Source: Chthoniobacterales bacterium (lineage in GTDB: Bacteria > Verrucomicrobiota > Verrucomicrobiia > Chthoniobacterales > UBA10450). From it: a DNA stretch of 60,620 nt. Positions 1 to 60,620 of the stretch are shown here, piece after piece. Where the stretch lies: contig JACDGS010000023.1 in assembly GCA_013821455.1 (NCBI GenBank), forward strand, positions 1 to 60,620, in the 5' to 3' direction. The first letter of the stretch is position 1. Each line of letters starts with the position of its first letter. The notes under the pieces are model-generated. The model was given only the letters and a program-made list of their open reading frames with translations, ran no database searches and was not told where the DNA came from. The translations under genes and the position numbers were made by a program.

Positions 1-121
1 CTCCAACTCCAACACCAACTCCAACTCCAACTCCAACTCCAACTCCGACTCCGACTCCAACCGAAACCCCAACCCCAACCCCAACTCCAACCCCAACCCC
101 AACCCCAACCCCAACACCAGG
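1..121. repeat. CCAACN hexanucleotide microsatellite (Pro-Thr linker)
   Basis: A run of CCAACT/CCAACC/CCAACA hexamers fills the first 120 bases. In the frame starting at base 3 it encodes an uninterrupted Pro-Thr linker. A second, less regular Pro-Thr tract of the same type lies in the next gene near 3313-3425. Such tracts are prone to slippage, so length variation between strains is expected. Confidence 0.9.
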
Positions 122-641
122 CGGCCCGGTAATCACCGTTCAGCCCGCTGACACCACAGTTACCGTCGGCTCGACGGCACGGTTCTCTGTCACCGCGTCG
201 GGGAATGCCTTACGTTATCAATGGAAGAAGAACGGCGTGGACATCGTCGGCGCGACTAAGTCTGCCTACACCACTCCGGTCACGACCACGGGCGACAACG
301 GTGCGATCTTTGCGGTCACGGTGGCAAACGGAGTTGGAAGCGTAATCAGTAACAATGCAACGCTGACAGTTAACTCCATAGTAGCACCTTCGATAACCAC
401 TCAGCCCGCCGACAAAACCGTGAATAGGGGTAAGACTGCGACTTTCTCTGTGACGGCTAGCGGCACCGCACCTCTCAGTTACCAGTGGAGCAAGAATGGC
501 GCCAGTATCCCCAACGCCACGGGCTCGTTCTATACCACACCCGTGACCACCACAACGGACAATGGGTCGCTCTTTTCCGTCGTCGTGAGCAACAGCGCGG
601 GCAGTGCGACGAGCAATTCTGCGACGCTGACTGTGAACTAG
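3..641 (+). CDS. C-terminal part of a secreted Ig-like repeat protein (5' truncated by window)
   Basis: The frame is open from base 3 and ends at a TAG at 639-641; the start lies outside the window. What is visible is a Pro-Thr linker followed by two Ig-like domains of about 85 residues. Each opens with an ITxQPA stretch, has a central YQWxKNG motif and ends in NxATLTVN. The same linker-plus-two-Ig arrangement closes the next gene, so the two are tandem paralogues, at least at the C-terminus. Proteins of this kind are normally exported and displayed or released; the Ig pair probably acts as a stalk or binding module. No C-terminal sorting signal is seen. Function cannot be narrowed without the missing N-terminus. 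Confidence 0.85.
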   Translation, partial: PTPTPTPTPTPTPTPTPTPTETPTPTPTPTPTPTPTPTPGGPVITVQPADTTVTVGSTARFSVTASGNALRYQWKKNGVDIVGATKSAYTTPVTTTGDNGAIFAVTVANGVGSVISNNATLTVNSIVAPSITTQPADKTVNRGKTATFSVTASGTAPLSYQWSKNGASIPNATGSFYTTPVTTTTDNGSLFSVVVSNSAGSATSNSATLTVN

Positions 642-1185
642 GGGGCTAAGTCTTCACCTCCGGGTGGGCGTTCTGCGCCAGCTTACCGATACAATGGCAT
701 AATCGCTAAATTAACGACCTTCACCCACGTGGTACGTCCGCGGTGGTTTGGCGGCGGCAATTACGATGGAAGACCGCAAACACCAACGCCAAAATTTGTG
801 GAATTATTTTGCAACTTTGATCCGCAGATCCCGAAGTAATAAGTGAGGACAAAGAAATATTCCCTTTCGAACCCCGGCATGCGACACCTCCCAATATCCT
901 CCACCCACCCTGGCCCTTGGACTTTCCTCACCGAAGCGGATTTCGCCATTGGTAGGCGATCGGACCCCGCGCTATCCCGATTGAGGCCGGGCTAAAGCCT
1001 ACGAACACTCAAAGCACATGACACGAATTTTTCAAAAAGGATTGCATTTCTTCGCAAAGCTTGATGAAGTGCGTGCTGCAAATTACATGAAAGCAGTAAC
1101 TCCTCCAAAACATGAACTCTCCCCTGTTGAATTTGCCACGGATCGCCCGTGGTAAGGAATAAAGAAACTCCATAAAGAAACCCCA
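642..1185. other. Intergenic region, no gene recognised
   Basis: About 540 bases between the two Ig-like protein genes. Short ORFs on the minus strand resemble no family and have no good ribosome-binding sites. I see no convincing tRNA, terminator hairpin or repeat family. It presumably carries the promoter of the following gene. Confidence 0.5.
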
Positions 1186-3945
1186 ATGAGAATCTCCCAC
1201 TCGTACCCCAATACCATCCCCATTGCTGCCGGCAAAAACTCCTTCGCTCAGCAGACGGGAAGTCTCCGTTGGCAGGGCGCGGCCCTCGCGCTGATTTTGG
1301 CGCTAGGCAGCTTTGGCGGCGGGTTCGCCGCCCTCAGCGCGCAGCCAGCCGACGCCTCTTACGACTTTACCAGCGTGATTAAATCCGCGCCAAATCGGTC
1401 GGAGCAGACTGTCGGCCGCCTCGACGCTCCGGCCGGCGTCGCGATCGATCGCGCCGGTAACACTTATGTCTCGGAGACCGAGAATCATGTTATCCGCAAA
1501 GTCGATCCCGCCGGAGTTATGAGCACGCTCGCTGGTTCCGACAGTCACGCCGGCGACATGGATGGGGCAGGTTTGAAGGCACAGTTTTCCTATCCTAAAG
1601 GACTCGCGGTCGATAACTCAGGCATTATCTACGTGGCCGACGCCGCGAATCATGTTATCCGCAAGATAACACCTGAAGGAACGGTCACTACACTCGCCGG
1701 TCTGGCTGGCGCGATCGGGAGTAGCGATGGCGCCGGAAAGGCCGCGCGTTTTAATTATCCCTACGGCGTTACCGTGGATCGCGCCGGCAATGTTTACGTC
1801 GCGGATACCTTTAATAGTACAATTAGAAAGATTTCTCCGCGCGGGGTTGTCACTACTTTGGCTGGGTTAGCCGGGAGCGCCGGGGCTAATAACGGTTTCG
1901 GCACGGCCGCACGATTCCAGTTTCCGTCGAGTCTTGCTGTGGACGACGCGGGCAATGTCTTCGTCGCCGATACAGGTAACTCCACGGTACGCAAGGTCAC
2001 TCCTGCCGGTGCAGTCAGCACCCTGGCCGGCTCACCGGGTCAGCCAGGCGACGCAGATGGCGCGAACGCGGCGGCGCGCTTCAATCATCCTCATGGTATC
2101 GCGGTGGATAATAGAGACACCGTCTATGTGGCGGATACGTTGAACCATACCATCCGCAGAATTACCTCCACTGGTCTGGTCACGACCTGCTCTTCGAGGA
2201 CGCAGTTTGCCTATCCGGAAAACCTGGCGGTGAACAGTAAGGGCAATGTCTATGTGGCCGATAGTCATAACAACACCGTCCAACTAAGTAACTCATCCGG
2301 CCCACTCCATCTCGAAGCGGAGATAGCGTCGAGCCAGCAATTAATCGCATCGACTTCTTCTAACTCTTACCCAGCGAGATCGCGCAATCTCTGGCAAGTC
2401 AACGATGCCGACTATCGCGCGTTGAGCTCCACTCCTACCCCGACGCCTACCATTACACCTATCCCAGGTGGGGAAGTGTATGGAACCGCGCCAGACGGCG
2501 CGACCTTGGAATGGGTCCCTTATCCTCCAACTAATGGCGCGCCTTCACCCTGGCCGGTAGTTATTCTCATCCACGGCGGTGGCTTCTATGAAGGCTCTCC
2601 GATCACGGGCCCGCAGATCACTTATGCCGCGAAAGATCTGGCGGCGGCGGGCTATCTAGCGCTCTCGATTACTTATCGGCTCGCTCCTCCGGGGAAGATA
2701 CTTAATCAAACCTCGAATGGTTATGCGCCGGAACAATACGATGACTGTAAGATGGCCGTGCGCGCGGCGCGAGCTGATCCACGCTGCAACGGCAAGGTCG
2801 GTATTCTCGGGGGCGCCGCGGGTGGATGTCACGCACAATGGCTGGCCGTCGATCATACTACGACAACGATCCCGCCCTGGTCTGATGCGGATCGGCCCAA
2901 CGCGATTGTCACCCTTTCCGCTCCTTCGGATTTTACTGACTATCGTCTGGGCTATTGGAATATCGCTGTCGCACGATCTGAATGGACTAACTATTGCAAC
3001 GTACCGGACACGAGTTACCCCACACCGGAAAATCTCGCCATTCTCCAGGCTAACTCTCCGGCGTTTAATGTAGATAGTCAGGCGAAGCCGATGCTACTTA
3101 TGATCTGTGAGTTCGATGTGACCCCCTACGATCAACTCGGCGACATGCTTACTGCCCTGGATAACGCCTTTGGCTCTCTACCGAAGAACTATGACTCGGC
3201 GACGGTCCCAGGCAGCCAGCATTCCTTTGCCTTATGGCCCTTATTCATTGACGGCACACAAACAGTCAGGGATCGCGCGCTCGCTTTCTTTGCCGCTAAC
3301 TTTGTCGATGCGACCCCGACACCTTCTCCTACTCGGACTCCGCGGCACACACCTACCCCCACGCCAACTCCCGATCCTACTCCTACCCCGACACCCACCC
3401 CCACGCCTACTCCCACACCTCCGGGTCCCATGATCTCGATGCAGCCTATGAGCGTGACTGTCTCTGTCGGCCAATCGGCGCAATTCTCCTGTACCGCCAC
3501 CGGCACCCCGGTCTTGCATAGTCAGTGGCGCAAGAACGGCGTAGATATCGCCGGAGCGATGAAAGCCAGTTACATTACGCCGCCGACTACTCCCTCTGAT
3601 ACTGGCTCGGTCTTCTCAGTCGTCATCAGTAACGACTACGGCAGTGTTACCAGCAATGGCGCCACCCTTACGGTGACACAGTTGCAAGCCCCTGTGATCA
3701 CGACACAGCCGGCCAACAAAACCGTCAAAGTCGGACAGACGGCTAAGTTCACTGTCGTTGCCACTGGCACGACGCCTCTCTTCTACCAATGGCGCAAGAA
3801 CGGCGTGGATATAAGTGGAGCTACTTACTCCTCCTACATCATCCCGCCGGCAACGGCAGGCGATAACGGCTCTCTCTTCTCTGTCTTAGTGAGCAATAGT
3901 GTTGGCAATACCGTGAGTAACAACGCCACGCTCACGGTGAACTAA
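1186..3945 (+). CDS. Secreted NHL propeller - inactive esterase-like - Ig-like fusion protein
   Basis: A 919-aa protein. Residues 30-57 form a hydrophobic segment consistent with a signal peptide or anchor after a long polar start. Six NHL-type repeats (motifs such as NxYVADTxNxTIRK) fill about 70-365 and should form a six-bladed propeller. An alpha/beta-hydrolase domain of the BD-FAE/esterase type follows (about 420-710), with the HGGGF oxyanion-hole motif near 463. The nucleophile elbow reads GGAAGG with Ala544 where the family has Ser; the acid (CEFDVTP) and the His (SQHSF) positions remain. A Pro-Thr linker and two Ig-like domains end the protein. I infer a surface or secreted binding protein with a non-catalytic hydrolase fold. 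A sequencing error at codon 544 would need two base changes, so it is unlikely. Confidence 0.85.
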   Translation: MRISHSYPNTIPIAAGKNSFAQQTGSLRWQGAALALILALGSFGGGFAALSAQPADASYDFTSVIKSAPNRSEQTVGRLDAPAGVAIDRAGNTYVSETENHVIRKVDPAGVMSTLAGSDSHAGDMDGAGLKAQFSYPKGLAVDNSGIIYVADAANHVIRKITPEGTVTTLAGLAGAIGSSDGAGKAARFNYPYGVTVDRAGNVYVADTFNSTIRKISPRGVVTTLAGLAGSAGANNGFGTAARFQFPSSLAVDDAGNVFVADTGNSTVRKVTPAGAVSTLAGSPGQPGDADGANAAARFNHPHGIAVDNRDTVYVADTLNHTIRRITSTGLVTTCSSRTQFAYPENLAVNSKGNVYVADSHNNTVQLSNSSGPLHLEAEIASSQQLIASTSSNSYPARSRNLWQVNDADYRALSSTPTPTPTITPIPGGEVYGTAPDGATLEWVPYPPTNGAPSPWPVVILIHGGGFYEGSPITGPQITYAAKDLAAAGYLALSITYRLAPPGKILNQTSNGYAPEQYDDCKMAVRAARADPRCNGKVGILGGAAGGCHAQWLAVDHTTTTIPPWSDADRPNAIVTLSAPSDFTDYRLGYWNIAVARSEWTNYCNVPDTSYPTPENLAILQANSPAFNVDSQAKPMLLMICEFDVTPYDQLGDMLTALDNAFGSLPKNYDSATVPGSQHSFALWPLFIDGTQTVRDRALAFFAANFVDATPTPSPTRTPRHTPTPTPTPDPTPTPTPTPTPTPTPPGPMISMQPMSVTVSVGQSAQFSCTATGTPVLHSQWRKNGVDIAGAMKASYITPPTTPSDTGSVFSVVISNDYGSVTSNGATLTVTQLQAPVITTQPANKTVKVGQTAKFTVVATGTTPLFYQWRKNGVDISGATYSSYIIPPATAGDNGSLFSVLVSNSVGNTVSNNATLTVN

Positions 3946-4018
3946 GACTAAGCACTAGGACGTTCCCGCCGTAAGGATAAGTCAGGGCTTCGTGTCCCTA
4001 CTTCTATCCGGAGTAATT

Positions 4019-4048
4019 GTCATCCCGAGCGAAGCGAGGGACCCCGCA
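4019..4048. repeat. REP-like GTCATCCCGAGCG element, single arm
   Basis: The sequence begins GTCATCCCGAGCGAAG and continues into GAGGGACCCC, the core of an interspersed repeat found five times in this window, three times as inverted pairs. Here only one arm is recognisable, upstream of recC. Confidence 0.75.
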
Positions 4049-4187
4049 AGGTACCTTCGGCATGCATTCTCTCGTTGCGCTGTAATCGAGTGCCAGCAAA
4101 TCCACCCTAGGTGTGAATGCCGGCTCGAGAGCTATCCTCACACCATCGCTTCTTCCCCGCGACCTGTGATATGTTACCCGCGATCCA

Positions 4188-7100
4188 ATGCCGGGCCTCT
4201 ATCTTCATACGAGCAATCGTCTCGAGAATCTCTTCGCCGACCTCGCCAGGATTATCGCCCATCCTTCAGGCAGTATCTTTCAACCCGAGACCATCGTCGT
4301 CCAAAGCATCGGTATGGGCCGATGGCTTTCGCTTCGCCTCGCCGAGGCACATGGCATTTGCGCCAACGTCCAATTCCCATTCCCACAGAAATTCGTAGCG
4401 GAGATATTCCGCGAAGTCCTGCCGGATACTCCGCCGACCGAAGCATTCGAGCGCGACCTTCTACCCTGGAGGATCATGCGTGTGCTGCCCGCGTTGCTCG
4501 ACCGCCCCGAGTTTCGCCCCGTGCAACACTATCTTGTCGGAGCGCGCCCCGAGCTAAAGCTCTATCAACTCTCCTATAAGATCGCGGAAGTGTTTGATCG
4601 CTATCTCGCTTTCCGTCCGCGCATGGTTCTCGATTGGGACGGCGGCAAAGGGAAAGACTGGCAGGCTATCCTCTGGCGAGAGTTAGCCAAGGGAGAAACG
4701 CATCAGCCGATGCTCGCGCAGGAGTTAGCCGCAAAAATGCGCGGGAAGCTACAGGCTATAACCCTTCCGTCGCGCGTCTTCATCTTTGGTATCTCGACTC
4801 TTCCGGAATTCTATCTCGGTATCGTGCAGGCGCTCGCGGCCCAAATCGAGATACATCTCTTCGTCATGGAACCAACGCCACATTGGTGGCGCGAGATAGT
4901 CTCCGGGCGCGAAGTAGCAGGAATTCTTCGGCGACAACCCGAGCGCACCGCGGCGGAGTTACACCTCGATCAGGGCAACAGCTTACTCGCCTCGATGGGT
5001 AAGCTCGGAAAAGATTTCCTGGGTCTAATCGGAGACTTGGAACCGGCGGCACACCTGGAGAGCTTCGCCGAACCTTCAGAGCACACACTCTTAGCCCAAG
5101 TCCAGCGCGATATCTTCCTCCTGGAAAATCGCGAGCTACCCTGCGCTCCTAAGTCTAACGAGAACTCGATCCAATTCCATTCCTGTCATAGCCCGATGCG
5201 GGAGATGGAAGTCTTACACGATCAGTTACTCGACATTTTCCGGGCTCATCCGGTCTTACAACCGAAGGATTTTGTTGTCATGATGCCCGACGTAGCGGCC
5301 TACGCACCTTACATCGAAGCTGTCTTTGGCACGGCCGAGAACGAATCCCTCCGTATTCCTTTTACCATTGCCGATCGCACCACAAGGGCCGAGAACGGAG
5401 TGGCTGATACCTTTCTCGGTCTGCTGGAGCTAACTGGTAGTCGCTTCGGCGCGAGCAGCGTGCTCAACATTCTCGAGTCGCCCGCAGTCCTGCGACGCTT
5501 CGATCTCGCGGAGACTGACTTGGAAACCATCCGCGTCTGGCTGGATAAGGCCGCTATTCGTTGGGGGATCGATGCCGAACACAGAGTAGACTTCGACGTC
5601 CCGGCCTTTGGGCAAAACAGTTGGCGCGAAGGTCTCGACCGTTTGCTTCTGGGTTATGCCATGCCTACGGGCGGCCAGAATCTTTTCCACGGGCTACTTC
5701 CGATCGACGAGATAGAAGGCGGCCTTGCTGAAACTCTCGGCAACTTCATCGAATTCGCCGATGCTCTCTTTCGCACCGCCACCGAGATGAAGCCAGCTCG
5801 GTCCCTCACCGAATGGCAGACCATTCTGCGGCGTATAGTGGAGCGTTTCTTCGCTCCCTCCGGGGAAGTGGAACGCGACCTACTTCAGTTGCGGCGAGTC
5901 CTTGACTCGTTAGGCGACATTAGTCGCGACGCGGCCTTCGACGGACCACTCTCCTTCGACGTTCTCCTCGCTCATCTTCATCGTGTTCTGCAAGACGCGG
6001 ACGCCGGCCTGGGTTTTCTGGTGGGCCGAGTCACCTTCTGCGCGCTCAAGCCGATGCGAAGCATTCCTTTCCCGGTCGTCTGCCTCATTGGAATGAATGA
6101 CACGGCTTATCCGCGACACTCACCGGCCATCGGCTTCGATCTCATGGCCCAACATCCGCGCCCCGGCGATCGCTCGATGCGCGATGATGACCGCTACGTC
6201 TTTCTCGAGGCGCTCCTTTCCGCGCGCACGATGTTATATGTCAGTTACGTCGGTCAGTCGCTTAAGGATAACAGCCGCCTGCCGCCCTCAGTTTTGGTCA
6301 GTGAGTTACTCGATTACCTGGGCGATTCGGAAAAGAATTCGCTCGTCACCCAGCACCGTCTGCAACCTTTCAGCGAGGATTATTTCCGAAAGGATAGCGC
6401 ACTCTTTAGTTACTCCGCCGATAACTGTCGTGCGAGCGAAGTAGCACGCCAACCACGCCGGGAGCCGCCGCCATTTCTCTCTCAGCCGTTGCCCGAGCCG
6501 GAGGAGGAATGGCGTATAGTTGACTTGGAAACATTGGCGGCTTTCTATCGCAACCCCGCGCAGTTCTTTATCCAGCGGCGGCTAGGCCTCAAGTTCCCTA
6601 ACGAACGCCCGCAACTCGAAGAAAGAGAACCCTTCGACCTGGCACCTTTGATTAAGTACAAGGTTGAGGATGAGCTTCTGCGAAAACAATTAGGCGGCGT
6701 GCTTCTGGCCGAAGAAGAAGAGCTCATCCGGGCCAGCGGCCAATTTCCTCCCGGTCATCCGGGCGCACGGCGTTATCGGGAGATCTCCCAGGGCGTGGAA
6801 GAATTCGCCGCGCTCGTCGGCGATAAGGTTAGCGGCAAACTGCTTGATCCTTTTCCTATCAATCTCGAGTTGGGACCATGGCGACTTACCGGCCTGGTCG
6901 ATGAACTAACGACGAATGGACTGGTCCGTTATCGCCTGACGAAGCTAAAAGCCAAGGAGATGCTGCGGGTCTGGCTCTTTCATTTGGCGCTCAACGCCTC
7001 GCGCTCACCGACTAACTCGGTCTTGATCGGTCAAGACATATTCCAGACCTTTTCTCCAGTCGCTAAGAGTAGGGAATTGTTGCAAGACTTACTCGAAATC

Positions 7101-7376
7101 TACTGGCAGGGGCTGAGTGAACCGCTCCTCTTTTTCCCGCAAAGCTCCTACGCTTTCGCCAGGCAATCTTTGAGTGCGAGGGCAAAAGCGGAGCCAATCA
7201 ATAAGGCACGCGCGGTGTGGGAGTCCGGCTTTCGCCACCGCGGGGAGATGGAGGATTCTTATTTCCAGCTCGCTTTTCGCCATCTCGCCGATCCGCTGAA
7301 CGAGAAGATGCAGGAGCTAAGCCTGCGCGTTTTCCGTCCTCTCATCTCCGCTCGGCTGGAGAGAAAGGTCAAATGA
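4188..7376 (+). CDS. recC: Exodeoxyribonuclease V gamma subunit RecC
   Basis: A 1062-aa protein, close to the 1122 aa of the E. coli subunit. The N-terminus (LYLHTSNRLENL, then IVVQSIGMGRWL) is typical of RecC. RecC is the non-catalytic scaffold of RecBCD. It splits the duplex and reads the Chi sequence in the 3' strand after an inactivated helicase and nuclease fold. The stop TGA overlaps the recB start as ATGA at 7373-7376, so the two are translationally coupled, and recD follows in the same direction. The start is the ATG at 4188. The subunit's presence means that this organism probably has its own Chi-like motif, which bears on the over-represented 9-mer described in the findings. Confidence 0.93.
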   Translation: MPGLYLHTSNRLENLFADLARIIAHPSGSIFQPETIVVQSIGMGRWLSLRLAEAHGICANVQFPFPQKFVAEIFREVLPDTPPTEAFERDLLPWRIMRVLPALLDRPEFRPVQHYLVGARPELKLYQLSYKIAEVFDRYLAFRPRMVLDWDGGKGKDWQAILWRELAKGETHQPMLAQELAAKMRGKLQAITLPSRVFIFGISTLPEFYLGIVQALAAQIEIHLFVMEPTPHWWREIVSGREVAGILRRQPERTAAELHLDQGNSLLASMGKLGKDFLGLIGDLEPAAHLESFAEPSEHTLLAQVQRDIFLLENRELPCAPKSNENSIQFHSCHSPMREMEVLHDQLLDIFRAHPVLQPKDFVVMMPDVAAYAPYIEAVFGTAENESLRIPFTIADRTTRAENGVADTFLGLLELTGSRFGASSVLNILESPAVLRRFDLAETDLETIRVWLDKAAIRWGIDAEHRVDFDVPAFGQNSWREGLDRLLLGYAMPTGGQNLFHGLLPIDEIEGGLAETLGNFIEFADALFRTATEMKPARSLTEWQTILRRIVERFFAPSGEVERDLLQLRRVLDSLGDISRDAAFDGPLSFDVLLAHLHRVLQDADAGLGFLVGRVTFCALKPMRSIPFPVVCLIGMNDTAYPRHSPAIGFDLMAQHPRPGDRSMRDDDRYVFLEALLSARTMLYVSYVGQSLKDNSRLPPSVLVSELLDYLGDSEKNSLVTQHRLQPFSEDYFRKDSALFSYSADNCRASEVARQPRREPPPFLSQPLPEPEEEWRIVDLETLAAFYRNPAQFFIQRRLGLKFPNERPQLEEREPFDLAPLIKYKVEDELLRKQLGGVLLAEEEELIRASGQFPPGHPGARRYREISQGVEEFAALVGDKVSGKLLDPFPINLELGPWRLTGLVDELTTNGLVRYRLTKLKAKEMLRVWLFHLALNASRSPTNSVLIGQDIFQTFSPVAKSRELLQDLLEIYWQGLSEPLLFFPQSSYAFARQSLSARAKAEPINKARAVWESGFRHRGEMEDSYFQLAFRHLADPLNEKMQELSLRVFRPLISARLERKVK

Positions 7377-10300
7377 AGCGCCGCCAATTCGATCTCATCG
7401 AGACCCCGTTGGAAGAAGGGCGCACTCTGATCGAAGCCAGTGCTGGGACGGGTAAGACCTATACCATTGCCGGAATCGTGCTGCGTTTGATTCTGGAGAA
7501 AGACTTTCTCGTAAAAGAGATACTCGTGACGACTTATACGGAGTTAGCGACGGAAGAGTTACGGGATCGTATCCGGCGGTTACTCCGGGACACACTTACG
7601 GCCTTCAAGTTCGGGAGCCTGTCCGCGGATCAACCTAACGAACTCATCACTGCTCTCTTGCAGCGGGTGGACTCGAACCTCGCCCTCCGCCGGCTCGACC
7701 TGGCGCTTCAGACTTTTGATGAAGCGCCGATTTACACCATTCATGGCTTTTGCCAGCGCATGTTACAGGACCACGCCTTCGAAAGCGCCGGCCTATTCGA
7801 CCGGGAGCTGATCCGAGACCAGACTCATATTCTGGGTGAGATCGTCGATGACTTTTGGCGGGCGCATTTCTACTACGGCGATCCTATCCTGGCCGGGTTG
7901 AAAGATTCGGATTTGAAGCCGCAAAAGCTGCTCAATCTACTCATCGGCCTAACGAACAATCCTACTCTGGTGGTCGAACCGGACACAGGCGAGCAATTCG
8001 AGGAGTTAACTCGGGAATATGGGGACCTAAGTCAGACGAAAGATGTCTCTCAGGAACAACTGGAAACTACGCGCGAGCGTCTCGTTGTATGCGCGCAGGC
8101 GAAGTTCCTTGCCTGGGCCCGCGCGGAAATGAAACGGCGCAAAGAAGGACAAAATCTCCTTTCTTTCGACGACATGCTCACGCGACTTCATGAGTCGTTA
8201 GGAGGAGAAGGAGGTGCAGAGTTAGCCGGTAGAATTCGCAGTCAATTCAAAGCAGCTCTGGTGGATGAGTTTCAGGATACTGATCCTATCCAATACGCTA
8301 TCTTCGCGCGGGTTTACGATGGCGGAGGCTCCGTCTTTTTCATCGGTGATCCTAAGCAAGCTATCTACGGTTTCCGTGGCGCGGATGTCTTTACTTACAT
8401 CGACGCCGCTCAATCCACCCCGCCAGCGCACCAGTTCACTCTGGGGAAAAACTGGCGCGCGGAAGCCGGGCTGGTCGATGCCGTTAATACTGTCTTCAGC
8501 GTTCGTGAGAATCCTTTCGTCTTTGAGCAGATAGGTTTTGCCAGGGCTCAGGCCGCGGGGAAGGCTGATAACACTCCGCTGACCTTGGAGTCTGTGCGCC
8601 GTCCACCGCTGCAAGTCTGGCGCGCGCTGGCGGCGAAGCCACTGACTGTGCCAGAAGCGGATGAGTTGCTGCTGAGAGCAGTTCCGGGTGAGATAGCACG
8701 TCTCCTGAATAGTAACTCAAGGATAGGTGAGGAGAAGGTTGAGCCAAAGCACATAGCCGTGCTCGTGCGCCGGAATGTGGAGGCGCAAATGATGCAAGAA
8801 GCTCTCACCAAGGCTGGTATTCCGAGCGTCCTTTACGCGGGCGCGAACGTCTTTAAGTCAGATGAGGCGCACGATCTGGAGCGTATCCTTACCGCAGTGG
8901 TCGAGCCCGCGCACGAGCGATTAGTAAAGGCCGCGCTCACGACCGAGATGCTTGGCCTAACGGGTGAAGCCCTCGAAGCACTTACCCGCGATGAGACGGC
9001 TTGGGAAGAAAGATTGCTCCGTTTTCAAACCTATCATCTGCGCTGGCAGGAACGCGGGTTCATTCAGATGCTGCGTAGCGTCGTGCTGCAGGAGAAAGTG
9101 CGTGAGCGGCTACTCAGCTTTCCCAACGGCGAGCGGCGCCTAACGAATCTATTACATCTCGCTGAGCTGCTGCATGGCCTTTGCCAGGAATCGCGCCTGG
9201 GTATGACCGGACTCTTAAAGCGTCTCGGCGAGCAAATCCGCGAGCGCAATGCCGCGCGCGAAGAGGAATATGAGTTACGACTGGAAAGAGACGAGAAGGC
9301 CGTGCGCATCGTCACGGTGCATCGCAGTAAAGGGCTGGAATACGATATCGTCTTCTGTCCCTACACCTGGCGAAGCAAGGAACTAAAGAAAGACGACGAT
9401 GTGATCTTTCACCGGGACGATCGACTGACTCTCGACTTGGATAAAAGTGAGGATCATCGCAGCGCGCAAAGGCGGGAACGTCTCGCGGAAGAGTTGCGTT
9501 TGTTCTATGTCGCGCTCACTCGCGCGCGGCATCGCTGCTACTTTGTCTGCGGGAGTTTTCGCAACGCCGATGAGTCAGCGCCCGGTTATCTTTTGGGCGG
9601 AGGTCCCAACGATCCTCTGACGGTGCCGGCTTCGGTGCTGGAGAACGTGGCCGGGATAGACCTTGTCGATCTAACGACAATTACACCGGAAAAGTTTCGG
9701 CCGCCGCCAGAATCTAACGTAAGTCTCAGCGCAAGATCGTTTGATCGATCTCTGGACCGTAGTTACGGCATCTCAAGTTTTACGCGGTTGATTAGCGGTC
9801 ATGCCGCGGAACCAGCAACGGCTGACGAAGACGCGTTGGAGCTGGAGGAAGCCGAGCCCGAGGTAACTGTTATCGCGGCGACGTCCGAACGCACGATCTT
9901 CGACTTTCCGCGCGGGATGGGTCCTGGAACCTGTCTGCATCACATCCTGGAAGAGACAACCTTCTCCGACCTATCCCAATTAGGAGATACGGTGAGCGGG
10001 CGGCTCCGCGCGTTTGGGATCGAAGAATTCGAGAACGTCGTGCGGCAGATGATTGAGCGTGTGGCCAATGTTTCCTTGGAGAAAGGGATGACCCTGGGAG
10101 GAATCGATCGGAGGATGCAGTTGCCCGAGTTGGAGTTCTATTTCCCGTTAGGTGAAGTGCGACGGGAGCCGCTGGTGAAACTATTGGGAGACAAGCGCCT
10201 GCAATTTCAACCGCTGAGCGGATTCATGAAGGGCTTTATCGATCTGGTTTTCGAGCACGAAGGAAGGTTCTACCTTGTCGATTGGAAATCGAATTGGCTC

Positions 10301-10573
10301 GGCCCTGATCCGGAGAGTTACTCCCTCGCCGCCATGGAAACGGAGATGGAAAGGAAGTTCTACCATTTACAACTCAGCATCTATACCGTGGCGCTGCATC
10401 GGTTTCTGCGCGGGCGCCGCCCGGGTTATGAGTACGATAAACATTTTGGCGGGTCGTATTACTTGTTTTTGCGCGGGATTGAACCGACGCGACCGGACCT
10501 GGGAATCTATCGTAAGAGACTGACTCTAAAATTTGTGCAGCAACTCGACTTACTTCTACAAAGCAACCCATGA
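7373..10573 (+). CDS. recB: Exodeoxyribonuclease V beta subunit RecB (helicase-nuclease)
   Basis: A 1066-aa UvrD-like SF1A helicase fused to a C-terminal nuclease. The Walker A motif ASAGTGKT is at residues 22-29. Further helicase motifs include DEFQDTDP and GDPKQAIYGFRGAD (motifs II/III), VTVHRSKGLEYDIVF (V) and VALTRARHRC (VI). The RecB nuclease signature LVDWKSNWLG contains Asp970 and Lys972 of the D-x-K catalytic pair. The start chosen is the ATG at 7373 that overlaps the recC stop; an upstream extension to 7217 would lie wholly within recC and is rejected. It unwinds and degrades DNA from double-strand ends with RecC and RecD and, after Chi, loads RecA. All catalytic residues I can check are present. 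Confidence 0.94.
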   Translation: MKRRQFDLIETPLEEGRTLIEASAGTGKTYTIAGIVLRLILEKDFLVKEILVTTYTELATEELRDRIRRLLRDTLTAFKFGSLSADQPNELITALLQRVDSNLALRRLDLALQTFDEAPIYTIHGFCQRMLQDHAFESAGLFDRELIRDQTHILGEIVDDFWRAHFYYGDPILAGLKDSDLKPQKLLNLLIGLTNNPTLVVEPDTGEQFEELTREYGDLSQTKDVSQEQLETTRERLVVCAQAKFLAWARAEMKRRKEGQNLLSFDDMLTRLHESLGGEGGAELAGRIRSQFKAALVDEFQDTDPIQYAIFARVYDGGGSVFFIGDPKQAIYGFRGADVFTYIDAAQSTPPAHQFTLGKNWRAEAGLVDAVNTVFSVRENPFVFEQIGFARAQAAGKADNTPLTLESVRRPPLQVWRALAAKPLTVPEADELLLRAVPGEIARLLNSNSRIGEEKVEPKHIAVLVRRNVEAQMMQEALTKAGIPSVLYAGANVFKSDEAHDLERILTAVVEPAHERLVKAALTTEMLGLTGEALEALTRDETAWEERLLRFQTYHLRWQERGFIQMLRSVVLQEKVRERLLSFPNGERRLTNLLHLAELLHGLCQESRLGMTGLLKRLGEQIRERNAAREEEYELRLERDEKAVRIVTVHRSKGLEYDIVFCPYTWRSKELKKDDDVIFHRDDRLTLDLDKSEDHRSAQRRERLAEELRLFYVALTRARHRCYFVCGSFRNADESAPGYLLGGGPNDPLTVPASVLENVAGIDLVDLTTITPEKFRPPPESNVSLSARSFDRSLDRSYGISSFTRLISGHAAEPATADEDALELEEAEPEVTVIAATSERTIFDFPRGMGPGTCLHHILEETTFSDLSQLGDTVSGRLRAFGIEEFENVVRQMIERVANVSLEKGMTLGGIDRRMQLPELEFYFPLGEVRREPLVKLLGDKRLQFQPLSGFMKGFIDLVFEHEGRFYLVDWKSNWLGPDPESYSLAAMETEMERKFYHLQLSIYTVALHRFLRGRRPGYEYDKHFGGSYYLFLRGIEPTRPDLGIYRKRLTLKFVQQLDLLLQSNP

Positions 10574-10580
10574 ACACATG

Positions 10581-10757
10581 TGTCATCCTGAGCGGAGCGC
10601 AGCGTAGTCGAAGCCGTAACGCAGCTTGCGCAGCAAGCGAGGCCGGGCTTTCCATCCCGCTGGGTTTCCGCGAACCCTTCGTTTCTCGCGGGTCAGCGCT
10701 TTATGGAGGTGCCGCGGGATCCCTCGACTACGCCTTCGGCTTCGCTCGGGATGACAG
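10581..10757. repeat. REP-like inverted pair between recB and recD
   Basis: The left arm at about 10581-10616 starts TGTCATCCTGAGCGGAGC. The right arm at about 10711-10757 runs GGGATCCCTCGACTAC and ends GCTCGGGATGACA. The arms can pair across roughly 95 bases. The element separates recD from the coupled recCB pair and could act as a transcription attenuator or mRNA-stabilising hairpin. Confidence 0.8.
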
Positions 10758-10789
10758 GCAACACGATTTATGGGATGGCTTGCACTTTC

Positions 10790-12559
10790 ATGAATAAGGA
10801 GGAGCCCTTTAGCTCCTTGGATAGGCATCTCGCCAGCCTGATGACTCGACTGGCTGAGAGTAAGGATAACAGCCTGGAGTTAGCCACGCTTCTTCTTAGT
10901 CGGCAGCAAACAAGTGGAAACACCTGTCTGTCATTTGAAGAAGTAAGTGAGGCGGAGTTATCCGCAGGTAAGAACGCCGATCTTTGGACAAAAGCGTTGC
11001 GCGCGACTGGCATGGTAGGAAAGCCTGGTGATCTTAAGCCGCTTATTCTCGATAAGAAAGATCGTCTCTACCTCCGCCGCTACTGGGAATACGAGCAGTC
11101 ACTGGCGGCGTCTATCAAAAAGCTCCTGGCCGCACCGCCGCCTTCCTTCGATCAAGAACTCCTAAGTGCCGGGTTGGATCGTTTGTTCCCGGAAAATCAG
11201 CAGACTAATTGGCAGCGCGTCGCGGCGAGCAAAGCTATCGCGAGAAACTTCTGTGTTATCACCGGCGGCCCCGGGACTGGAAAGACGCGCACAGTTATCG
11301 GCATTCTTGCTCTCTTGGTGGAGCAAGCGGGCGGTCCCTTGCGGATCGCCCTGGCCGCGCCGAGTGGCAAAGCCGCGGCGCGCCTCAAGGAGTCGATCGA
11401 GAGCAGTAAGGAGAAACTCGATTGCGCCGGGCAAGTAAAAGCGTGGCTTCCTAACGAAGCTTCGACTATTCATCGCCTCCTCGGAGTCATCCCTGACTCT
11501 CCCTACTTTCGACACAATGCGGAGCGTCCCTTGGTGGTTGATGCGGTTATCATTGATGAAGCATCAATGGTGGACCTGGCAACGATGGCTAAGCTTTTCG
11601 CTGCTATTCCTGCCGGGGCGAGAGTTATCCTTCTCGGCGATCAGGACCAACTTACTTCGGTGGAAGCAGGGTATGTCCTGGGAGATATTTGTCATGCTCC
11701 GCCTGAGTCTAAGTCACCGGCTAAGCTTACGCCGCAACTTAGTTTCGCTTTTGGTCAAGGAAGTTCGAGTCAGCCTTTGCGGGATTCGATTGTCGAGCTG
11801 CGGAAGAATTATCGCTTCCCGGAGGAGAGCGGTATTTACCAGTTAGTCGAAGCGATCAATCGTGGCGATGCCGACGCGGCACTTAAGCTCCTGCGAGATG
11901 AATCGCATGCTGATATAGCATGGAAGATTCTCCCGCACGCTCGCACGCTGCCAAAGTCGCTCCGCGAGACGGTGGTCATGTCTTACCAAAGTTACCTTGA
12001 AACCTCCGACCCGCGCGAAGCTCTCAGGCGCTTCGACGAATATCGAGTCCTATGCGCAGTCAGGAATGGGCCGTACGGTGTGGTGGAGTTAAACCGCCTA
12101 ATCGAGGGAGCACTTTTCGATGCGGGTCTTCTTCGAGAGATAGAGCATTCCTACCATGGCCAGCCGGTGATGGTAACGCGGAATGACTATAATAACCGGC
12201 TCTTCAACGGTGACGTTGGCATAACCATGGCTGATCCCGGGGCCGGTGGGGAGAAGCGAACGTTCTTTGCTTCAGCGGAAGGAAAGCTGCGGCGCGTCCT
12301 GCCTTCACGGCTGCCCATACATGAAACTGCGTTTGCGATGACGGTGCACAAAAGTCAGGGCTCCGAGTTTGCGCGCGTCCTCCTCCTATTGCCAGAGAGA
12401 GACTCGCCGCTCCTGACCCGCGAGTTACTCTACACGGGTCTAACGCGCGCGCGTCAGGGGTTGGAGATCTGGGCTACGGAGTCGGTCCTGCGCGCCGCGA
12501 TTGCGAAACAGGTAAGGCGTAGCTCCGGCCTGCGCGAGGCGTTATGGGAAGAGACTTAG
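10790..12559 (+). CDS. recD: Exodeoxyribonuclease V alpha subunit RecD
   Basis: An SF1B helicase of 589 aa from the ATG at 10790, close to the 608 aa of E. coli RecD. Walker A is GGPGTGKT, with the catalytic Lys at residue 165. Other motifs seen are DAVIIDEASMVD (motif II), LLGDQDQLTSVEAG (III) and, near the C-terminus, MTVHKSQGSEF and LYTGLTRAR (V and VI). It is the 5'-3' motor of RecBCD. The frame is open upstream to 10703, but that stretch is the translated REP element, so the later start is preferred; an ATG at 10775 is a possible alternative. recD is separated from recB by about 215 bases of repeat DNA, which may lower its expression relative to recCB. Confidence 0.92.
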   Translation: MNKEEPFSSLDRHLASLMTRLAESKDNSLELATLLLSRQQTSGNTCLSFEEVSEAELSAGKNADLWTKALRATGMVGKPGDLKPLILDKKDRLYLRRYWEYEQSLAASIKKLLAAPPPSFDQELLSAGLDRLFPENQQTNWQRVAASKAIARNFCVITGGPGTGKTRTVIGILALLVEQAGGPLRIALAAPSGKAAARLKESIESSKEKLDCAGQVKAWLPNEASTIHRLLGVIPDSPYFRHNAERPLVVDAVIIDEASMVDLATMAKLFAAIPAGARVILLGDQDQLTSVEAGYVLGDICHAPPESKSPAKLTPQLSFAFGQGSSSQPLRDSIVELRKNYRFPEESGIYQLVEAINRGDADAALKLLRDESHADIAWKILPHARTLPKSLRETVVMSYQSYLETSDPREALRRFDEYRVLCAVRNGPYGVVELNRLIEGALFDAGLLREIEHSYHGQPVMVTRNDYNNRLFNGDVGITMADPGAGGEKRTFFASAEGKLRRVLPSRLPIHETAFAMTVHKSQGSEFARVLLLLPERDSPLLTRELLYTGLTRARQGLEIWATESVLRAAIAKQVRRSSGLREALWEET

Positions 12560-12609
12560 CGTTGCGGACAGCGCTAGCCTAACGAGTATAGGAGCGTCAC
12601 GGTTAACTT

Positions 12610-13293
12610 ATGTTTACGTTAGTCCTCCTTCGACACGGTCAGTCGCAATGGAATGTCGAGCAACGCTTCACCGGTTGGGCCGAGCCGGACTTAAGTGAGA
12701 AAGGGGTTGCGGAAGCGCGGGTCGCCGGGCAAATCCTGGCTAAGTCCGGGTTCGATTTCGATCTTTGCTTTAGCAGTCTGCACACTCGCGCGCTCAAGAC
12801 CCTGGATCTTACTCTCGAAAGACTCGATCGGCTTTGGCTGCCGGTAGAGAAACACTGGTGCCTGAACGAAAGACACTATGGCGCGTTGACCGCACTCTAT
12901 CACGCGGAAGTCGCCGCACAGTACGGCGAGGAGCAAGTCCATCTCTGGCGGCGCAGCTTCGACGTCGCGCCGCCACCGGTTGAGCCAGGTAGTCGTTGGG
13001 ACCTTAGTGGTGATCGACGGTATTTCGGGATTGCTATTCCAAGAGGTGAGAGTCTGAAGGATACAATCGCGCGAGTGCTGCCGTATTGGCAGGAAAGGAT
13101 CGCACTCGAAGTAAAAGCGGGCCGCCGAATCCTCGTTTGTGGTCATGGCAATTCGCTCCGCGGTTTGGTGAAGCACTTATTTCGTATTCCGGATGAAGAG
13201 ATAGCCGGCTTCGAGTTGCCGACGGGCAAGCCTATCATCTGTGAGTTAGACGGCGACCTGGTTGGGACGCGTCGCTATCTTTTGGAGCAATGA
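12610..13293 (+). CDS. gpmA: 2,3-bisphosphoglycerate-dependent phosphoglycerate mutase
   Basis: A 227-aa enzyme of the dPGM family, slightly shorter than the 250-aa E. coli GpmA. The phosphohistidine motif LLRHGQSQWN puts the catalytic His at residue 9. The substrate-binding segments RFTGWAEPDLSEKG and LNERHYGAL are present, and the second catalytic His lies in CGHGNSLRGLVKH. It interconverts 2- and 3-phosphoglycerate in glycolysis and gluconeogenesis in the cytoplasm. It starts 50 bases after recD. A copy of GCCTAACGA lies in that gap (12578-12586). The nitrilase gene follows after 39 bases, but no functional link is evident. Confidence 0.93.
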   Translation: MFTLVLLRHGQSQWNVEQRFTGWAEPDLSEKGVAEARVAGQILAKSGFDFDLCFSSLHTRALKTLDLTLERLDRLWLPVEKHWCLNERHYGALTALYHAEVAAQYGEEQVHLWRRSFDVAPPPVEPGSRWDLSGDRRYFGIAIPRGESLKDTIARVLPYWQERIALEVKAGRRILVCGHGNSLRGLVKHLFRIPDEEIAGFELPTGKPIICELDGDLVGTRRYLLEQ

Positions 13294-13332
13294 TTCGTGC
13301 CTTATGTTAGATGTGCTTAACCTGACTCAGTT

Positions 13333-14280
13333 ATGACGAAAACAGTTACGGTTGCCATCATCCAACACGCGCCGGTTTACCTGGACCTGGCGGCGAGCGT
13401 GGAGAAAGCCGTGGCGTTGACCAAAGAAGCGGCGGGCAAAGGCGCGCGCGTTGTGACCTTCGGCGAAACGTGGCTTCCTGGTTATCCCGCGTGGCTGGAT
13501 TATTGCCGCGACATGGGCCTGTGGAATCATGAGCCGACGAAAGCTGTTTTCGCGCGGCTGCGACAGAACAGTGTGCTTATTCCCGGAAAGGAGACGAGAT
13601 TGTTCGGCCAGCTCGCGGCCGAGAATAATCTAATTCTCGTTATGGGCGTGAACGAACGGGTGGAAGCCGGGCCAGGTAATGGCACACTTTATAACAGTCT
13701 GCTCACTTTCACGCCGGAGGGAGAGCTAAAGGGCCATCACCGAAAACTCGTGCCGACCTATACGGAACGGATCGTGTGGGGACAGGGCGATGGGCGTGGC
13801 TTGGAAGCCGTTGCTACTCCCGTGGGGCGCATCGGAGGTCTGATTTGCTGGGAACATTGGATGCCCTTGGCGCGCCAGGCTTTGCATGACTCAGGCGAAG
13901 CGATGCACGTCGCGGTCTGGCCGACGGTGCATGAAATGCATCAGGTCGCGAGCCGGCATTACGCATTTGAAGGGCGCTGCTTTGTCCTGGCGTCTGGTCT
14001 TATTATGCGAGCGAAAGACCTTCCGACCGAGTTACAAACGACGGCAGAGTTGGCGGCGAATCCGGAGGCATTCGTGCTGCGTGGCGGCAGTGCTGTTATC
14101 GGCCCGGATGGGAAGTACGTGGTAGAGCCAGTTTACGATCGTGAAGTTATTATCACCGCGGAACTCGACCTGGAAGTGGTCGAGCGCGAGAGAATGACTC
14201 TCGATGTCTCAGGACATTATAGCCGTCCCGATATCTTCTCTTTTAAAGCGAAGGGAATCCTGGGAGATAGAGATAGTTAA
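13333..14280 (+). CDS. Nitrilase (carbon-nitrogen hydrolase superfamily)
   Basis: A 315-aa member of the nitrilase superfamily with an intact Glu-Lys-Cys triad: Glu45 in FGETWLPGYP, Lys138 in HHRKLVPTYTERIVWG and Cys172 in ICWEHWMP. The Cys-Trp-Glu context and the GETWLPGYP loop are those of branch-1 true nitrilases, which convert nitriles directly to carboxylic acids and ammonia, rather than amidases or carbamoylases. The length fits the family. It is cytosolic and often forms helical oligomers. Substrate preference (aliphatic, aromatic or arylaceto-nitrile) cannot be read from sequence alone. The gene stands between gpmA and a molybdoenzyme with no obvious pathway partner. Confidence 0.88.
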   Translation: MTKTVTVAIIQHAPVYLDLAASVEKAVALTKEAAGKGARVVTFGETWLPGYPAWLDYCRDMGLWNHEPTKAVFARLRQNSVLIPGKETRLFGQLAAENNLILVMGVNERVEAGPGNGTLYNSLLTFTPEGELKGHHRKLVPTYTERIVWGQGDGRGLEAVATPVGRIGGLICWEHWMPLARQALHDSGEAMHVAVWPTVHEMHQVASRHYAFEGRCFVLASGLIMRAKDLPTELQTTAELAANPEAFVLRGGSAVIGPDGKYVVEPVYDREVIITAELDLEVVERERMTLDVSGHYSRPDIFSFKAKGILGDRDS

Positions 14281-14416
14281 GTCGGGACGCGCTTACTTTT
14301 CCTTTGAGCGTGGGCCAATTCTTATCCGCGCCGGGAATAAAGGTATCACAACTCTTCTCGTCTTCTAAGCTATCGTTGCATCCGCCAACCGCAGAGATGT
14401 ATTTCGCCATCGACTC

Positions 14417-16072
14417 ATGAACAACTTAGGTCCTTCTTCCGTTATTCGACGTCCTATTCTCCTTACTGCAGTCTGGGGACTTCTCGCTGGCCTTTTGGCT
14501 GGGCTCGCGATGCTCGCGACCATGGCGCTTCTGCGCTGGATCTTCGGCTGGCCGACGCCGACGGAGTTGATCTTCGATCGGTTGTTCCCGCTCCTGACCG
14601 TGAAGTTTTTTATCGGCTCACTCGTGAAAGCAGGTGGCTATACGCCACTCAAACTGCGTGGCGTCTACGGCGCGCTCGCGGGTCAGATGGCCGTGGCTGG
14701 ATTAGGCGGAGCGAGTTATGCGCTTTTCCTGCGCAGCAAAGCACGGCTGGCGGGCGAATGCGAAAACGACCCTATGGGGTGGCGACTTATTGTTCCCGGA
14801 ATCCTTGTTGCGACCGTGTTATTTGTGGCGCTGCTTTGGCCGACGCTCCTGACGAATTATCGCGGGTTACCGCCTTCTGCCGCGCGCTGGATCACTGGGT
14901 TGGAAATGCTCATCGCGTTTAGTGTTTGCGGGATCGGTATCATTTTTTTCTACTCTTTGTTAGACCAGCGAAGAGTCGCGCCGATAAGGCGCCAAGGCGA
15001 ATCGGACGTCGCGCCGCCCGTGGCGCGTCGGCGTTTCCTCGCGCTCGGAGCAGGAGCAGCAATAGCTGTGGTGCTCGGCGGCATTTTGCGCCGCTTCTTT
15101 CACATCGGCACCTTTAGCTACGATGGGACGCAATACAACGGTCCGCAGGTCCAGAAGATAACGCCTAACGATAAATTCTATCAGGTTTCCAAGAACTTGA
15201 TCGATCCGGATGTCGCGCGGGATACCTGGCGGCTCGACATTATCGGTGAGGTAGAAAATCCACGTGTCTATTCGTTCGCTGAAATCGCGGCGATGCCGGC
15301 GGTCGAGCAGGAGACGACCCTACTCTGTATCTCCTATGGCATAGGCAGTGGTCTTTGCTCAAATGCAGTCTGGAAAGGTGTGCCGCTCCCGACGCTTCTC
15401 GCGCAAGTGAAGCCCAAACCGAATGTCACAACGATCCTCTTCCATGCCGCGGATGGTTATTACGAGACTTTTCACTTCGCGAAAGCAATGGAGCCAACGA
15501 CGCTTCTGGCCTACGAGATGAATGGTGAGCCGTTGCCGCAAAGGCATGGGTTTCCGTTGCGCATGATCGTGCCGGGACTTTATGGCGAGAAGAATCCTAA
15601 GTGGCTAACGAGGATTGAGCTTCTAAGTGGGGATGACGCTCGCTTGCAGCGAAGTAGCGGCTACGGCTTCTACAAAGAACAAGGCTGGGCTAACAAAGGC
15701 GATGTGGTCCCGACTCATAGTCGCTTTGATGCCCCCGAAGTAGCAGGTAATCATTTTGCCAAGCCTTTCAAAGTCGGACGGCCCGTAGAATTTCGTGGGA
15801 TGGCCTTTGGCGGAGACCGCGGTGTCTCCAAAGTGGAAATCAGCAACGATGGAGGCGAAACCTGGAGCGAAGCGCGAATCACTCAACCAGGCACTAAGAT
15901 TTCGTGGTCGTTATGGTCCTACACCTGGACACCGGGGGAAGAAGCGAAAATCAAGCTGGTGGTCCGCGCGACCGACGGCGAAGGCCAGCCGCAAATCGAG
16001 GACTACCGCGACCAGGTGCCAGATGGTGCTACCGGCTTGCATTGGGTGATGGCGAAGGTGGAGAAGGCTTGA
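14417..16072 (+). CDS. Membrane-anchored sulfite-oxidase-family molybdopterin oxidoreductase
   Basis: A 551-aa protein in two parts. Residues 1-190 contain about four or five transmembrane helices. They are followed by a twin-arginine-like stretch ARRRFLALGAGA near 200-212, then a SUOX/YedY-like Moco domain (about 255-420) and a C-terminal Moco-dimerisation, Ig-like domain (about 440-551, with VSKVEISNDGGETW). Cys304 in TLLCISYGI is the predicted molybdenum ligand. The catalytic domain should sit on the periplasmic side. The second Arg-rich hydrophobic segment in mid-protein looks like a Tat signal placed after a Sec-type membrane domain. It is probably a periplasmic reductase or oxidase of S- or N-oxides; the substrate is unknown. 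No cytochrome partner gene is adjacent. Confidence 0.87.
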   Translation: MNNLGPSSVIRRPILLTAVWGLLAGLLAGLAMLATMALLRWIFGWPTPTELIFDRLFPLLTVKFFIGSLVKAGGYTPLKLRGVYGALAGQMAVAGLGGASYALFLRSKARLAGECENDPMGWRLIVPGILVATVLFVALLWPTLLTNYRGLPPSAARWITGLEMLIAFSVCGIGIIFFYSLLDQRRVAPIRRQGESDVAPPVARRRFLALGAGAAIAVVLGGILRRFFHIGTFSYDGTQYNGPQVQKITPNDKFYQVSKNLIDPDVARDTWRLDIIGEVENPRVYSFAEIAAMPAVEQETTLLCISYGIGSGLCSNAVWKGVPLPTLLAQVKPKPNVTTILFHAADGYYETFHFAKAMEPTTLLAYEMNGEPLPQRHGFPLRMIVPGLYGEKNPKWLTRIELLSGDDARLQRSSGYGFYKEQGWANKGDVVPTHSRFDAPEVAGNHFAKPFKVGRPVEFRGMAFGGDRGVSKVEISNDGGETWSEARITQPGTKISWSLWSYTWTPGEEAKIKLVVRATDGEGQPQIEDYRDQVPDGATGLHWVMAKVEKA

Positions 16073-16138
16073 GATTTGGCCGCGAGTGATTGTCCGAGTT
16101 AGGGCTGCGGGTTCCTGGAGACTTTTCATCTTGCGCCA

Positions 16139-16260
16139 GTGCGTTCTTGAACACCGTCGTCTTTAGGCTTTTCCAGATGAGCTTCACCAATCCGCACTCC
16201 GCTATAAGCGAGGTCCAGTAGCATCGCCCACGTATCGTTAGGCATGGCGCTCGGTGCAAT
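16139..16260 (-). pseudogene. Remnant of a tyrosine recombinase, two spliced fragments
   Basis: On the minus strand, 16180-16215 reads LAYSGVRIGEA, matching the catalytic-Arg region LAYSGMRIGEA of the intact integrase in this window. In a second frame, immediately downstream, 16150-16177 reads WKSLKTTVF, which belongs to the N-terminal region of the same integrase. The two pieces are joined by a deletion and cannot encode an active enzyme. A GCCTAACGA copy lies at 16235-16243. With the HTH relic beside it, this marks a former integrative element. Confidence 0.75.
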
Positions 16261-16320
16261 CCTAGTCTTGCCATTCGCGAACGCGGGTTTCGGTGTCGCT
16301 GTCTAACGAGACAACCCGCG

Positions 16321-16413
16321 TCAGCTCTTTAGCAGTCGTAGCAGTTCGGTGTGAGGCACGAGCAGCTTCCCAGAGCGCGACAGTCGCGCATCTTTCCGCG
16401 CTGGTTGACGGCG
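16321..16413 (-). pseudogene. Remnant of an excisionase-like HTH gene
   Basis: The minus-strand translation gives QRGKMRDCRAL, a small deletion that shifts the frame, then LLVPHTELLRLLK and a stop. This matches the C-terminal half of the two intact HTH genes at 37140 and 38968 (QRGKLRACRALRGKLLVP, SELLRLLKG). The N-terminal helix-turn-helix is gone. Confidence 0.75.
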
Positions 16414-16459
16414 GCTAGGCACGCGGAACCCGCCATCGATCCCATGGATAGGACTGTGC

Positions 16460-17122
16460 CTATAAAGGCATTTGAAGCTTTAGAGAACGGATCTCTGACG
16501 AGGCCGTTTCGAGTTCCTCTACGCGAGCCGCGAGCGTCATGTGCAGCGCGATGATGCGCGCGCCAACACGCAGGCGCGCGCGCAATTCGTCTTTGTCGAA
16601 AGGCTACATCAGGTAATCATCGGCGCCCGCTTCCAAGCCTTCGATCAGGCGCTCTTTGCCGCCGCGGGCGGTGAGTAGAATGATGTAGAGGATATTGTTT
16701 GCTTCGCGCACGCGCTGGCAGATTTCGATTCCGTCGAAGCCAGGCATCATCCAATCGATCACGGCAAGGGCTGGCGTGATCTGCGCGCGGATTGCTTCCA
16801 TTGCTTCGCGGCCATCGTGCGTCACGATCACGCGGTAACCCCACTTCTCGAGCAACGTGCACACGAGCATGCGCGAGACCGGATCGTCTTCGGCCACGAT
16901 GACGGGGAGCGTTTGCGCATCCTCAGGGCTGCGCGATCGACCGACCGGCGCTGACGCCACCTTTGAGGAAGGCGATGCCTCGGGAACGGGAAGCCAGTTA
17001 GGGGAAAAGGGAATCGCATGGATCTCCTTTGGCTCCGGCCGCGGGGACACCGTGCTGCGACGCGTTTCCGCCGCGAACGGTATCACCATCTCGGGTTGTG
17101 CAGATCTCTTGCGCTCGAACAT
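16460..17122 (-). pseudogene. Response regulator truncated by a nonsense codon at the conserved Lys
   Basis: Translation from the ATG at 17122 gives about 75 low-complexity residues, then a receiver domain: acidic AEDDP, phospho-acceptor Asp in VIDWMMPG, then LLTARG and GADDYLM. A TAG at 16604-16606 follows where the family has Lys-Pro-Phe. The frame continues past it as PFDKDELRARLRVGARI and a coiled linker until a second stop at 16460. A single A-to-T change at the AAG codon explains the first stop. The product would be a 172-aa receiver lacking the switch Lys and everything after it. It is the last gene of the minus-strand operon and lies next to integrase remnants. The mutation may date from, or have been tolerated since, insertion and deletion events there. 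Confidence 0.8.
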
Positions 17123-17126
17123 GATG

Positions 17127-20395
<3,269 letters not shown>

Positions 20396-20399
<4 letters not shown>

Positions 20400-21334
20400 G
20401 AGGCAACCTCCGAGCTGTAGCGGCGGTCCATGACCGCCGAATCTGCCGGCAACCGCTCGCTGGTTCTGCGTCGCGTTCGGCGGTCATAGACCGCCGCTAC
20501 AGCGAGCCAGAGAACGCCGGCGGCGATTAGCGCAGCGGGCAGGTAAACCTCCAGAACGAGATGATGCCGAAGTCGCGCGTGCGCGAGCCGGAGCTGCTCC
20601 GCCTGCGTCTCCGGCGTGAATTGATCGCTCCACTGAAATACCTCCGCGACGCGCTCGCCTGTTTTCGGTTCCACGAAATAACTGATTCCCTCATCTTCCC
20701 AGCGCACGACTACGCCGGAGTGCGGTTCCACTGAGACCTTACCCTTCCCATAAGTGATCGCGCGATAACGCTCCGGCACGTCCGGCAAGGCGACGTATCC
20801 CGAAGTCTCATCGATCCCATCGGCGACGAAGTTGAAAACATACACCTCCATCCCGTCGAGCTGCTCGGTGCGCTCGAAGGTCACGGTCCGCGGCCCGGCG
20901 TACATCGGATCCCATTGGCGGTATTCTTTCTTCTCGGTGTCAGGCGGAAACAGGTAGAGGCCGGTCCGCTCCTCGTTCCCGTAACCCGGAAGATTTTCGC
21001 GCGTTCGCCGGTCTACGCCATAAAGGCTGAGGATCTCGAACATGACCACGCCAGCCGGAGTGACCCAGTGAATGTCGCCTTGAATGATCGCGCTCCCGGC
21101 GACGCTGTTTAAGGTCTGGTCGTGGCGCCGAGTAATCGTTTCATATTCCTCGAGAGGCGCCGTGGGGCTCTGACGTGAACGACATTTCGCAGCGTATGTC
21201 GTCTCTGCGGTGTAATTCGCCGGCAGGCGTTCGAGGTAAGGCGCACCCCAAAAATATTGCGCCGCCGCTGCGAGCCAGAGACCCAGCGCGATCGGCAGGT
21301 GAAGGCGAAAGAAACGCGCACTCATCGTGGTCAT
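20396..21334 (-). CDS. DUF3068 / PorA-family-like membrane-anchored protein
   Basis: A 312-aa protein from the ATG at 21334, which overlaps the upstream kinase stop as ATGA. An N-terminal hydrophobic helix and a C-terminal helix (LEVYLPAALIAAGVLWLAV) bracket an extracytoplasmic domain. Segments such as LYGVDRRTRENLPG, EYRQWDPMYAGPRTV, EQLDGMEVYVF and VSVEPHSGVVVRWE match the DUF3068 pattern best known from actinobacteria. Function of the family is unclear; some members are called porins. In this operon it sits between two hybrid kinases, so a role in sensing or envelope signalling is plausible but unproven. The last 25 codons after the final helix derive from a palindromic repeat. It overlaps the next kinase start by four bases. 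Confidence 0.65.
20412..20505. repeat. TGTAGCGGCGGTC palindromic repeat pair at the end of a coding region
   Basis: A left arm TGTAGCGGCGGTCCATGACC at 20416 and a right arm GGTCATAGACCGCCGCTACA ending at 20500 are near-perfect complements. Each arm is itself partly palindromic (GGCGGTC/GACCGCC). The element supplies the charged C-terminal tail of the DUF3068-like protein, indicating insertion near the original 3' end of the gene. Confidence 0.8.
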
Positions 21335-24300
21335 GCGGTTGCGCATTCGAGCGACACCAGAGCGCCGTAAATCCTGTCGGCTTCTGCCTTCAGCTCCAAA
21401 AATACCGGCGCCGCGTCCATGAGATTCCGGCCGCTCCCCATCTCCTCCAGCTCCCGCGCTAAGCGATACGCATCCTGCGCGCCGAATGCGCCTAACGAGC
21501 TGAGCAAGGCATGCGCAGCACGCGCCACCGCAGCCGCATCTTCGCGCGCAATCGCATCGCGAATTTCCTCGAGCAGTCGCGGTGTGCCGTCGCGGAAAAG
21601 CGTCACCATTTGTTCGAGCAACTCTTCGTCGTTATCGAGCTGCTCGAGCAGTTTTTCGCGGGAGAAGACGGAGCCAGGCGAATCGTCTTCTTTCGTAATC
21701 GTCCTCGTTCTGAGATCCGAAGAAGGGGAAGGGAGCGACGACGAGGGCGACTGGGAGATGCGCGCAATGACTTCGAGAAGCTTTTCTTTTTGCAGCGGCT
21801 TCGAAATGTAATCGTCCATGCCCGCGGCGAGACAGCGCTCGCGGTCACCGGCCATGGCGTGCGCGGTCATCGCTACAATCGGCGTCCGGGGCGTGTCGTT
21901 GCGAACTTCCATCTCGCGGATGCGCCGCGTCGCTTCGAGGCCATCCATTTCCGGCATTTGGATGTCCATCAGGACGACGTCGAATGATTCGTCTATAAAT
22001 ACTTCCAGCGCGGCTCGTCCATTTTCCACGTGGGTCAATTCATACCCGCGCTTCTCCAAAATGCCGGTCGCAACCGCGCGATTGATCGCATTATCCTCCG
22101 CGATCAGGATGCGCAGCGCGCCGCTCTTCTTCTCGTAATCGTCCTCGTCCTTCGTCCTCGTCCTGGTTCTTAAATCGGGAGAAGGGAGCGAGGACGAGGA
22201 CGATTTAAAGGCGACGCTGAAATGGAAGGTGGTTCCTTTCCCTACTTCGCTTTCCAGCCAGATTCGCCCGCCCATTTGTTGGATCAACTGCGAGGCGATG
22301 GCGAGCCCGAGCCCGGTCCCCCCATAATGGCGCGTGGTCGAGCCATCGGCCTGCGCGAAGGCGTCGAAAATCACCTCCTGCTTTTCCGGCGCGATACCGA
22401 TGCCGGTATCGGCCACGGAAAAATGCAGGCAGTGCTCCGCCGGGTCGAGGGTGGTGCATTGCGATCTGCGCGGCTCGACTTCGACCGCGACCACGATGTC
22501 TCCGCGCTCGGTAAACTTGATCGCGTTCCCGACCAGATTGGTGAGAATTTGACCGAGCCGGAGGGGATCGCCGCGGAGGTCTTCCGGGATGCTCGCTGGA
22601 ATCACGCTGATGAGCTTGAGCTGCTTTTGCGCGGCGCGGCGGGAGAGCGGTTTTAAAAGATCACGCAGGCTGTCACGCAGACTGAAATTGATCGCTTCGA
22701 ATTCGACCTTGCCGGCTTCGATTTTTGAAAAATCGAGAATGTCGTTGATCAAGTGCAGGAGCGAATTCGCGGAGGTTTTCACCATCCCGAGATATTCCTG
22801 TTGGCCGGGATCGAGTTCGGATTCGAGCACCAAATCGGTCATGCCGATGATGCCGTTCATCGGCGTGCGAATTTCATGGCCCATGTTCGCGAGGAACTCG
22901 CTCTTGGCGCGGTTCGCGCTCTCGGCCACTTCCTTCGCCGCCTGCAACTCGGAGGTCCGCTCCAGGACGCGAAGGCCCAGCTCGGCGTTCAACGTTGTCA
23001 GCTTCTCTTCGCTCCGCTTGGCGTCGTCGATATCGGTGCAGGTGCCGACCCATTGCATGATCTCCCCCGCTTCGTTGCGCATCGGCAGCGCCTGCACGAA
23101 GTGCCAGCGATAAGTGCCGTCCGCGCCGCGCTTGAAGCGGTGCTCGGACTCGAATTTGTTTCCTGTCGTCAGCGCAGCGGTCCAGCGCTCGACGCAGGGC
23201 TGGAGATCGTCGGCATGGAGCAGATCGCGCCAGCCCGAGTCCCGGGTTTGCTCCAACGTCAGGCCGGTATAGTCGAACCACGCCTTGTTGTAATAATCGA
23301 GACCGCCGTCTGGCCGCGCGGTCCAAACGATTTGCGGGACCGCATCGGCGAGGAAGGTGTAGCGCTCCTCGCCTTCGCGCACGGCGGCGGCGACCTTCGC
23401 TTTCTTTAATTCCTGCTCCACGCGTACACGTTCGGTGATATCCTGCGTCGTCCCGACCATGCGCGTGGCCGTGCCTGCGTCGTCGAGGATCACGCGCGCC
23501 CGGCGTTGGAGGACGCGAACGCTGCCATCAGGAAGAACGATGCGCAGATCGACATTGCCCGACTGGCCGTCGGCCAGAGTCGTCTCCATGAACTTCTCCG
23601 CGACCGCGCAATCCTCCGGATGGACGCGGGTCAGGAAGTTGCCGTAGTTCGAGGCGATCTCGCCCGGGGCGTAGCCGAGGAGCCGAAATTGTTCGTCCGA
23701 CCAGACCGCTTCCAGCGTCGCCAGATCGAGATCGAAACTTCCGACCTCGGCCACTCGTTGCGCCTCGGCCAGCCGTTCTTCGCTGATCTCGAGATTGATC
23801 CGGCGCGTAGCGACCTCGCGCATCTCGCGCGTGCTTTGCGTGATGGAGAGGAAAAGAAAAACGTCTTCGAACAACACCCAGCCCGCGTGTTCGATCCAGC
23901 GCCATGGACTCGTCGTGAGTGTTCCGAAAGCCGAAAGCGGCCAAAAGATTCCGCGCGTCGCATGATCGAGTGCGACAACGGCGGTCGCGGTCGCAAGCAC
24001 GCGCCAGTCGCGATAAAAGGCGAGGAAAGCGAGCGAGCCGAAGACGTGGAAATGCGTCTCGATCCGGCCGCCGGTGAGATGGATGAGGAGCGCAGAGTAG
24101 AGGGTCTGGGAGACCGCGACGGTGTGCCGCGTGAGAACGGTGCCCGGCTGCCGGAGCGCGAGATAAACCGGCAGACTCGCAAGGGCGCCGCCGAGGAAAA
24201 TCGCCGCCCAGACGTGCCAGTGGACCAGGCTCTGCGCGCCGATCCACGTGCGCGGGGAAATCCAAACTGCGATGGCGATGCCGGCGATCCATTGCAGGAT

Positions 24301-24411
24301 CATGAGTCCGGCGAAGAGGCGATCCGCGCGACAGTGGATCGCGTGGAGATTCTCGCGGAAGAGGGATCGGGCGCGGTCGGTGCCGATAGGCGGCGCGGCT
24401 ATTTCTTGCAT
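21331..24411 (-). CDS. Membrane PAS-PAS hybrid histidine kinase with REC and Hpt domains
   Basis: The start is the ATG at 24411, preceded by GGAG and overlapping the upstream gene by 13 bases, giving 1026 aa. Residues 20-195 form a six-helix membrane domain with the motif ETHFHVFGSLAFLAFYRDW, an uncharacterised sensor module seen in kinases and chemoreceptors. Two PAS domains follow (about 210-335 and 350-475), then HisKA (phospho-His in GHEIRTPMN), HATPase ([24 protein letters not shown]), a receiver (AEDNAINRA, phospho-Asp in [11 protein letters not shown], Lys in ISKPL) and Hpt ([11 protein letters not shown]). The usual Ser before the phospho-His is Gly. Both late inter-domain linkers are made of a palindromic repeat. 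It is the largest gene of the operon and appears intact. Confidence 0.88.
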   Translation of the reverse strand: MQEIAAPPIGTDRARSLFRENLHAIHCRADRLFAGLMILQWIAGIAIAVWISPRTWIGAQSLVHWHVWAAIFLGGALASLPVYLALRQPGTVLTRHTVAVSQTLYSALLIHLTGGRIETHFHVFGSLAFLAFYRDWRVLATATAVVALDHATRGIFWPLSAFGTLTTSPWRWIEHAGWVLFEDVFLFLSITQSTREMREVATRRINLEISEERLAEAQRVAEVGSFDLDLATLEAVWSDEQFRLLGYAPGEIASNYGNFLTRVHPEDCAVAEKFMETTLADGQSGNVDLRIVLPDGSVRVLQRRARVILDDAGTATRMVGTTQDITERVRVEQELKKAKVAAAVREGEERYTFLADAVPQIVWTARPDGGLDYYNKAWFDYTGLTLEQTRDSGWRDLLHADDLQPCVERWTAALTTGNKFESEHRFKRGADGTYRWHFVQALPMRNEAGEIMQWVGTCTDIDDAKRSEEKLTTLNAELGLRVLERTSELQAAKEVAESANRAKSEFLANMGHEIRTPMNGIIGMTDLVLESELDPGQQEYLGMVKTSANSLLHLINDILDFSKIEAGKVEFEAINFSLRDSLRDLLKPLSRRAAQKQLKLISVIPASIPEDLRGDPLRLGQILTNLVGNAIKFTERGDIVVAVEVEPRRSQCTTLDPAEHCLHFSVADTGIGIAPEKQEVIFDAFAQADGSTTRHYGGTGLGLAIASQLIQQMGGRIWLESEVGKGTTFHFSVAFKSSSSSLPSPDLRTRTRTKDEDDYEKKSGALRILIAEDNAINRAVATGILEKRGYELTHVENGRAALEVFIDESFDVVLMDIQMPEMDGLEATRRIREMEVRNDTPRTPIVAMTAHAMAGDRERCLAAGMDDYISKPLQKEKLLEVIARISQSPSSSLPSPSSDLRTRTITKEDDSPGSVFSREKLLEQLDNDEELLEQMVTLFRDGTPRLLEEIRDAIAREDAAAVARAAHALLSSLGAFGAQDAYRLARELEEMGSGRNLMDAAPVFLELKAEADRIYGALVSLECATA
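21681..21755. repeat. CGTCCTCGTCC-family palindromic repeat in a kinase linker (copy 1)
   Basis: The left arm has CGTAATCGTCCTCGTTCTGA; the right arm has GAGCGACGACGAGG. In frame, it encodes a Ser/Arg/Thr/Asp-rich linker between the receiver and Hpt domains of the membrane hybrid kinase. Confidence 0.7.
22133..22206. repeat. CGTCCTCGTCC-family palindromic repeat in a kinase linker (copy 2)
   Basis: GTCCTCGTCC at 22141 pairs perfectly with GGACGAGGAC at 22193, around a loop containing TTCTTAAATCGGGAGAAG. It encodes the linker between HATPase and receiver of the same kinase (SSSSLPSPDLRTRTRTKDED). Confidence 0.8.
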
Positions 24412-25073
24412 TTCGTTTCTCCGGCCGCGCAGTTCGCGGCGAAAAGTGGGCAACCGAAAACCGGGGTCACGATCGGCGCGCGTCTCCTGTCGTCCTCGTC
24501 CTTCGTCCTCGTCCTCGCTCTTAAATTCGAATAAGGGATCGAGGACGAATGAAGCAACGCGGTGATCGCACTGCGGCCGGCATTATCGCCCGCGTGTCCG
24601 CGCGATTCGGTGATGCCGCCTTCGAAGATCAACGCTCCGCTGCGGTCAAAGAGCGGCGTCTGTCCGGAAGTCTCCGCATGGAAAAGGTGCGCTTCGGTCC
24701 CGGCTTCATCCACCGAAACAGTCACGCCCGGAATCGCAGTGGCGGTGCGCCACAAATCGGTCTTCACCCACTCTTCGGTAAACTCGTTAGGCCGAATGAA
24801 GACGACGCGCGCGCTGACCCGCCCCTGGTTTTCCGCCATCAAAATTTCCAGTTCGCCGAGGGTCGCGCGCGTGCAGGGACAATGCGGATGCGCGAGCAGG
24901 ACCAGCGTCGGTCGGTCGCGCTCGAGCGCGATGCCCGCGCCGGCTGGCCACATCGTCGGTGCGCTCGCCACGAGGCCGGGAGTATTGGAGTAAGCCGCGA
25001 GCAATCCCATGGCGCTCCCGACCACCGCCAGCCAGACCGCCGTCACCGCGATCCTCCTGAAAAGCGGTTTCAT
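24399..25073 (-). CDS. Thioredoxin-fold RedB-like membrane-anchored protein
   Basis: A 224-aa protein with an N-terminal transmembrane or signal helix (about residues 8-30) followed by a thioredoxin-like domain. The redox motif is HPHCPCTRATLGEL, a CxC rather than the usual CxxC. The short motif and the following TRATLGEL helix resemble proteins annotated RedB. It is coupled to the REC-HisKA gene upstream (ATGA at 25070-25073) and overlaps the kinase downstream, so it is part of the signalling operon. It might sense or relay the redox state in the periplasm. The last 35 residues derive from a palindromic repeat (copy 3) and then a Cys-containing tail; the original C-terminus was probably shorter. 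Confidence in the fold is good, in the role low. Confidence 0.68.
   Translation of the reverse strand: MKPLFRRIAVTAVWLAVVGSAMGLLAAYSNTPGLVASAPTMWPAGAGIALERDRPTLVLLAHPHCPCTRATLGELEILMAENQGRVSARVVFIRPNEFTEEWVKTDLWRTATAIPGVTVSVDEAGTEAHLFHAETSGQTPLFDRSGALIFEGGITESRGHAGDNAGRSAITALLHSSSIPYSNLRARTRTKDEDDRRRAPIVTPVFGCPLFAANCAAGETKCKK
24490..24549. repeat. CGTCCTCGTCC-family palindromic repeat (copy 3)
   Basis: The left arm reads CGTCCTCGTCCTTCGTCC; the right arm GATCGAGGACGA is shorter. It lies in the 3' end of the RedB-like gene and encodes RARTRTKDEDD, the same peptide type as in copy 2. Confidence 0.72.
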
Positions 25074-25756
25074 GAATGGATCACCTGCGTTTCGAGAAAA
25101 CCCAATTCCTCCGGACTCGATTGCGAAACCGCGAGAATGCGATCGATCAGCGTGAGCAGGTGACGCCCGCTGCCGAGAATCTGCTGCACACTTTCCTGCT
25201 GCTCCTCATTCAGGGGATCGAGCTCGAGGAGCTGCGCGAAACCGAGCACGTGATTCATCGGCGTGCGCAGCTCGTGGCTCGCCTGGGAAAAAAAATCGCT
25301 TTTGGCTTTAAGCGCGGCCCGCAGCTCCGCGGTGCGTTCGTTGACCCGCAGCTCGAGGTCGGCGTTCGCGGCGCGCAGATTTTGATCGAGGCCGAGAATG
25401 CGCGTGGCGACCCGGATGTGCGCGGCGAACATTTCCTTCTCGAACGGCTTGACGATGAAGTCGTCCACTCCGGCTTCGGAGGCTTCGAGGTAATTTTCTT
25501 TCCCGGCGCGCGCGGTCAGGAGGATGACGTAAGTCAGCTCCGGCCGGTGTTCCGCCCGGATTTTCCGGCAGAATTCCAAACCGTCCATTCCCGGCATCAT
25601 CCAATCGGAGATGACGAGCGGTTGGCGTTCCTCTTGCCAGATTTCCCACCCTTCGAGGCCGGTCTGCGCTTCGCGAACGTCGTGCCCGAGTTTGCGCAGG
25701 GTGGAGCTGAGCAAAAGACGGGTGATGCCGTCATCATCGGCGACAAGTACATTCAT
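25070..25756 (-). CDS. REC-HisKA protein lacking an ATPase domain
   Basis: A 228-aa protein from the ATG at 25756; a TTG six bases upstream is less likely. Residues 1-120 form a receiver domain with acidic VADDDG, phospho-Asp in ISDWMMPGMDG, Thr in LLTARAG and Lys in IVKPFEK. A coiled coil follows, then a HisKA dimerisation domain with SHELRTPMNHVLG and LLTLIDRILAVS. The protein stops there: no HATPase follows. It heads the minus-strand operon. It may act as a phosphotransfer or dimerisation partner for the operon kinases, which carry matching HisKA domains. Alternatively it is the stable product of a kinase that lost its C-terminus. The TGA overlaps the next start. Confidence 0.82.
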   Translation of the reverse strand: MNVLVADDDGITRLLLSSTLRKLGHDVREAQTGLEGWEIWQEERQPLVISDWMMPGMDGLEFCRKIRAEHRPELTYVILLTARAGKENYLEASEAGVDDFIVKPFEKEMFAAHIRVATRILGLDQNLRAANADLELRVNERTAELRAALKAKSDFFSQASHELRTPMNHVLGFAQLLELDPLNEEQQESVQQILGSGRHLLTLIDRILAVSQSSPEELGFLETQVIHS

Positions 25757-25887
25757 GGGCAAAAGCGCTAGGAGAAGCAGCTTTAGAGAGGCACGAAGCG
25801 TGCCGCTGGGTCGCTTTTACCCAAGGGGAACTACTTACCCAGTCTCCCCTCCGAAGGATAAAACGAAATCGGCGCTACCGTCGGAGC
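25757..25887. promoter_or_regulatory. Short intergenic region, likely operon leader
   Basis: About 130 bases separate the stop of the LOV kinase from the start of the REC-HisKA operon, both on the minus strand. It is the only substantial break upstream of the six-gene operon, so its promoter or a read-through terminator is expected here. I cannot identify a confident -35/-10 pair. Confidence 0.35.
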
Positions 25888-28800
25888 CTATGCCAGGACG
25901 CGCGGCGCGCCCTCCTGCGCCAGCGTTTCATCCAGCACTCGCAGGAGTTCCTGCACTTGAAACGGCTTCGTGATGTACGCGCACGCTCCGAGTTCTTTCA
26001 GGCGCTCGATCTGCCCTCCGGTCGCATCGGCACTCAGCATCACCACCGGAATCGTCGCGGTCTGCGGATCGCTCCGCAGCCAGGTCAACACTTGGTCTCC
26101 GTTCATATCCGGCAGATGCAAATCGAGCAGGATCACATCCGGCCGGTTGTGACGCGCCAACTCCAAGCCGATCCTGCCCTGCTGGGCGGTGATCATTCTT
26201 AGACCCGGCCGGTGGATGATGATGCGCTCGACGAGTTTCAGGTTCGAGGAGCTGTCCTCGATGTAGAGCAGGGTCTTTGGATTGTTGATGGCTGATTGTT
26301 GATCGCTCAACGCAGGCCGTGCCACTTCGCTCTCCTCGTTAGGCAAAGAATGCGCCGCCGGCAATTCGATCCAGAAAACGCTGCCGCGACCGCGCTCGCT
26401 TTCTGCGCCAATCATCCCGCCCATCGCCTTCATCAGTCCCTGCGAGATGGCGAGGCCCAGGCCGATGCCTTCGATTTTATCCTCCTCGGTGTGCAGTCGT
26501 TTAAAGGGCTGGAAGAGGCTCGGCAGTTCAGCGGCATCAATCCCGAGGCCGGTGTCCTTAACTTCGAGCCGGACAAAACCACGGGAAGTTCCCTCGCAGG
26601 TTAGCGTGACCGCACCCCCATCTTTGTTGTACTTGATCGCGTTCGAAAGCAGGTTGAGCAGGACCTGCTGCAGCCGCTGCTCATCGGCGAACACGTATTG
26701 ATCACAAACGAATTCGGCCACTTCCACTTTTCGCCGGGTCGCCATCGGTCGGACGAGGGCCAGGGCCGAGTTGAGGGCAAGGCGAAGCGGCACCGGCTTG
26801 ATCGAAAGGTGCGTACGGCCGGCTTCAATGCTGGCCAAATCCAATATTTCGTTGATGAGTTGAAGCAGATGGGCGCCCGCGCTCTGGATCTGCTCGGCGT
26901 TTTCGCGCTCGTCCGCGGTCTGCGCGTCCAGTTCGGCGAGCTGGCCAAATCCGAGGATGGCATTGAGTGGGGTCCGTAGCTCGTGGCTCATGCGGGAGAG
27001 AAAATCGCTCTTGGCCGCATTCGCGCGTTCGGCTTCGGCCTTCGCTTCCTCCAGCGCGATTGCGGTTTCCCTGCGCTCGGTGATATCGGCTTGGAGGCCG
27101 ACGAAGTTCACCAGCGTCCCCGCACTATCGAAGACCGGCGTGATCGTGATCTCATTCCAGAACGTGCTCGAACCCTTTCGATAGTTGAGCACGTCGCCCG
27201 AGAAAGCGCGCCCGGCTTTGATCGCCTCGCGCATCTCCGCGTTCATGGCGGAATCGGTCTTGGGCCCCTGCAGAAACCGGCAGTTGCGTCCCAGAACTTC
27301 CTCGGGCGCATAGCCGGTGAGAGAATAGAAAGCGGGATTTGCGAAAATCATCGGATTATCCGGCAGCCGCGGATCCGTGATCACGACGCCGCTGCTCAGA
27401 TTTGAAATGGCAGAGGCGAGCTGGCTATTTTCGAGCGCTGCTTGTCGCAACTGCTCCTCGGCCTCTTTCCGCTCCGTGATGTCGGTGACCATCGCCAGCG
27501 CCCCGCCGAATCCCCCTTTCGCCGCGGGCAGGGGATTGGTCACGACGAGCGCCCAGAGATGCGAGCCATCACGCCGCCGAGAGCGAAATTCGTGCTGCTC
27601 GGCGATTCCTTGGCTGCGACGCTCCAAATTCTTCTCGGCGATCTGGCGCGCGTCATCGTCCATGAAATCGTACATGGAGCGGCCCTCCATTTCCGCGGCG
27701 GTGACGCCGAGCATCGCGGCCATCTTCGGATTCGCAAAGGTCGTCCGACCCGAAGCATCGATGACCCAGATTCCCTCCTGAGCGGTCTCGACAATCTGGC
27801 GGTAGCGCGCCTCGGCCGCCGCCAGCTTGATTTCCGCATGTTTTTGCCCCGTGATGTCGATGAGCAAACCGTCCCAGACGACGTCGCCATTCGGCCGGGA
27901 CACCGGCCGCGAGGAACCGCGGACCCATATTTCCTCGCCGGAGGTTCGCAGGAAACGGCCTTCCCAATTCCAATCTTGCAGGCTCGTTCGCGATTTCTCG
28001 ACCGACTGCACAAAAGTTTCCAGGTCCGCGGCAGCAATTCGATGGACGAGCACGTTGGCATCGGCCTCGAGCTCGGCCGGCTCTAGCCCGAATACTTCGC
28101 GCGCGCCGTCGCTGACAAATGGAAATTCCATCGACCCATCCGCGCGTTGCAGGAATTGATAAACCATCCCGGGCGCATTGGCCGCGACGCGATGATAACG
28201 CGCGTCGCTTTCGCGCAGGGCCTCTTCCGCGCGTTTTCGCTCGGTCACATCCACCAAAAGGCCGTCCCAAACGGTGTTGCCGTCGGGTTGCATGGCTCTG
28301 CGCGCCGCGCCTTCGATCCACTTAATCTCACCCGAAGAGAGCTGGACGCGCCCCTCCCAGCTCCAGTCTGCGTCCGTGGTGAACGCCTCTTCTCCCAGCC
28401 GGTCAAAATCGTCGCGGTCGTCCGGGTGCACCAGACTGCCTAAAGAATTCGTCTCCTCGCCGAAATAGCTGGGATCGACTCCGAGAAGTTGGCGGCATCC
28501 TTCGCTCGCATATTGATAGACAACGGAAAGATCCGGGCGGCGGACCAGGCGATAGACCATCCCCGGCACGTTCGCGATGACCGCATCGTAGCGGGCTTGG
28601 GTTTCGCGCAAGGCGCTGGCCACCTGCATCCGCTCGGTGATATCATGAGCGGTGCCGGTGATGCGAGCGACCTTGCCATCGGAGGCGCGGCGTGCGCTCG
28701 CGCGCGCCGCGATCCAGTGCACGGTGCCATCGGGCCAGACCAAGCGGTGCTCGATCTCGTAGGGGACACCGTTTTCGACTGTCCGATTCAGTTCCGCGCG

Positions 28801-29937
28801 CAACCGCACCCGATCATCGGGATGGACAGCATGCATGAAATCCTCGAAGACCGATCCTGATGCCACGGACATGCCAAACATTTGCTCCAGCCTGGGCGAC
28901 GCCTCGATCGTCTGGTTCGTGAGATCGAAATCCCACGTCCCCAAGTCGGCTCCCGCGATCGCAACTTTTAATTTCTCTTCGCTAATTCGAAGCGCTTCCG
29001 TTCGTGCGCGCACGCGTTCTTCCAGTTCCTCCTGCGCCTCGCGTAATGCTTCCTCGGCTTCTTTGCGCCAGGTCATGTCGCGCACGATCGATACCGCCCC
29101 CCACTGAATTCCGTTCTCCGTCAGCGGATAGCTTGCGATCCAAAACCAGCCATTGATCGTCGGCACTTTGCCTTCCCAGACGACGGGTCTGCCGTCCGTG
29201 AAGACCATGGCGCAGGGCGGCTGCGTTTCCGGCGTAGCTGTGCCGCAGTAACAGGCGCGGTAATCGAGGCCGCCAAGATTTCCATGCACCGGCTCGAATC
29301 GCTCGCGCATCGATCGGTTCGCGCGCAGAATTTCGCCTTCCAGATTCAAGATGCAGACGTGATCGGGAATCGCGTCGAAGGATTGCTGCCATTCCTCCGT
29401 AATCCGGACGACCGACTTATTGACTCGCTCGCGTTCCACTAATCCTGCCTCCAGCCCCGCGTTCGCCTTCGTCAGCTCCGCGGTGCGTTCTTTCACGCGC
29501 TGCTCGAGCCGTTGGTTCTGCTCCCGTAATTCCAGATGCAGAAAGCGGGTAGCCAGCAGGTTTCCCACGCGCAGCACGATCTCGGGGGGATCGTACGGTT
29601 TGTTCAAAAAATCCGTCGCGCCGTTCCCGAGTGCGGCCTGCTTTGTTTCCGCATCCGGCAATGCCGTGACGACCAGGATCGGCAAAAAAACACCGGGCTC
29701 GATCTCGGCGCGAAGTCGCTTGAGGACATCGGCGCCCGAAAGCTTCGGCATCATCCAATCGAGGATGAGGAGATCGGGCTGGAACTGCTGAAAACGCGCA
29801 AGTGCTGTTCGCGGATCGAGAATTCGTTCCACGTGCTGGTAGCCGTCGGCCTCGAGAATGCGGCAGAGCACGTCCGCCGCCATCTCTTCATCGTCGATGA
29901 TGAGAATCCGCGCTCGCTGGGAGATTTGGTCGCGCAT
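25888..29937 (-). CDS. LOV-domain multi-PAS hybrid histidine kinase (REC-PAS5-LOV-HisKA-HATPase-REC)
   Basis: A 1349-aa soluble hybrid kinase; ATG at 29937 chosen over an upstream TTG. Order: receiver (about 1-125, phospho-Asp in ILDWMMPKLSG), coiled coil, five PAS domains (about 170-830), a LOV domain (about 845-955), HisKA (SHELRTPLNAILG), HATPase (NLLSNAIKYN, DTGLGI, GIGLGLAI) and a terminal receiver (LLDLHLPDMNG, Lys in ITKPF). The sixth sensor domain carries GRNCRFLQGPKTD with Cys886 at the flavin-adduct position, preceded by VVITDPRLPDNPMIFAN and followed by FWNEITITPVF and FVGLQADIT. These are the hallmarks of photoactive LOV domains. A blue-light-regulated kinase is inferred. The reading frame is intact, unlike many neighbours. 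Confidence 0.9.
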   Translation of the reverse strand: MRDQISQRARILIIDDEEMAADVLCRILEADGYQHVERILDPRTALARFQQFQPDLLILDWMMPKLSGADVLKRLRAEIEPGVFLPILVVTALPDAETKQAALGNGATDFLNKPYDPPEIVLRVGNLLATRFLHLELREQNQRLEQRVKERTAELTKANAGLEAGLVERERVNKSVVRITEEWQQSFDAIPDHVCILNLEGEILRANRSMRERFEPVHGNLGGLDYRACYCGTATPETQPPCAMVFTDGRPVVWEGKVPTINGWFWIASYPLTENGIQWGAVSIVRDMTWRKEAEEALREAQEELEERVRARTEALRISEEKLKVAIAGADLGTWDFDLTNQTIEASPRLEQMFGMSVASGSVFEDFMHAVHPDDRVRLRAELNRTVENGVPYEIEHRLVWPDGTVHWIAARASARRASDGKVARITGTAHDITERMQVASALRETQARYDAVIANVPGMVYRLVRRPDLSVVYQYASEGCRQLLGVDPSYFGEETNSLGSLVHPDDRDDFDRLGEEAFTTDADWSWEGRVQLSSGEIKWIEGAARRAMQPDGNTVWDGLLVDVTERKRAEEALRESDARYHRVAANAPGMVYQFLQRADGSMEFPFVSDGAREVFGLEPAELEADANVLVHRIAAADLETFVQSVEKSRTSLQDWNWEGRFLRTSGEEIWVRGSSRPVSRPNGDVVWDGLLIDITGQKHAEIKLAAAEARYRQIVETAQEGIWVIDASGRTTFANPKMAAMLGVTAAEMEGRSMYDFMDDDARQIAEKNLERRSQGIAEQHEFRSRRRDGSHLWALVVTNPLPAAKGGFGGALAMVTDITERKEAEEQLRQAALENSQLASAISNLSSGVVITDPRLPDNPMIFANPAFYSLTGYAPEEVLGRNCRFLQGPKTDSAMNAEMREAIKAGRAFSGDVLNYRKGSSTFWNEITITPVFDSAGTLVNFVGLQADITERRETAIALEEAKAEAERANAAKSDFLSRMSHELRTPLNAILGFGQLAELDAQTADERENAEQIQSAGAHLLQLINEILDLASIEAGRTHLSIKPVPLRLALNSALALVRPMATRRKVEVAEFVCDQYVFADEQRLQQVLLNLLSNAIKYNKDGGAVTLTCEGTSRGFVRLEVKDTGLGIDAAELPSLFQPFKRLHTEEDKIEGIGLGLAISQGLMKAMGGMIGAESERGRGSVFWIELPAAHSLPNEESEVARPALSDQQSAINNPKTLLYIEDSSSNLKLVERIIIHRPGLRMITAQQGRIGLELARHNRPDVILLDLHLPDMNGDQVLTWLRSDPQTATIPVVMLSADATGGQIERLKELGACAYITKPFQVQELLRVLDETLAQEGAPRVLA
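26279..26310. repeat. GATTGTTGATGGC-type short repeat in the LOV kinase linker
   Basis: GGATTGTTGATGGCTGATTG followed by TTGATCG lies exactly in the linker between HATPase and final receiver, encoding SDQQSAINNPK. Tandem TTGATNG units of this type occur as interspersed repeats in environmental genomes; here there is one copy. Confidence 0.5.
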
Positions 29938-29996
29938 TCTCAAAAAGACTTTGAAGCCCGCGCGGTCCCAGACGCGGCGCAAGGGCCCCTGGCGGT

Positions 29997-32464
29997 TCAG
30001 CCGGCAGCTCCCGTGAGCAGCGTGCGATCCAAGACGTCCAGAAACTGCCTTACATCGAGCGGTTTCGTCAGGTATTCGGACGCGCCTGCGCTTTTGAGCC
30101 TATCGATCTGCCCGCGCGTGGCGTCAGCACTGATCACGATCACTGGGATGGAAGCGCAGGCCGGATCTCCGCGCAGCCGCACCAGCACTTCATGACCACC
30201 CATATCTGGCAGATTTACATCCAGGAGAATCAGATCGGGCCGATGTTCCCGCGCCATCTTCAAGCCGGCTAATCCTTCGGCTGCGGCGACGAGATTAATC
30301 TGCGGACGGCGCTCCATGAGCCGTTCGATCAGGCGGAGATTGGAGAGATTATCCTCTATATATAATAGAGTGTGTAGACGCCCGGTCGCGATTGCGTTCG
30401 GCGCCGCGATCTCCTGGGACATATCCTCAAAAAGAGACGGTGCTTCCGTGCGCGGGAATTCCACCCAGAAAGTGCTGCCCTGACCGGCACTGCTTTCCAC
30501 TCCCATCGTGCCTTCCATGGCCTCGACCAGACGCTTCGCGACCGCTAATCCCAGACCCGTCCCTTCCACGGTGCTTTGCTCTGCCCCCAGTCTTTCGAAC
30601 GGCATGAAAAGCTGATCGAGTCGCTCCGAGGGAATGCCGATTCCAGTGTCGGCGATCGAAACGCGCATGCGGGCGCCGATCGCTTCGAGGAAAGAGTCAC
30701 CGATCCGCCCAGGCGATTATATTTGATCGCATTGGAAAGAAGATTGATCAGGACCTGCTTTAGCCGCTGGCGGTCTGCCTGGACAAAGAGGGAACAATCT
30801 GGCCCAGGATTGAGCCGAACTTCGCGCGCGCTCGCGAGCGGCTGCACCAGACTAAGGGTCTCCCGGATGGCTTCGCCGATTGCCACCGGCTCGAGCGAAA
30901 GCGAGAGGCCGCCCGCTTCGATGCGGGAGATGTCGAGCACTTCGTTGATCAACTCCAGCAGGTGACGCCCGCCGCGCAGGATGTGCCCGACCCCGTCGTG
31001 TTGTTGCTCGCTTAATTCATCCAACTCGAGCAACTGCGCGAAGCCGAGAATCGCGTTCATCGGCGTGCGCAACTCGTGGCTCATGCGCGAAAGGAATTCG
31101 CTCTTCGCGTGATTGGCGCGGTTCGCTTCGGCTTCCGCCGTTTTGAGCGAATTGCTGACGCGCGTGCGCTCCGTGATGTCGTGCGCCACGCAGAACATGG
31201 TCTTGTCCGCTTCCGACCAGTAGGCCGACCACATCACGTCGATGACCGCACCGTCTTTGCGGATGTAACGATTTTCAAAATCACTGGCCGCGCTTCCAGC
31301 CGTGATCTCGGCGGCAACGCGATTGGTTTTTTCGCGGTCGTCGGGATGCACCAGGTCGATATATGGTTTGCCCATCAGCTCGATCGATTTGTAACCCCAC
31401 AGCGTCTCGCATGCGGCGCTGACCGTCACAAAACGCCCCATCGCATCGATTGTGCAGATGACGTCGCGCGAGTTGTCCATGATGAGCTGGTTCGAATGAA
31501 CCGCCGCTTCTAACTCGTCATGCGCCCCGAGCAACTGCTGGTCCGCCCTGGCCCGCGCCGCGTCGGTCTTAAAAAGCAGGTAGGCATTGCAAGCCACCAG
31601 CGAACCGAAAACCAGCATGTTGGTCACGGTGTAGAGAGCGACGCCCATCTCGGTATCGAAGAACCCCATCCGCTGACCTTCGAGCCGCAGCCAGCCGATC
31701 ACGGCTGGGACCAGGATCGCCGCCGGGAGGAGACGTCGCGCCATCATTCCACCGGCGTTTTTTCCGGTAATCACCGCCAGAAAACCGCGCCGCGCCTGGC
31801 AGGCCATGATCCCAAAAGCGACCGCTAAAAAAGCGACGGCGGTGGGCAAGGCCATCGGAATAAAAGACTGCATTCCATAAAATGCGCGGATGCCATACGC
31901 GTAACCGAGAAGGGCGAGCAACGCCTCAAAACCGCAGACGAGTGCGGCGATGCAAGCCAGTGGGCTCAGTTGCCGTTTTTTTGAATGAATTAAAAACAGC
32001 GCGTTGCCCACGAGGAAAAAATTCAGGGCAGTGTTGGGCGCCATGACGTTGGGCCTGAGAAAACCAACGCTGAGTTTTGCGGGGAAGAGCCATTGATCCA
32101 CGCGTAGATCGGGACCACCCAAAATCGCGACGATCTTTGCCGACCCGATCAGAACAATCAGCAGTGCGCACGCGAGCGATGCCCCGGAGAAAGTAGCGTC
32201 GTCGGTTTTTTCGTCCGAGGAAAGCGCGAGCGAAATCGCGGCCAGCAGAAACGCTACTGCCGTCATCGGGTTCATCGCGACCAGCGCGGGAAGAATTCGT
32301 TTGAGAAGATCGACATCGAACGTCCAGCCGAACAGAACGAGGCTGGCGATGAGCGCTGTGACCACCGCCGACAGAATCACCGCGCGGGGATTCGATTTGC
32401 GAGACTCAATACGGCCGAATATCCCAGGCCCACCGTTTACTCCAGACGAGTCATGCCTTGCCAC
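29997..32464 (-). pseudogene. Membrane PAS hybrid histidine kinase with a frameshift in the ATPase domain
   Basis: The first frame (GTG at 32464 to 30545) encodes eight or so transmembrane helices (about 25-300, MASE-like), one PAS domain (about 325-445), HisKA (SHELRTPMNAILGFAQ) and the start of HATPase (NLLSNAIKYNRLGGSVTLS). A -1 shift near 30690 moves the rest to the frame beginning near 30668, which carries DTGIGIPSERL, GTGLGLAV and a terminal receiver (YIEDNLSN, LLDVNLPDMGG, LTKPLDV). With one base restored the protein would be about 820 aa and conventional. As written, the first ORF ends in about 50 unrelated residues and lacks an ATP lid. Either a real null allele or a sequencing indel. 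Confidence 0.82.
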
Positions 32465-32541
32465 GATGAAGCAATAAGCCCTGAACGTGCCTCGGCGTAG
32501 CGGTGGAACTCTGTTTTCGCGCGGAAATTTCCCTGAACCGC

Positions 32542-33173
32542 ATGCCTAACGACTTATCAACCTCGACGCCTTCCCAATCGGCCGCTCGCAAATTGCGCAT
32601 TCTCCTCGCGGACGACCACGAGATCGTGCGGCAGGGCGCGCGCGCACTGATCGAACGCCGGCCGGAGTGGGAAATCTGCGGCGAAGCTGGTGATGGCCGG
32701 AGCGCGGTTGCCTGGCCGAGAAGCTCCGACCCGACATCGCGGTCATCGATCTCGGCATGCCGGAGCTGAACGGCCTCGACGCCACCCGCCAGATCAAACG
32801 CGCTTTGCCCACCTGCGAAATTCTCATTTTTACCGGCGAAGAAGACGACAAGTTGATTCATGACGTCGTCGCCGCGATCGAAGCGCTCAGTAACCACAAG
32901 CATTATTTCACCACGAAAATTTCCGAGGTCGTCTTCGCGCGTTATCTTGATGGCAAAGCGGCTTCCGCCGAAGGGCGCGAATTGACCGCGCGCGAGCGTG
33001 AGATCGTGCAGTTACTCGCGGAAGGGAAGCGCAACAAAGAAGCCGCTGCGGTGCTCGGGATCAGCATCAAGACGGTCGAGACGCATCGCGCCACGATCAT
33101 GAATAAACTCGGTCTCGACTCCTTCGCCGATCTCGTCCGCTACGCGATCCGGCAAAAGATCATCCAAGCCTGA
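32542..33173 (+). pseudogene. LuxR/NarL-type response regulator with frameshift and internal deletion
   Basis: The ATG at 32542 is followed directly by CCTAACGA (copy of the 9-mer at 32544-32552). The receiver begins with LLADDHEIVRQGARALIE. Near 32712 one base is missing, and the phospho-Asp strand continues in another frame as EKLRPDIAVIDLGMPELNG. Further on, IHDVVAA joins directly to IEALSNHKHYF. About 20 residues, including the segment that normally holds the conserved Lys (LKSD-like), are absent in frame. The HTH domain is complete (LTAREREIVQLLAEG, TVETHRATIMNKL). Relatives regulate transcription after phosphorylation; this one is unlikely to respond normally. It is divergent from the membrane kinase gene next to it, 77 bases away, a probable cognate pair. 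Confidence 0.8.
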
Positions 33174-33297
33174 TCATTCCGCTTTCGTCGTAATTGTCCT
33201 CCTCGACTCGACTCTACGTACAAGCCCCAGGCGTGAATCAGGAGTCGTCGCTCCCTCCCGGGGGCACGGGAAAGGCTACTCAGCGCAGCGAACGCTT

Positions 33298-33690
33298 ATG
33301 GACAAACCTCGCATTTTGATTGTGGACGATGATGCGGCGCTTTCGCGTCTCGTCGGTCTCTCACTGGAGAAAACTCGGCTTTATCAAGTGCGGGTTGAGA
33401 ATCGCTCGCGCCAGGCCCTGGCTTGCGCGCGCGAGTTTCAACCTCATTTGGTCCTGCTTGATGTCGATATGCCGGGTATGGACGGCGGGGCGGTCGCGGC
33501 GCAGTTGCGCGCCGACACCTCGCTGCGCGATCTGCACATCATCTTTTTCACCTCCCTCATTTCCCAGAAGGAAGCTGGTCAAAACCTCATCTCGCGGGGC
33601 GGCGATCTCTTTCTCCCAAAACCGATCGACACCGCCGCGCTCGTCCACTCGATCGAGATTGTCCTCAGTCAGACGCCGACTGTGGCCTGA
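33298..33690 (+). CDS. Single-domain response regulator
   Basis: A 130-aa receiver with no output domain. Acidic VDDDA, phospho-Asp in LLDVDMPGMDG, Thr/Ser position in FFTSL and Lys in LPKPIDT are all present. Single-domain receivers pass phosphate between kinases and Hpt proteins or act by protein contact. It precedes two REC-kinase-REC genes on the same strand, with a gap of 26 bases to the next, and probably belongs to their phosphorelay. The upstream 124 bases include a stretch resembling the CGTCCTCGTCC repeat (near 33190) but no gene. Confidence 0.85.
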   Translation: MDKPRILIVDDDAALSRLVGLSLEKTRLYQVRVENRSRQALACAREFQPHLVLLDVDMPGMDGGAVAAQLRADTSLRDLHIIFFTSLISQKEAGQNLISRGGDLFLPKPIDTAALVHSIEIVLSQTPTVA

Positions 33691-33716
33691 CGAGCGTGCG
33701 CGCGCCCCCCGCTTTC

Positions 33717-35326
33717 ATGATCACGATGAGCCAGAAAGAGGCGCGCATTTTGATCGTGGACGACAACGTCTCCAACCTTGCGTTGCTCAACAACATGCTG
33801 GGCCGGATCGGCTATAAGGATCTGCGGCAGACGACCGATTCGCGCCAAGTGGTCGGGCTCGTGGCCGAGTTCAAGCCCGACCTCATCATCCTCGACCTGA
33901 TGATGCCGCACCTGGACGGCTTTGAGGTCATGCAGCAACTCGAGAGCGTGATCCCGGCAGACACCTATCTTCCGATTCTGGTCCTGACCGCGGACATCGC
34001 AGCGCCGACGAAACGCAAGGCGCTGGCCGCAGGCGCGACTGATTTTCTACACAAGCCTTTCGATGCCTCCGAGATTTTCATGCGCATCCGCAATCTGTTG
34101 CAGTCGCGTTTTTTGCATCTCGCGGCGCAGAATCAGAACCAGCTCCTCGAGCAAAAGGTGGCGGAACGAACGACGGAACTCTCCACTGCCCTCGAACAGC
34201 TGAAAGAGACGCAACGCGTGATGTTGCAGCAGGAACGGCTCCGCGCCTTTGGCGAAATGGCTGGCGGAGTAGTGCACGATTTTAATAACGCGCTCATGTC
34301 GGTCATCGGTTACAGCGAACTGATTCTGAACGATCCGACGGTGCTCGATGACAAGCCGACGGTGCTTGATTACCTCAAGACCATGAACACGGCCGGACGC
34401 GACGCCGCCCACGTCGTCGGACGGTTGCGTGAATTTTACCGGCCGCGCGAGGAGACCGATGTCTTCGAATCCGTCTCGCTCAACCAGTTGATCGAGCAGG
34501 TGGCCTCGCTCACCCAGCCGAAGTGGAAAGATCAGGCGCTGGCCGATGGCCGGACGATCGCGCTTGAACTCGACCTGGAAAAAGTTCCGACGATCGCCGG
34601 CAATCCCGCCGAGCTGCGCGAGGTTTTCACCAATCTGATCTTCAATGCAGTGGACGCGATGCCATCCGGCGGCACCATCACGCTCCGGACCTATCGCTCG
34701 GCGGACAAGGTCAGCTTCGAGGTGATCGACACCGGCGTCGGGATGACAGAAGAGGTGCGGACGCGCTGTCTGGAACCGTTCTTCTCCACCAAAGGCAATC
34801 GCGGCACCGGCCTCGGATTATCCATGACCTTCGGCGTGATCAAACGACATGAGGGGGAATTGGAAATTGAAAGCGAGCCGGGTCGGGGCACCACTTTCCG
34901 CATCAATTTTCCCAGCCAGGTGAAGATCTTCGAAGCCGCCGAAGCGGAAGCGGTCATTGCGCAGCGTCCGTTGCGGATCCTGGTGGTGGACGATGAAACC
35001 GTCTCACGTGACGTGGTGCACAAGTACCTCGTGGCCGATGGCCATGAGGTCGTCCTTGCCACCGGTGGCGAGGAAGGCCTGGAGCGTTTTCAGGCGGAGA
35101 ACTTCGATCTCGTCGTGACCGATCACGCCATGCCGGGGGTGAACGGACGCAAATGGCCGGATCGATCAAGTCGGCCCGCGCGGCGCAACCGATCCTGATG
35201 CTGACGGGCTTCACCGATCCCGCGCTGCGCATCCAGGAAAAGCCGGCCGGCGTAGATATGATGCTCACGAAACCGATCCCGCAAAAAGATCTCCGCGCCG
35301 CGGTCGCTCAGCTCTGCCCTTCATAA
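33717..35326 (+). pseudogene. REC-HisKA-HATPase-REC hybrid kinase, frameshifted in the last receiver
   Basis: The ATG at 33717 (or 33726) begins MITMSQKEARILIVDDN. Receiver 1 (LILDLMMPHLDG, LHKPFD) spans about 10-130. A coiled coil and an NtrB-like HisKA follow (GGVVHDFNNALMSVIGYSEL), then HATPase (NLIFNAVDAMPSGG, DTGVGMTEE, GTGLGLSM) and receiver 2 up to VVTDHAMPGVNG. Near 35145 one base is lost. The in-frame version ends at 35198 with unrelated residues. The restored frame continues QMAGSIKSARAAQPILMLTG and LTKPIPQKDLRA to a TAA at 35324-35326, one base before the next ATG. That close junction shows where the ancestral gene ended. Kinase activity may survive; the second receiver lacks its Thr and Lys. 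Confidence 0.8.
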
Positions 35327-35327
35327 A

Positions 35328-37095
35328 ATGACGACTGCGCGCCTAACGACAGACGATCTCCATGCAGCAGGAGAGGTGATTCCCTGTCTGCCGCTTCCTG
35401 TTCAGCCGGTGCACTCATTAACTCACAGTCTGGCGCCGCCGGCCGCTCCCCTCCCCGGCCATGATACGCTCACGCATGCGCTCATCGCGGCCGCGAAGAT
35501 TCTCATCATCGATGACGAAGCCTCAAACGTGCGCCTGCTCGAGCGCATCCTGAAGCGCGCGAATTGTCAGAACGTGATCAGCACCACGGATTCGCGGGAA
35601 GCGCTCGTTTCTTTTGAAAAACATGCGTCCGACCTCGTGCTGACGGATTGGATGATGCCGCATGCCGATGGCCTCGCCGTCTTGCGACACCTGCGCGGCA
35701 GCCTCGGGAGCGACGAATACCTGCCGATCGTCGTCCTCACCGCCGACATGACAGCGGAGACGAAACGCAAAGCACTCGCAGCCGGAGCGACGGATTTTTT
35801 GACCAAGCCATTCGACCAAATGGAAGTGCTTTTGCGCATTGGAAATTTGCTGCAAGCCCGGGCCGCGCACCTGAAGATTCAGGAACAAAACGCCACGCTC
35901 GAAGACCACGTGCGCGAACGCACCATAGACCCCGAAAAGGCCCTGACCGAATTGAAGAACACCCAGCGCCAGGTGGTGCAGCAGGAACGCCTCGCCGCCC
36001 TCGGCACCATGGCCGGCGGCATCGCGCACGACTTCAATAACGCGCTCAGCGTCATCATGGGTTTCAGCGAAATCCTGCTCAGGGACGCCGAAGAAGGTCA
36101 CACCAAAGAAAAAACGATACAGGCCTTGAAGACCATCCTCACGGCGGCGGGGGATGCCTCGAAGATCGTGGGACGTCTGCGCGAGTTTTATCGGCAGGAC
36201 GACGCCGACGACGTGCATCTGCCAGTGAACTTCAATGAGCTGCTCGAGCAGGCTCTGTTTCTCACGAAGCCGCGCTGGGAAACGCAATCGCGTGCGGCAG
36301 GGATTCCCATTCAGATCGAGACCCACTTCGATCCGATCGGGCTGATCTCGGGCGATGCCGCAGCGTTGCGCGAGGTCTTGACGAACCTGATCTTCAACGC
36401 GGTAGATGCGATGCCGGGCGGCGGCACGATCACGCTCCGGACTCTCGCGAGGGAAGATGCGGTCGTCGTCGAAGTGAGCGATACCGGGAGCGGGATGAGT
36501 GACGAAGTGCGCGAGCGATGCCTCGAGCCGTTCTTCACCACGAAAGGCGAGAAAGGCACCGGCCTCGGGCTCGCCATGGTCTTCGGCATCGTGCAGCGAC
36601 ACGCCGGCGCGGTGGATTTAAGGAGCGCACCCGGAGAAGGCACCACCTTCAGCCTGCGTTTTCCCACCGTCGAAGACTTTGGCGAAACGGAGGTCGCCGC
36701 AGCGATCGAGCTGCATCGCCCGCTCCACATCCTCGTGGTGGAAGATCAACCGATCCTTTGCCAGCTCCTTTGCGATTACCTTGGAAGCCGACATGCATTC
36801 CGTGGAAACCGCGGAAAACGGACGCGAGGCACTGGAGAAATTCCGGCAGGGGGGCTTCGATCTTATCGTCACCGATCACGTCATGCCGGAGATGAACGGC
36901 GAGCAGCTCGCCGCCGCCATCAAACAGCTCGCGCCGGAAATTCCCGTTATCCTCCTCACCGGTTACGCGGACGATTCTTTCTCTGCCCGCAGCGCGCCGG
37001 ATGCGATCGACCTCGTCCTAGGAAAACCGCTCTTGCGCACCGCGCTGCGGGGCGCCATCGCAGAGGTCATGGGCAGGAAACCCGGCAGCGTCTAA
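35328..37095 (+). pseudogene. REC-HisKA-HATPase-REC hybrid kinase, frameshifted in the last receiver
   Basis: Paralogue of the preceding gene, with the same architecture and a longer N-terminus that contains GCCTAACGA shortly after the start (35341-35349). Receiver 1 has LVLTDWMMPHADG and LTKPFD; HisKA has GGIAHDFNNALSVIMGFSEI; HATPase has NLIFNAVDAMPGGG, DTGSGM and GTGLGLAM. In receiver 2 an extra base near 36783 shifts the frame after LLCDY. The true continuation (EADMHSVETAENGREALEKF, VTDHVMPEMNG, LGKPLL) is in the other frame and ends at 37095. The shifted frame runs on to 37370 across the HTH gene. The damage sits in the same domain as in its neighbour but at a different site, so the two events are independent. 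Confidence 0.8.
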
Positions 37096-37139
37096 GCAAG
37101 AGATGTTCATGGTCGCACTCTTGTGCGACGCCGCCCAGC

Positions 37140-37349
37140 TCAGACCTTCAGCAGTCGCACGAGTTCAGTGCGCGGAATGAGCAGCTTGCCGCGAAGCACG
37201 CGACAAGCCCGCAACTTTCCTCGTTGGATCAAGCGGTAAACGCTGAAGTAATCGACACCCAGGAGGTCGGCTGCTTCCTGCACGGAATAAGCGAGACGCT
37301 CCCGCTCAGCGGCAGGCTGAAGAGAAGGGAGAGGAGGTGGACGGTTCAT
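37140..37349 (-). CDS. Excisionase-like MerR-type HTH protein, copy outside the element
   Basis: A 69-aa protein with the helix-turn-helix signature YSVQEAADLLGVDYFSVYRL followed by IQRGKLRACRVLRGKLLIP and TELVRLLKV, the DNA-binding excisionase fold (HTH_17). A close paralogue (about 80% identical over the shared part) lies at 38968 inside the element in the same orientation, and a decayed one at 16321. This copy lies just outside the left att repeat. It may belong to an earlier element that used the same tRNA, or to this element if the true boundary is further left. Such proteins bend attachment-site DNA for excision or repress the integrase. Confidence 0.78.
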   Translation of the reverse strand: MNRPPPLPSLQPAAERERLAYSVQEAADLLGVDYFSVYRLIQRGKLRACRVLRGKLLIPRTELVRLLKV

Positions 37350-37506
37350 ACAGGAGCGCCGACGATATAGAGGCCCCGCCGCGCAACGGCTCTAACGCTG
37401 GAGCGACACGCACTGCGCTCATCGCAGCGTTATTGATGATGGTAGGTGCGGAGAAGCGAACCTTCGAGCGCCTAAAAATCCGACCTGTGGTTTTGGAGGC
37501 TTGTAA

Positions 37507-37582
37507 TGGAGCCGGCAATCGGGCTCGAACCGATGACCTGCTGATTACAAATCAGCTGCTCTACCAACTGAGCTATGCCGGC
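37507..37582 (-). tRNA. tRNA-Thr(UGU)
   Basis: The minus strand folds as a complete 76-nt tRNA with encoded CCA. The acceptor GCCGGCA pairs with TGCCGGC. The D stem is GCTC/GAGC, the anticodon stem GCTGA/TCAGC around loop TTTGTAA (anticodon TGT), and the T stem ATCGG/CCGAT around TTCGAGC. Every stem pair is canonical. Its 5' 49 nt plus three upstream bases form the att core repeated at 47494-47545. The sequences upstream of its 5' end now belong to the integrated element, so its promoter is element-borne or internal to the att region. Confidence 0.95.
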
Positions 37583-37585
37583 ATT
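37534..37585. repeat. Left attachment repeat (52-bp direct repeat, tRNA-Thr 5' half)
   Basis: Identical over 52 bases to 47494-47545. It covers nucleotides 1-49 of tRNA-Thr, including the anticodon arm, plus three bases 5' of the tRNA. Identity stops abruptly on both sides, as expected for the core recombined by a tyrosine integrase. Confidence 0.9.
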
Positions 37586-37627
37586 TGCGAGGGAAAAATG
37601 AGGTCCATCTTACCCTCGAAAGAACAC

Positions 37628-37653
37628 ATCTTATACGCCAATCTTATACACTG
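37628..37653. promoter_or_regulatory. Left arm-type repeats (two 13-bp direct repeats)
   Basis: ATCTTATACGCCA and ATCTTATACACTG follow each other with a 13-bp period, 43 bases inside the left att core. The same pair occurs at the right end (47345-47370) with the same period. They are good candidates for integrase N-terminal arm-binding sites. Confidence 0.6.
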
Positions 37654-37700
37654 TCGAGAAACGCACGCGTTTCGTCGACACCGCGTTGCAATTGACCGAA

Positions 37701-38945
37701 ATGAGGGCGCGCCCTTCGGCGTCCGTGTACTTTTCCCGACTCCGCGACAGATTCGCTCCGCTGCTGGAGCGGCCAGAGCTGGCGGAGGGCTCAGTATGCG
37801 TGGCGGTAATGCGCGGCGTAACGCCGCGCGGCCGTCTTGTGAACACGCCGAACGAAAGCGATTGGGAAGCAACTCCGATCCAGAACCTGACGCGATATCG
37901 CACATCGGGTACATACTTCGCACGTTTTCGAGTCGGTAAGAAACTCGTTTGGAAAAGCCTGAAGACGACCGTCTTTTCGGTCGCAAGACAGCGGCTGTCG
38001 GACATGATCCGCGAGCATCGCGCAAAGGCTCAATCGGTGACAGCGTTCGCCAACGGCAAGATGAACATGGGCGATGCGGCGGCGGTTTATCTTCAGAAGG
38101 TCAAGGCGAACGTCTCATTGAAGCCACGTTCGAAGGATTACCGCGAAATGATGATCGACTTCATCCGGCGCTCCTGGCCGGCGCTGATGGAGACAGATGT
38201 GCGGAAGGTGACTGAGCGGGATTGCGAGAATTGGCTCATGCGCTATCAGCAACGGTACGCGCCCACTGTGGTCAACAACAGCATCGGGACGTTACGCGGA
38301 ATCTTCGATGAGGCGATCAGGACCGGTGCACGCTTCGACAATCCCGCTGCTGAGCTTTCGCGCGTGAGGGTGCGAGCGAAGCGGCTCGAGCTGCCATCAC
38401 GTGAGAACTTCTTGAAGTTCGTTGAGGAGATTCGTACGGCCGGTGCGCGTCAGTCGAAGGATTGCGCAAACCTGGTGCGATTTCTCGCCTACAGCGGTAT
38501 GCGCATTGGCGAGGCTAGATTCGTCACTTGGGCGGATGTGAATTTTAGCCGTCGCGAGCTGCAGGTACGCGGCGATCCTGAGACAGCAACGAAGAACGGA
38601 GAAACGCGTCATATCCCCATGATCGATCAGTTAGACGAGATGCTGACACAGTTACGGCAAGAGCGGCCGGATGAGTCATTAAGCGCAACCGTCATGCGCG
38701 TTTTCGAATGTCAGAACAGTATGACGCATGCAGCCGAGAAGATCGGAATGAAGCGGATCACGCATCACGATCTGCGCCATCTGTTCGCGACAATTTGTAT
38801 CGAGAGCGGAGTGGACATCCCGACGGTGTCGCGCTGGCTTGGACACAAAGACGGGGGTGCGCTTTGCATGAAAACGTACGGTCATTTGCGACAGGATCAT
38901 AGCTTCGCACAGGCACGACGAGTGAATTTTGGCGTCGCAACCTAG
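37701..38945 (+). CDS. int: Tyrosine recombinase / integrase
   Basis: About 414 aa from the ATG at 37701; a TTG at 37686 and later GTG starts are alternatives, as the N-terminus is poorly constrained. An arm-binding or AP2-like N-terminal part contains WKSLKTTVFSVARQRL, then a SAM-like core-binding domain (MNMGDAAAVYLQKV onward), then the catalytic domain. The catalytic residues are visible: Arg in AYSGMRIGEARF, His and Arg in THHDLRHLFAT, His in RWLGHKD and Tyr in MKTYGHLR. It lies about 115 bases from the left att repeat and reads into the element. It is expected to integrate and excise this element at tRNA-Thr, using the HTH protein at 38968 as directionality factor. Confidence 0.93.
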   Translation: MRARPSASVYFSRLRDRFAPLLERPELAEGSVCVAVMRGVTPRGRLVNTPNESDWEATPIQNLTRYRTSGTYFARFRVGKKLVWKSLKTTVFSVARQRLSDMIREHRAKAQSVTAFANGKMNMGDAAAVYLQKVKANVSLKPRSKDYREMMIDFIRRSWPALMETDVRKVTERDCENWLMRYQQRYAPTVVNNSIGTLRGIFDEAIRTGARFDNPAAELSRVRVRAKRLELPSRENFLKFVEEIRTAGARQSKDCANLVRFLAYSGMRIGEARFVTWADVNFSRRELQVRGDPETATKNGETRHIPMIDQLDEMLTQLRQERPDESLSATVMRVFECQNSMTHAAEKIGMKRITHHDLRHLFATICIESGVDIPTVSRWLGHKDGGALCMKTYGHLRQDHSFAQARRVNFGVAT

Positions 38946-38967
38946 AGCGGCGTCTTGTTTGCTGTTC

Positions 38968-39180
38968 TCAGCCCTTCAGAAGGCGCAAAAGTTCTGACCG
39001 CGGCACGAGCAGCTTTCCGCGGAGTGCACGGCAAGCGCGCAGTTTACCGCGCTGGATCAGGCGATAGACACTAAAGTAATCAACGCCGAGCAGATCCGCC
39101 GACTCTTGCACTGAATAAGCGAGTCGTTCTGTTTCGCTCGCGGCGGTTTGCGGCTGTGACGCAATAGCGACGGTTTCCAT
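38968..39180 (-). CDS. Excisionase-like MerR-type HTH protein
   Basis: A 70-aa protein from the ATG at 39180; a longer 85-aa form from 39225 is possible. It has YSVQESADLLGVDYFSVYRL, IQRGKLRACRALRGKLLVP and SELLRLLKG. It is convergent with the integrase, 22 bases from its stop. It is the in-element paralogue of the gene at 37140 and the more likely recombination directionality factor. Confidence 0.8.
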   Translation of the reverse strand: METVAIASQPQTAASETERLAYSVQESADLLGVDYFSVYRLIQRGKLRACRALRGKLLVPRSELLRLLKG

Positions 39181-39237
39181 AGCTGACCCGACCGTACAAG
39201 CCTCCCGACGGTCCGGCGCTCCCACCGCGGAGCAGAT

Positions 39238-39561
39238 TTACTGATGCTGATACGAGCGAAAGAAACGCGGTTCCGGCGAACGAGTCAGGCGCGCGACAAA
39301 TCTTCCGGTTGCATAGCCGAGAACAACAAACGCAGCCAAGCCCAAGGCCACGAGGATCGCACCGTCGGAATTTGTCTTTGGCAAACGAGAGCTGCCCATG
39401 ACAGCCAGCCCGATGAGGAGGGCGACGAACGCGAATATTCCGCCAATTCTTGAGCGCTCTTTACGCGTCGCACCGCGGACGATCTCGGCTCCGCATCCGG
39501 CGCAGACATTCGCTCGTTCATGAACGTGCGTTTGACAGTGTGGGCACACCAAAGTCTTCAC
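39238..39561 (-). CDS. Zinc-ribbon two-helix membrane protein
   Basis: A 107-aa protein. Two CxxC knuckles (CPHCQTHVHERANVCAGCGA) form an N-terminal zinc ribbon. Two hydrophobic helices follow (about 40-58 and 68-88) and a short basic tail. Such proteins are common but uncharacterised. It lies between the excisionase-like gene and the small gene downstream of the relaxase, on the same strand. No role in transfer can be assigned. Confidence 0.6.
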   Translation of the reverse strand: MKTLVCPHCQTHVHERANVCAGCGAEIVRGATRKERSRIGGIFAFVALLIGLAVMGSSRLPKTNSDGAILVALGLAAFVVLGYATGRFVARLTRSPEPRFFRSYQHQ

Positions 39562-39608
39562 GCCTTAAAGATAGCCGGTGATGCTTCGGAGCGGGAGAAA
39601 ATTCGTTT

Positions 39609-39956
39609 CTACTTCGCTTCTTCGATACGAATGCGGGAGATCACTTCGCTGTCGCCGGTTTGCAACTGCGCGTATCGTTCGGGCACTGCGCGGACCCATT
39701 TTACAGCAAAGTCTTGCAGGGCAACGAGCAGCGGGCGCAGATTCTGACCCGTAATCTCCACCTCGTGCGCGGAAAACGTCAACCGCAGCGTCTCAGTGTC
39801 ATTGGCGTGCATCAGCCCCGCCGTCACCAGATGGTGGTAAGGAAACAAGCGCGCATCGGTCCTCGAAGTCTCAATGCGCAAACAAGCGCAAGGAGCTTCA
39901 CGCTGCCAGCACGTGAGCGCGGGCGGTGCGGTTCGTCTGTTGATTTCGGATTTCAT
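39609..39956 (-). CDS. Hypothetical small protein after the relaxase
   Basis: About 115 aa from the ATG at 39956, overlapping the relaxase 3' end by 59 bases. Recognisable only as a compact alpha/beta-looking sequence (LRLTFSAHEVEITGQNLRPL, then LQDFAVKWVRAVPERYAQLQ, then SEVISRIRIEEA). I know no family for it. Position and overlap suggest co-expression with the relaxase. A shorter start at MHANDTETLRL is possible. Confidence 0.5.
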   Translation of the reverse strand: MKSEINRRTAPPALTCWQREAPCACLRIETSRTDARLFPYHHLVTAGLMHANDTETLRLTFSAHEVEITGQNLRPLLVALQDFAVKWVRAVPERYAQLQTGDSEVISRIRIEEAK

Positions 39957-42723
39957 TGTTTGTTTCTCGACGAGACTTAGTGAACGCGGTTGTCCAGGAG
40001 CGCATCGCGATGAGGCAGACTGCTTTCGCAAAGGAGCGACCTGGTTTGAGTTGACGGAGAAGGCCACGTCGGATGGCGGTGCGCTCTTTCCGTATTAGAT
40101 CAAGGCTAAGCGCGAGTTCTCGATCGCCGCTGCGAGCGATATGTCTTCTCAACTCCGCTTTGTCGGGCGTGAAGATGCGCACGCTACGCCGGCCGCGAGA
40201 AATGCTGACATACCACTGTTGTGAATTCGTCGCGGCGCGGCAGGCGGAGTCAGCGAGCAGCACATGGTCAACGGTCTTGCCTTGCGAGCCATAGGAGGTC
40301 ACGGCGTAGCCGCGAACAAACTGACGATAGCTGGCCGGCAAGGTTCGACCATCGTGGAGGACGATGTCGCCGGATCGTTTGATTTTGGAAACCGTCACGA
40401 TTTCACCGTTCGCGAGCTTGGCCCCCGTGCTCGTTAGGGTGTTGGCTTTGAGTTGGAGACGGTCGCCGCGGCAGAGGGTGAGTTCCGCAGGCCGGCAAAC
40501 GCTGATCGCATCGAGGTCCTTCGGCTTTATCACATGGAGCGAAGGTCCGCTGTCAATGATGACTCCGCGCTTTATAATCGCGCGAAGACGCCCAATGTCG
40601 CCGCGCTGACAGCGGCCAATGTTCTGGTTGAAGACGACAATGTGGTCCTCCGGATAATAACGTTGATCGTTCTTCTGTGCTGCCGTGAGATCGACCTGCC
40701 GCAATGACGTGACCTGTTCCTCAACGCCGGCAAGCAAGCCGCGCTGCCGTAGAGCGCTGCGGATTCGTTCGTTCACTTCATCGATTTCCGCCCGCGTTTG
40801 CGAAACGACGATCGCCGACTCGCGCTTGCTCGCCAGCTCCACGTAAGTATTTGCGAGTTCATCACGCAGCTGTTCCAATCCGGCCTCCGTGATCGCGCCA
40901 AGTTGTTCGAGGCGATCAAACGAAGCTTCCACCGAGGCTTGGGAAGCTTCTTCAACCGCAGTCCGATATTCACGAATTCGCGTCCGCTCCGCTTGATTTC
41001 GGGCGCGTGCCGGATCCTGACGGCGGATGTCGTTCAGCTCTGCGGGTTCAAGCTCGGAGTATCGCTCAATGGCTCGCAGCGCATCGGAAGCCTCTACTGG
41101 CCCATGCTGACGAGTGTCGCCCGAGAGGATCAGCCGGCCACCGCGCGATTCCGCCAACGTGAACAAGTCCAACATTTGCCGCGCACCGATTTGTCCAGCT
41201 TCATCGACGATCACCACCGCGCCGTCCGTCAGAGAGCCGTGATCAAGAAACTCCGCGACGGTTTGCGTTCTGCTGAGTCCATCTTTCGACAAATCGATCG
41301 CTTGTTGCCGCTGCGGCGCCAGCACGTGGGTCGCGTGGTCAAAGCGATGCAATTCCTCCTGCACTCGACGAAGCACGTAACTTTTTCCAGTGCCCGCTCC
41401 TCCGCGAAACAGCGTGACGAAATCGCGCGAGCCAAGGATTCGTCGAAGCGCGATCGTCTGCTCTTCAGCAAGCGAATCTTCATGTTCAGCGAAATCCTGC
41501 GCGAGCGGCACGCGCGTCCTCGCTCCGTTTTTCGCGAACTGCACGATCGCCCATTCTCGGGCTAAGACATCGCGACGGGTGAGCCGACCAGGCGTTTCGC
41601 GAATATAAGGGCGGCTTTGCGTCTCACGCTTCATCTCCTCCAGCGTAAGACCGCTCCCGCGGGCGAAATCCAAAGCGTGACACCAAAGATCATGTTCATG
41701 GACGATCGAGCGGCGATCGAAAAGATGTTGCTCGGCCCAATCGACGGCTTCAGCAGCATCCATTGCAACGACGCGTCTGGCGTCGGCTGCCTTTGGCAAC
41801 AGCGCTTGTTCGTTTATCGCGAGTTGGCTTTGCCACAGCGCCCGAAGCTGACTCCGCGGAATGTCGCGCTGCTTCCGTGAACGTTCTTTGTGCGCGAGAT
41901 GTTCGCGGACCGCTTTGATGTTCCCGCTGGCTTTGTCGGGATGCTCGGCGAGGAAACGATCCGTCTGTTCATCAATCTGGCGATGCCGCTTTGAAAAACG
42001 TGCACAAAGCTCAGGCGAAATCTCAGCAATGCGGAAATTGCCGCGCGCGGAATTCTCGACCGTGTATCCGCACGCCCTCAATGCGCGGGCGAGTTCATGA
42101 TAATAGACGTTCTGGACGTATTTCTGCGCACGCAACATCTCGTAGTTTTGCAGCGCCTTCCAACGGTTCTCGGTCGCGTCGCGGGTCGCATTAAAGACGA
42201 TGCAGTGTGTGTGCAGGTGCGGGTCTAGAGCGCGTGACGTTTCATGCTCGAAGAGCGCCGCCACAATGTTGCTCGTGGTGCGATCAGCATTGGCGCCAGC
42301 AATGCGTACGCGCGTGGCAGCAAATGCCTCCAACTCGCGCACCGCCGCTTTCACCGCTTCCCTATGCGCGGCGACAATGCGCTCGTCGTCTCCAACCAGC
42401 GCTGCGACCGAAACTGATTTTGGCGGTGAGAATGTGAAGTCAAAGAAGACACGGCGGTTTGCCACTTCCCGGCCGTAGTTGTCTCGACGTGTCTTGTTCG
42501 TCCGAGCAATCAGCCGTTCGCTACTCTGCGGATGTCGATTCTCACAGAGTTTGAGGAACGCTTCTTTGCCAACGATTCCCGACAAACCAAGCGTATCTGC
42601 CCCCACGCCGATCCACTCGCCGGCAATCTTCTCGCCTTCATTGTAGTAATCACCGACAGCGAGATGCTCCTCAAAATAGCTTTGCGCATTTCGGAGATTC
42701 GTCAGCGTTTTCGTCGATAACAT
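39898..42723 (-). CDS. MobF (TrwC/TraI-like) relaxase-helicase
   Basis: A 941-aa protein from the ATG at 42723, close in length to TrwC (966 aa). The relaxase domain (1-300) has candidate catalytic tyrosines Tyr16, Tyr26 and Tyr27 (AQSYFEEHLAVGDYYNEGEK), the FSPPKSVS motif and the metal-binding triad DPHLHTHC with His169, His171 and His173. The C-terminal SF1 RecD-like helicase has Walker A GGAGTGKS with Lys447, VVIVDEAGQIG, and YAVTSYGSQGKTVDHVL and YVSISRGRRSVRI near the end. It would nick oriT, bind the 5' end and unwind the transferred strand. No accessory nickase is obvious, but the RHH protein at 45124 is a candidate relaxosome partner. Confidence 0.93.
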   Translation of the reverse strand: MLSTKTLTNLRNAQSYFEEHLAVGDYYNEGEKIAGEWIGVGADTLGLSGIVGKEAFLKLCENRHPQSSERLIARTNKTRRDNYGREVANRRVFFDFTFSPPKSVSVAALVGDDERIVAAHREAVKAAVRELEAFAATRVRIAGANADRTTSNIVAALFEHETSRALDPHLHTHCIVFNATRDATENRWKALQNYEMLRAQKYVQNVYYHELARALRACGYTVENSARGNFRIAEISPELCARFSKRHRQIDEQTDRFLAEHPDKASGNIKAVREHLAHKERSRKQRDIPRSQLRALWQSQLAINEQALLPKAADARRVVAMDAAEAVDWAEQHLFDRRSIVHEHDLWCHALDFARGSGLTLEEMKRETQSRPYIRETPGRLTRRDVLAREWAIVQFAKNGARTRVPLAQDFAEHEDSLAEEQTIALRRILGSRDFVTLFRGGAGTGKSYVLRRVQEELHRFDHATHVLAPQRQQAIDLSKDGLSRTQTVAEFLDHGSLTDGAVVIVDEAGQIGARQMLDLFTLAESRGGRLILSGDTRQHGPVEASDALRAIERYSELEPAELNDIRRQDPARARNQAERTRIREYRTAVEEASQASVEASFDRLEQLGAITEAGLEQLRDELANTYVELASKRESAIVVSQTRAEIDEVNERIRSALRQRGLLAGVEEQVTSLRQVDLTAAQKNDQRYYPEDHIVVFNQNIGRCQRGDIGRLRAIIKRGVIIDSGPSLHVIKPKDLDAISVCRPAELTLCRGDRLQLKANTLTSTGAKLANGEIVTVSKIKRSGDIVLHDGRTLPASYRQFVRGYAVTSYGSQGKTVDHVLLADSACRAATNSQQWYVSISRGRRSVRIFTPDKAELRRHIARSGDRELALSLDLIRKERTAIRRGLLRQLKPGRSFAKAVCLIAMRSWTTAFTKSRRETNNEIRNQQTNRTARAHVLAA

Positions 42724-42921
42724 TCGACCAGAGCTTGAGGTAACCAGGCGACAGCGTTGCTCCGGAGCTAGAGCTAACCCGACTGCGAGACATGCGACGG
42801 TTTGCGCATGAAACAAAGCCGATGGTGCGAAGGATCGCTCTTACATCTTGATTTGAGGGACGCCCTACCCCTTTGCACAGCCAAGGAGATGCCGATCCGG
42901 CGCTGATTCGCTGCCGCAATC

Positions 42922-43744
42922 ATGAGCGAACACGTCGACATCGCAGCGCAAACGCAGCGTTTCAACGACGCTGTCCGCGGGTTCACGCCACCGCCGCCGA
43001 CGCGTCACGCAAAGCTGATGCGAACTGGTTATCACGGTCGACTCCTCGTCGATTCGGACTCCCATCGTTGGATTAGTGACGGAAGACATTTTTCATCACG
43101 GGCAACTCATCATTCCCGCGGGCACCGAAGTCCACGGCACAGCGCAAGTTGATCGTGCGCGGGAACGAATCGCAAGTAGCGGACGATGGACGCTCGTCTG
43201 GCAAGATGGGAAGGAACTGAATGTTTCCGGTCTCGCGCTGGATCATGAGCTTGATCCAGACACTGGAACCTGGGGAATCACGGATGGCAGCGCCGGACTG
43301 CGCGGCAAGCTCCTCAAGACCGACAATCTCGCTGAGGTAAAGCTTTACATCGCGACTTCGCTTAGCGGAGCCGCGTCAGCACTTAGCGAGAATCAGGTGA
43401 CCGCCTTCGGTACTTTCGCGCTGCCGACTTTGCAGAATGCGCCGCTGCAAGGCGCGCAAAGCGTTCTCGATCGCTACGCGCAACAAATCCTGCAAACGAT
43501 CGAGCGCGACGGCTTCTATGTGCGAGTTCCGGCGGGAAAGCAGTTCTATCTCTACGTCACGGAAACCATCGACGAAGAGGACGCTAAAATCGGCGGGACG
43601 AGAAGGGCGACGCTTCCACCGGCGGAAACGCCCACCCCAACACCGCCGCCGCAGTTGTCGTTCGTGCCGCCGATTACTCCGGGCTCAGAGCCTTCTTTAT
43701 CCCATCCCGCGACCAGAATGCTTCAACCAAATCTCAATCCATGA
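42922..43744 (+). pseudogene. VirB10/TrbI-like C-terminal-domain protein with a probable frameshift
   Basis: The ATG at 42922 opens MSEHVDIAAQTQRFNDAVRG and continues to DSHRWI. Removing one A near 43074 then joins it to VTEDIFHHGQLIIPAGTEVH in the frame that runs to 43744. The second part holds a beta-rich VirB10/TrbI C-terminal pattern: GTEVHGTAQVDRARERIA, SSGRWTLVWQDGKEL, FYVRVPAGKQFYLYVTETID, then a Pro-rich tail. There is no transmembrane helix or long Pro-rich N-terminal stalk as in true VirB10. The alternative is a GTG start at 43076, yielding 222 aa, translated on its own. Its stop overlaps the lipoprotein start (ATGA). Function may be as a reduced envelope-channel component or an immunity/exclusion factor. 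Confidence 0.6.
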
Positions 43745-44301
43745 AATGTTTTCTTTTAATCCCGCTCGTCCTTCTTTCGGCCTGCGCATCCCACCCGTCG
43801 AAAAGATTCACAGTCGCGCGCGCCGTGCAGGTCGGGCAGCCCGTTACCTCAACGGGATTGCGAGTTGCTGGTCAACTCACTGAGTACCGCCTCGGCCGTT
43901 ACGTAGATGCGCGCGATCCGCTCGTCATGCATGAGGGACATCCTGTTTACCGCATTGAAAATAGCGCGAAGTGGGATCTTCGGCCGCAGAATGGGAAGGC
44001 GCTCGCGCAAAAGGACCTTGTCGTTAGGCCGAGCGTCGCCGGAGATGACGCAGTCGTCGCGGAGGTAAACAAGCAACGTGCGGCGACGCGACAGTTCACT
44101 GAGCAAACAGTGACGCTAAATCAGCGGCTGGCAGAACTCAGCAAAGCAGTCGGGCAAACGCAGGAGATCGCTAAAGAAAACGTCACCTTGAAACGCGACG
44201 TAGTTGCTCTGCGGGAACGCTTGGACGCGCTCGATGCGCGGGCGCAGGACCACAAGTCATCTTCGTCGCCACAGCCATCACCCTCAGAGGACAAATGGTG
44301 A
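43741..44301 (+). CDS. Lipoprotein with coiled-coil tail
   Basis: A 186-aa protein with a clear lipoprotein signal (LVLLSACASH; Cys at residue 15). A globular part follows (YVDARDPLVMHEGHPVYRIE), then an alpha-helical coiled coil about 100-175 and a Ser-rich tail. It overlaps the TrbI-like gene by four bases, and together they resemble a VirB10/VirB7-like pair, with a lipoprotein stabilising the channel. This is an inference from position only. Confidence 0.7.
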   Translation: MKCFLLIPLVLLSACASHPSKRFTVARAVQVGQPVTSTGLRVAGQLTEYRLGRYVDARDPLVMHEGHPVYRIENSAKWDLRPQNGKALAQKDLVVRPSVAGDDAVVAEVNKQRAATRQFTEQTVTLNQRLAELSKAVGQTQEIAKENVTLKRDVVALRERLDALDARAQDHKSSSSPQPSPSEDKW

Positions 44302-44540
44302 AGTGCCTCCGCCACAATATGAAAACCACCGATAACCAACCTGTCATCGTCACCGTCGCCCCGACTACGGTATCAAGATACTCGGATGCGAGTGAGGAAG
44401 TCGAGCATACGCTCGGCGCTTCACCCGGGCCTGAGTTCCTCATGAGCCTTGCGGTCGAGCACGAGGACGCTTTCGAGCTCGTTGATCTCTTCTGCGGCGA
44501 GATCATCGACGCTCTTCGTCAAACCAAAGCCGCTGCCTAA
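44295..44540 (+). CDS. Hypothetical small acidic protein
   Basis: 81 aa from the ATG overlapping the lipoprotein stop by seven bases; a start at 44319 would give 73 aa. It contains SASEE-like acidic stretches (SDASEEVEHTLG) and EHEDAFELVDLFCGEIIDAL, predicted helical. No family recognised. Its placement in a tight series with the flanking genes supports real expression. Confidence 0.5.
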   Translation: MVKCLRHNMKTTDNQPVIVTVAPTTVSRYSDASEEVEHTLGASPGPEFLMSLAVEHEDAFELVDLFCGEIIDALRQTKAAA

Positions 44541-44547
44541 TAACAAT

Positions 44548-44949
44548 ATGAGTCTGAAACGATCCGACAAAAATACGAATGGCAACGGCACGTCCGCCGA
44601 TGCCGGCGGCGACTCGCCAAAGCTCCGCGACAACGTGGAGATCAACGCCAAGATCGACGGCTACATCCAGGCCAACCCAAAGGAGTGGACCTACATCCAA
44701 GGTCTACCGCGGGAACGCTTGGAACGCATGCTCGTCTTGCAGAACGTGAACAAGCTGGAGCGCCGGGAACGCGTTCGGAACAGCGTGATGAAACAACTCG
44801 AGGCGAATCCCGAGTTGAAAGAAGCCTATCGTAAACTCGTCAAGAATTTGCCGGCGGAGCAGCAGGAAAAGGCGATGGCATCGATCGCCGCGAGAACCCT
44901 CCGCACGGTCAATCCTCGTCAGCAGCAAAGCCAAGGGGCGCGAGTTTAG
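44548..44949 (+). CDS. Hypothetical helical protein
   Basis: 133 aa from the ATG at 44548, seven bases after the previous stop. The first 30 residues are Asn/Gly/Asp-rich and probably disordered. The rest is charged and helical (WTYIQGLPRERLERMLVL, NSVMKQLEANPELKEAYRKL, NLPAEQQEKAMASIAARTL). It may bind a partner protein or DNA. No family recognised. Confidence 0.55.
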   Translation: MSLKRSDKNTNGNGTSADAGGDSPKLRDNVEINAKIDGYIQANPKEWTYIQGLPRERLERMLVLQNVNKLERRERVRNSVMKQLEANPELKEAYRKLVKNLPAEQQEKAMASIAARTLRTVNPRQQQSQGARV

Positions 44950-45123
44950 GCAAACGCGCTGGCCAACGCGAAGACTCCGGGCTTCCTCCGTGCGTGCGCC
45001 TCCGCGCGCGCCGGAGACTTCGCGGGCGGCTTTCGGAATTTCATGATGCCGCTGCTTCTCAGCCGCATAGTGCGCAGCCAGGCGCTCGTCCGAATACACG
45101 GAAACGCAACCGAGGTTTAGATT

Positions 45124-45960
45124 TTATCGCTCGCTGCGCGCCGTCAAGGTATTGCTCGCTTTGCTGCGCTCCACCTTGACTGTGCTCGCTCCGCGCAAAG
45201 AGGTTCGTATCGGTTTGCCTTGGGAAGCAGCCGCGTGAGCGCGCAATTTAGCGGTCGGAGCGGCCGACGAGATACGTCGAAGCTCTTGTGCGATGCGGGC
45301 CTTTACCTTGTCGAGTTCTCGCTCTGGAACCGGCCGTCCTTCGGCTTCTTCAATCAAGTGATCGAGCAGGATTTTGCGCCGGCGGCCGTGACGGTGGTCA
45401 GCCAGTGTCTTGCGAGTGAGCTTGCGCTGTAACTTCGATCGGCAATCCGCGGTGACCGATGAGTGCGGGCCGCTCACGAGCAGATCGTAGCGAATCAGCC
45501 CTGTGATGTAAGCGGAGAGCGAGCGATAATCCAGCTCCTTCCAGCGCACTTCGACGAGTTTCCAGATTTCAAAAGGGAAGGTGACGCGTTCAGCAACTGC
45601 GCTCAGCGCCGGCAGCGGGAGATCATAACGACTGCGGGCGGCAGTGCTCTGGAGGTGATGGATGCGATCGACGAGCTGGACGAGCAAGCCTTTGCGCGGC
45701 TGGCCTGGCCGATAACGGAGGATCAACTCGCGATCAACGGCGTCCTGCGCCATCTGGGTGTCGTTTGCGATCTCGAACGTGATCGAATGCTTCGCGTCGG
45801 ATCGTAAATCGTAGCAAACAAGTTCGACGGCGTACGGGGTGAAAATTGTGTGACCGAATTCTGCGCACCGCCGCTTCACCGTGGGTGCAAGCAACCCCGG
45901 AATCGTAATGCTCTTTCGAATTCCTCGCGCCATCGATGTCCCTCCGCCCAAGCGATTCAT
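45124..45960 (-). CDS. Duplicated ribbon-helix-helix-like protein, possible relaxosome accessory
   Basis: 278 aa from the ATG at 45960, which overlaps the stop of the upstream HTH gene as ATGA. Two similar segments are seen: RKSITIPGLLAPTVKRRCAE with TPYAVELVCYDLR near residues 14-50, and PFEIWKLVEVRWKELDYRSL with SAYITGLIRYDLL near 125-165. They look like a repeated RHH/MetJ-Arc fold, beta strand then two helices. The C-terminal third is basic and Arg/Lys-rich. RHH proteins of this size often bind oriT and recruit the relaxase, or autoregulate the element. The assignment is from pattern, not a database match. Confidence 0.6.
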   Translation of the reverse strand: MNRLGGGTSMARGIRKSITIPGLLAPTVKRRCAEFGHTIFTPYAVELVCYDLRSDAKHSITFEIANDTQMAQDAVDRELILRYRPGQPRKGLLVQLVDRIHHLQSTAARSRYDLPLPALSAVAERVTFPFEIWKLVEVRWKELDYRSLSAYITGLIRYDLLVSGPHSSVTADCRSKLQRKLTRKTLADHRHGRRRKILLDHLIEEAEGRPVPERELDKVKARIAQELRRISSAAPTAKLRAHAAASQGKPIRTSLRGASTVKVERSKASNTLTARSER

Positions 45961-46223
45961 TGTTGCTTAAAACCGGGATGGTTGGCAAGCCACCCATCGA
46001 GACGCTGGAGTGTACATTTGCCGAGAGAGAACGGCGTATCCTGCTCGTTCTTGATCTGTGAGATCGCAGTGCGCCCGATTCCAGAAAGAACCGATAGCTC
46101 CGCGCCGTTGAATTGGCGGTGCGGGAATTTGGCCGCCAGGAAGAGCAGCGCGGCGATCGTCGTCGCAGAGGAAAATGAATCGCTGCCAAAGGATTCGGCC
46201 GCTGTTTTGGAGGTTTTCTTCAT
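45957..46223 (-). CDS. Small HTH-like regulator
   Basis: 88 aa from the ATG at 46223. The central part FNGAELSVLSGIGRTAISQIKN resembles a Cro/C1-type recognition helix, followed by LGKCTLQRLDGWLANHPGF. It is translationally coupled to the RHH-like gene downstream. A likely transcriptional regulator of the element's minus-strand genes. Confidence 0.6.
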   Translation of the reverse strand: MKKTSKTAAESFGSDSFSSATTIAALLFLAAKFPHRQFNGAELSVLSGIGRTAISQIKNEQDTPFSLGKCTLQRLDGWLANHPGFKQQ

Positions 46224-46558
46224 TGAATGGTCCCTTTCTTTTGCCCAATCCAAAAATACGTTCATCTGAACGCAGAGGCAATAATGCAGCGATGGCCACT
46301 TCGCCGAAGGAGACCGCATATTTTCGACTCGGATGATCCAGGAGGTTGAGCCCAAAAGGGAAAACTTCCGAACCCGTCAAAAAAAATCGCAGGTCACCAA
46401 AGAACGCTGCCGGCCCGTTTAAAAACACTGGAGAAAGGGTGCCGCCACATAACTCAGGTCCTCGAAAAACCGGGTGTAGAGCCTTCGTGAAGCGCGAGTT
46501 CTGGAGCAAATGCGCCAGCGCCAGCGCGGCAAGAGAAACTCAAAAACCACATCCGATT
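46224..46558. other. Intergenic region between divergent regulators
   Basis: About 335 bases between the minus-strand HTH gene and the plus-strand gene at 46559. Frames extend into it from both sides but show no conserved motif. It should hold two divergent promoters and operators; an oriT could also lie here, but I see no decisive inverted repeat. Confidence 0.4.
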
Positions 46559-47011
46559 ATGACCAACATCCAGCTCAAAGAACTCGTCACCAAAGCCGTC
46601 ACTCTTCACCGCGACATCGCCGCGCAAAACGAGCGATTGAAAAAATTCAAAGCCGATCTGATTCGCGAGGCGCGCCGCCACAAGGCCGATTTCACTCACA
46701 CCGACAGCGGCAGCTCCCGCTGGACAGTATCCGGAACGGATGGTTGCATCGCCCGGGTAAACTTCCCGGTGCCAGCGCTTCTCTCCCTTGTCGACTCTGA
46801 AAGCGAAACCTTCGACAACATCCTCGCCATTGCGGGCGAGTGCATGGATCAACTTTTCGAATCCGTCTATTACCTGCGCCCTGTCGCGGATTTTCGGGAA
46901 GAAGCTGCCCGCGCTTTGCCAGGCCGCGAAGCTGATCAATTGATCGATCTCTGCCAAAACACGAGCGCGCCACGCGTCAGCTTCGAGACCGCCGAATCAA
47001 AAGTCGCTTAA
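46559..47011 (+). CDS. Hypothetical protein in the element right end
   Basis: 150 aa from the ATG at 46559. The N-terminus is helical (LKELVTKAVTLHRDIAAQNE RLKKF region), the middle is beta-like (SSRWTVSGTDGCIARVNFP) and the rest acidic and helical (FDNILAIAGECMDQLFESVY). No family recognised. The next gene, an XRE regulator, starts four bases later, so the two are co-transcribed and could form a two-component module such as an antirepressor or toxin-antitoxin-like pair; that is speculative. Confidence 0.55.
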   Translation: MTNIQLKELVTKAVTLHRDIAAQNERLKKFKADLIREARRHKADFTHTDSGSSRWTVSGTDGCIARVNFPVPALLSLVDSESETFDNILAIAGECMDQLFESVYYLRPVADFREEAARALPGREADQLIDLCQNTSAPRVSFETAESKVA

Positions 47012-47014
47012 CGC

Positions 47015-47305
47015 ATGGAGGTCGAGATGCGCTACAAAAATAATGTGGGACCGCAGGTCCGGCGCCGCCGTTATGCGCTAGGCTGGTCGCAATCCGAGTT
47101 CGCCACGAAACTGCAGATCGCCGGTTTCGACATCAGCCGCAGCGGCGTCTCAAAAATCGAAGCCCGTCTTTCCTACGTCGATGACAAGACGCTCCTTTAT
47201 CTCGCGGAAGTGCTGAGGGTGCCGGTGCAGGAACTTTTTCCACCGAGAACGCCCGGCAATCGGATCTACGATTTCATGGAAAAGCTGGAGACGACGCGAT
47301 TTTGA
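47015..47305 (+). CDS. XRE-family HTH transcriptional regulator
   Basis: 96 aa. A Cro/C1-type helix-turn-helix spans about residues 12-75: GPQVRRRRYALGWSQSEFAT, then SRSGVSKIEARLSYVDDKTL and LAEVLRVPVQELFPP. It lacks a sensor domain. As the gene closest to the right att site, it is a candidate repressor of excision or transfer. A start at 47027 (MRYKNN) is possible. Confidence 0.8.
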   Translation: MEVEMRYKNNVGPQVRRRRYALGWSQSEFATKLQIAGFDISRSGVSKIEARLSYVDDKTLLYLAEVLRVPVQELFPPRTPGNRIYDFMEKLETTRF

Positions 47306-47344
47306 TTTCGATTCTTCACCCCCAGCTTTTTCTACCGCGCGACA

Positions 47345-47370
47345 ATCCTATACGCGATTCCTATACGCGA
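47345..47370. promoter_or_regulatory. Right arm-type repeats (two 13-bp direct repeats)
   Basis: ATCCTATACGCGA and TTCCTATACGCGA follow each other with a 13-bp period, about 125-150 bases inside the right att core. Consensus with the left pair is ATCYTATACGCSA. One more TATACGCCA occurs just outside the element at about 47587. Confidence 0.6.
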
Positions 47371-47470
47371 ACTCGAAAAAGGGGCAAAAGAAAGCCAATC
47401 AGAGCAAAAGCTCAATTTCGAGTTTTCTTCGTAAGTGGCTCTTTTGCAATGACAGCCAACAATAGCTAAA

Positions 47471-47542
47471 GTCGGCTAGGAGGTTCGAACTCCTGACCTG
47501 CTGATTACAAATCAGCTGCTCTACCAACTGAGCTATGCCGGC
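47471..47542 (-). pseudogene. Hybrid tRNA-Thr copy at the right end
   Basis: The 5' 49 nt equal the intact tRNA-Thr. The 3' part is different and element-borne: T arm AGGAG/CTCCT around TTCGAAC is well formed, but the acceptor 3' strand AGCCGAC leaves two mismatches (2-71 and 7-66), and no CCA is encoded. It is fused to the original chromosomal upstream region, hence probably still transcribed. It may be a poor tRNA or a pseudo-tRNA. Confidence 0.75.
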
Positions 47543-47545
47543 ATT
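47494..47545. repeat. Right attachment repeat (52-bp direct repeat)
   Basis: Identical to 37534-37585. The base after it differs (C here, T at the left end), and the sequence on the element side diverges at once. Confidence 0.9.
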
Positions 47546-47957
47546 CTTGAGGAATCAGCTTTGCCTGAATTCTCTTGCGACTACGGTATACGCCATTTGG
47601 GTATTACTCAAAACGCCAGTGCAGGTGACAGTAGCGAATTCGCCTAGTATTCGGGCCTAGGTGTCGGCATGCTCGGGACGCCGGCAAATAACAGGCCCGG
47701 CTATCTAAAAGTTTTTCGTGACGTTACGCGTATCAATCACTCGGACTTCTATGGCTGTCTCTCTACAGCAGCGGGGCGCACGGTAACGAAGGGTCGAGGT
47801 TCGCGTCTTTAGCAACCTCGCCAATGTCAACCATTCAAGAGCCGTGGGTTCTTGTTTTCATTCTCGGCGGCGCGGGGTCGACGCCCCCTTCAATTTAAGT
47901 GGCGGACGGCAGTGGTACGCGTTTGCGAATGGCCCCTGCTACAGCAAGATTAGGCTA
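47546..47957. other. Chromosomal flank right of the element, no gene recognised
   Basis: About 410 bases between att and the TVP38-family gene. It should contain the original tRNA-Thr promoter on the minus strand and the promoter of the downstream gene. The upstream extension of the TVP38 frame to 47844 has no conserved content. Confidence 0.45.
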
Positions 47958-48725
47958 ATGTCGAAGGTGCGCCGGGCAATCTTCATCCAGATCGGAGGGC
48001 TGGTGCTGGTTGGGGTCCTTTTGATTGTCGGGGGACATTTTTTTTCCCTGACCGATTGGGTCGCGAGTATCCAGTCGAAGGTGATGCGCCTTGGTGTTTG
48101 GAGCGCAATTTGTTACCCGCTGCTTTATGCTTGTTGTAATGTGCTGTTACTCCCGGGAGGGTTCTTGAGCGTTGGCGGCGGCTTTTTTTTTGGCCTCTGG
48201 TGGGGGTTTTTGATCGTTCTAATTGGTAATGTCGCTGGCGCTGCGATCTCATTTTTTATCAGCCGCTGGGTGGGAAGCCATTGGCTACGACGAAAGCTCC
48301 TGCGAAATCCGACACTCGAAGCTCTTGAGCCGGCGGTGCGCCGCGAGGGATGGAAGATTATTCTGTTGAGTCAGCTTCACCCGTTGTTTCCGACGAGTTT
48401 GCTGAACTATCTTTATGGACTAACGAACATACGGTTCCGAACGTGCATGCTCTGGGTGGCCATTGGGCAAGCACCGGGTTTGTTTTTGTATGCTTATGTG
48501 GGAACATTAGGACAGCTCGGGTTAAATTTGGTTCGCGGAAAAACACACCCGCGCTTGGTGGAATACTGGCTTTGGGGGGGGGGATTGGTTTTCTCTCTCG
48601 TGATCCTAGTCGCGCTAGGACGCATCGCTCTACGTCTCCTGCAGGAAGTAGAACAGAAGCATTCGCGATTTTTGGATAGTAAGCATTGCCCTCTACAAGA
48701 AGCGGTTGAGCCTACTATGTTGTAG
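47958..48725 (+). CDS. TVP38/TMEM64 (DedA-like, SNARE-associated) membrane protein
   Basis: 255 aa from the ATG at 47958. It has five or six hydrophobic segments. The family core is clear: LPGGFLSVGGGFFFGLWWGF, GNVAGAAISFFISRWVG, then LHPLFPTSLLNYLYGLTNI and AIGQAPGLFLYAYVG. These carry the re-entrant loop motifs of the VTT domain. Relatives act in lipid scrambling or undecaprenyl-phosphate/phospholipid translocation. It is followed after 97 bases by mnmG; the envelope-lipid gene plsY lies two genes on. Confidence 0.85.
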   Translation: MSKVRRAIFIQIGGLVLVGVLLIVGGHFFSLTDWVASIQSKVMRLGVWSAICYPLLYACCNVLLLPGGFLSVGGGFFFGLWWGFLIVLIGNVAGAAISFFISRWVGSHWLRRKLLRNPTLEALEPAVRREGWKIILLSQLHPLFPTSLLNYLYGLTNIRFRTCMLWVAIGQAPGLFLYAYVGTLGQLGLNLVRGKTHPRLVEYWLWGGGLVFSLVILVALGRIALRLLQEVEQKHSRFLDSKHCPLQEAVEPTML

Positions 48726-48822
48726 AATCACTTGCAGGGGTGCGCTCTTTAGAAGACCGGGGCAAATCAAGGTGGCAGCCTCCTTATGGGTTTCGAGGGG
48801 TGCGTTTAGCAGTATAAAATCC

Positions 48823-50691
48823 GTGAATAATTTCATCTCGCCCAAATATTACGACGTTATTATTGTGGGGGCTGGTCATGCCGGAGTTGAGGCGGCCTTG
48901 GCGGCGTCGCGGATTGGAGCGGAGTCGCTTCTCCTAACGCAAAATCTCGATACCATCGGGCAGATGTCTTGTAACCCGGCTATAGGCGGATCGGCCAAGG
49001 GCCATATCGTGAGGGAGATCGATGCCTTGGGGGGTGCGATGGGAGTTAATGCGGATGCGACGGGGATTCACTTTCGCGTGTTGAATCGATCAAAGGGGCC
49101 CAGCGTCCGCGCTCTCCGCGTACAATGCGATAAGAAGGCGTACCAGCTTCGTCTTAAAGCGCTTTTAGAGCGGACGGCGAACTTGGATATCAAACAAGCC
49201 GGGGTGGTCAGAATACTCACAAAGGATGATCGGGTAGCTGGGGTGGAGACCGATTTTGGATGCCGGATTCGATCGCGGAGCGTCGTGGTCACTGCGGGAA
49301 CATTTCTGCGTGGCCTCCTGCACATAGGTGATCAACGCCAGACTGGTGGACGAATGGCGGATGTCAGTTCCCCCCTAAGCGACGATCTTCGTGCGAAGGG
49401 ATTCCAAGTTGGACGTTTCAAGACGGGAACTCCTTGCCGTCTGCACTCAGCCTCGATAGATTTCCGAAAATTGGAACGACAAAACGGAGATGAGGTCCCA
49501 GAGCGTTTTAGTTTTTTGCCCGCAACGGACGAGTTCTTACAGGATGAGGGTTACACGACGCTAAACCGCGGCAGTGAGGGCGAGTTCCATGTGGAACAAA
49601 TATCCTGTTGGATAACCCACACTACCTCGCAGACCCATGACATAATTAGGCGAAACCTCGGCCGATCGGCCTTGTATAGTGGAAATATTTGCGGTACAGG
49701 ACCCAGATATTGCCCTTCGATCGAAGATAAAGTTGTCAAATTCCCTCATCGAGATAAGCATCAGATTTTCCTTGAACCCGAGGGACGTGATACTCAGGAG
49801 TTTTACGTCAACGGTCTTTCGACAAGCCTGCCGTATGATGTGCAGATCGAATTTATTCGCTCCATCCCCGGTCTGGAGAAGGCCGAAATTATGCGCCCCG
49901 GTTACGCCGTCGAATATGACTATTTTCCCCCAACCCAACTCCGGCCTCCGTTAGAAACGAAACTCATCGGGGAACTCTATTTCGCTGGCCAGATTAATGG
50001 TACCTCCGGATACGAGGAGGCAGCTGCGCAGGGACTCATCGCTGGCGCCAACGCCGCACTCGCCGTCATGCAGCAACCAGCGTTTACCCTTGGGCGCGAC
50101 GAGGCCTACATCGGTGTGTTGATTGATGATCTTGTAAACAAAGGTGCACCAGAGCCCTATAGAATGTTCACCAGTAGGGCCGAGCACCGATTGTTATTGC
50201 GGCACGACACTGCTGACCTCCGTCTTACGCCGAGAGCGTCAACAATTGGATTGGTCGATCAGCGACGTCTCGTTGCGACAGAGGGAAAGAGTTTTGCTTT
50301 GCAGGAGGCTCGGCTTCTCACGCAGCAGGTCCGAGTTAATGGGCAGACCTTATTCCAACTTATGAAACGACCGGACGTGGCTTTTGGCGAGTTTCTCTCT
50401 CCGCTGGTTCGCAAGAGATTCGATGAGAAAATATGGGAGTTAGTGGCAACAGAAGCGAAGTATGAGGGTTATATCCAGAGGCAAAATTTTGACCTCGAAG
50501 CGATACGTGCATCCTATTCTCGAACAATCCCGGGGGAACTGGACTACGCAGTCATTCCCGGTTTGAGAAATGAAGCCCGCCAAAAGCTTACCGGAATCCG
50601 ACCCGCGACATTGGGGCAGGCCGCTCGACTCAGTGGCGTGACTCCCAGCGACCTCGGGATACTGAGCGTGTGGCTCAAAAACCTTGCCTAA
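48823..50691 (+). CDS. mnmG: tRNA uridine-5-carboxymethylaminomethyl enzyme MnmG (GidA)
   Basis: 622 aa from the GTG at 48823, which matches the usual length. The frame is open back to 48706, inside the previous gene, but has no better start. The FAD-binding GxGxxG is VIIVGAGHAGVEAALAASR. Other family signatures are MSCNPAIGGSAKGHIVREID, RALRVQCDK, GRFKTGTPCR, FSGQ-equivalent YFAGQINGTSGYEEAAAQG and the C-terminal SRAEHRLLLRHDTADLRL. With MnmE it installs the cmnm5 group on the wobble uridine of tRNAs. Its base composition is slightly more AT-rich than its neighbours, and it contains only one CCTAACG. Confidence 0.95.
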   Translation: MNNFISPKYYDVIIVGAGHAGVEAALAASRIGAESLLLTQNLDTIGQMSCNPAIGGSAKGHIVREIDALGGAMGVNADATGIHFRVLNRSKGPSVRALRVQCDKKAYQLRLKALLERTANLDIKQAGVVRILTKDDRVAGVETDFGCRIRSRSVVVTAGTFLRGLLHIGDQRQTGGRMADVSSPLSDDLRAKGFQVGRFKTGTPCRLHSASIDFRKLERQNGDEVPERFSFLPATDEFLQDEGYTTLNRGSEGEFHVEQISCWITHTTSQTHDIIRRNLGRSALYSGNICGTGPRYCPSIEDKVVKFPHRDKHQIFLEPEGRDTQEFYVNGLSTSLPYDVQIEFIRSIPGLEKAEIMRPGYAVEYDYFPPTQLRPPLETKLIGELYFAGQINGTSGYEEAAAQGLIAGANAALAVMQQPAFTLGRDEAYIGVLIDDLVNKGAPEPYRMFTSRAEHRLLLRHDTADLRLTPRASTIGLVDQRRLVATEGKSFALQEARLLTQQVRVNGQTLFQLMKRPDVAFGEFLSPLVRKRFDEKIWELVATEAKYEGYIQRQNFDLEAIRASYSRTIPGELDYAVIPGLRNEARQKLTGIRPATLGQAARLSGVTPSDLGILSVWLKNLA

Positions 50692-50710
50692 TTTATAATA
50701 CTTAAAGACT

Positions 50711-51343
50711 TTGGAATCAACTTATTGCTACGCTATCACAGCAGTCCAAGGGTATTTGCTAGGGTCGTGCCCCACCGGGTATCTCGTGGCTAAAGCGTGC
50801 GGCGTGGATATAAGAAAGTGCGGGAGCGGGAACATTGGCGCTACCAACGTATTGCGGGTCTTGGGTAAAAAGAAGGGTTACTTAGTTTTCCTCCTCGACG
50901 TCCTCAAAGGATTCGTCGCTGTTCGTCTCGGTTTTGAATTGGCCGTGATCGCCCCAAGAGCGCAGCCCGATCTCACTAGCATCATTGCCGGACTCGCTTG
51001 TATCCTCGGTCATACCTTTCCCATCTGGTTACACTTTCGCGGAGGGAAAGGTGTCGCGACTTCTGCCGGTGTTCTGCTCGGGTTAATGCCGGTTGCGGTC
51101 TTATCCGTCTTTACGATCTGGCTCGCGCTCTTCAAGATGACTCGTTACGTTTCCCTCGCCTCGATTATTGCGGCGGCCACGTTACCTATTTTCGTTGTGG
51201 TTTATCTGCATTTCGACCTCGTGGCTGGTCGCGCCCTGCTACCCTTTTCGGTTCTGATCGCGGGAGTCGTCATCTGGCGTCACCGTTCTAATATGCGACG
51301 ACTACTGCAAGGCACGGAAGGCCGATTCGGAAAAACGCCATGA
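50711..51343 (+). CDS. plsY: Glycerol-3-phosphate acyltransferase PlsY
   Basis: 210 aa from a TTG start at 50711, 19 bases after mnmG; no ATG or GTG fits. It has five transmembrane segments and the three family motifs: SGNIGATNVLR, FRGGKGVATSAG and the C-terminal HRSNMRRLLQG. It transfers the acyl group of acyl-phosphate to glycerol-3-phosphate, making lysophosphatidic acid in the inner membrane. The stop overlaps the gpsA start as ATGA. gpsA makes its substrate, so the pair is a coherent phospholipid-synthesis operon. Confidence 0.93.
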   Translation: MESTYCYAITAVQGYLLGSCPTGYLVAKACGVDIRKCGSGNIGATNVLRVLGKKKGYLVFLLDVLKGFVAVRLGFELAVIAPRAQPDLTSIIAGLACILGHTFPIWLHFRGGKGVATSAGVLLGLMPVAVLSVFTIWLALFKMTRYVSLASIIAAATLPIFVVVYLHFDLVAGRALLPFSVLIAGVVIWRHRSNMRRLLQGTEGRFGKTP

Positions 51344-52338
51344 TCGCAAAGATCGCGGTCCTCGGGACTGGTGGGTGGGGGACTGCCCTGGCGATCTTGT
51401 GGGCGCGCCAGGGACGCGAGGTCCTCCTCTGGGGACGCACCCCGGCGCGAGTGGACGAAATATCTCGGACTCGCGAAAATCCAGCCTACCTGCCGTCGGC
51501 TCAGATACCGCCTAACGTTTGCCTAACGAACGACCTTGCTGCCTGCGCGGAAGCGGACCTGATTGTCTTCGTGACGCCTTCCATCGCCATGCGAAATGTT
51601 TCAGCGCGCCTCCAAGACTTTATAAAAAATGATTCCACGGTTCTCCTCAGTTGCACTAAAGGCATTGAGCACGGGAGTGGGCTGCGGATGAGCGAAATCC
51701 TCCGTGAACAATTTCCTCAAAACCCTCTGGCCGTCCTTTCCGGGCCAAATCTCGCAATCGAAGTGGCCCGAGGCCTGCCGACCGCGACCGTGCTGGGGTG
51801 CCGCGACGAGAAGATCGCGGAACAATTGCAACAGACTCTGGGCAGTTCGCGTTTCCGTGTTTACACGAGCCATGAAGTGGTCGGGATCGAACTGGGAGGG
51901 GCTTTGAAAAACATCTTCGCCATCCCGGCTGGTGTGAGCGACGGCTTTGGTTTGGGCGACAACGCCAAGGCCGCTTTAATCACGCGCTCGATGGCCGAAC
52001 TTTTTCGTTTGGGAGTCGCCATGGGCGGAGAAGCCCGAACCTTCCAAGGTCTGAGCGGGGCCGGTGACTTGGTCGCGACCTGCTTCAGCCGCCACAGCCG
52101 AAATCGCCGTGTTGGAGAGCAACTTGGGCAGGGCAAGACTCTGGAAGAGGTCACGAGCAATACAAAAACGGTCGCCGAAGGAATTCCCACGGCGCGAAGC
52201 GCTTTCGAGTGCGCGCGGAAGTTTGGCGTCGAAACGCCGATCATCGATCAAGTCTATGCCGTCCTGCACCAAGGCAAAGAACCCGCACAAGCGATGCAGG
52301 AATTACTAGAGCGCGACCAAAAATCAGAGTGCGGCTAG
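51340..52338 (+). CDS. gpsA: NAD(P)H-dependent glycerol-3-phosphate dehydrogenase
   Basis: 332 aa. The Rossmann motif is VLGTGGWGTALAILWARQG. LSGPNLAIEVARGLPTA and the catalytic Lys segment ELGGALKNIFAIPAG are present, as is LSGAGDLVATCFSRHSRN. It reduces dihydroxyacetone phosphate to sn-glycerol-3-phosphate for PlsY. Two CCTAACG copies lie only 11 bases apart (51511 and 51522), read as Pro-Asn and Leu-Thr in different frames. The 3' end overlaps purN tail-to-tail by four bases. Confidence 0.95.
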   Translation: MIAKIAVLGTGGWGTALAILWARQGREVLLWGRTPARVDEISRTRENPAYLPSAQIPPNVCLTNDLAACAEADLIVFVTPSIAMRNVSARLQDFIKNDSTVLLSCTKGIEHGSGLRMSEILREQFPQNPLAVLSGPNLAIEVARGLPTATVLGCRDEKIAEQLQQTLGSSRFRVYTSHEVVGIELGGALKNIFAIPAGVSDGFGLGDNAKAALITRSMAELFRLGVAMGGEARTFQGLSGAGDLVATCFSRHSRNRRVGEQLGQGKTLEEVTSNTKTVAEGIPTARSAFECARKFGVETPIIDQVYAVLHQGKEPAQAMQELLERDQKSECG

Positions 52339-52931
52339 CGGCTGGTCGCGCCCATTTTTGCCGCCAACTGACTGATCACCTCTGGATAGAGGTCGCGCTC
52401 CGTTATCTGAATTCTATGGTGCAACGTAGCCGGGGTGTCGTTAGGCAAAATCGGCACTTCGCGTTGCGCGATAATCTCACCGGTATCGATGCCGGAATCG
52501 ACAAAGTGGACCGTGCACCCCGTGACCTTCTCCCCGGCGTCGAGTGCTTGGGTCCAAGCCTCGCGTCCCGGATATTTCGGGAGCAAGGAAGGATGCAGAT
52601 TGATGATGCGTCGAGGGAAAGCGTCGAGAACCGGCGCCTTCAGGATACGCATGAATCCTGCAAGGACGACGAGCTCTACGGCAGCGTCACGCAATAGCCT
52701 AACGAGTTCCTCTTCTGCCTCCGGACCGAGTTTTGTCCGCCATTTTGCCTCCGGCAGAATCGCGATCGGCACCTTGAATTCGTTTGCGATTTCCAAGATT
52801 CCCGCGCTCGCGACATCAGAGATGACGATCCGCGCCTCCGCCGATAACCGGCCACTGCGAATTCGCTCCAGAATCGCGCGACAGTTCGAGCCCTTGCCGG
52901 AGCCGAGAATCCCAATGGGCAGACGCTGCAC
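52335..52931 (-). CDS. purN: Phosphoribosylglycinamide formyltransferase
   Basis: 198 aa. GILGSGKGSNCRAIL is the GAR-binding loop. The catalytic Asn-His-Asp set lies in INLHPSLLPKYPG and FVDSGIDTGEIIAQ. It formylates GAR with 10-formyl-THF in purine synthesis. It runs downstream of the heptose adenylyltransferase gene with a four-base gap, so it is probably its operon mate. Two copies of the 9-mer are present, one as Pro-Asn-Asp and one as Val-Arg (GTT AGG). Confidence 0.94.
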   Translation of the reverse strand: MQRLPIGILGSGKGSNCRAILERIRSGRLSAEARIVISDVASAGILEIANEFKVPIAILPEAKWRTKLGPEAEEELVRLLRDAAVELVVLAGFMRILKAPVLDAFPRRIINLHPSLLPKYPGREAWTQALDAGEKVTGCTVHFVDSGIDTGEIIAQREVPILPNDTPATLHHRIQITERDLYPEVISQLAAKMGATSR

Positions 52932-52935
52932 AGCT

Positions 52936-53415
52936 TTAGAGATTCCGCATCCGCTCCACCATTCCCGAGGTCGATTTCCCAGGCACGAGCGGAAGAATTT
53001 CGATTCGCGCGCCGACCTCGCGCAAAGCAGCGAGTTCCTCGGGGTTCAAACTTTCCACCGAGTAATCGCCCCCTTTCACATAAATCGACGGCCGAACAGT
53101 CGCGATCACTTCTGTCGCGCGGACCGAAGGAAAAACGGTGACGAAATCCACACAAGCCAAAGCCGCCAGGACCTCCGCGCGTTCCGCGGCGGTGTTAATC
53201 GGCCGCCCTTTGCCTTTCAAGGCACAGACCGATTCGTCCCCGTTCAGCGCCACAGCGAGATAATCGCCCAGCTCCCGGGCCTGCGTGAGATAGCGGACGT
53301 GGCCTACGTGCAGCAAATCGAAGCATCCGTTAGTAAGCACGAGCCGCTTAGCTCCGCGCTGGATTTCTTGGGCTCGCGCCGCCAGCTCATCGAGTGAGAG
53401 AATTTTTTTCTTCAA
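52936..53415 (-). CDS. rfaE2: D-glycero-beta-D-manno-heptose 1-phosphate adenylyltransferase (RfaE2/HldE C-domain)
   Basis: 159 aa, corresponding to the nucleotidyltransferase half of HldE. The motifs are LTNGCFDLLHVGHVRYL (HxGH) and KGKGRPIN, then YVKGGDYSVESL. It makes ADP-heptose for LPS inner core or related glycans and thus points to a Gram-negative envelope. The kinase half (RfaE1) is not adjacent. It is transcribed with purN. Confidence 0.9.
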   Translation of the reverse strand: MKKKILSLDELAARAQEIQRGAKRLVLTNGCFDLLHVGHVRYLTQARELGDYLAVALNGDESVCALKGKGRPINTAAERAEVLAALACVDFVTVFPSVRATEVIATVRPSIYVKGGDYSVESLNPEELAALREVGARIEILPLVPGKSTSGMVERMRNL

Positions 53416-53469
53416 CGGAAACGGATGCGAACAGAGCTTGTGCTCATCTTCGCTGGAGGCGGCACATGG

Positions 53470-55272
53470 TCAATCCCGCTCGACCTTCCAGAGCACTCGC
53501 ACCTCGGGTTGGATGAGAGCCGCGAATTCGTCTCCACCAAAGCGCTTTTCGTTAGTCGACAAAAGCAACTCCCATTCGCTATCGTTAGGCAGCGAACCCT
53601 CACGACCGCCGACAAGATCGATCACTATTTTGCACTTTTCCTTGCTCGTTAGGCCGAAAACAATCTCCACAATTCCCGGAGTCGTCTCTTCAACCTTCCA
53701 ATTGGACCGACGCCGATCCTGCAAAGCTGTTATTGTCCGGCGCAAACGCAGCAGCTCCGTATAAAGCCGCAACGTCGCCGCATGCACGCCTTCACCCAAT
53801 TCCTTCCAGCGCAGCTTCGAACGCTGGAACGTTTCGGCCGCCTGCGGATCGGGAATCCGCTCACGCATTGCCGGATCTCGAAATAAGGCAAACCCACCGA
53901 ATTCCGCGCGCCGGCCTTCCGTGATTTTACGGCCGAGCTCGGCTTCATGGTCGGTAAAAAACTGGAACGGCGCCGAGGTTGCCCATTCATCGCCCATAAA
54001 AATGAGCGGGGTGTAAGGCACGAGGCAGAGCAGAGCCGAAGCCGCCCGAAATGCCGCCGGCGTCACCTTCTGGTGCAGCCGCTCGCCAAACGCTTGGTTG
54101 CCAATCTGATCGTGATTGCCGATGCAAAAAATAAACGTTTCCGGCGCCAGCTCCGCGCACTCGTTAGGCGAGCTTTCTCTGGTGCGCGCCTTGCCGTGCA
54201 GGAGCCAGCCGTCGCGCAACGTGGCGATCAACTCACCGACCGTTCCTTTGTAAGAGCGATAGTATCCTTCCCGCGCGCCAGTCAGCATCACCCTGACAAC
54301 GTGGTGAAAATCGTCCGCCCAGGCCGCATCCAGACCATAGCCGCCGCGCGCTGACGGCAGGAGGAGCAGCGGCTCGTGGCGTTCATCTTCCACCGTGACA
54401 AATCCGCCTAACGAGTGCACCCGGTCCGCTATTTCAGCGAGAAAATGCTTCTCCGAGCTATCGAGAATCGCATGCGTGGCATCCAGCCGAAACCCGTCGA
54501 TGTGAAACTCGCTCCGCCAGTATGCGGGATTCTCTGCAAAAAATTCGCGCACCGGTTTGAGCTCAAAATTAAACGCGTCGCCCCACGGCGTTTTGTGCTC
54601 CGGATTAAAATATTCGCGGCTATAGGCGCCGAGATAATTTCCATCCGGGCCGAGATGGTTGTAAACGACGTCGAGCACCACTGCGAGACCGCGCGCGTGC
54701 GCCGCGTCCACCAGCCCGCGGAAGTCGTTAGGCGTGCCGTAAACTCGCGCCGGCGCGTAAAGAGACACGCCGTCGTAGCCCCAGTTGCGTGCGCCGGGAA
54801 AGTCCGCTACCGGCATGATCTCGATCGCGCTTACTCCTAGCCTAACGAGATGATCGAGCCGCCCGATCGCGCCACGAAAAGTGCCTTCCGGCGTAAAAGT
54901 TCCCAGGTGCAGCTCGTAGAAAACCAACTCCGACATCGCCGGGCACGACCACTCTCGATCTTGCCAAACATAGTCGCGCGGATCGCTCACTCGCGCCGGA
55001 CCGTGAACGCCATCGGGATTAAAACGAGAAGCCGGATCGGGCCAGTCGTTATCGGCGAAACGGTATTTGTAGAGATCGCCGGCGCGGCCGCGCTGATCGA
55101 TTCCGCTAAAATAACCGTCGGCTTCATGCATCAACGGAATCGTGCGAGCGATCTCGTTCTTATTGCAGATAATCGCCGCGACCTCCGTTTTCCCCGGTAC
55201 CCACGTCCGGTAATGCACTCCGTCCGCCATGACCTCCGCACCTTGAGAACGAATTGCGCTGCGAATTTGCAT
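53470..55272 (-). CDS. treZ: Malto-oligosyltrehalose trehalohydrolase
   Basis: 600 aa from the ATG at 55272; a longer frame to 55374 overlaps a divergent small gene and is rejected. An N-terminal CBM48-like domain (YRTWVPGKTEVAAII) precedes a GH13 barrel: IEIMPVADFPGARNWGYDGV, VVYNHLGPDGNYL, nucleophile Asp in GFRLDATHAI, acid Glu in FVTVEDERHEP, and CIGNHDQIGNQAFGER. It releases trehalose from maltooligosyl trehalose made by TreY. treY and treX are not in the window. Six copies of the CCTAACG core fall in this gene in several frames. Confidence 0.94.
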   Translation of the reverse strand: MQIRSAIRSQGAEVMADGVHYRTWVPGKTEVAAIICNKNEIARTIPLMHEADGYFSGIDQRGRAGDLYKYRFADNDWPDPASRFNPDGVHGPARVSDPRDYVWQDREWSCPAMSELVFYELHLGTFTPEGTFRGAIGRLDHLVRLGVSAIEIMPVADFPGARNWGYDGVSLYAPARVYGTPNDFRGLVDAAHARGLAVVLDVVYNHLGPDGNYLGAYSREYFNPEHKTPWGDAFNFELKPVREFFAENPAYWRSEFHIDGFRLDATHAILDSSEKHFLAEIADRVHSLGGFVTVEDERHEPLLLLPSARGGYGLDAAWADDFHHVVRVMLTGAREGYYRSYKGTVGELIATLRDGWLLHGKARTRESSPNECAELAPETFIFCIGNHDQIGNQAFGERLHQKVTPAAFRAASALLCLVPYTPLIFMGDEWATSAPFQFFTDHEAELGRKITEGRRAEFGGFALFRDPAMRERIPDPQAAETFQRSKLRWKELGEGVHAATLRLYTELLRLRRTITALQDRRRSNWKVEETTPGIVEIVFGLTSKEKCKIVIDLVGGREGSLPNDSEWELLLSTNEKRFGGDEFAALIQPEVRVLWKVERD

Positions 55273-55322
55273 GACAGAAGGAAACCGCGCCGTTAGGCAA
55301 CTAAACGAAATCTTTCCCTGCG

Positions 55323-55478
55323 ATGAAAAAACCCGAAGCCCATGGCACGCCCTCCCAAAAAGCGAAGAAAGCACTGGGCGACAAGCTCAATCGTCCATCC
55401 AAGCCACCGCCCTCGCCTAACGAACTTCCGCTCAAGCGTAATCCGCCGCCAAGCCGACCGATCCGGGGCGAACGCTGA
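55323..55478 (+). CDS. Small basic Pro-rich protein coupled to the next ORF
   Basis: A 51-aa frame, MKKPEAHGTPSQKAKKALGD onward, rich in Lys, Pro and Arg. Its stop overlaps the next start as TGATG (55476-55480), a classic coupling arrangement. It is divergent from treZ. It is likely disordered, possibly DNA- or RNA-binding. No family recognised; the coupling is the main support. Confidence 0.5.
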   Translation: MKKPEAHGTPSQKAKKALGDKLNRPSKPPPSPNELPLKRNPPPSRPIRGER

Positions 55479-55756
55479 TGGACGCCGAAATTCTCGCGCG
55501 GTTCCAACCGATGGCGCGCGTGATCGCGCAACGTCTCGCGGTAAAACCGGAGCACTTCATCACGCACCCGAGTGAGCGGCGGCTTTTCCAGTCGTTAGGC
55601 GAGGACGACCTGCGCGAATTCGCGCGCGCGCATGGCTGGCGAGTCGTTAGGCGCTTGGGCGGACGTCGGATCGAGTTCTATAACGATGCGCAGGAACGCC
55701 AGGAACGCGCGCGCACCGGCAACTCGCGCCCGGAAGACGAACGGCCCGATCGTTAG
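55478..55756 (+). CDS. Hypothetical small protein
   Basis: 92 aa with a compact helical front ([20 protein letters not shown]) and a mixed middle ([24 protein letters not shown] region), then a charged tail. Two copies of TCGTTAGGC are inside (Ser-Leu-Gly and Val-Arg), and a third supplies its TAG stop. The same copy supplies the TAA stop of thiG on the other strand. No family recognised. Confidence 0.6.
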
Positions 55757-56547
55757 GCTTCCGAAAAAAAAGCGGTCAGCGGACTGGTGGCCGCAGCCGT
55801 GCTGCTGGTTTCCGCCAGACCGATCTCGCGCGCGGCGCGCCCGGCCTCCACCGCTTTAGCGAAGGCGCGTGCCATCCGCACCGGGTCCGAAGCGATCGCG
55901 ATCGCGGTGTTCACGAGCACTGCGTCCGCGCCCATCTCGAGCGCTTCCGCGGCCTGGCTCGGCGCGCCGAGCCCGGCATCCACGATCACTGGCACCGTCG
56001 CCTGTTCGATGATGATCTCGATCTGCGCGCGCGTTTCGATTCCGCGATTGCTCCCGATAGGCGAGCCTAATGGCATCACCGTCGCGGTTCCCACATCCTG
56101 AAGTCGTTTCGCCAGTACAGGATCGGCGTTGATGTAAGGCAGCACAGTAAAACCCTCCCTAACGAGTGTGGTCGCGGCCGCCAGCGTCTCCACTGGATCG
56201 GGCAGCAGGTAGCGCGGGTCAGGATGAATCTCCAATTTTACCCAGGAAGGAAGTCCGGCGCTGACCGCGAGACGGGCCAGCCTAACGGCTTCGTCGGCAT
56301 TGCGCGCACCACTTGTATTGGGAAGGAGGAGGAAACGCTTCGGATCGAGGAAATCGAGAATGTTGGCGAACGGATCGGACTTGCCGGAAAGGTCGGCGCG
56401 CCGCAAAGCGACCGTGACCAGCTCTGTGCCGCTGGCCTCCAGTGCGTCGCGCATGAGTTCGTTAGAGGCGAATTTGCCGGTGCCGACGAGCAGTCGCGAA
56501 GTGAATTCGCGATCGGCGATTTTGAATTTCGACGGCTTGTCCGACAT
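55753..56547 (-). CDS. thiG: Thiazole synthase ThiG
   Basis: 264 aa TIM barrel. The Schiff-base Lys lies in [28 protein letters not shown] and [13 protein letters not shown] (phosphate loop) and [20 protein letters not shown] are conserved. It condenses DXP, dehydroglycine and ThiS-thiocarboxylate into the thiazole of thiamine. No thiS, thiH/thiO or thiE is adjacent and I see no TPP riboswitch upstream. It starts just before an inverted REP pair. Confidence 0.94.
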
Positions 56548-56576
56548 CGCGTTTTCAACTTACAGGGGGCGTCCCA

Positions 56577-56730
56577 CCTGTCATCCCGAGCGGAGCCGTT
56601 AGGCGAAGTCGAGGGATCCCGTTGATCATCCTTGAAGCTAAAACGCAAAGTGCCCGCGGCAGCTAATCTTCACGGAATCTCCGCGGGATCCCTCGACTTC
56701 GCCTAACGGCTCCGCTCGGGATGACCTTGT
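56577..56730. repeat. REP-like inverted pair carrying the CCTAACG motif in both arms
   Basis: The left arm at about 56579-56624 begins TGTCATCCCGAGCGGAGCCG and contains GCCGTTAGGCG. The right arm at about 56687-56729 contains the complement CGCCTAACGGC. In the other pairs of this family the same position reads GCCGAAGGCG / CGCCTTCGGC. The change is compensated in both arms, so the hairpin is kept. It lies between the divergent thiG and methyltransferase genes. Confidence 0.85.
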
Positions 56731-56761
56731 ACACGCAGCGTAGCGCGCTACGTTTGCTTCG

Positions 56762-57553
56762 ATGAGTTTCGATCTTCGCTTGGGCGATTGCGTTGCGGGC
56801 ATGAACCAGCTCTGCGCCGAGTCAGTCGATCTGGTTGTGACTTCGCCGCCTTACAATCTCGGTATCCGCTACAGCGAATATGCCGACACCGCCGATCGTG
56901 CATCGTATCTCCACTGGTGCGGCGGATGGGCCGCGCAGATTCGCCGGCTCCTTAACCCTAGCGGATCGCTCTTTCTTAATATCGGCGCGTCGCCGTCGAA
57001 TCCGATGTTGCCGCATGAGATCGCCCTGCGGTTGCGCGAGCTCTTCGTCCTCCAGAACACGATTCACTGGATTAAAGCGATCACCTTGCCTAACGACTCC
57101 GGCGCGGGCGAGATTTCGCGTGGACATTTCAAGCCGATCAATTCGCCGCGGTTTTTGAACGACTGCCACGAGTACGTATTCCACTTCACGCCTAACGGAA
57201 AGACGCCGCTCGATCGTCTCGCGCTCGGCGTGCCCTACCAGGACAAGAGTAACATCGCGCGCTGGGGCCACACCGGCGGACACGATCGGCGGTGCCGCGG
57301 GAATACCTGGTTCGTTCCTTACGAGACGATCCAGCAGCGCGAAAAAGAGCGGCCGCATCCGGCGACGTTTCCGGTGCAGTTGGCCGTGAATTGCATTCTC
57401 CTGCACGGCCTAACGAGAACGAAAACGATGCTCGATCCTTTCCTCGGTATCGGAAACTCTGCCTTGGCCGCGCAGCGCTGCGGCCTAACGAACTTCACCG
57501 GCTTTGAAATCGACGAGAAGTATTTGGCTGAAGCCCGGCGCCGCCTCGGATAG
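56762..57553 (+). CDS. Orphan DNA methyltransferase (TSPPYN type)
   Basis: 263 aa. The catalytic motif IV is LVVTSPPYNLGI near residues 25-36. The AdoMet motif I (DPFLGIGNSALAAQ) lies near the C-terminus, followed by FTGFEIDEKYLAEA, the order of beta-class N6-adenine or N4-cytosine methyltransferases. INSPRFLNDCHEYVFHFT and VPYQDKSNIARWG are typical of a solitary subfamily. No restriction endonuclease gene is nearby. Four copies of CCTAACG lie within the gene, all on the coding strand. Recognition sequence unknown. Confidence 0.9.
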   Translation: MSFDLRLGDCVAGMNQLCAESVDLVVTSPPYNLGIRYSEYADTADRASYLHWCGGWAAQIRRLLNPSGSLFLNIGASPSNPMLPHEIALRLRELFVLQNTIHWIKAITLPNDSGAGEISRGHFKPINSPRFLNDCHEYVFHFTPNGKTPLDRLALGVPYQDKSNIARWGHTGGHDRRCRGNTWFVPYETIQQREKERPHPATFPVQLAVNCILLHGLTRTKTMLDPFLGIGNSALAAQRCGLTNFTGFEIDEKYLAEARRRLG

Positions 57554-57642
57554 CGCACACGGCTCGTGTGCTGGTCGCGCTGTTCCAACGCGACGAACTT
57601 TTCGTCCGTTCGCGATTACCAGGAGAAACCGGCGCGAATCTT

Positions 57643-58677
57643 TCACCCGCGATCCGAGAATTTGCCTAACGGCTTGATCAGATTTCCCGGCAACGGACGC
57701 ACTCTTTCAAAGACACGTTCGGCCAGCGGCTTCGCTATTGGATAACCGGCGAAAATCATCTCCAGTCGCGCGTCGAGGTTATCAATATGATTGAGGGCGA
57801 GGGCTTCCGGGGTTTTCGGCAGCACGGGCGAGCCGAATTGCATTTCGCCGTGGTGCGACGCGACCAGATGGAGCAGGTGCAGGCGGATGTCTTCCATCGG
57901 CGGCGAGAGTTTCGCCCATTCGGTGGCGTGCTCGTCCGCTTTGATTTTTCGCCAGAGCGAATTGATCAGATCCATCCCGAGCGCGATGTGGCCGATCATC
58001 TCGCCGCGTTCATCAAAGGGCATGCTGAAGCCGTCGTTAGGCAAATGGTTTTCCCAGAGTTTGCCGGAATCGTGAAAGAGAATTCCGGCGACAAGCAGAT
58101 CGAGATTCAGCTCCGGATAAAGCGGCGTGATCTGCGCGGCGACGCGCATCATTTGCGCCGTGTGCTCGACCAAGCCGCCGCGGCGTGCGTGATGGTACGT
58201 GCGTGCGCCGGCACTGTTGCGAAAGCGCTCGCCGTGCTCCGCGATGAACTCCGCGCAGAGCGCGTAAAGCCGCGGGTCGGCGATCGCGCCGGTGGTAGCG
58301 ACGATAAATTCCCAATCGGCCGCTTGTTTTGCGCGGAGGTCAGGCGGGCCCTGTAGAAGCGCGGCTTTTTCGTCGTTCGTTAGGCTGCGGGTTTTCCAAC
58401 GGCGAGCGTCGAGGCCGTATTGCTGGTGTTGATAGAACTCGCCGCTGATCTCGACGAAATCGCCCGTCTGCATCGAGTCGCAGGCTCTGAAATTCGGGTG
58501 GTCGCTCCAGACCCGCAGGGTCATGTGGTCAACCGCGTCTGCGAGCGTAAGTTCGCAGTAGGGTTTTTGCTCGCGGGTGGTTTTGGAGGCGACGGTTTCG
58601 AGTTGGACGTGGGCACGCGTTTCGAGTGGTCCCTGCGGGACGGCTTGGCGGATTTCTCGGAGGGTCATCAATTCCAT
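57643..58677 (-). CDS. OB-fold/HD-domain protein, YhaM-like 3'-5' exoribonuclease
   Basis: 344 aa. An N-terminal OB-fold (about 15-100, ELTLADAVDHMTLRVW and QTGDFVEISGEF) precedes an HD domain with HHARRGGLVEHTAQM, GILFHDSGKLWE and LVASHHGEMQFGSP. This is the arrangement of the YhaM/CBF1 family, which trims RNA (and ssDNA) from the 3' end. The catalytic His/Asp pair is intact. It starts at the ATG 58677; a start three codons later is possible. Confidence 0.85.
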   Translation of the reverse strand: MELMTLREIRQAVPQGPLETRAHVQLETVASKTTREQKPYCELTLADAVDHMTLRVWSDHPNFRACDSMQTGDFVEISGEFYQHQQYGLDARRWKTRSLTNDEKAALLQGPPDLRAKQAADWEFIVATTGAIADPRLYALCAEFIAEHGERFRNSAGARTYHHARRGGLVEHTAQMMRVAAQITPLYPELNLDLLVAGILFHDSGKLWENHLPNDGFSMPFDERGEMIGHIALGMDLINSLWRKIKADEHATEWAKLSPPMEDIRLHLLHLVASHHGEMQFGSPVLPKTPEALALNHIDNLDARLEMIFAGYPIAKPLAERVFERVRPLPGNLIKPLGKFSDRG

Positions 58678-58707
58678 CGCGCGGAGAAATTCGCACAGAT
58701 CGCACGA

Positions 58708-58880
58708 AGGTCATCCCGAGCGGAGCCGAAGGCGGAGTCGAGGGATCCCGTAGAACGAGCTGGAAGTTCGAGTTTCAGGACGAGGGCCGCGGTTGGGAAG
58801 CAAAGGGGCCTGCGACGGGTCTTCAACGTTGCTCCACGGGATCCCTCGACTTCGCCTTCGGCTCCGCTCGGGATGACCGC
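58708..58880. repeat. REP-like inverted pair
   Basis: The left arm begins GGTCATCCCGAGCGGAGCCG at about 58709; the right arm ends GGCTCCGCTCGGGATGACC at about 58879. The arms are complementary over about 40 bases. Here the centre is GAAGGC / GCCTTC, without the CCTAACG variant. The pair lies between the SPFH gene and the HD gene, both on the minus strand. Confidence 0.85.
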
Positions 58881-58915
58881 GGGACGAATGTCCCGCGGTC
58901 AATTTAGCTAGCGCG

Positions 58916-60217
58916 TCACCGAGGTGCGGCGGGCGCGGGCAGCAACATCGTGGGTGCTGCCCCGCCGGTGCCGACGTAGTAGGTCGGATACTGGCCGTTC
59001 CATTGCTGGACGCGTGCGCGCTCGACTTCGAGCGAGCGCAGTTGGTAGAGCAATGGATTTTCCTTCGCTTCCGCGAGCGCGGCATTGACGTCGCGAATCG
59101 ATTGCGCTTCCGCGGCGGCGGCTATTTTCTTCGCGTCCGCTTCGCCTGCTGCGATGCGGCGAGCGCGTTCGGCCGTGGCGTTGGCTTCGAGCTCGATGCG
59201 ATCGTTCTCGCGCCTTTGCGCGTCGAAGCGCGCTTCGTTCACCACTTTCAACTGCTGCGCGATGATGGTGTTGTCGATCGCTTTTTGGATCTCGCCGTTC
59301 TCGTAGGTCATGCCGCCGAACATGCCTAGCGTGGTCACGGTCACGCCGCGGGCGGCGAAGAACTTCGTGATGTCGTTCTTCACCGCGTCAGAGATTTCCT
59401 GTTTCTTTGCGCGCAGGGTATCGAGCGGATATTTCGCCGCGACCTCCGCGCTGATCTGCTGGATGCGACCACGCACTTCGCTGTCCATCACGTGCTCGAG
59501 CGAACCGCTCGGATACCAGTAGAGAAACCTCGCCGCATCCTCTTCCGCGATGAACGAGGTGCAGGTGAAGCCCATGCTGAAGCCGACGCTGTCAGCGCTT
59601 TCGATCCAGATGGCTTCGTTCTTTTCCGAGGTGCCGCTCTTGTTTTCGGCGGTCCATTCCCGAGTCACGGGCGAGCGGTTCACTTTGATCAAGCGCACCG
59701 TCGGGATCCAATGACCGTCGCCATAAAGGCGACCTTCCTGTGACCAGCGATGCGTGATCTGCACGCGCTTGGCGGCGACTTTCAGGTCGCGCAGGTATTG
59801 CTCCGATTGGAATTTAGCCTGGCTTCCGGAATCGCCTTCGAGCGGAATGAGGAAGCCGGTTTCCGAAGTGTCGATCTCGGCATACTCCGGCCGATCGTAC
59901 GGTTTCATGCAACTGCTCAGTGCGCCGCAACTCGCGACTAACAGCAGACTCATCAGTCTGCGCGCACTCCCATTCCGCTTTGGCCTAACGAGCCAAAGAG
60001 CCAGCACCAGGAGCAACGCGACAACGCCGAGGTGCGCGATCGCGCGATAGGTTTCGAAGGCGCGAAGATGAACAAACGCCGCGTCCGAGCCATTCAACTG
60101 CGCCACGGCGAGCGCGGTGGAGAGGCGCGGCTCGAATACACTCAGCCATGCCGTTTCCACCAACACCGCCACCACTAAGACCAACCCAAACACCATTAAT
60201 TTTCTAACGGTGCTCAT
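58916..60217 (-). CDS. SPFH/prohibitin-like membrane protein with internal lipobox-like segment
   Basis: 433 aa. Two N-terminal hydrophobic helices (about 7-28 and 57-77) precede a segment RRLMSLLLVASCGALSSCMK that looks like a lipoprotein signal with Cys near 103. The SPFH/band-7 domain (about 115-300) includes VRLIKVNRSPVTREW and ISDAVKNDITKFFAARGVTV, with a long Ala/Glu-rich coiled coil about 325-400 (AERARRIAAGEADAKKIAAA). SPFH proteins form ring-like membrane microdomain scaffolds. Either the ancestral start was the internal Met before the lipobox and a helix pair was added upstream, or the lipobox is coincidental. Confidence 0.78.
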   Translation of the reverse strand: MSTVRKLMVFGLVLVVAVLVETAWLSVFEPRLSTALAVAQLNGSDAAFVHLRAFETYRAIAHLGVVALLLVLALWLVRPKRNGSARRLMSLLLVASCGALSSCMKPYDRPEYAEIDTSETGFLIPLEGDSGSQAKFQSEQYLRDLKVAAKRVQITHRWSQEGRLYGDGHWIPTVRLIKVNRSPVTREWTAENKSGTSEKNEAIWIESADSVGFSMGFTCTSFIAEEDAARFLYWYPSGSLEHVMDSEVRGRIQQISAEVAAKYPLDTLRAKKQEISDAVKNDITKFFAARGVTVTTLGMFGGMTYENGEIQKAIDNTIIAQQLKVVNEARFDAQRRENDRIELEANATAERARRIAAGEADAKKIAAAAEAQSIRDVNAALAEAKENPLLYQLRSLEVERARVQQWNGQYPTYYVGTGGAAPTMLLPAPAAPR

Positions 60218-60620
60218 AACTATCTTTCTAAAGGGCTTCTTCAGCCCATGATGGCTCTCCTCTGCGGACAGAGAGGCCTTTTTTTGCCTAACGAGTGTAG
60301 GACTGTCCTGCGACGATCCCTGCCCTCGGTGTTTGCGCTTACGAGGTTAGCTGTCGGGCTCGGACCACCAAGTGTCCGTGGCGCCGCAGCGCCATGCGCC
60401 CCGATCCGCTTGCGCGGAAAATTCGGTTCCCCCGCTGACCTGGCAATGGGGCCAGATCACTCAGCAATAACAAAGAACTAAGAGAAGCGTACGACCGGGT
60501 TTCTGCGGTTCAAACGGAATCGGGAAAGCGGATTGGGCTCGACGACAGCCCGCCGTGTCGTGCAAATCGTCCTGCGCAAAAACCTGTCATCCTGAGCCGC
60601 GCAGACGGCGAAGGACCCCG
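60218..60620. other. Terminal region, promoter of the SPFH gene and a partial REP element
   Basis: No convincing gene. A GCCTAACGA copy lies at 60286-60294 and the last 34 bases begin CCTGTCATCCTGAGC, a REP arm cut by the window edge. A 77-codon frame at 60248-60481 has no conserved content. Confidence 0.5.

Follow-up and report, generated by a model that had tools for sequence, protein, structure and literature searches.

The window (the whole stretch of 60,620 nucleotides that was analysed) codes on its minus strand for a large histidine kinase in which a LOV domain directly precedes the kinase region (Table 1). The segment in question is a LOV domain by the available tests of sequence and fold, and the protein is probably a blue-light-controlled hybrid histidine kinase. 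The kinase is real and was correctly described by a previous sequence-only reading; by its predicted domains it belongs with the LOV hybrid histidine kinases already known, of which it is a good further example and not a new kind of photoreceptor. It leaves the knowledge of LOV signalling unchanged, and represents a well-conserved multi-input hybrid kinase from a lineage that is probably Verrucomicrobiota.

Table 1. Positions of the LOV kinase, its domains and key residues, and of the adjoining genes in the window
Feature	Position	Strand	Basis and remarks
LOV hybrid histidine kinase	25888-29937	minus	ORF from ATG, 1,349 aa; alternative TTG start 29982
REC1, N-terminal receiver	29569-29907	minus	PF00072; phosphoacceptor Asp60, codon 29758-29760
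Five-PAS array, LOV not counted	27472-29370	minus	Pfam and PAC motifs; outer limits approximate
Single PAS_9 matches in the array	27472-27777, 27850-28128, 28633-28911	minus	Pfam PAS_9
LOV domain, residues 850-954	27076-27390	minus	PF13426 (PAS_9), E 2.3e-22; PDB search; predicted structure; Foldseek
Cys886, predicted adduct-forming cysteine	27280-27282	minus	Aligns with YtvA Cys62 (alignment to YF1)
Asn899 (YtvA position 75; Val or Ile in most LOVs)	27241-27243	minus	Pocket alignment
Gln949, corresponding to YtvA Gln123 (flipping glutamine)	27091-27093	minus	Pocket alignment
LOV-to-kinase linker, Asp951 (DIT) to His985, 34 residues, predicted helical	26983-27087	minus	
HisKA (DHp), phosphoacceptor His985	26818-27015	minus	PF00512
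HATPase_c, N-box Asn1099	26353-26685	minus	PF02518
REC2, C-terminal receiver, Asp1272 (codon 26122-26124)	25930-26280	minus	PF00072; limits approximate
PAS hybrid kinase, upstream, in two frames (break within the ATPase domain)	30545-32464 and 29997-30668 (29997-32464)	minus	
REC-DHp protein without ATPase domain, 230 aa; candidate phosphotransfer partner	25070-25762	minus	
Small protein with CPCTR motif and hydrophobic start (by eye)	24399-25073	minus	No Pfam match
Hybrid kinase with PAS, HisKA, HATPase, REC, Hpt and hydrophobic N-terminal part (by eye)	21331-24453	minus	

The domain order of the LOV kinase is REC, five PAS, LOV, HisKA, HATPase and REC. In the ORF reading, use of the alternative TTG start adds 15 residues to the protein. 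Pfam identifies two PF00072 stretches, PAS, HisKA and HATPase_c, all above cut-offs, while the G boxes DTGLGI and GIGLGL were read by eye. PAC-like DIT motifs are found at residues 287, 432, 563, 694, 819 and 951. The motif at residue 951 is that of the LOV, so that five other PAS domains are present; a further pattern match at residue 338 is no PAC motif. The protein is a hybrid kinase in that its receivers are fused to the kinase with Asp60 and Asp1272 intact (Pfam, sequence), and a LOV histidine kinase in that the LOV is joined to a DHp domain with His985 and to an ATPase domain. The five additional PAS domains and the two receivers had both been proposed in the sequence-only reading. That reading had also assigned the motifs of a canonical LOV domain to 27090-27420, and these are found there in the minus-strand frame: GRNCRFLQ is present, with its cysteine at residue 886 counted from the ATG at 29937. 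The assignment as a canonical LOV domain is borne out by a sequence search of the PDB, by the predicted fold and by a published pattern.

The LOV segment gives the strongest of the 25 PAS_9 matches (PF13426) in the 4.3 Mb genome. In the PDB, 155 distinct sequences match it at E <= 1e-5, with 3.6e-36 as the best value; the 60 listed comprise phototropins, aureochromes, LOV fusions and histidine kinases, including a blue-light-activated one. The kinase entries among these that recur in Foldseek are titled there as LOV structures. The ranking is headed by the Meiothermus ruber LOV (3.6e-36), followed by variants of the Chloroflexus aggregans LOV. When LOV, linker and kinase are compared together to the PDB the top match is YF1 (4gcz, 6.3e-50). 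The AlphaFold2 model of the LOV domain, whose input alignment held 38 sequences (the window LOV and 37 LOV relatives picked by hand), has a mean pLDDT of 94.1, includes both flanking helices and has no residue below 70. Its best Foldseek match is MrLOVe (9vf7; TM 0.90 by query, 0.7 A, 136 columns) and all 50 Foldseek rows listed are LOV structures or LOV-containing constructs. The search pattern for bacterial LOV domains given in PMC4844311 matches the LOV kinase once, at residues 867-886. No match to the motif G-x-N-C-R-F-[LM]-Q appears when the window is mononucleotide-shuffled 200 times and each shuffle is read in six frames. When the motif is reduced to a shorter, degenerate codon pattern, there are 2 matches genome-wide and 3 in the backward-read control; since the control matched more often than the motif, this codon pattern alone proves nothing at the scale of the genome. 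Its second place (C68) is without the following [LM]Q and is absent from the PAS_9 matches.

The flavin pocket was compared at 14 positions, with YtvA numbering transferred from the YF1 alignment, between 73 Cys-bearing LOVs (one of them the window's own) and 29 Cys-less LOV-like segments, the latter including near-copies as well as two segments each from loci L018 and L030; the set of LOV relatives is the best 80 of 99. The window LOV carries the commonest residue of the Cys-bearing LOVs at 11 of the 14 positions. The nine YtvA residues T30, N37, N61, R63, Q66, R79, N94, N104 and Q123 are all identical in it. These nine are flavin-contacting residues. Gln123 is the flipping glutamine of YtvA (PMC4844311). 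The exception to this conservation is YtvA position 75, occupied by Val in 49 and by Ile in 16 of the 73 Cys-bearing domains, where the window has Asn; among the 72 other LOVs this residue is found once (L032, from a Planctomycetaceae MAG). Met at position 78 (5/73) and Ile at position 106 (3/73 including the own copy, mostly Leu elsewhere) are mild changes. Asn at position 75 or Ile at position 106 could alter cofactor affinity or adduct lifetime.

The unusual Asn899 could be taken as a sign that the protein is degenerate, either a decayed kinase or one whose flavin binding was lost. In the adjoining hybrid kinase the reading frame breaks within the ATPase domain, through a frameshift mutation or an assembly error, so that decay or assembly error exists nearby. 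Against this reading, the LOV kinase has an uninterrupted frame of 1,349 codons and its phosphoacceptor residues are intact, and its LOV model stays at or above a pLDDT of 70 throughout; degeneration is highly improbable.

In the Cys-less segments Asn104 is replaced in 29 of the 29. Asn61 is kept in two of them and Gln123 in eight, against 28 for Asn94 and 22 for Gln66. The photocycle set is thus partly tied to the cysteine and partly general to the fold. The other LOV-like domain of the same genome (C42, which is L003) is of the Cys-less kind. For the window protein, in its preferred reading as a blue-light-controlled kinase, sequence and fold point to a first step in which the LOV binds flavin and Cys886 bonds reversibly with flavin C4a under blue light. 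Gln949 would then read the adduct and bring about a change in the helical linker that leaves the LOV beta-sheet.

The spacing between DIT and the phosphoacceptor His is 34 residues in the window LOV kinase and 36, by the same count, in YF1. Among 31 distinct PAS/LOV-HisKA linkers including the window's, extracted with fixed patterns from loci fetched by the searches of this analysis and therefore no random sample, 34 is the commonest length (24 linkers), and 28 share the heptad phase of the window kinase (length modulo seven equal to 6). The 17 Cys-bearing LOVs placed directly before a kinase His have the same origin; beyond them, such a His box is lacking within 60 residues in 62 Cys-bearing LOVs, and a DIT-like motif in 6. 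Their spacing is 34 in eight (the window, L016, L053 and L149-L153), 20 in two (L012 and L014, two heptads less and in the same phase) and 29 in seven (L032, L033, L042, L044, L051, L068 and L162). The LOV kinases with 29 residues all have an HDFNN His box and share the phase of YF1, while those with 34 or 20 residues have HELRTP, HEIRTP or HDLxxP His boxes. The natural LOV kinases examined display two linker phases, correlated with His box type, and the window kinase is in the 34 group. These two phases might go with different light responses.

LOV-kinase linkers are described in PMC6798134 as continuous coiled coils in which light acts as a rotary switch, a model that the predicted 34-residue linker fits. 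The same source gives a 7n / 7n+1 linker rule for YF1, and phytochrome kinases follow other registers according to PMC11164954. A call of light-activated versus light-repressed kinase from the linker length was considered and dropped. The linker of YF1 differs from that of the window by two residues and the natural kinases are two-phased, so that no single rule applies and the sign rule of YF1 is not transferable. The 34-residue linker would continue straight into the DHp helix. Light would twist the dimeric coiled coil and shift the balance between kinase and phosphatase activities at His985, in the manner of YF1. The same dimer may also be biased by the N-terminal receiver and by the five PAS domains that precede the LOV, in which case light would be one of several inputs.

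Relatives of the kinase are found in 38 other genomes (E <= 1e-100, at most 16 candidates per genome). They cover the C-terminal half of the protein with 40-53% identity, and no match listed in this search lies before residue 681. Among the 13 loci fetched for these relatives a Cys-bearing LOV is present only in L124 (G048), where the LOV is followed by PAS, GAF and PAS domains before the kinase (read by eye from L128). A protein of the same family (L113) carries a Cys-less LOV-like PAS, with GQTPRILQ, at the exact place of the LOV, and in further same-family relatives a kinase of this type is preceded by different PAS domains, in many cases at an identical linker length. This organization suggests that a LOV module, most simply one from the same lineage, occupies the PAS slot of a lineage-specific kinase in the usual register. 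The same-family kinases are thus the natural comparison for a photosensor that replaces another PAS sensor with the register kept.

LOV matches at E <= 1e-25 are found at 28 places in 21 of the 213 genomes of the order. The cysteine is present at 24 of these places including the window's, which gives Cys-bearing LOVs in at least 20 of the 213 genomes, the own genome included; this is a lower bound owing to the E cut-off, to mixed genome completeness and to scoring of at most 19 candidates per genome. One of the places (G090) has a stop codon in frame. Within the genus one of five genomes, the own one, has a LOV match at 1e-15, and in a smaller set searched at 1e-15 some LOV match is found in 14 of 58 genomes, several of them without the cysteine. 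The view that blue-light sensing would be notable in this lineage is not supported, since with Cys-bearing LOVs in so many genomes of the order a LOV here is no surprise. Verrucomicrobia are also among the phyla named in the legend to a 2014 survey's figure on species that possess LOV and/or BLUF proteins (PMC4844311). According to the same survey about half of the bacterial LOV proteins are histidine kinases, some of them with extra domains, among which PAS is often present. A literature search on LOV or blue light in Verrucomicrobia or Opitutaceae, by the titles and beginnings of abstracts listed, yielded no light-response study; proteorhodopsin and photolyases are reported in a Verrucomicrobia MAG (PMC5673642). 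The probable placement of the organism in Verrucomicrobiota comes from a comparison of its RpoB with nine other genomes. Identity is 72% over residues 1-1222 with an MAG titled Opitutaceae, 80% over 1-925 with a bog MAG whose title, Bacteroidetes, is doubtful, and 51% along almost the entire protein with two Planctomycetota, Candidatus Laterigemmans and a Sedimentisphaerales MAG. Partial segments alone (56-62% over the longest) were matched in an actinobacterial, a Deinococcales and a deltaproteobacterial genome, and none in two genomes titled Verrucomicrobiota and Cyanobacteria.

The scattered distribution of LOVs in the order and genus is in favour of a different reading of the domain, namely that it binds flavin and serves mainly as a redox sensor or as a constitutive structural PAS, with light as a minor or absent input. 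A profile search of the own genome, which is 97.5% complete, identified no BLUF and no phytochrome PHY domain at E <= 0.001, and the role of the Caulobacter LOV kinase seems light-independent as presented in PMC4844311, which would both agree with such a function. It is opposed by the joint retention of the cysteine with Asn104, Asn61 and Gln123. This suggests selection for the photocycle, in a pattern that is not uniform (Asn94, Gln66), and a mainly light-independent role is unlikely.

The LOV tree (127 columns and 73 rows, with one copy of the window's own LOV left out and with L124 and L015, the same protein, both in) is poorly resolved and has several long branches. It features a large Pseudomonadota group (43/46 Pseudomonadota rows; support 100/99, starred), and the window LOV stands apart from it with LOVs of the same family and order (95/79, not starred). 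Together with the finding that the kinase half is closest to same-family kinases among the relatives searched, other phyla being outside that search, this position speaks against the view that the LOV kinase was recently imported as a whole from another phylum. Such an import is very unlikely, and would be compatible with the other readings of the protein; the patchy distribution of LOVs in the lineage and the presence of a Burkholderiales MAG row (L058) in the wider 10-row tree group of the window are in its favour. Shuffling and loss inside the lineage fits the LOV distribution better than import.

The LOV kinase gene stands among two-component genes of the minus strand. It is followed downstream by genes coding the REC-DHp protein, the small protein, the Hpt hybrid kinase, a PorA-like protein, a HAMP protein and a second Hpt hybrid kinase. 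The small protein has a weak SelL-related redox match (NCBIfam, E 0.0078, below cut-off), the HAMP protein has a Cache match below cut-off, and the second Hpt hybrid kinase has two receiver stretches. No DNA-binding response regulator or cognate regulator was identified in the 20 frames scanned. In the blue-light-controlled kinase, phosphate would pass from His985 to the C-terminal receiver and then to a phosphorelay partner, possibly a receiver/Hpt protein of the same gene cluster, such as those at 17127-19286 and 21331-24453.

With at most 13 candidates scored per genome, the REC-DHp protein directly downstream is found in 13 of the order's 213 genomes, one of them the own. It is always a short frame of 203-317 codons, the shortest (L173) starting at a contig edge. 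Identity is 59-68% in the other 12 genomes, and the receiver Asp (Asp53) and the DHp His (His163) are kept in five of the five proteins aligned. PHROGs and NCBIfam return general receiver or kinase matches, the listed NCBIfam ones all below cut-offs. The REC-DHp proteins are a real family, and this conserved protein without an ATPase domain is more unusual than the LOV kinase itself; its functional link to the LOV kinase is a conjecture. One reading, which we consider unlikely, makes it a new kind of phosphotransfer protein, either accepting phosphate from a receiver of the LOV kinase or trans-phosphorylated by the ATPase domain of the kinase in a mixed dimer. If true, it would imply a light-gated multi-step relay. 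The neighbours of the REC-DHp gene vary among the genomes looked at. Note that in a relative of the order (G055:C28, L138 6695-10123) the gene is followed by KaiC (Pfam 5.4e-113) and KaiB (1.5e-23), and that the own genome codes for a two-domain KaiC-type ATPase beside a PAS hybrid kinase (G000:C115, L146 5382-8736). A link between KaiC and the LOV kinase was rejected: the own KaiC-type ATPase is on another contig and the REC-DHp neighbours differ elsewhere, so that nothing ties KaiC to the LOV kinase.

Other features of the window are listed here for completeness. The N-terminal hydrophobic segment (by eye) of the hybrid kinase that follows the small protein contains ALDHATRGIFWP and has no Pfam or NCBIfam match. 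Similar N-terminal segments begin several same-family hybrid kinases (L114, L115, L116 and L119), and this part may be a His-rich membrane sensor domain not described before. On the plus strand, RecC-like and RecD-like genes (4188-12559) flank a 1,118-aa frame (7217-10573) that is, by position, at the expected place of RecB. A phage-type integrase is coded at 37686-38945 on the same strand (PF00589, E 5e-20).

The window kinase has counterparts among known LOV systems, which it resembles in different parts. LovK-LovR of the free-living bacterium Caulobacter is based on a LOV histidine kinase and is likened here by its description in PMC4844311; unlike the window kinase, LovK has a known partner regulator. 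The Brucella LOV-HK (3t50, 6ph4) is also a natural LOV histidine kinase whose LOV core is 50% identical to that of the window (3t50_B). It differs in having a PAS domain between LOV and kinase, according to the entry titles, and the match to 6ph4 ends just past the LOV. The engineered YF1 (4gcz), a fusion of the YtvA LOV and the FixL kinase, has the LOV directly before the DHp domain like the window protein. YF1 is synthetic, and the match covers LOV, linker, DHp and ATPase domains and spans neither receivers nor extra PAS domains. Cagg_3753 of Chloroflexus aggregans is, like the window protein, named a multi-sensor hybrid histidine kinase, and its LOV (6rhg) is 55% identical to the window LOV (E 5.8e-36), the matched entries being isolated LOV domains. 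The closest solved LOV among the matches listed, by sequence and fold, is that of Meiothermus ruber Mrub_1259 (9vf7, molecule named "histidine kinase"), whose likeness extends to the N- and C-terminal helices with 46% identity when the LOV alone is compared.
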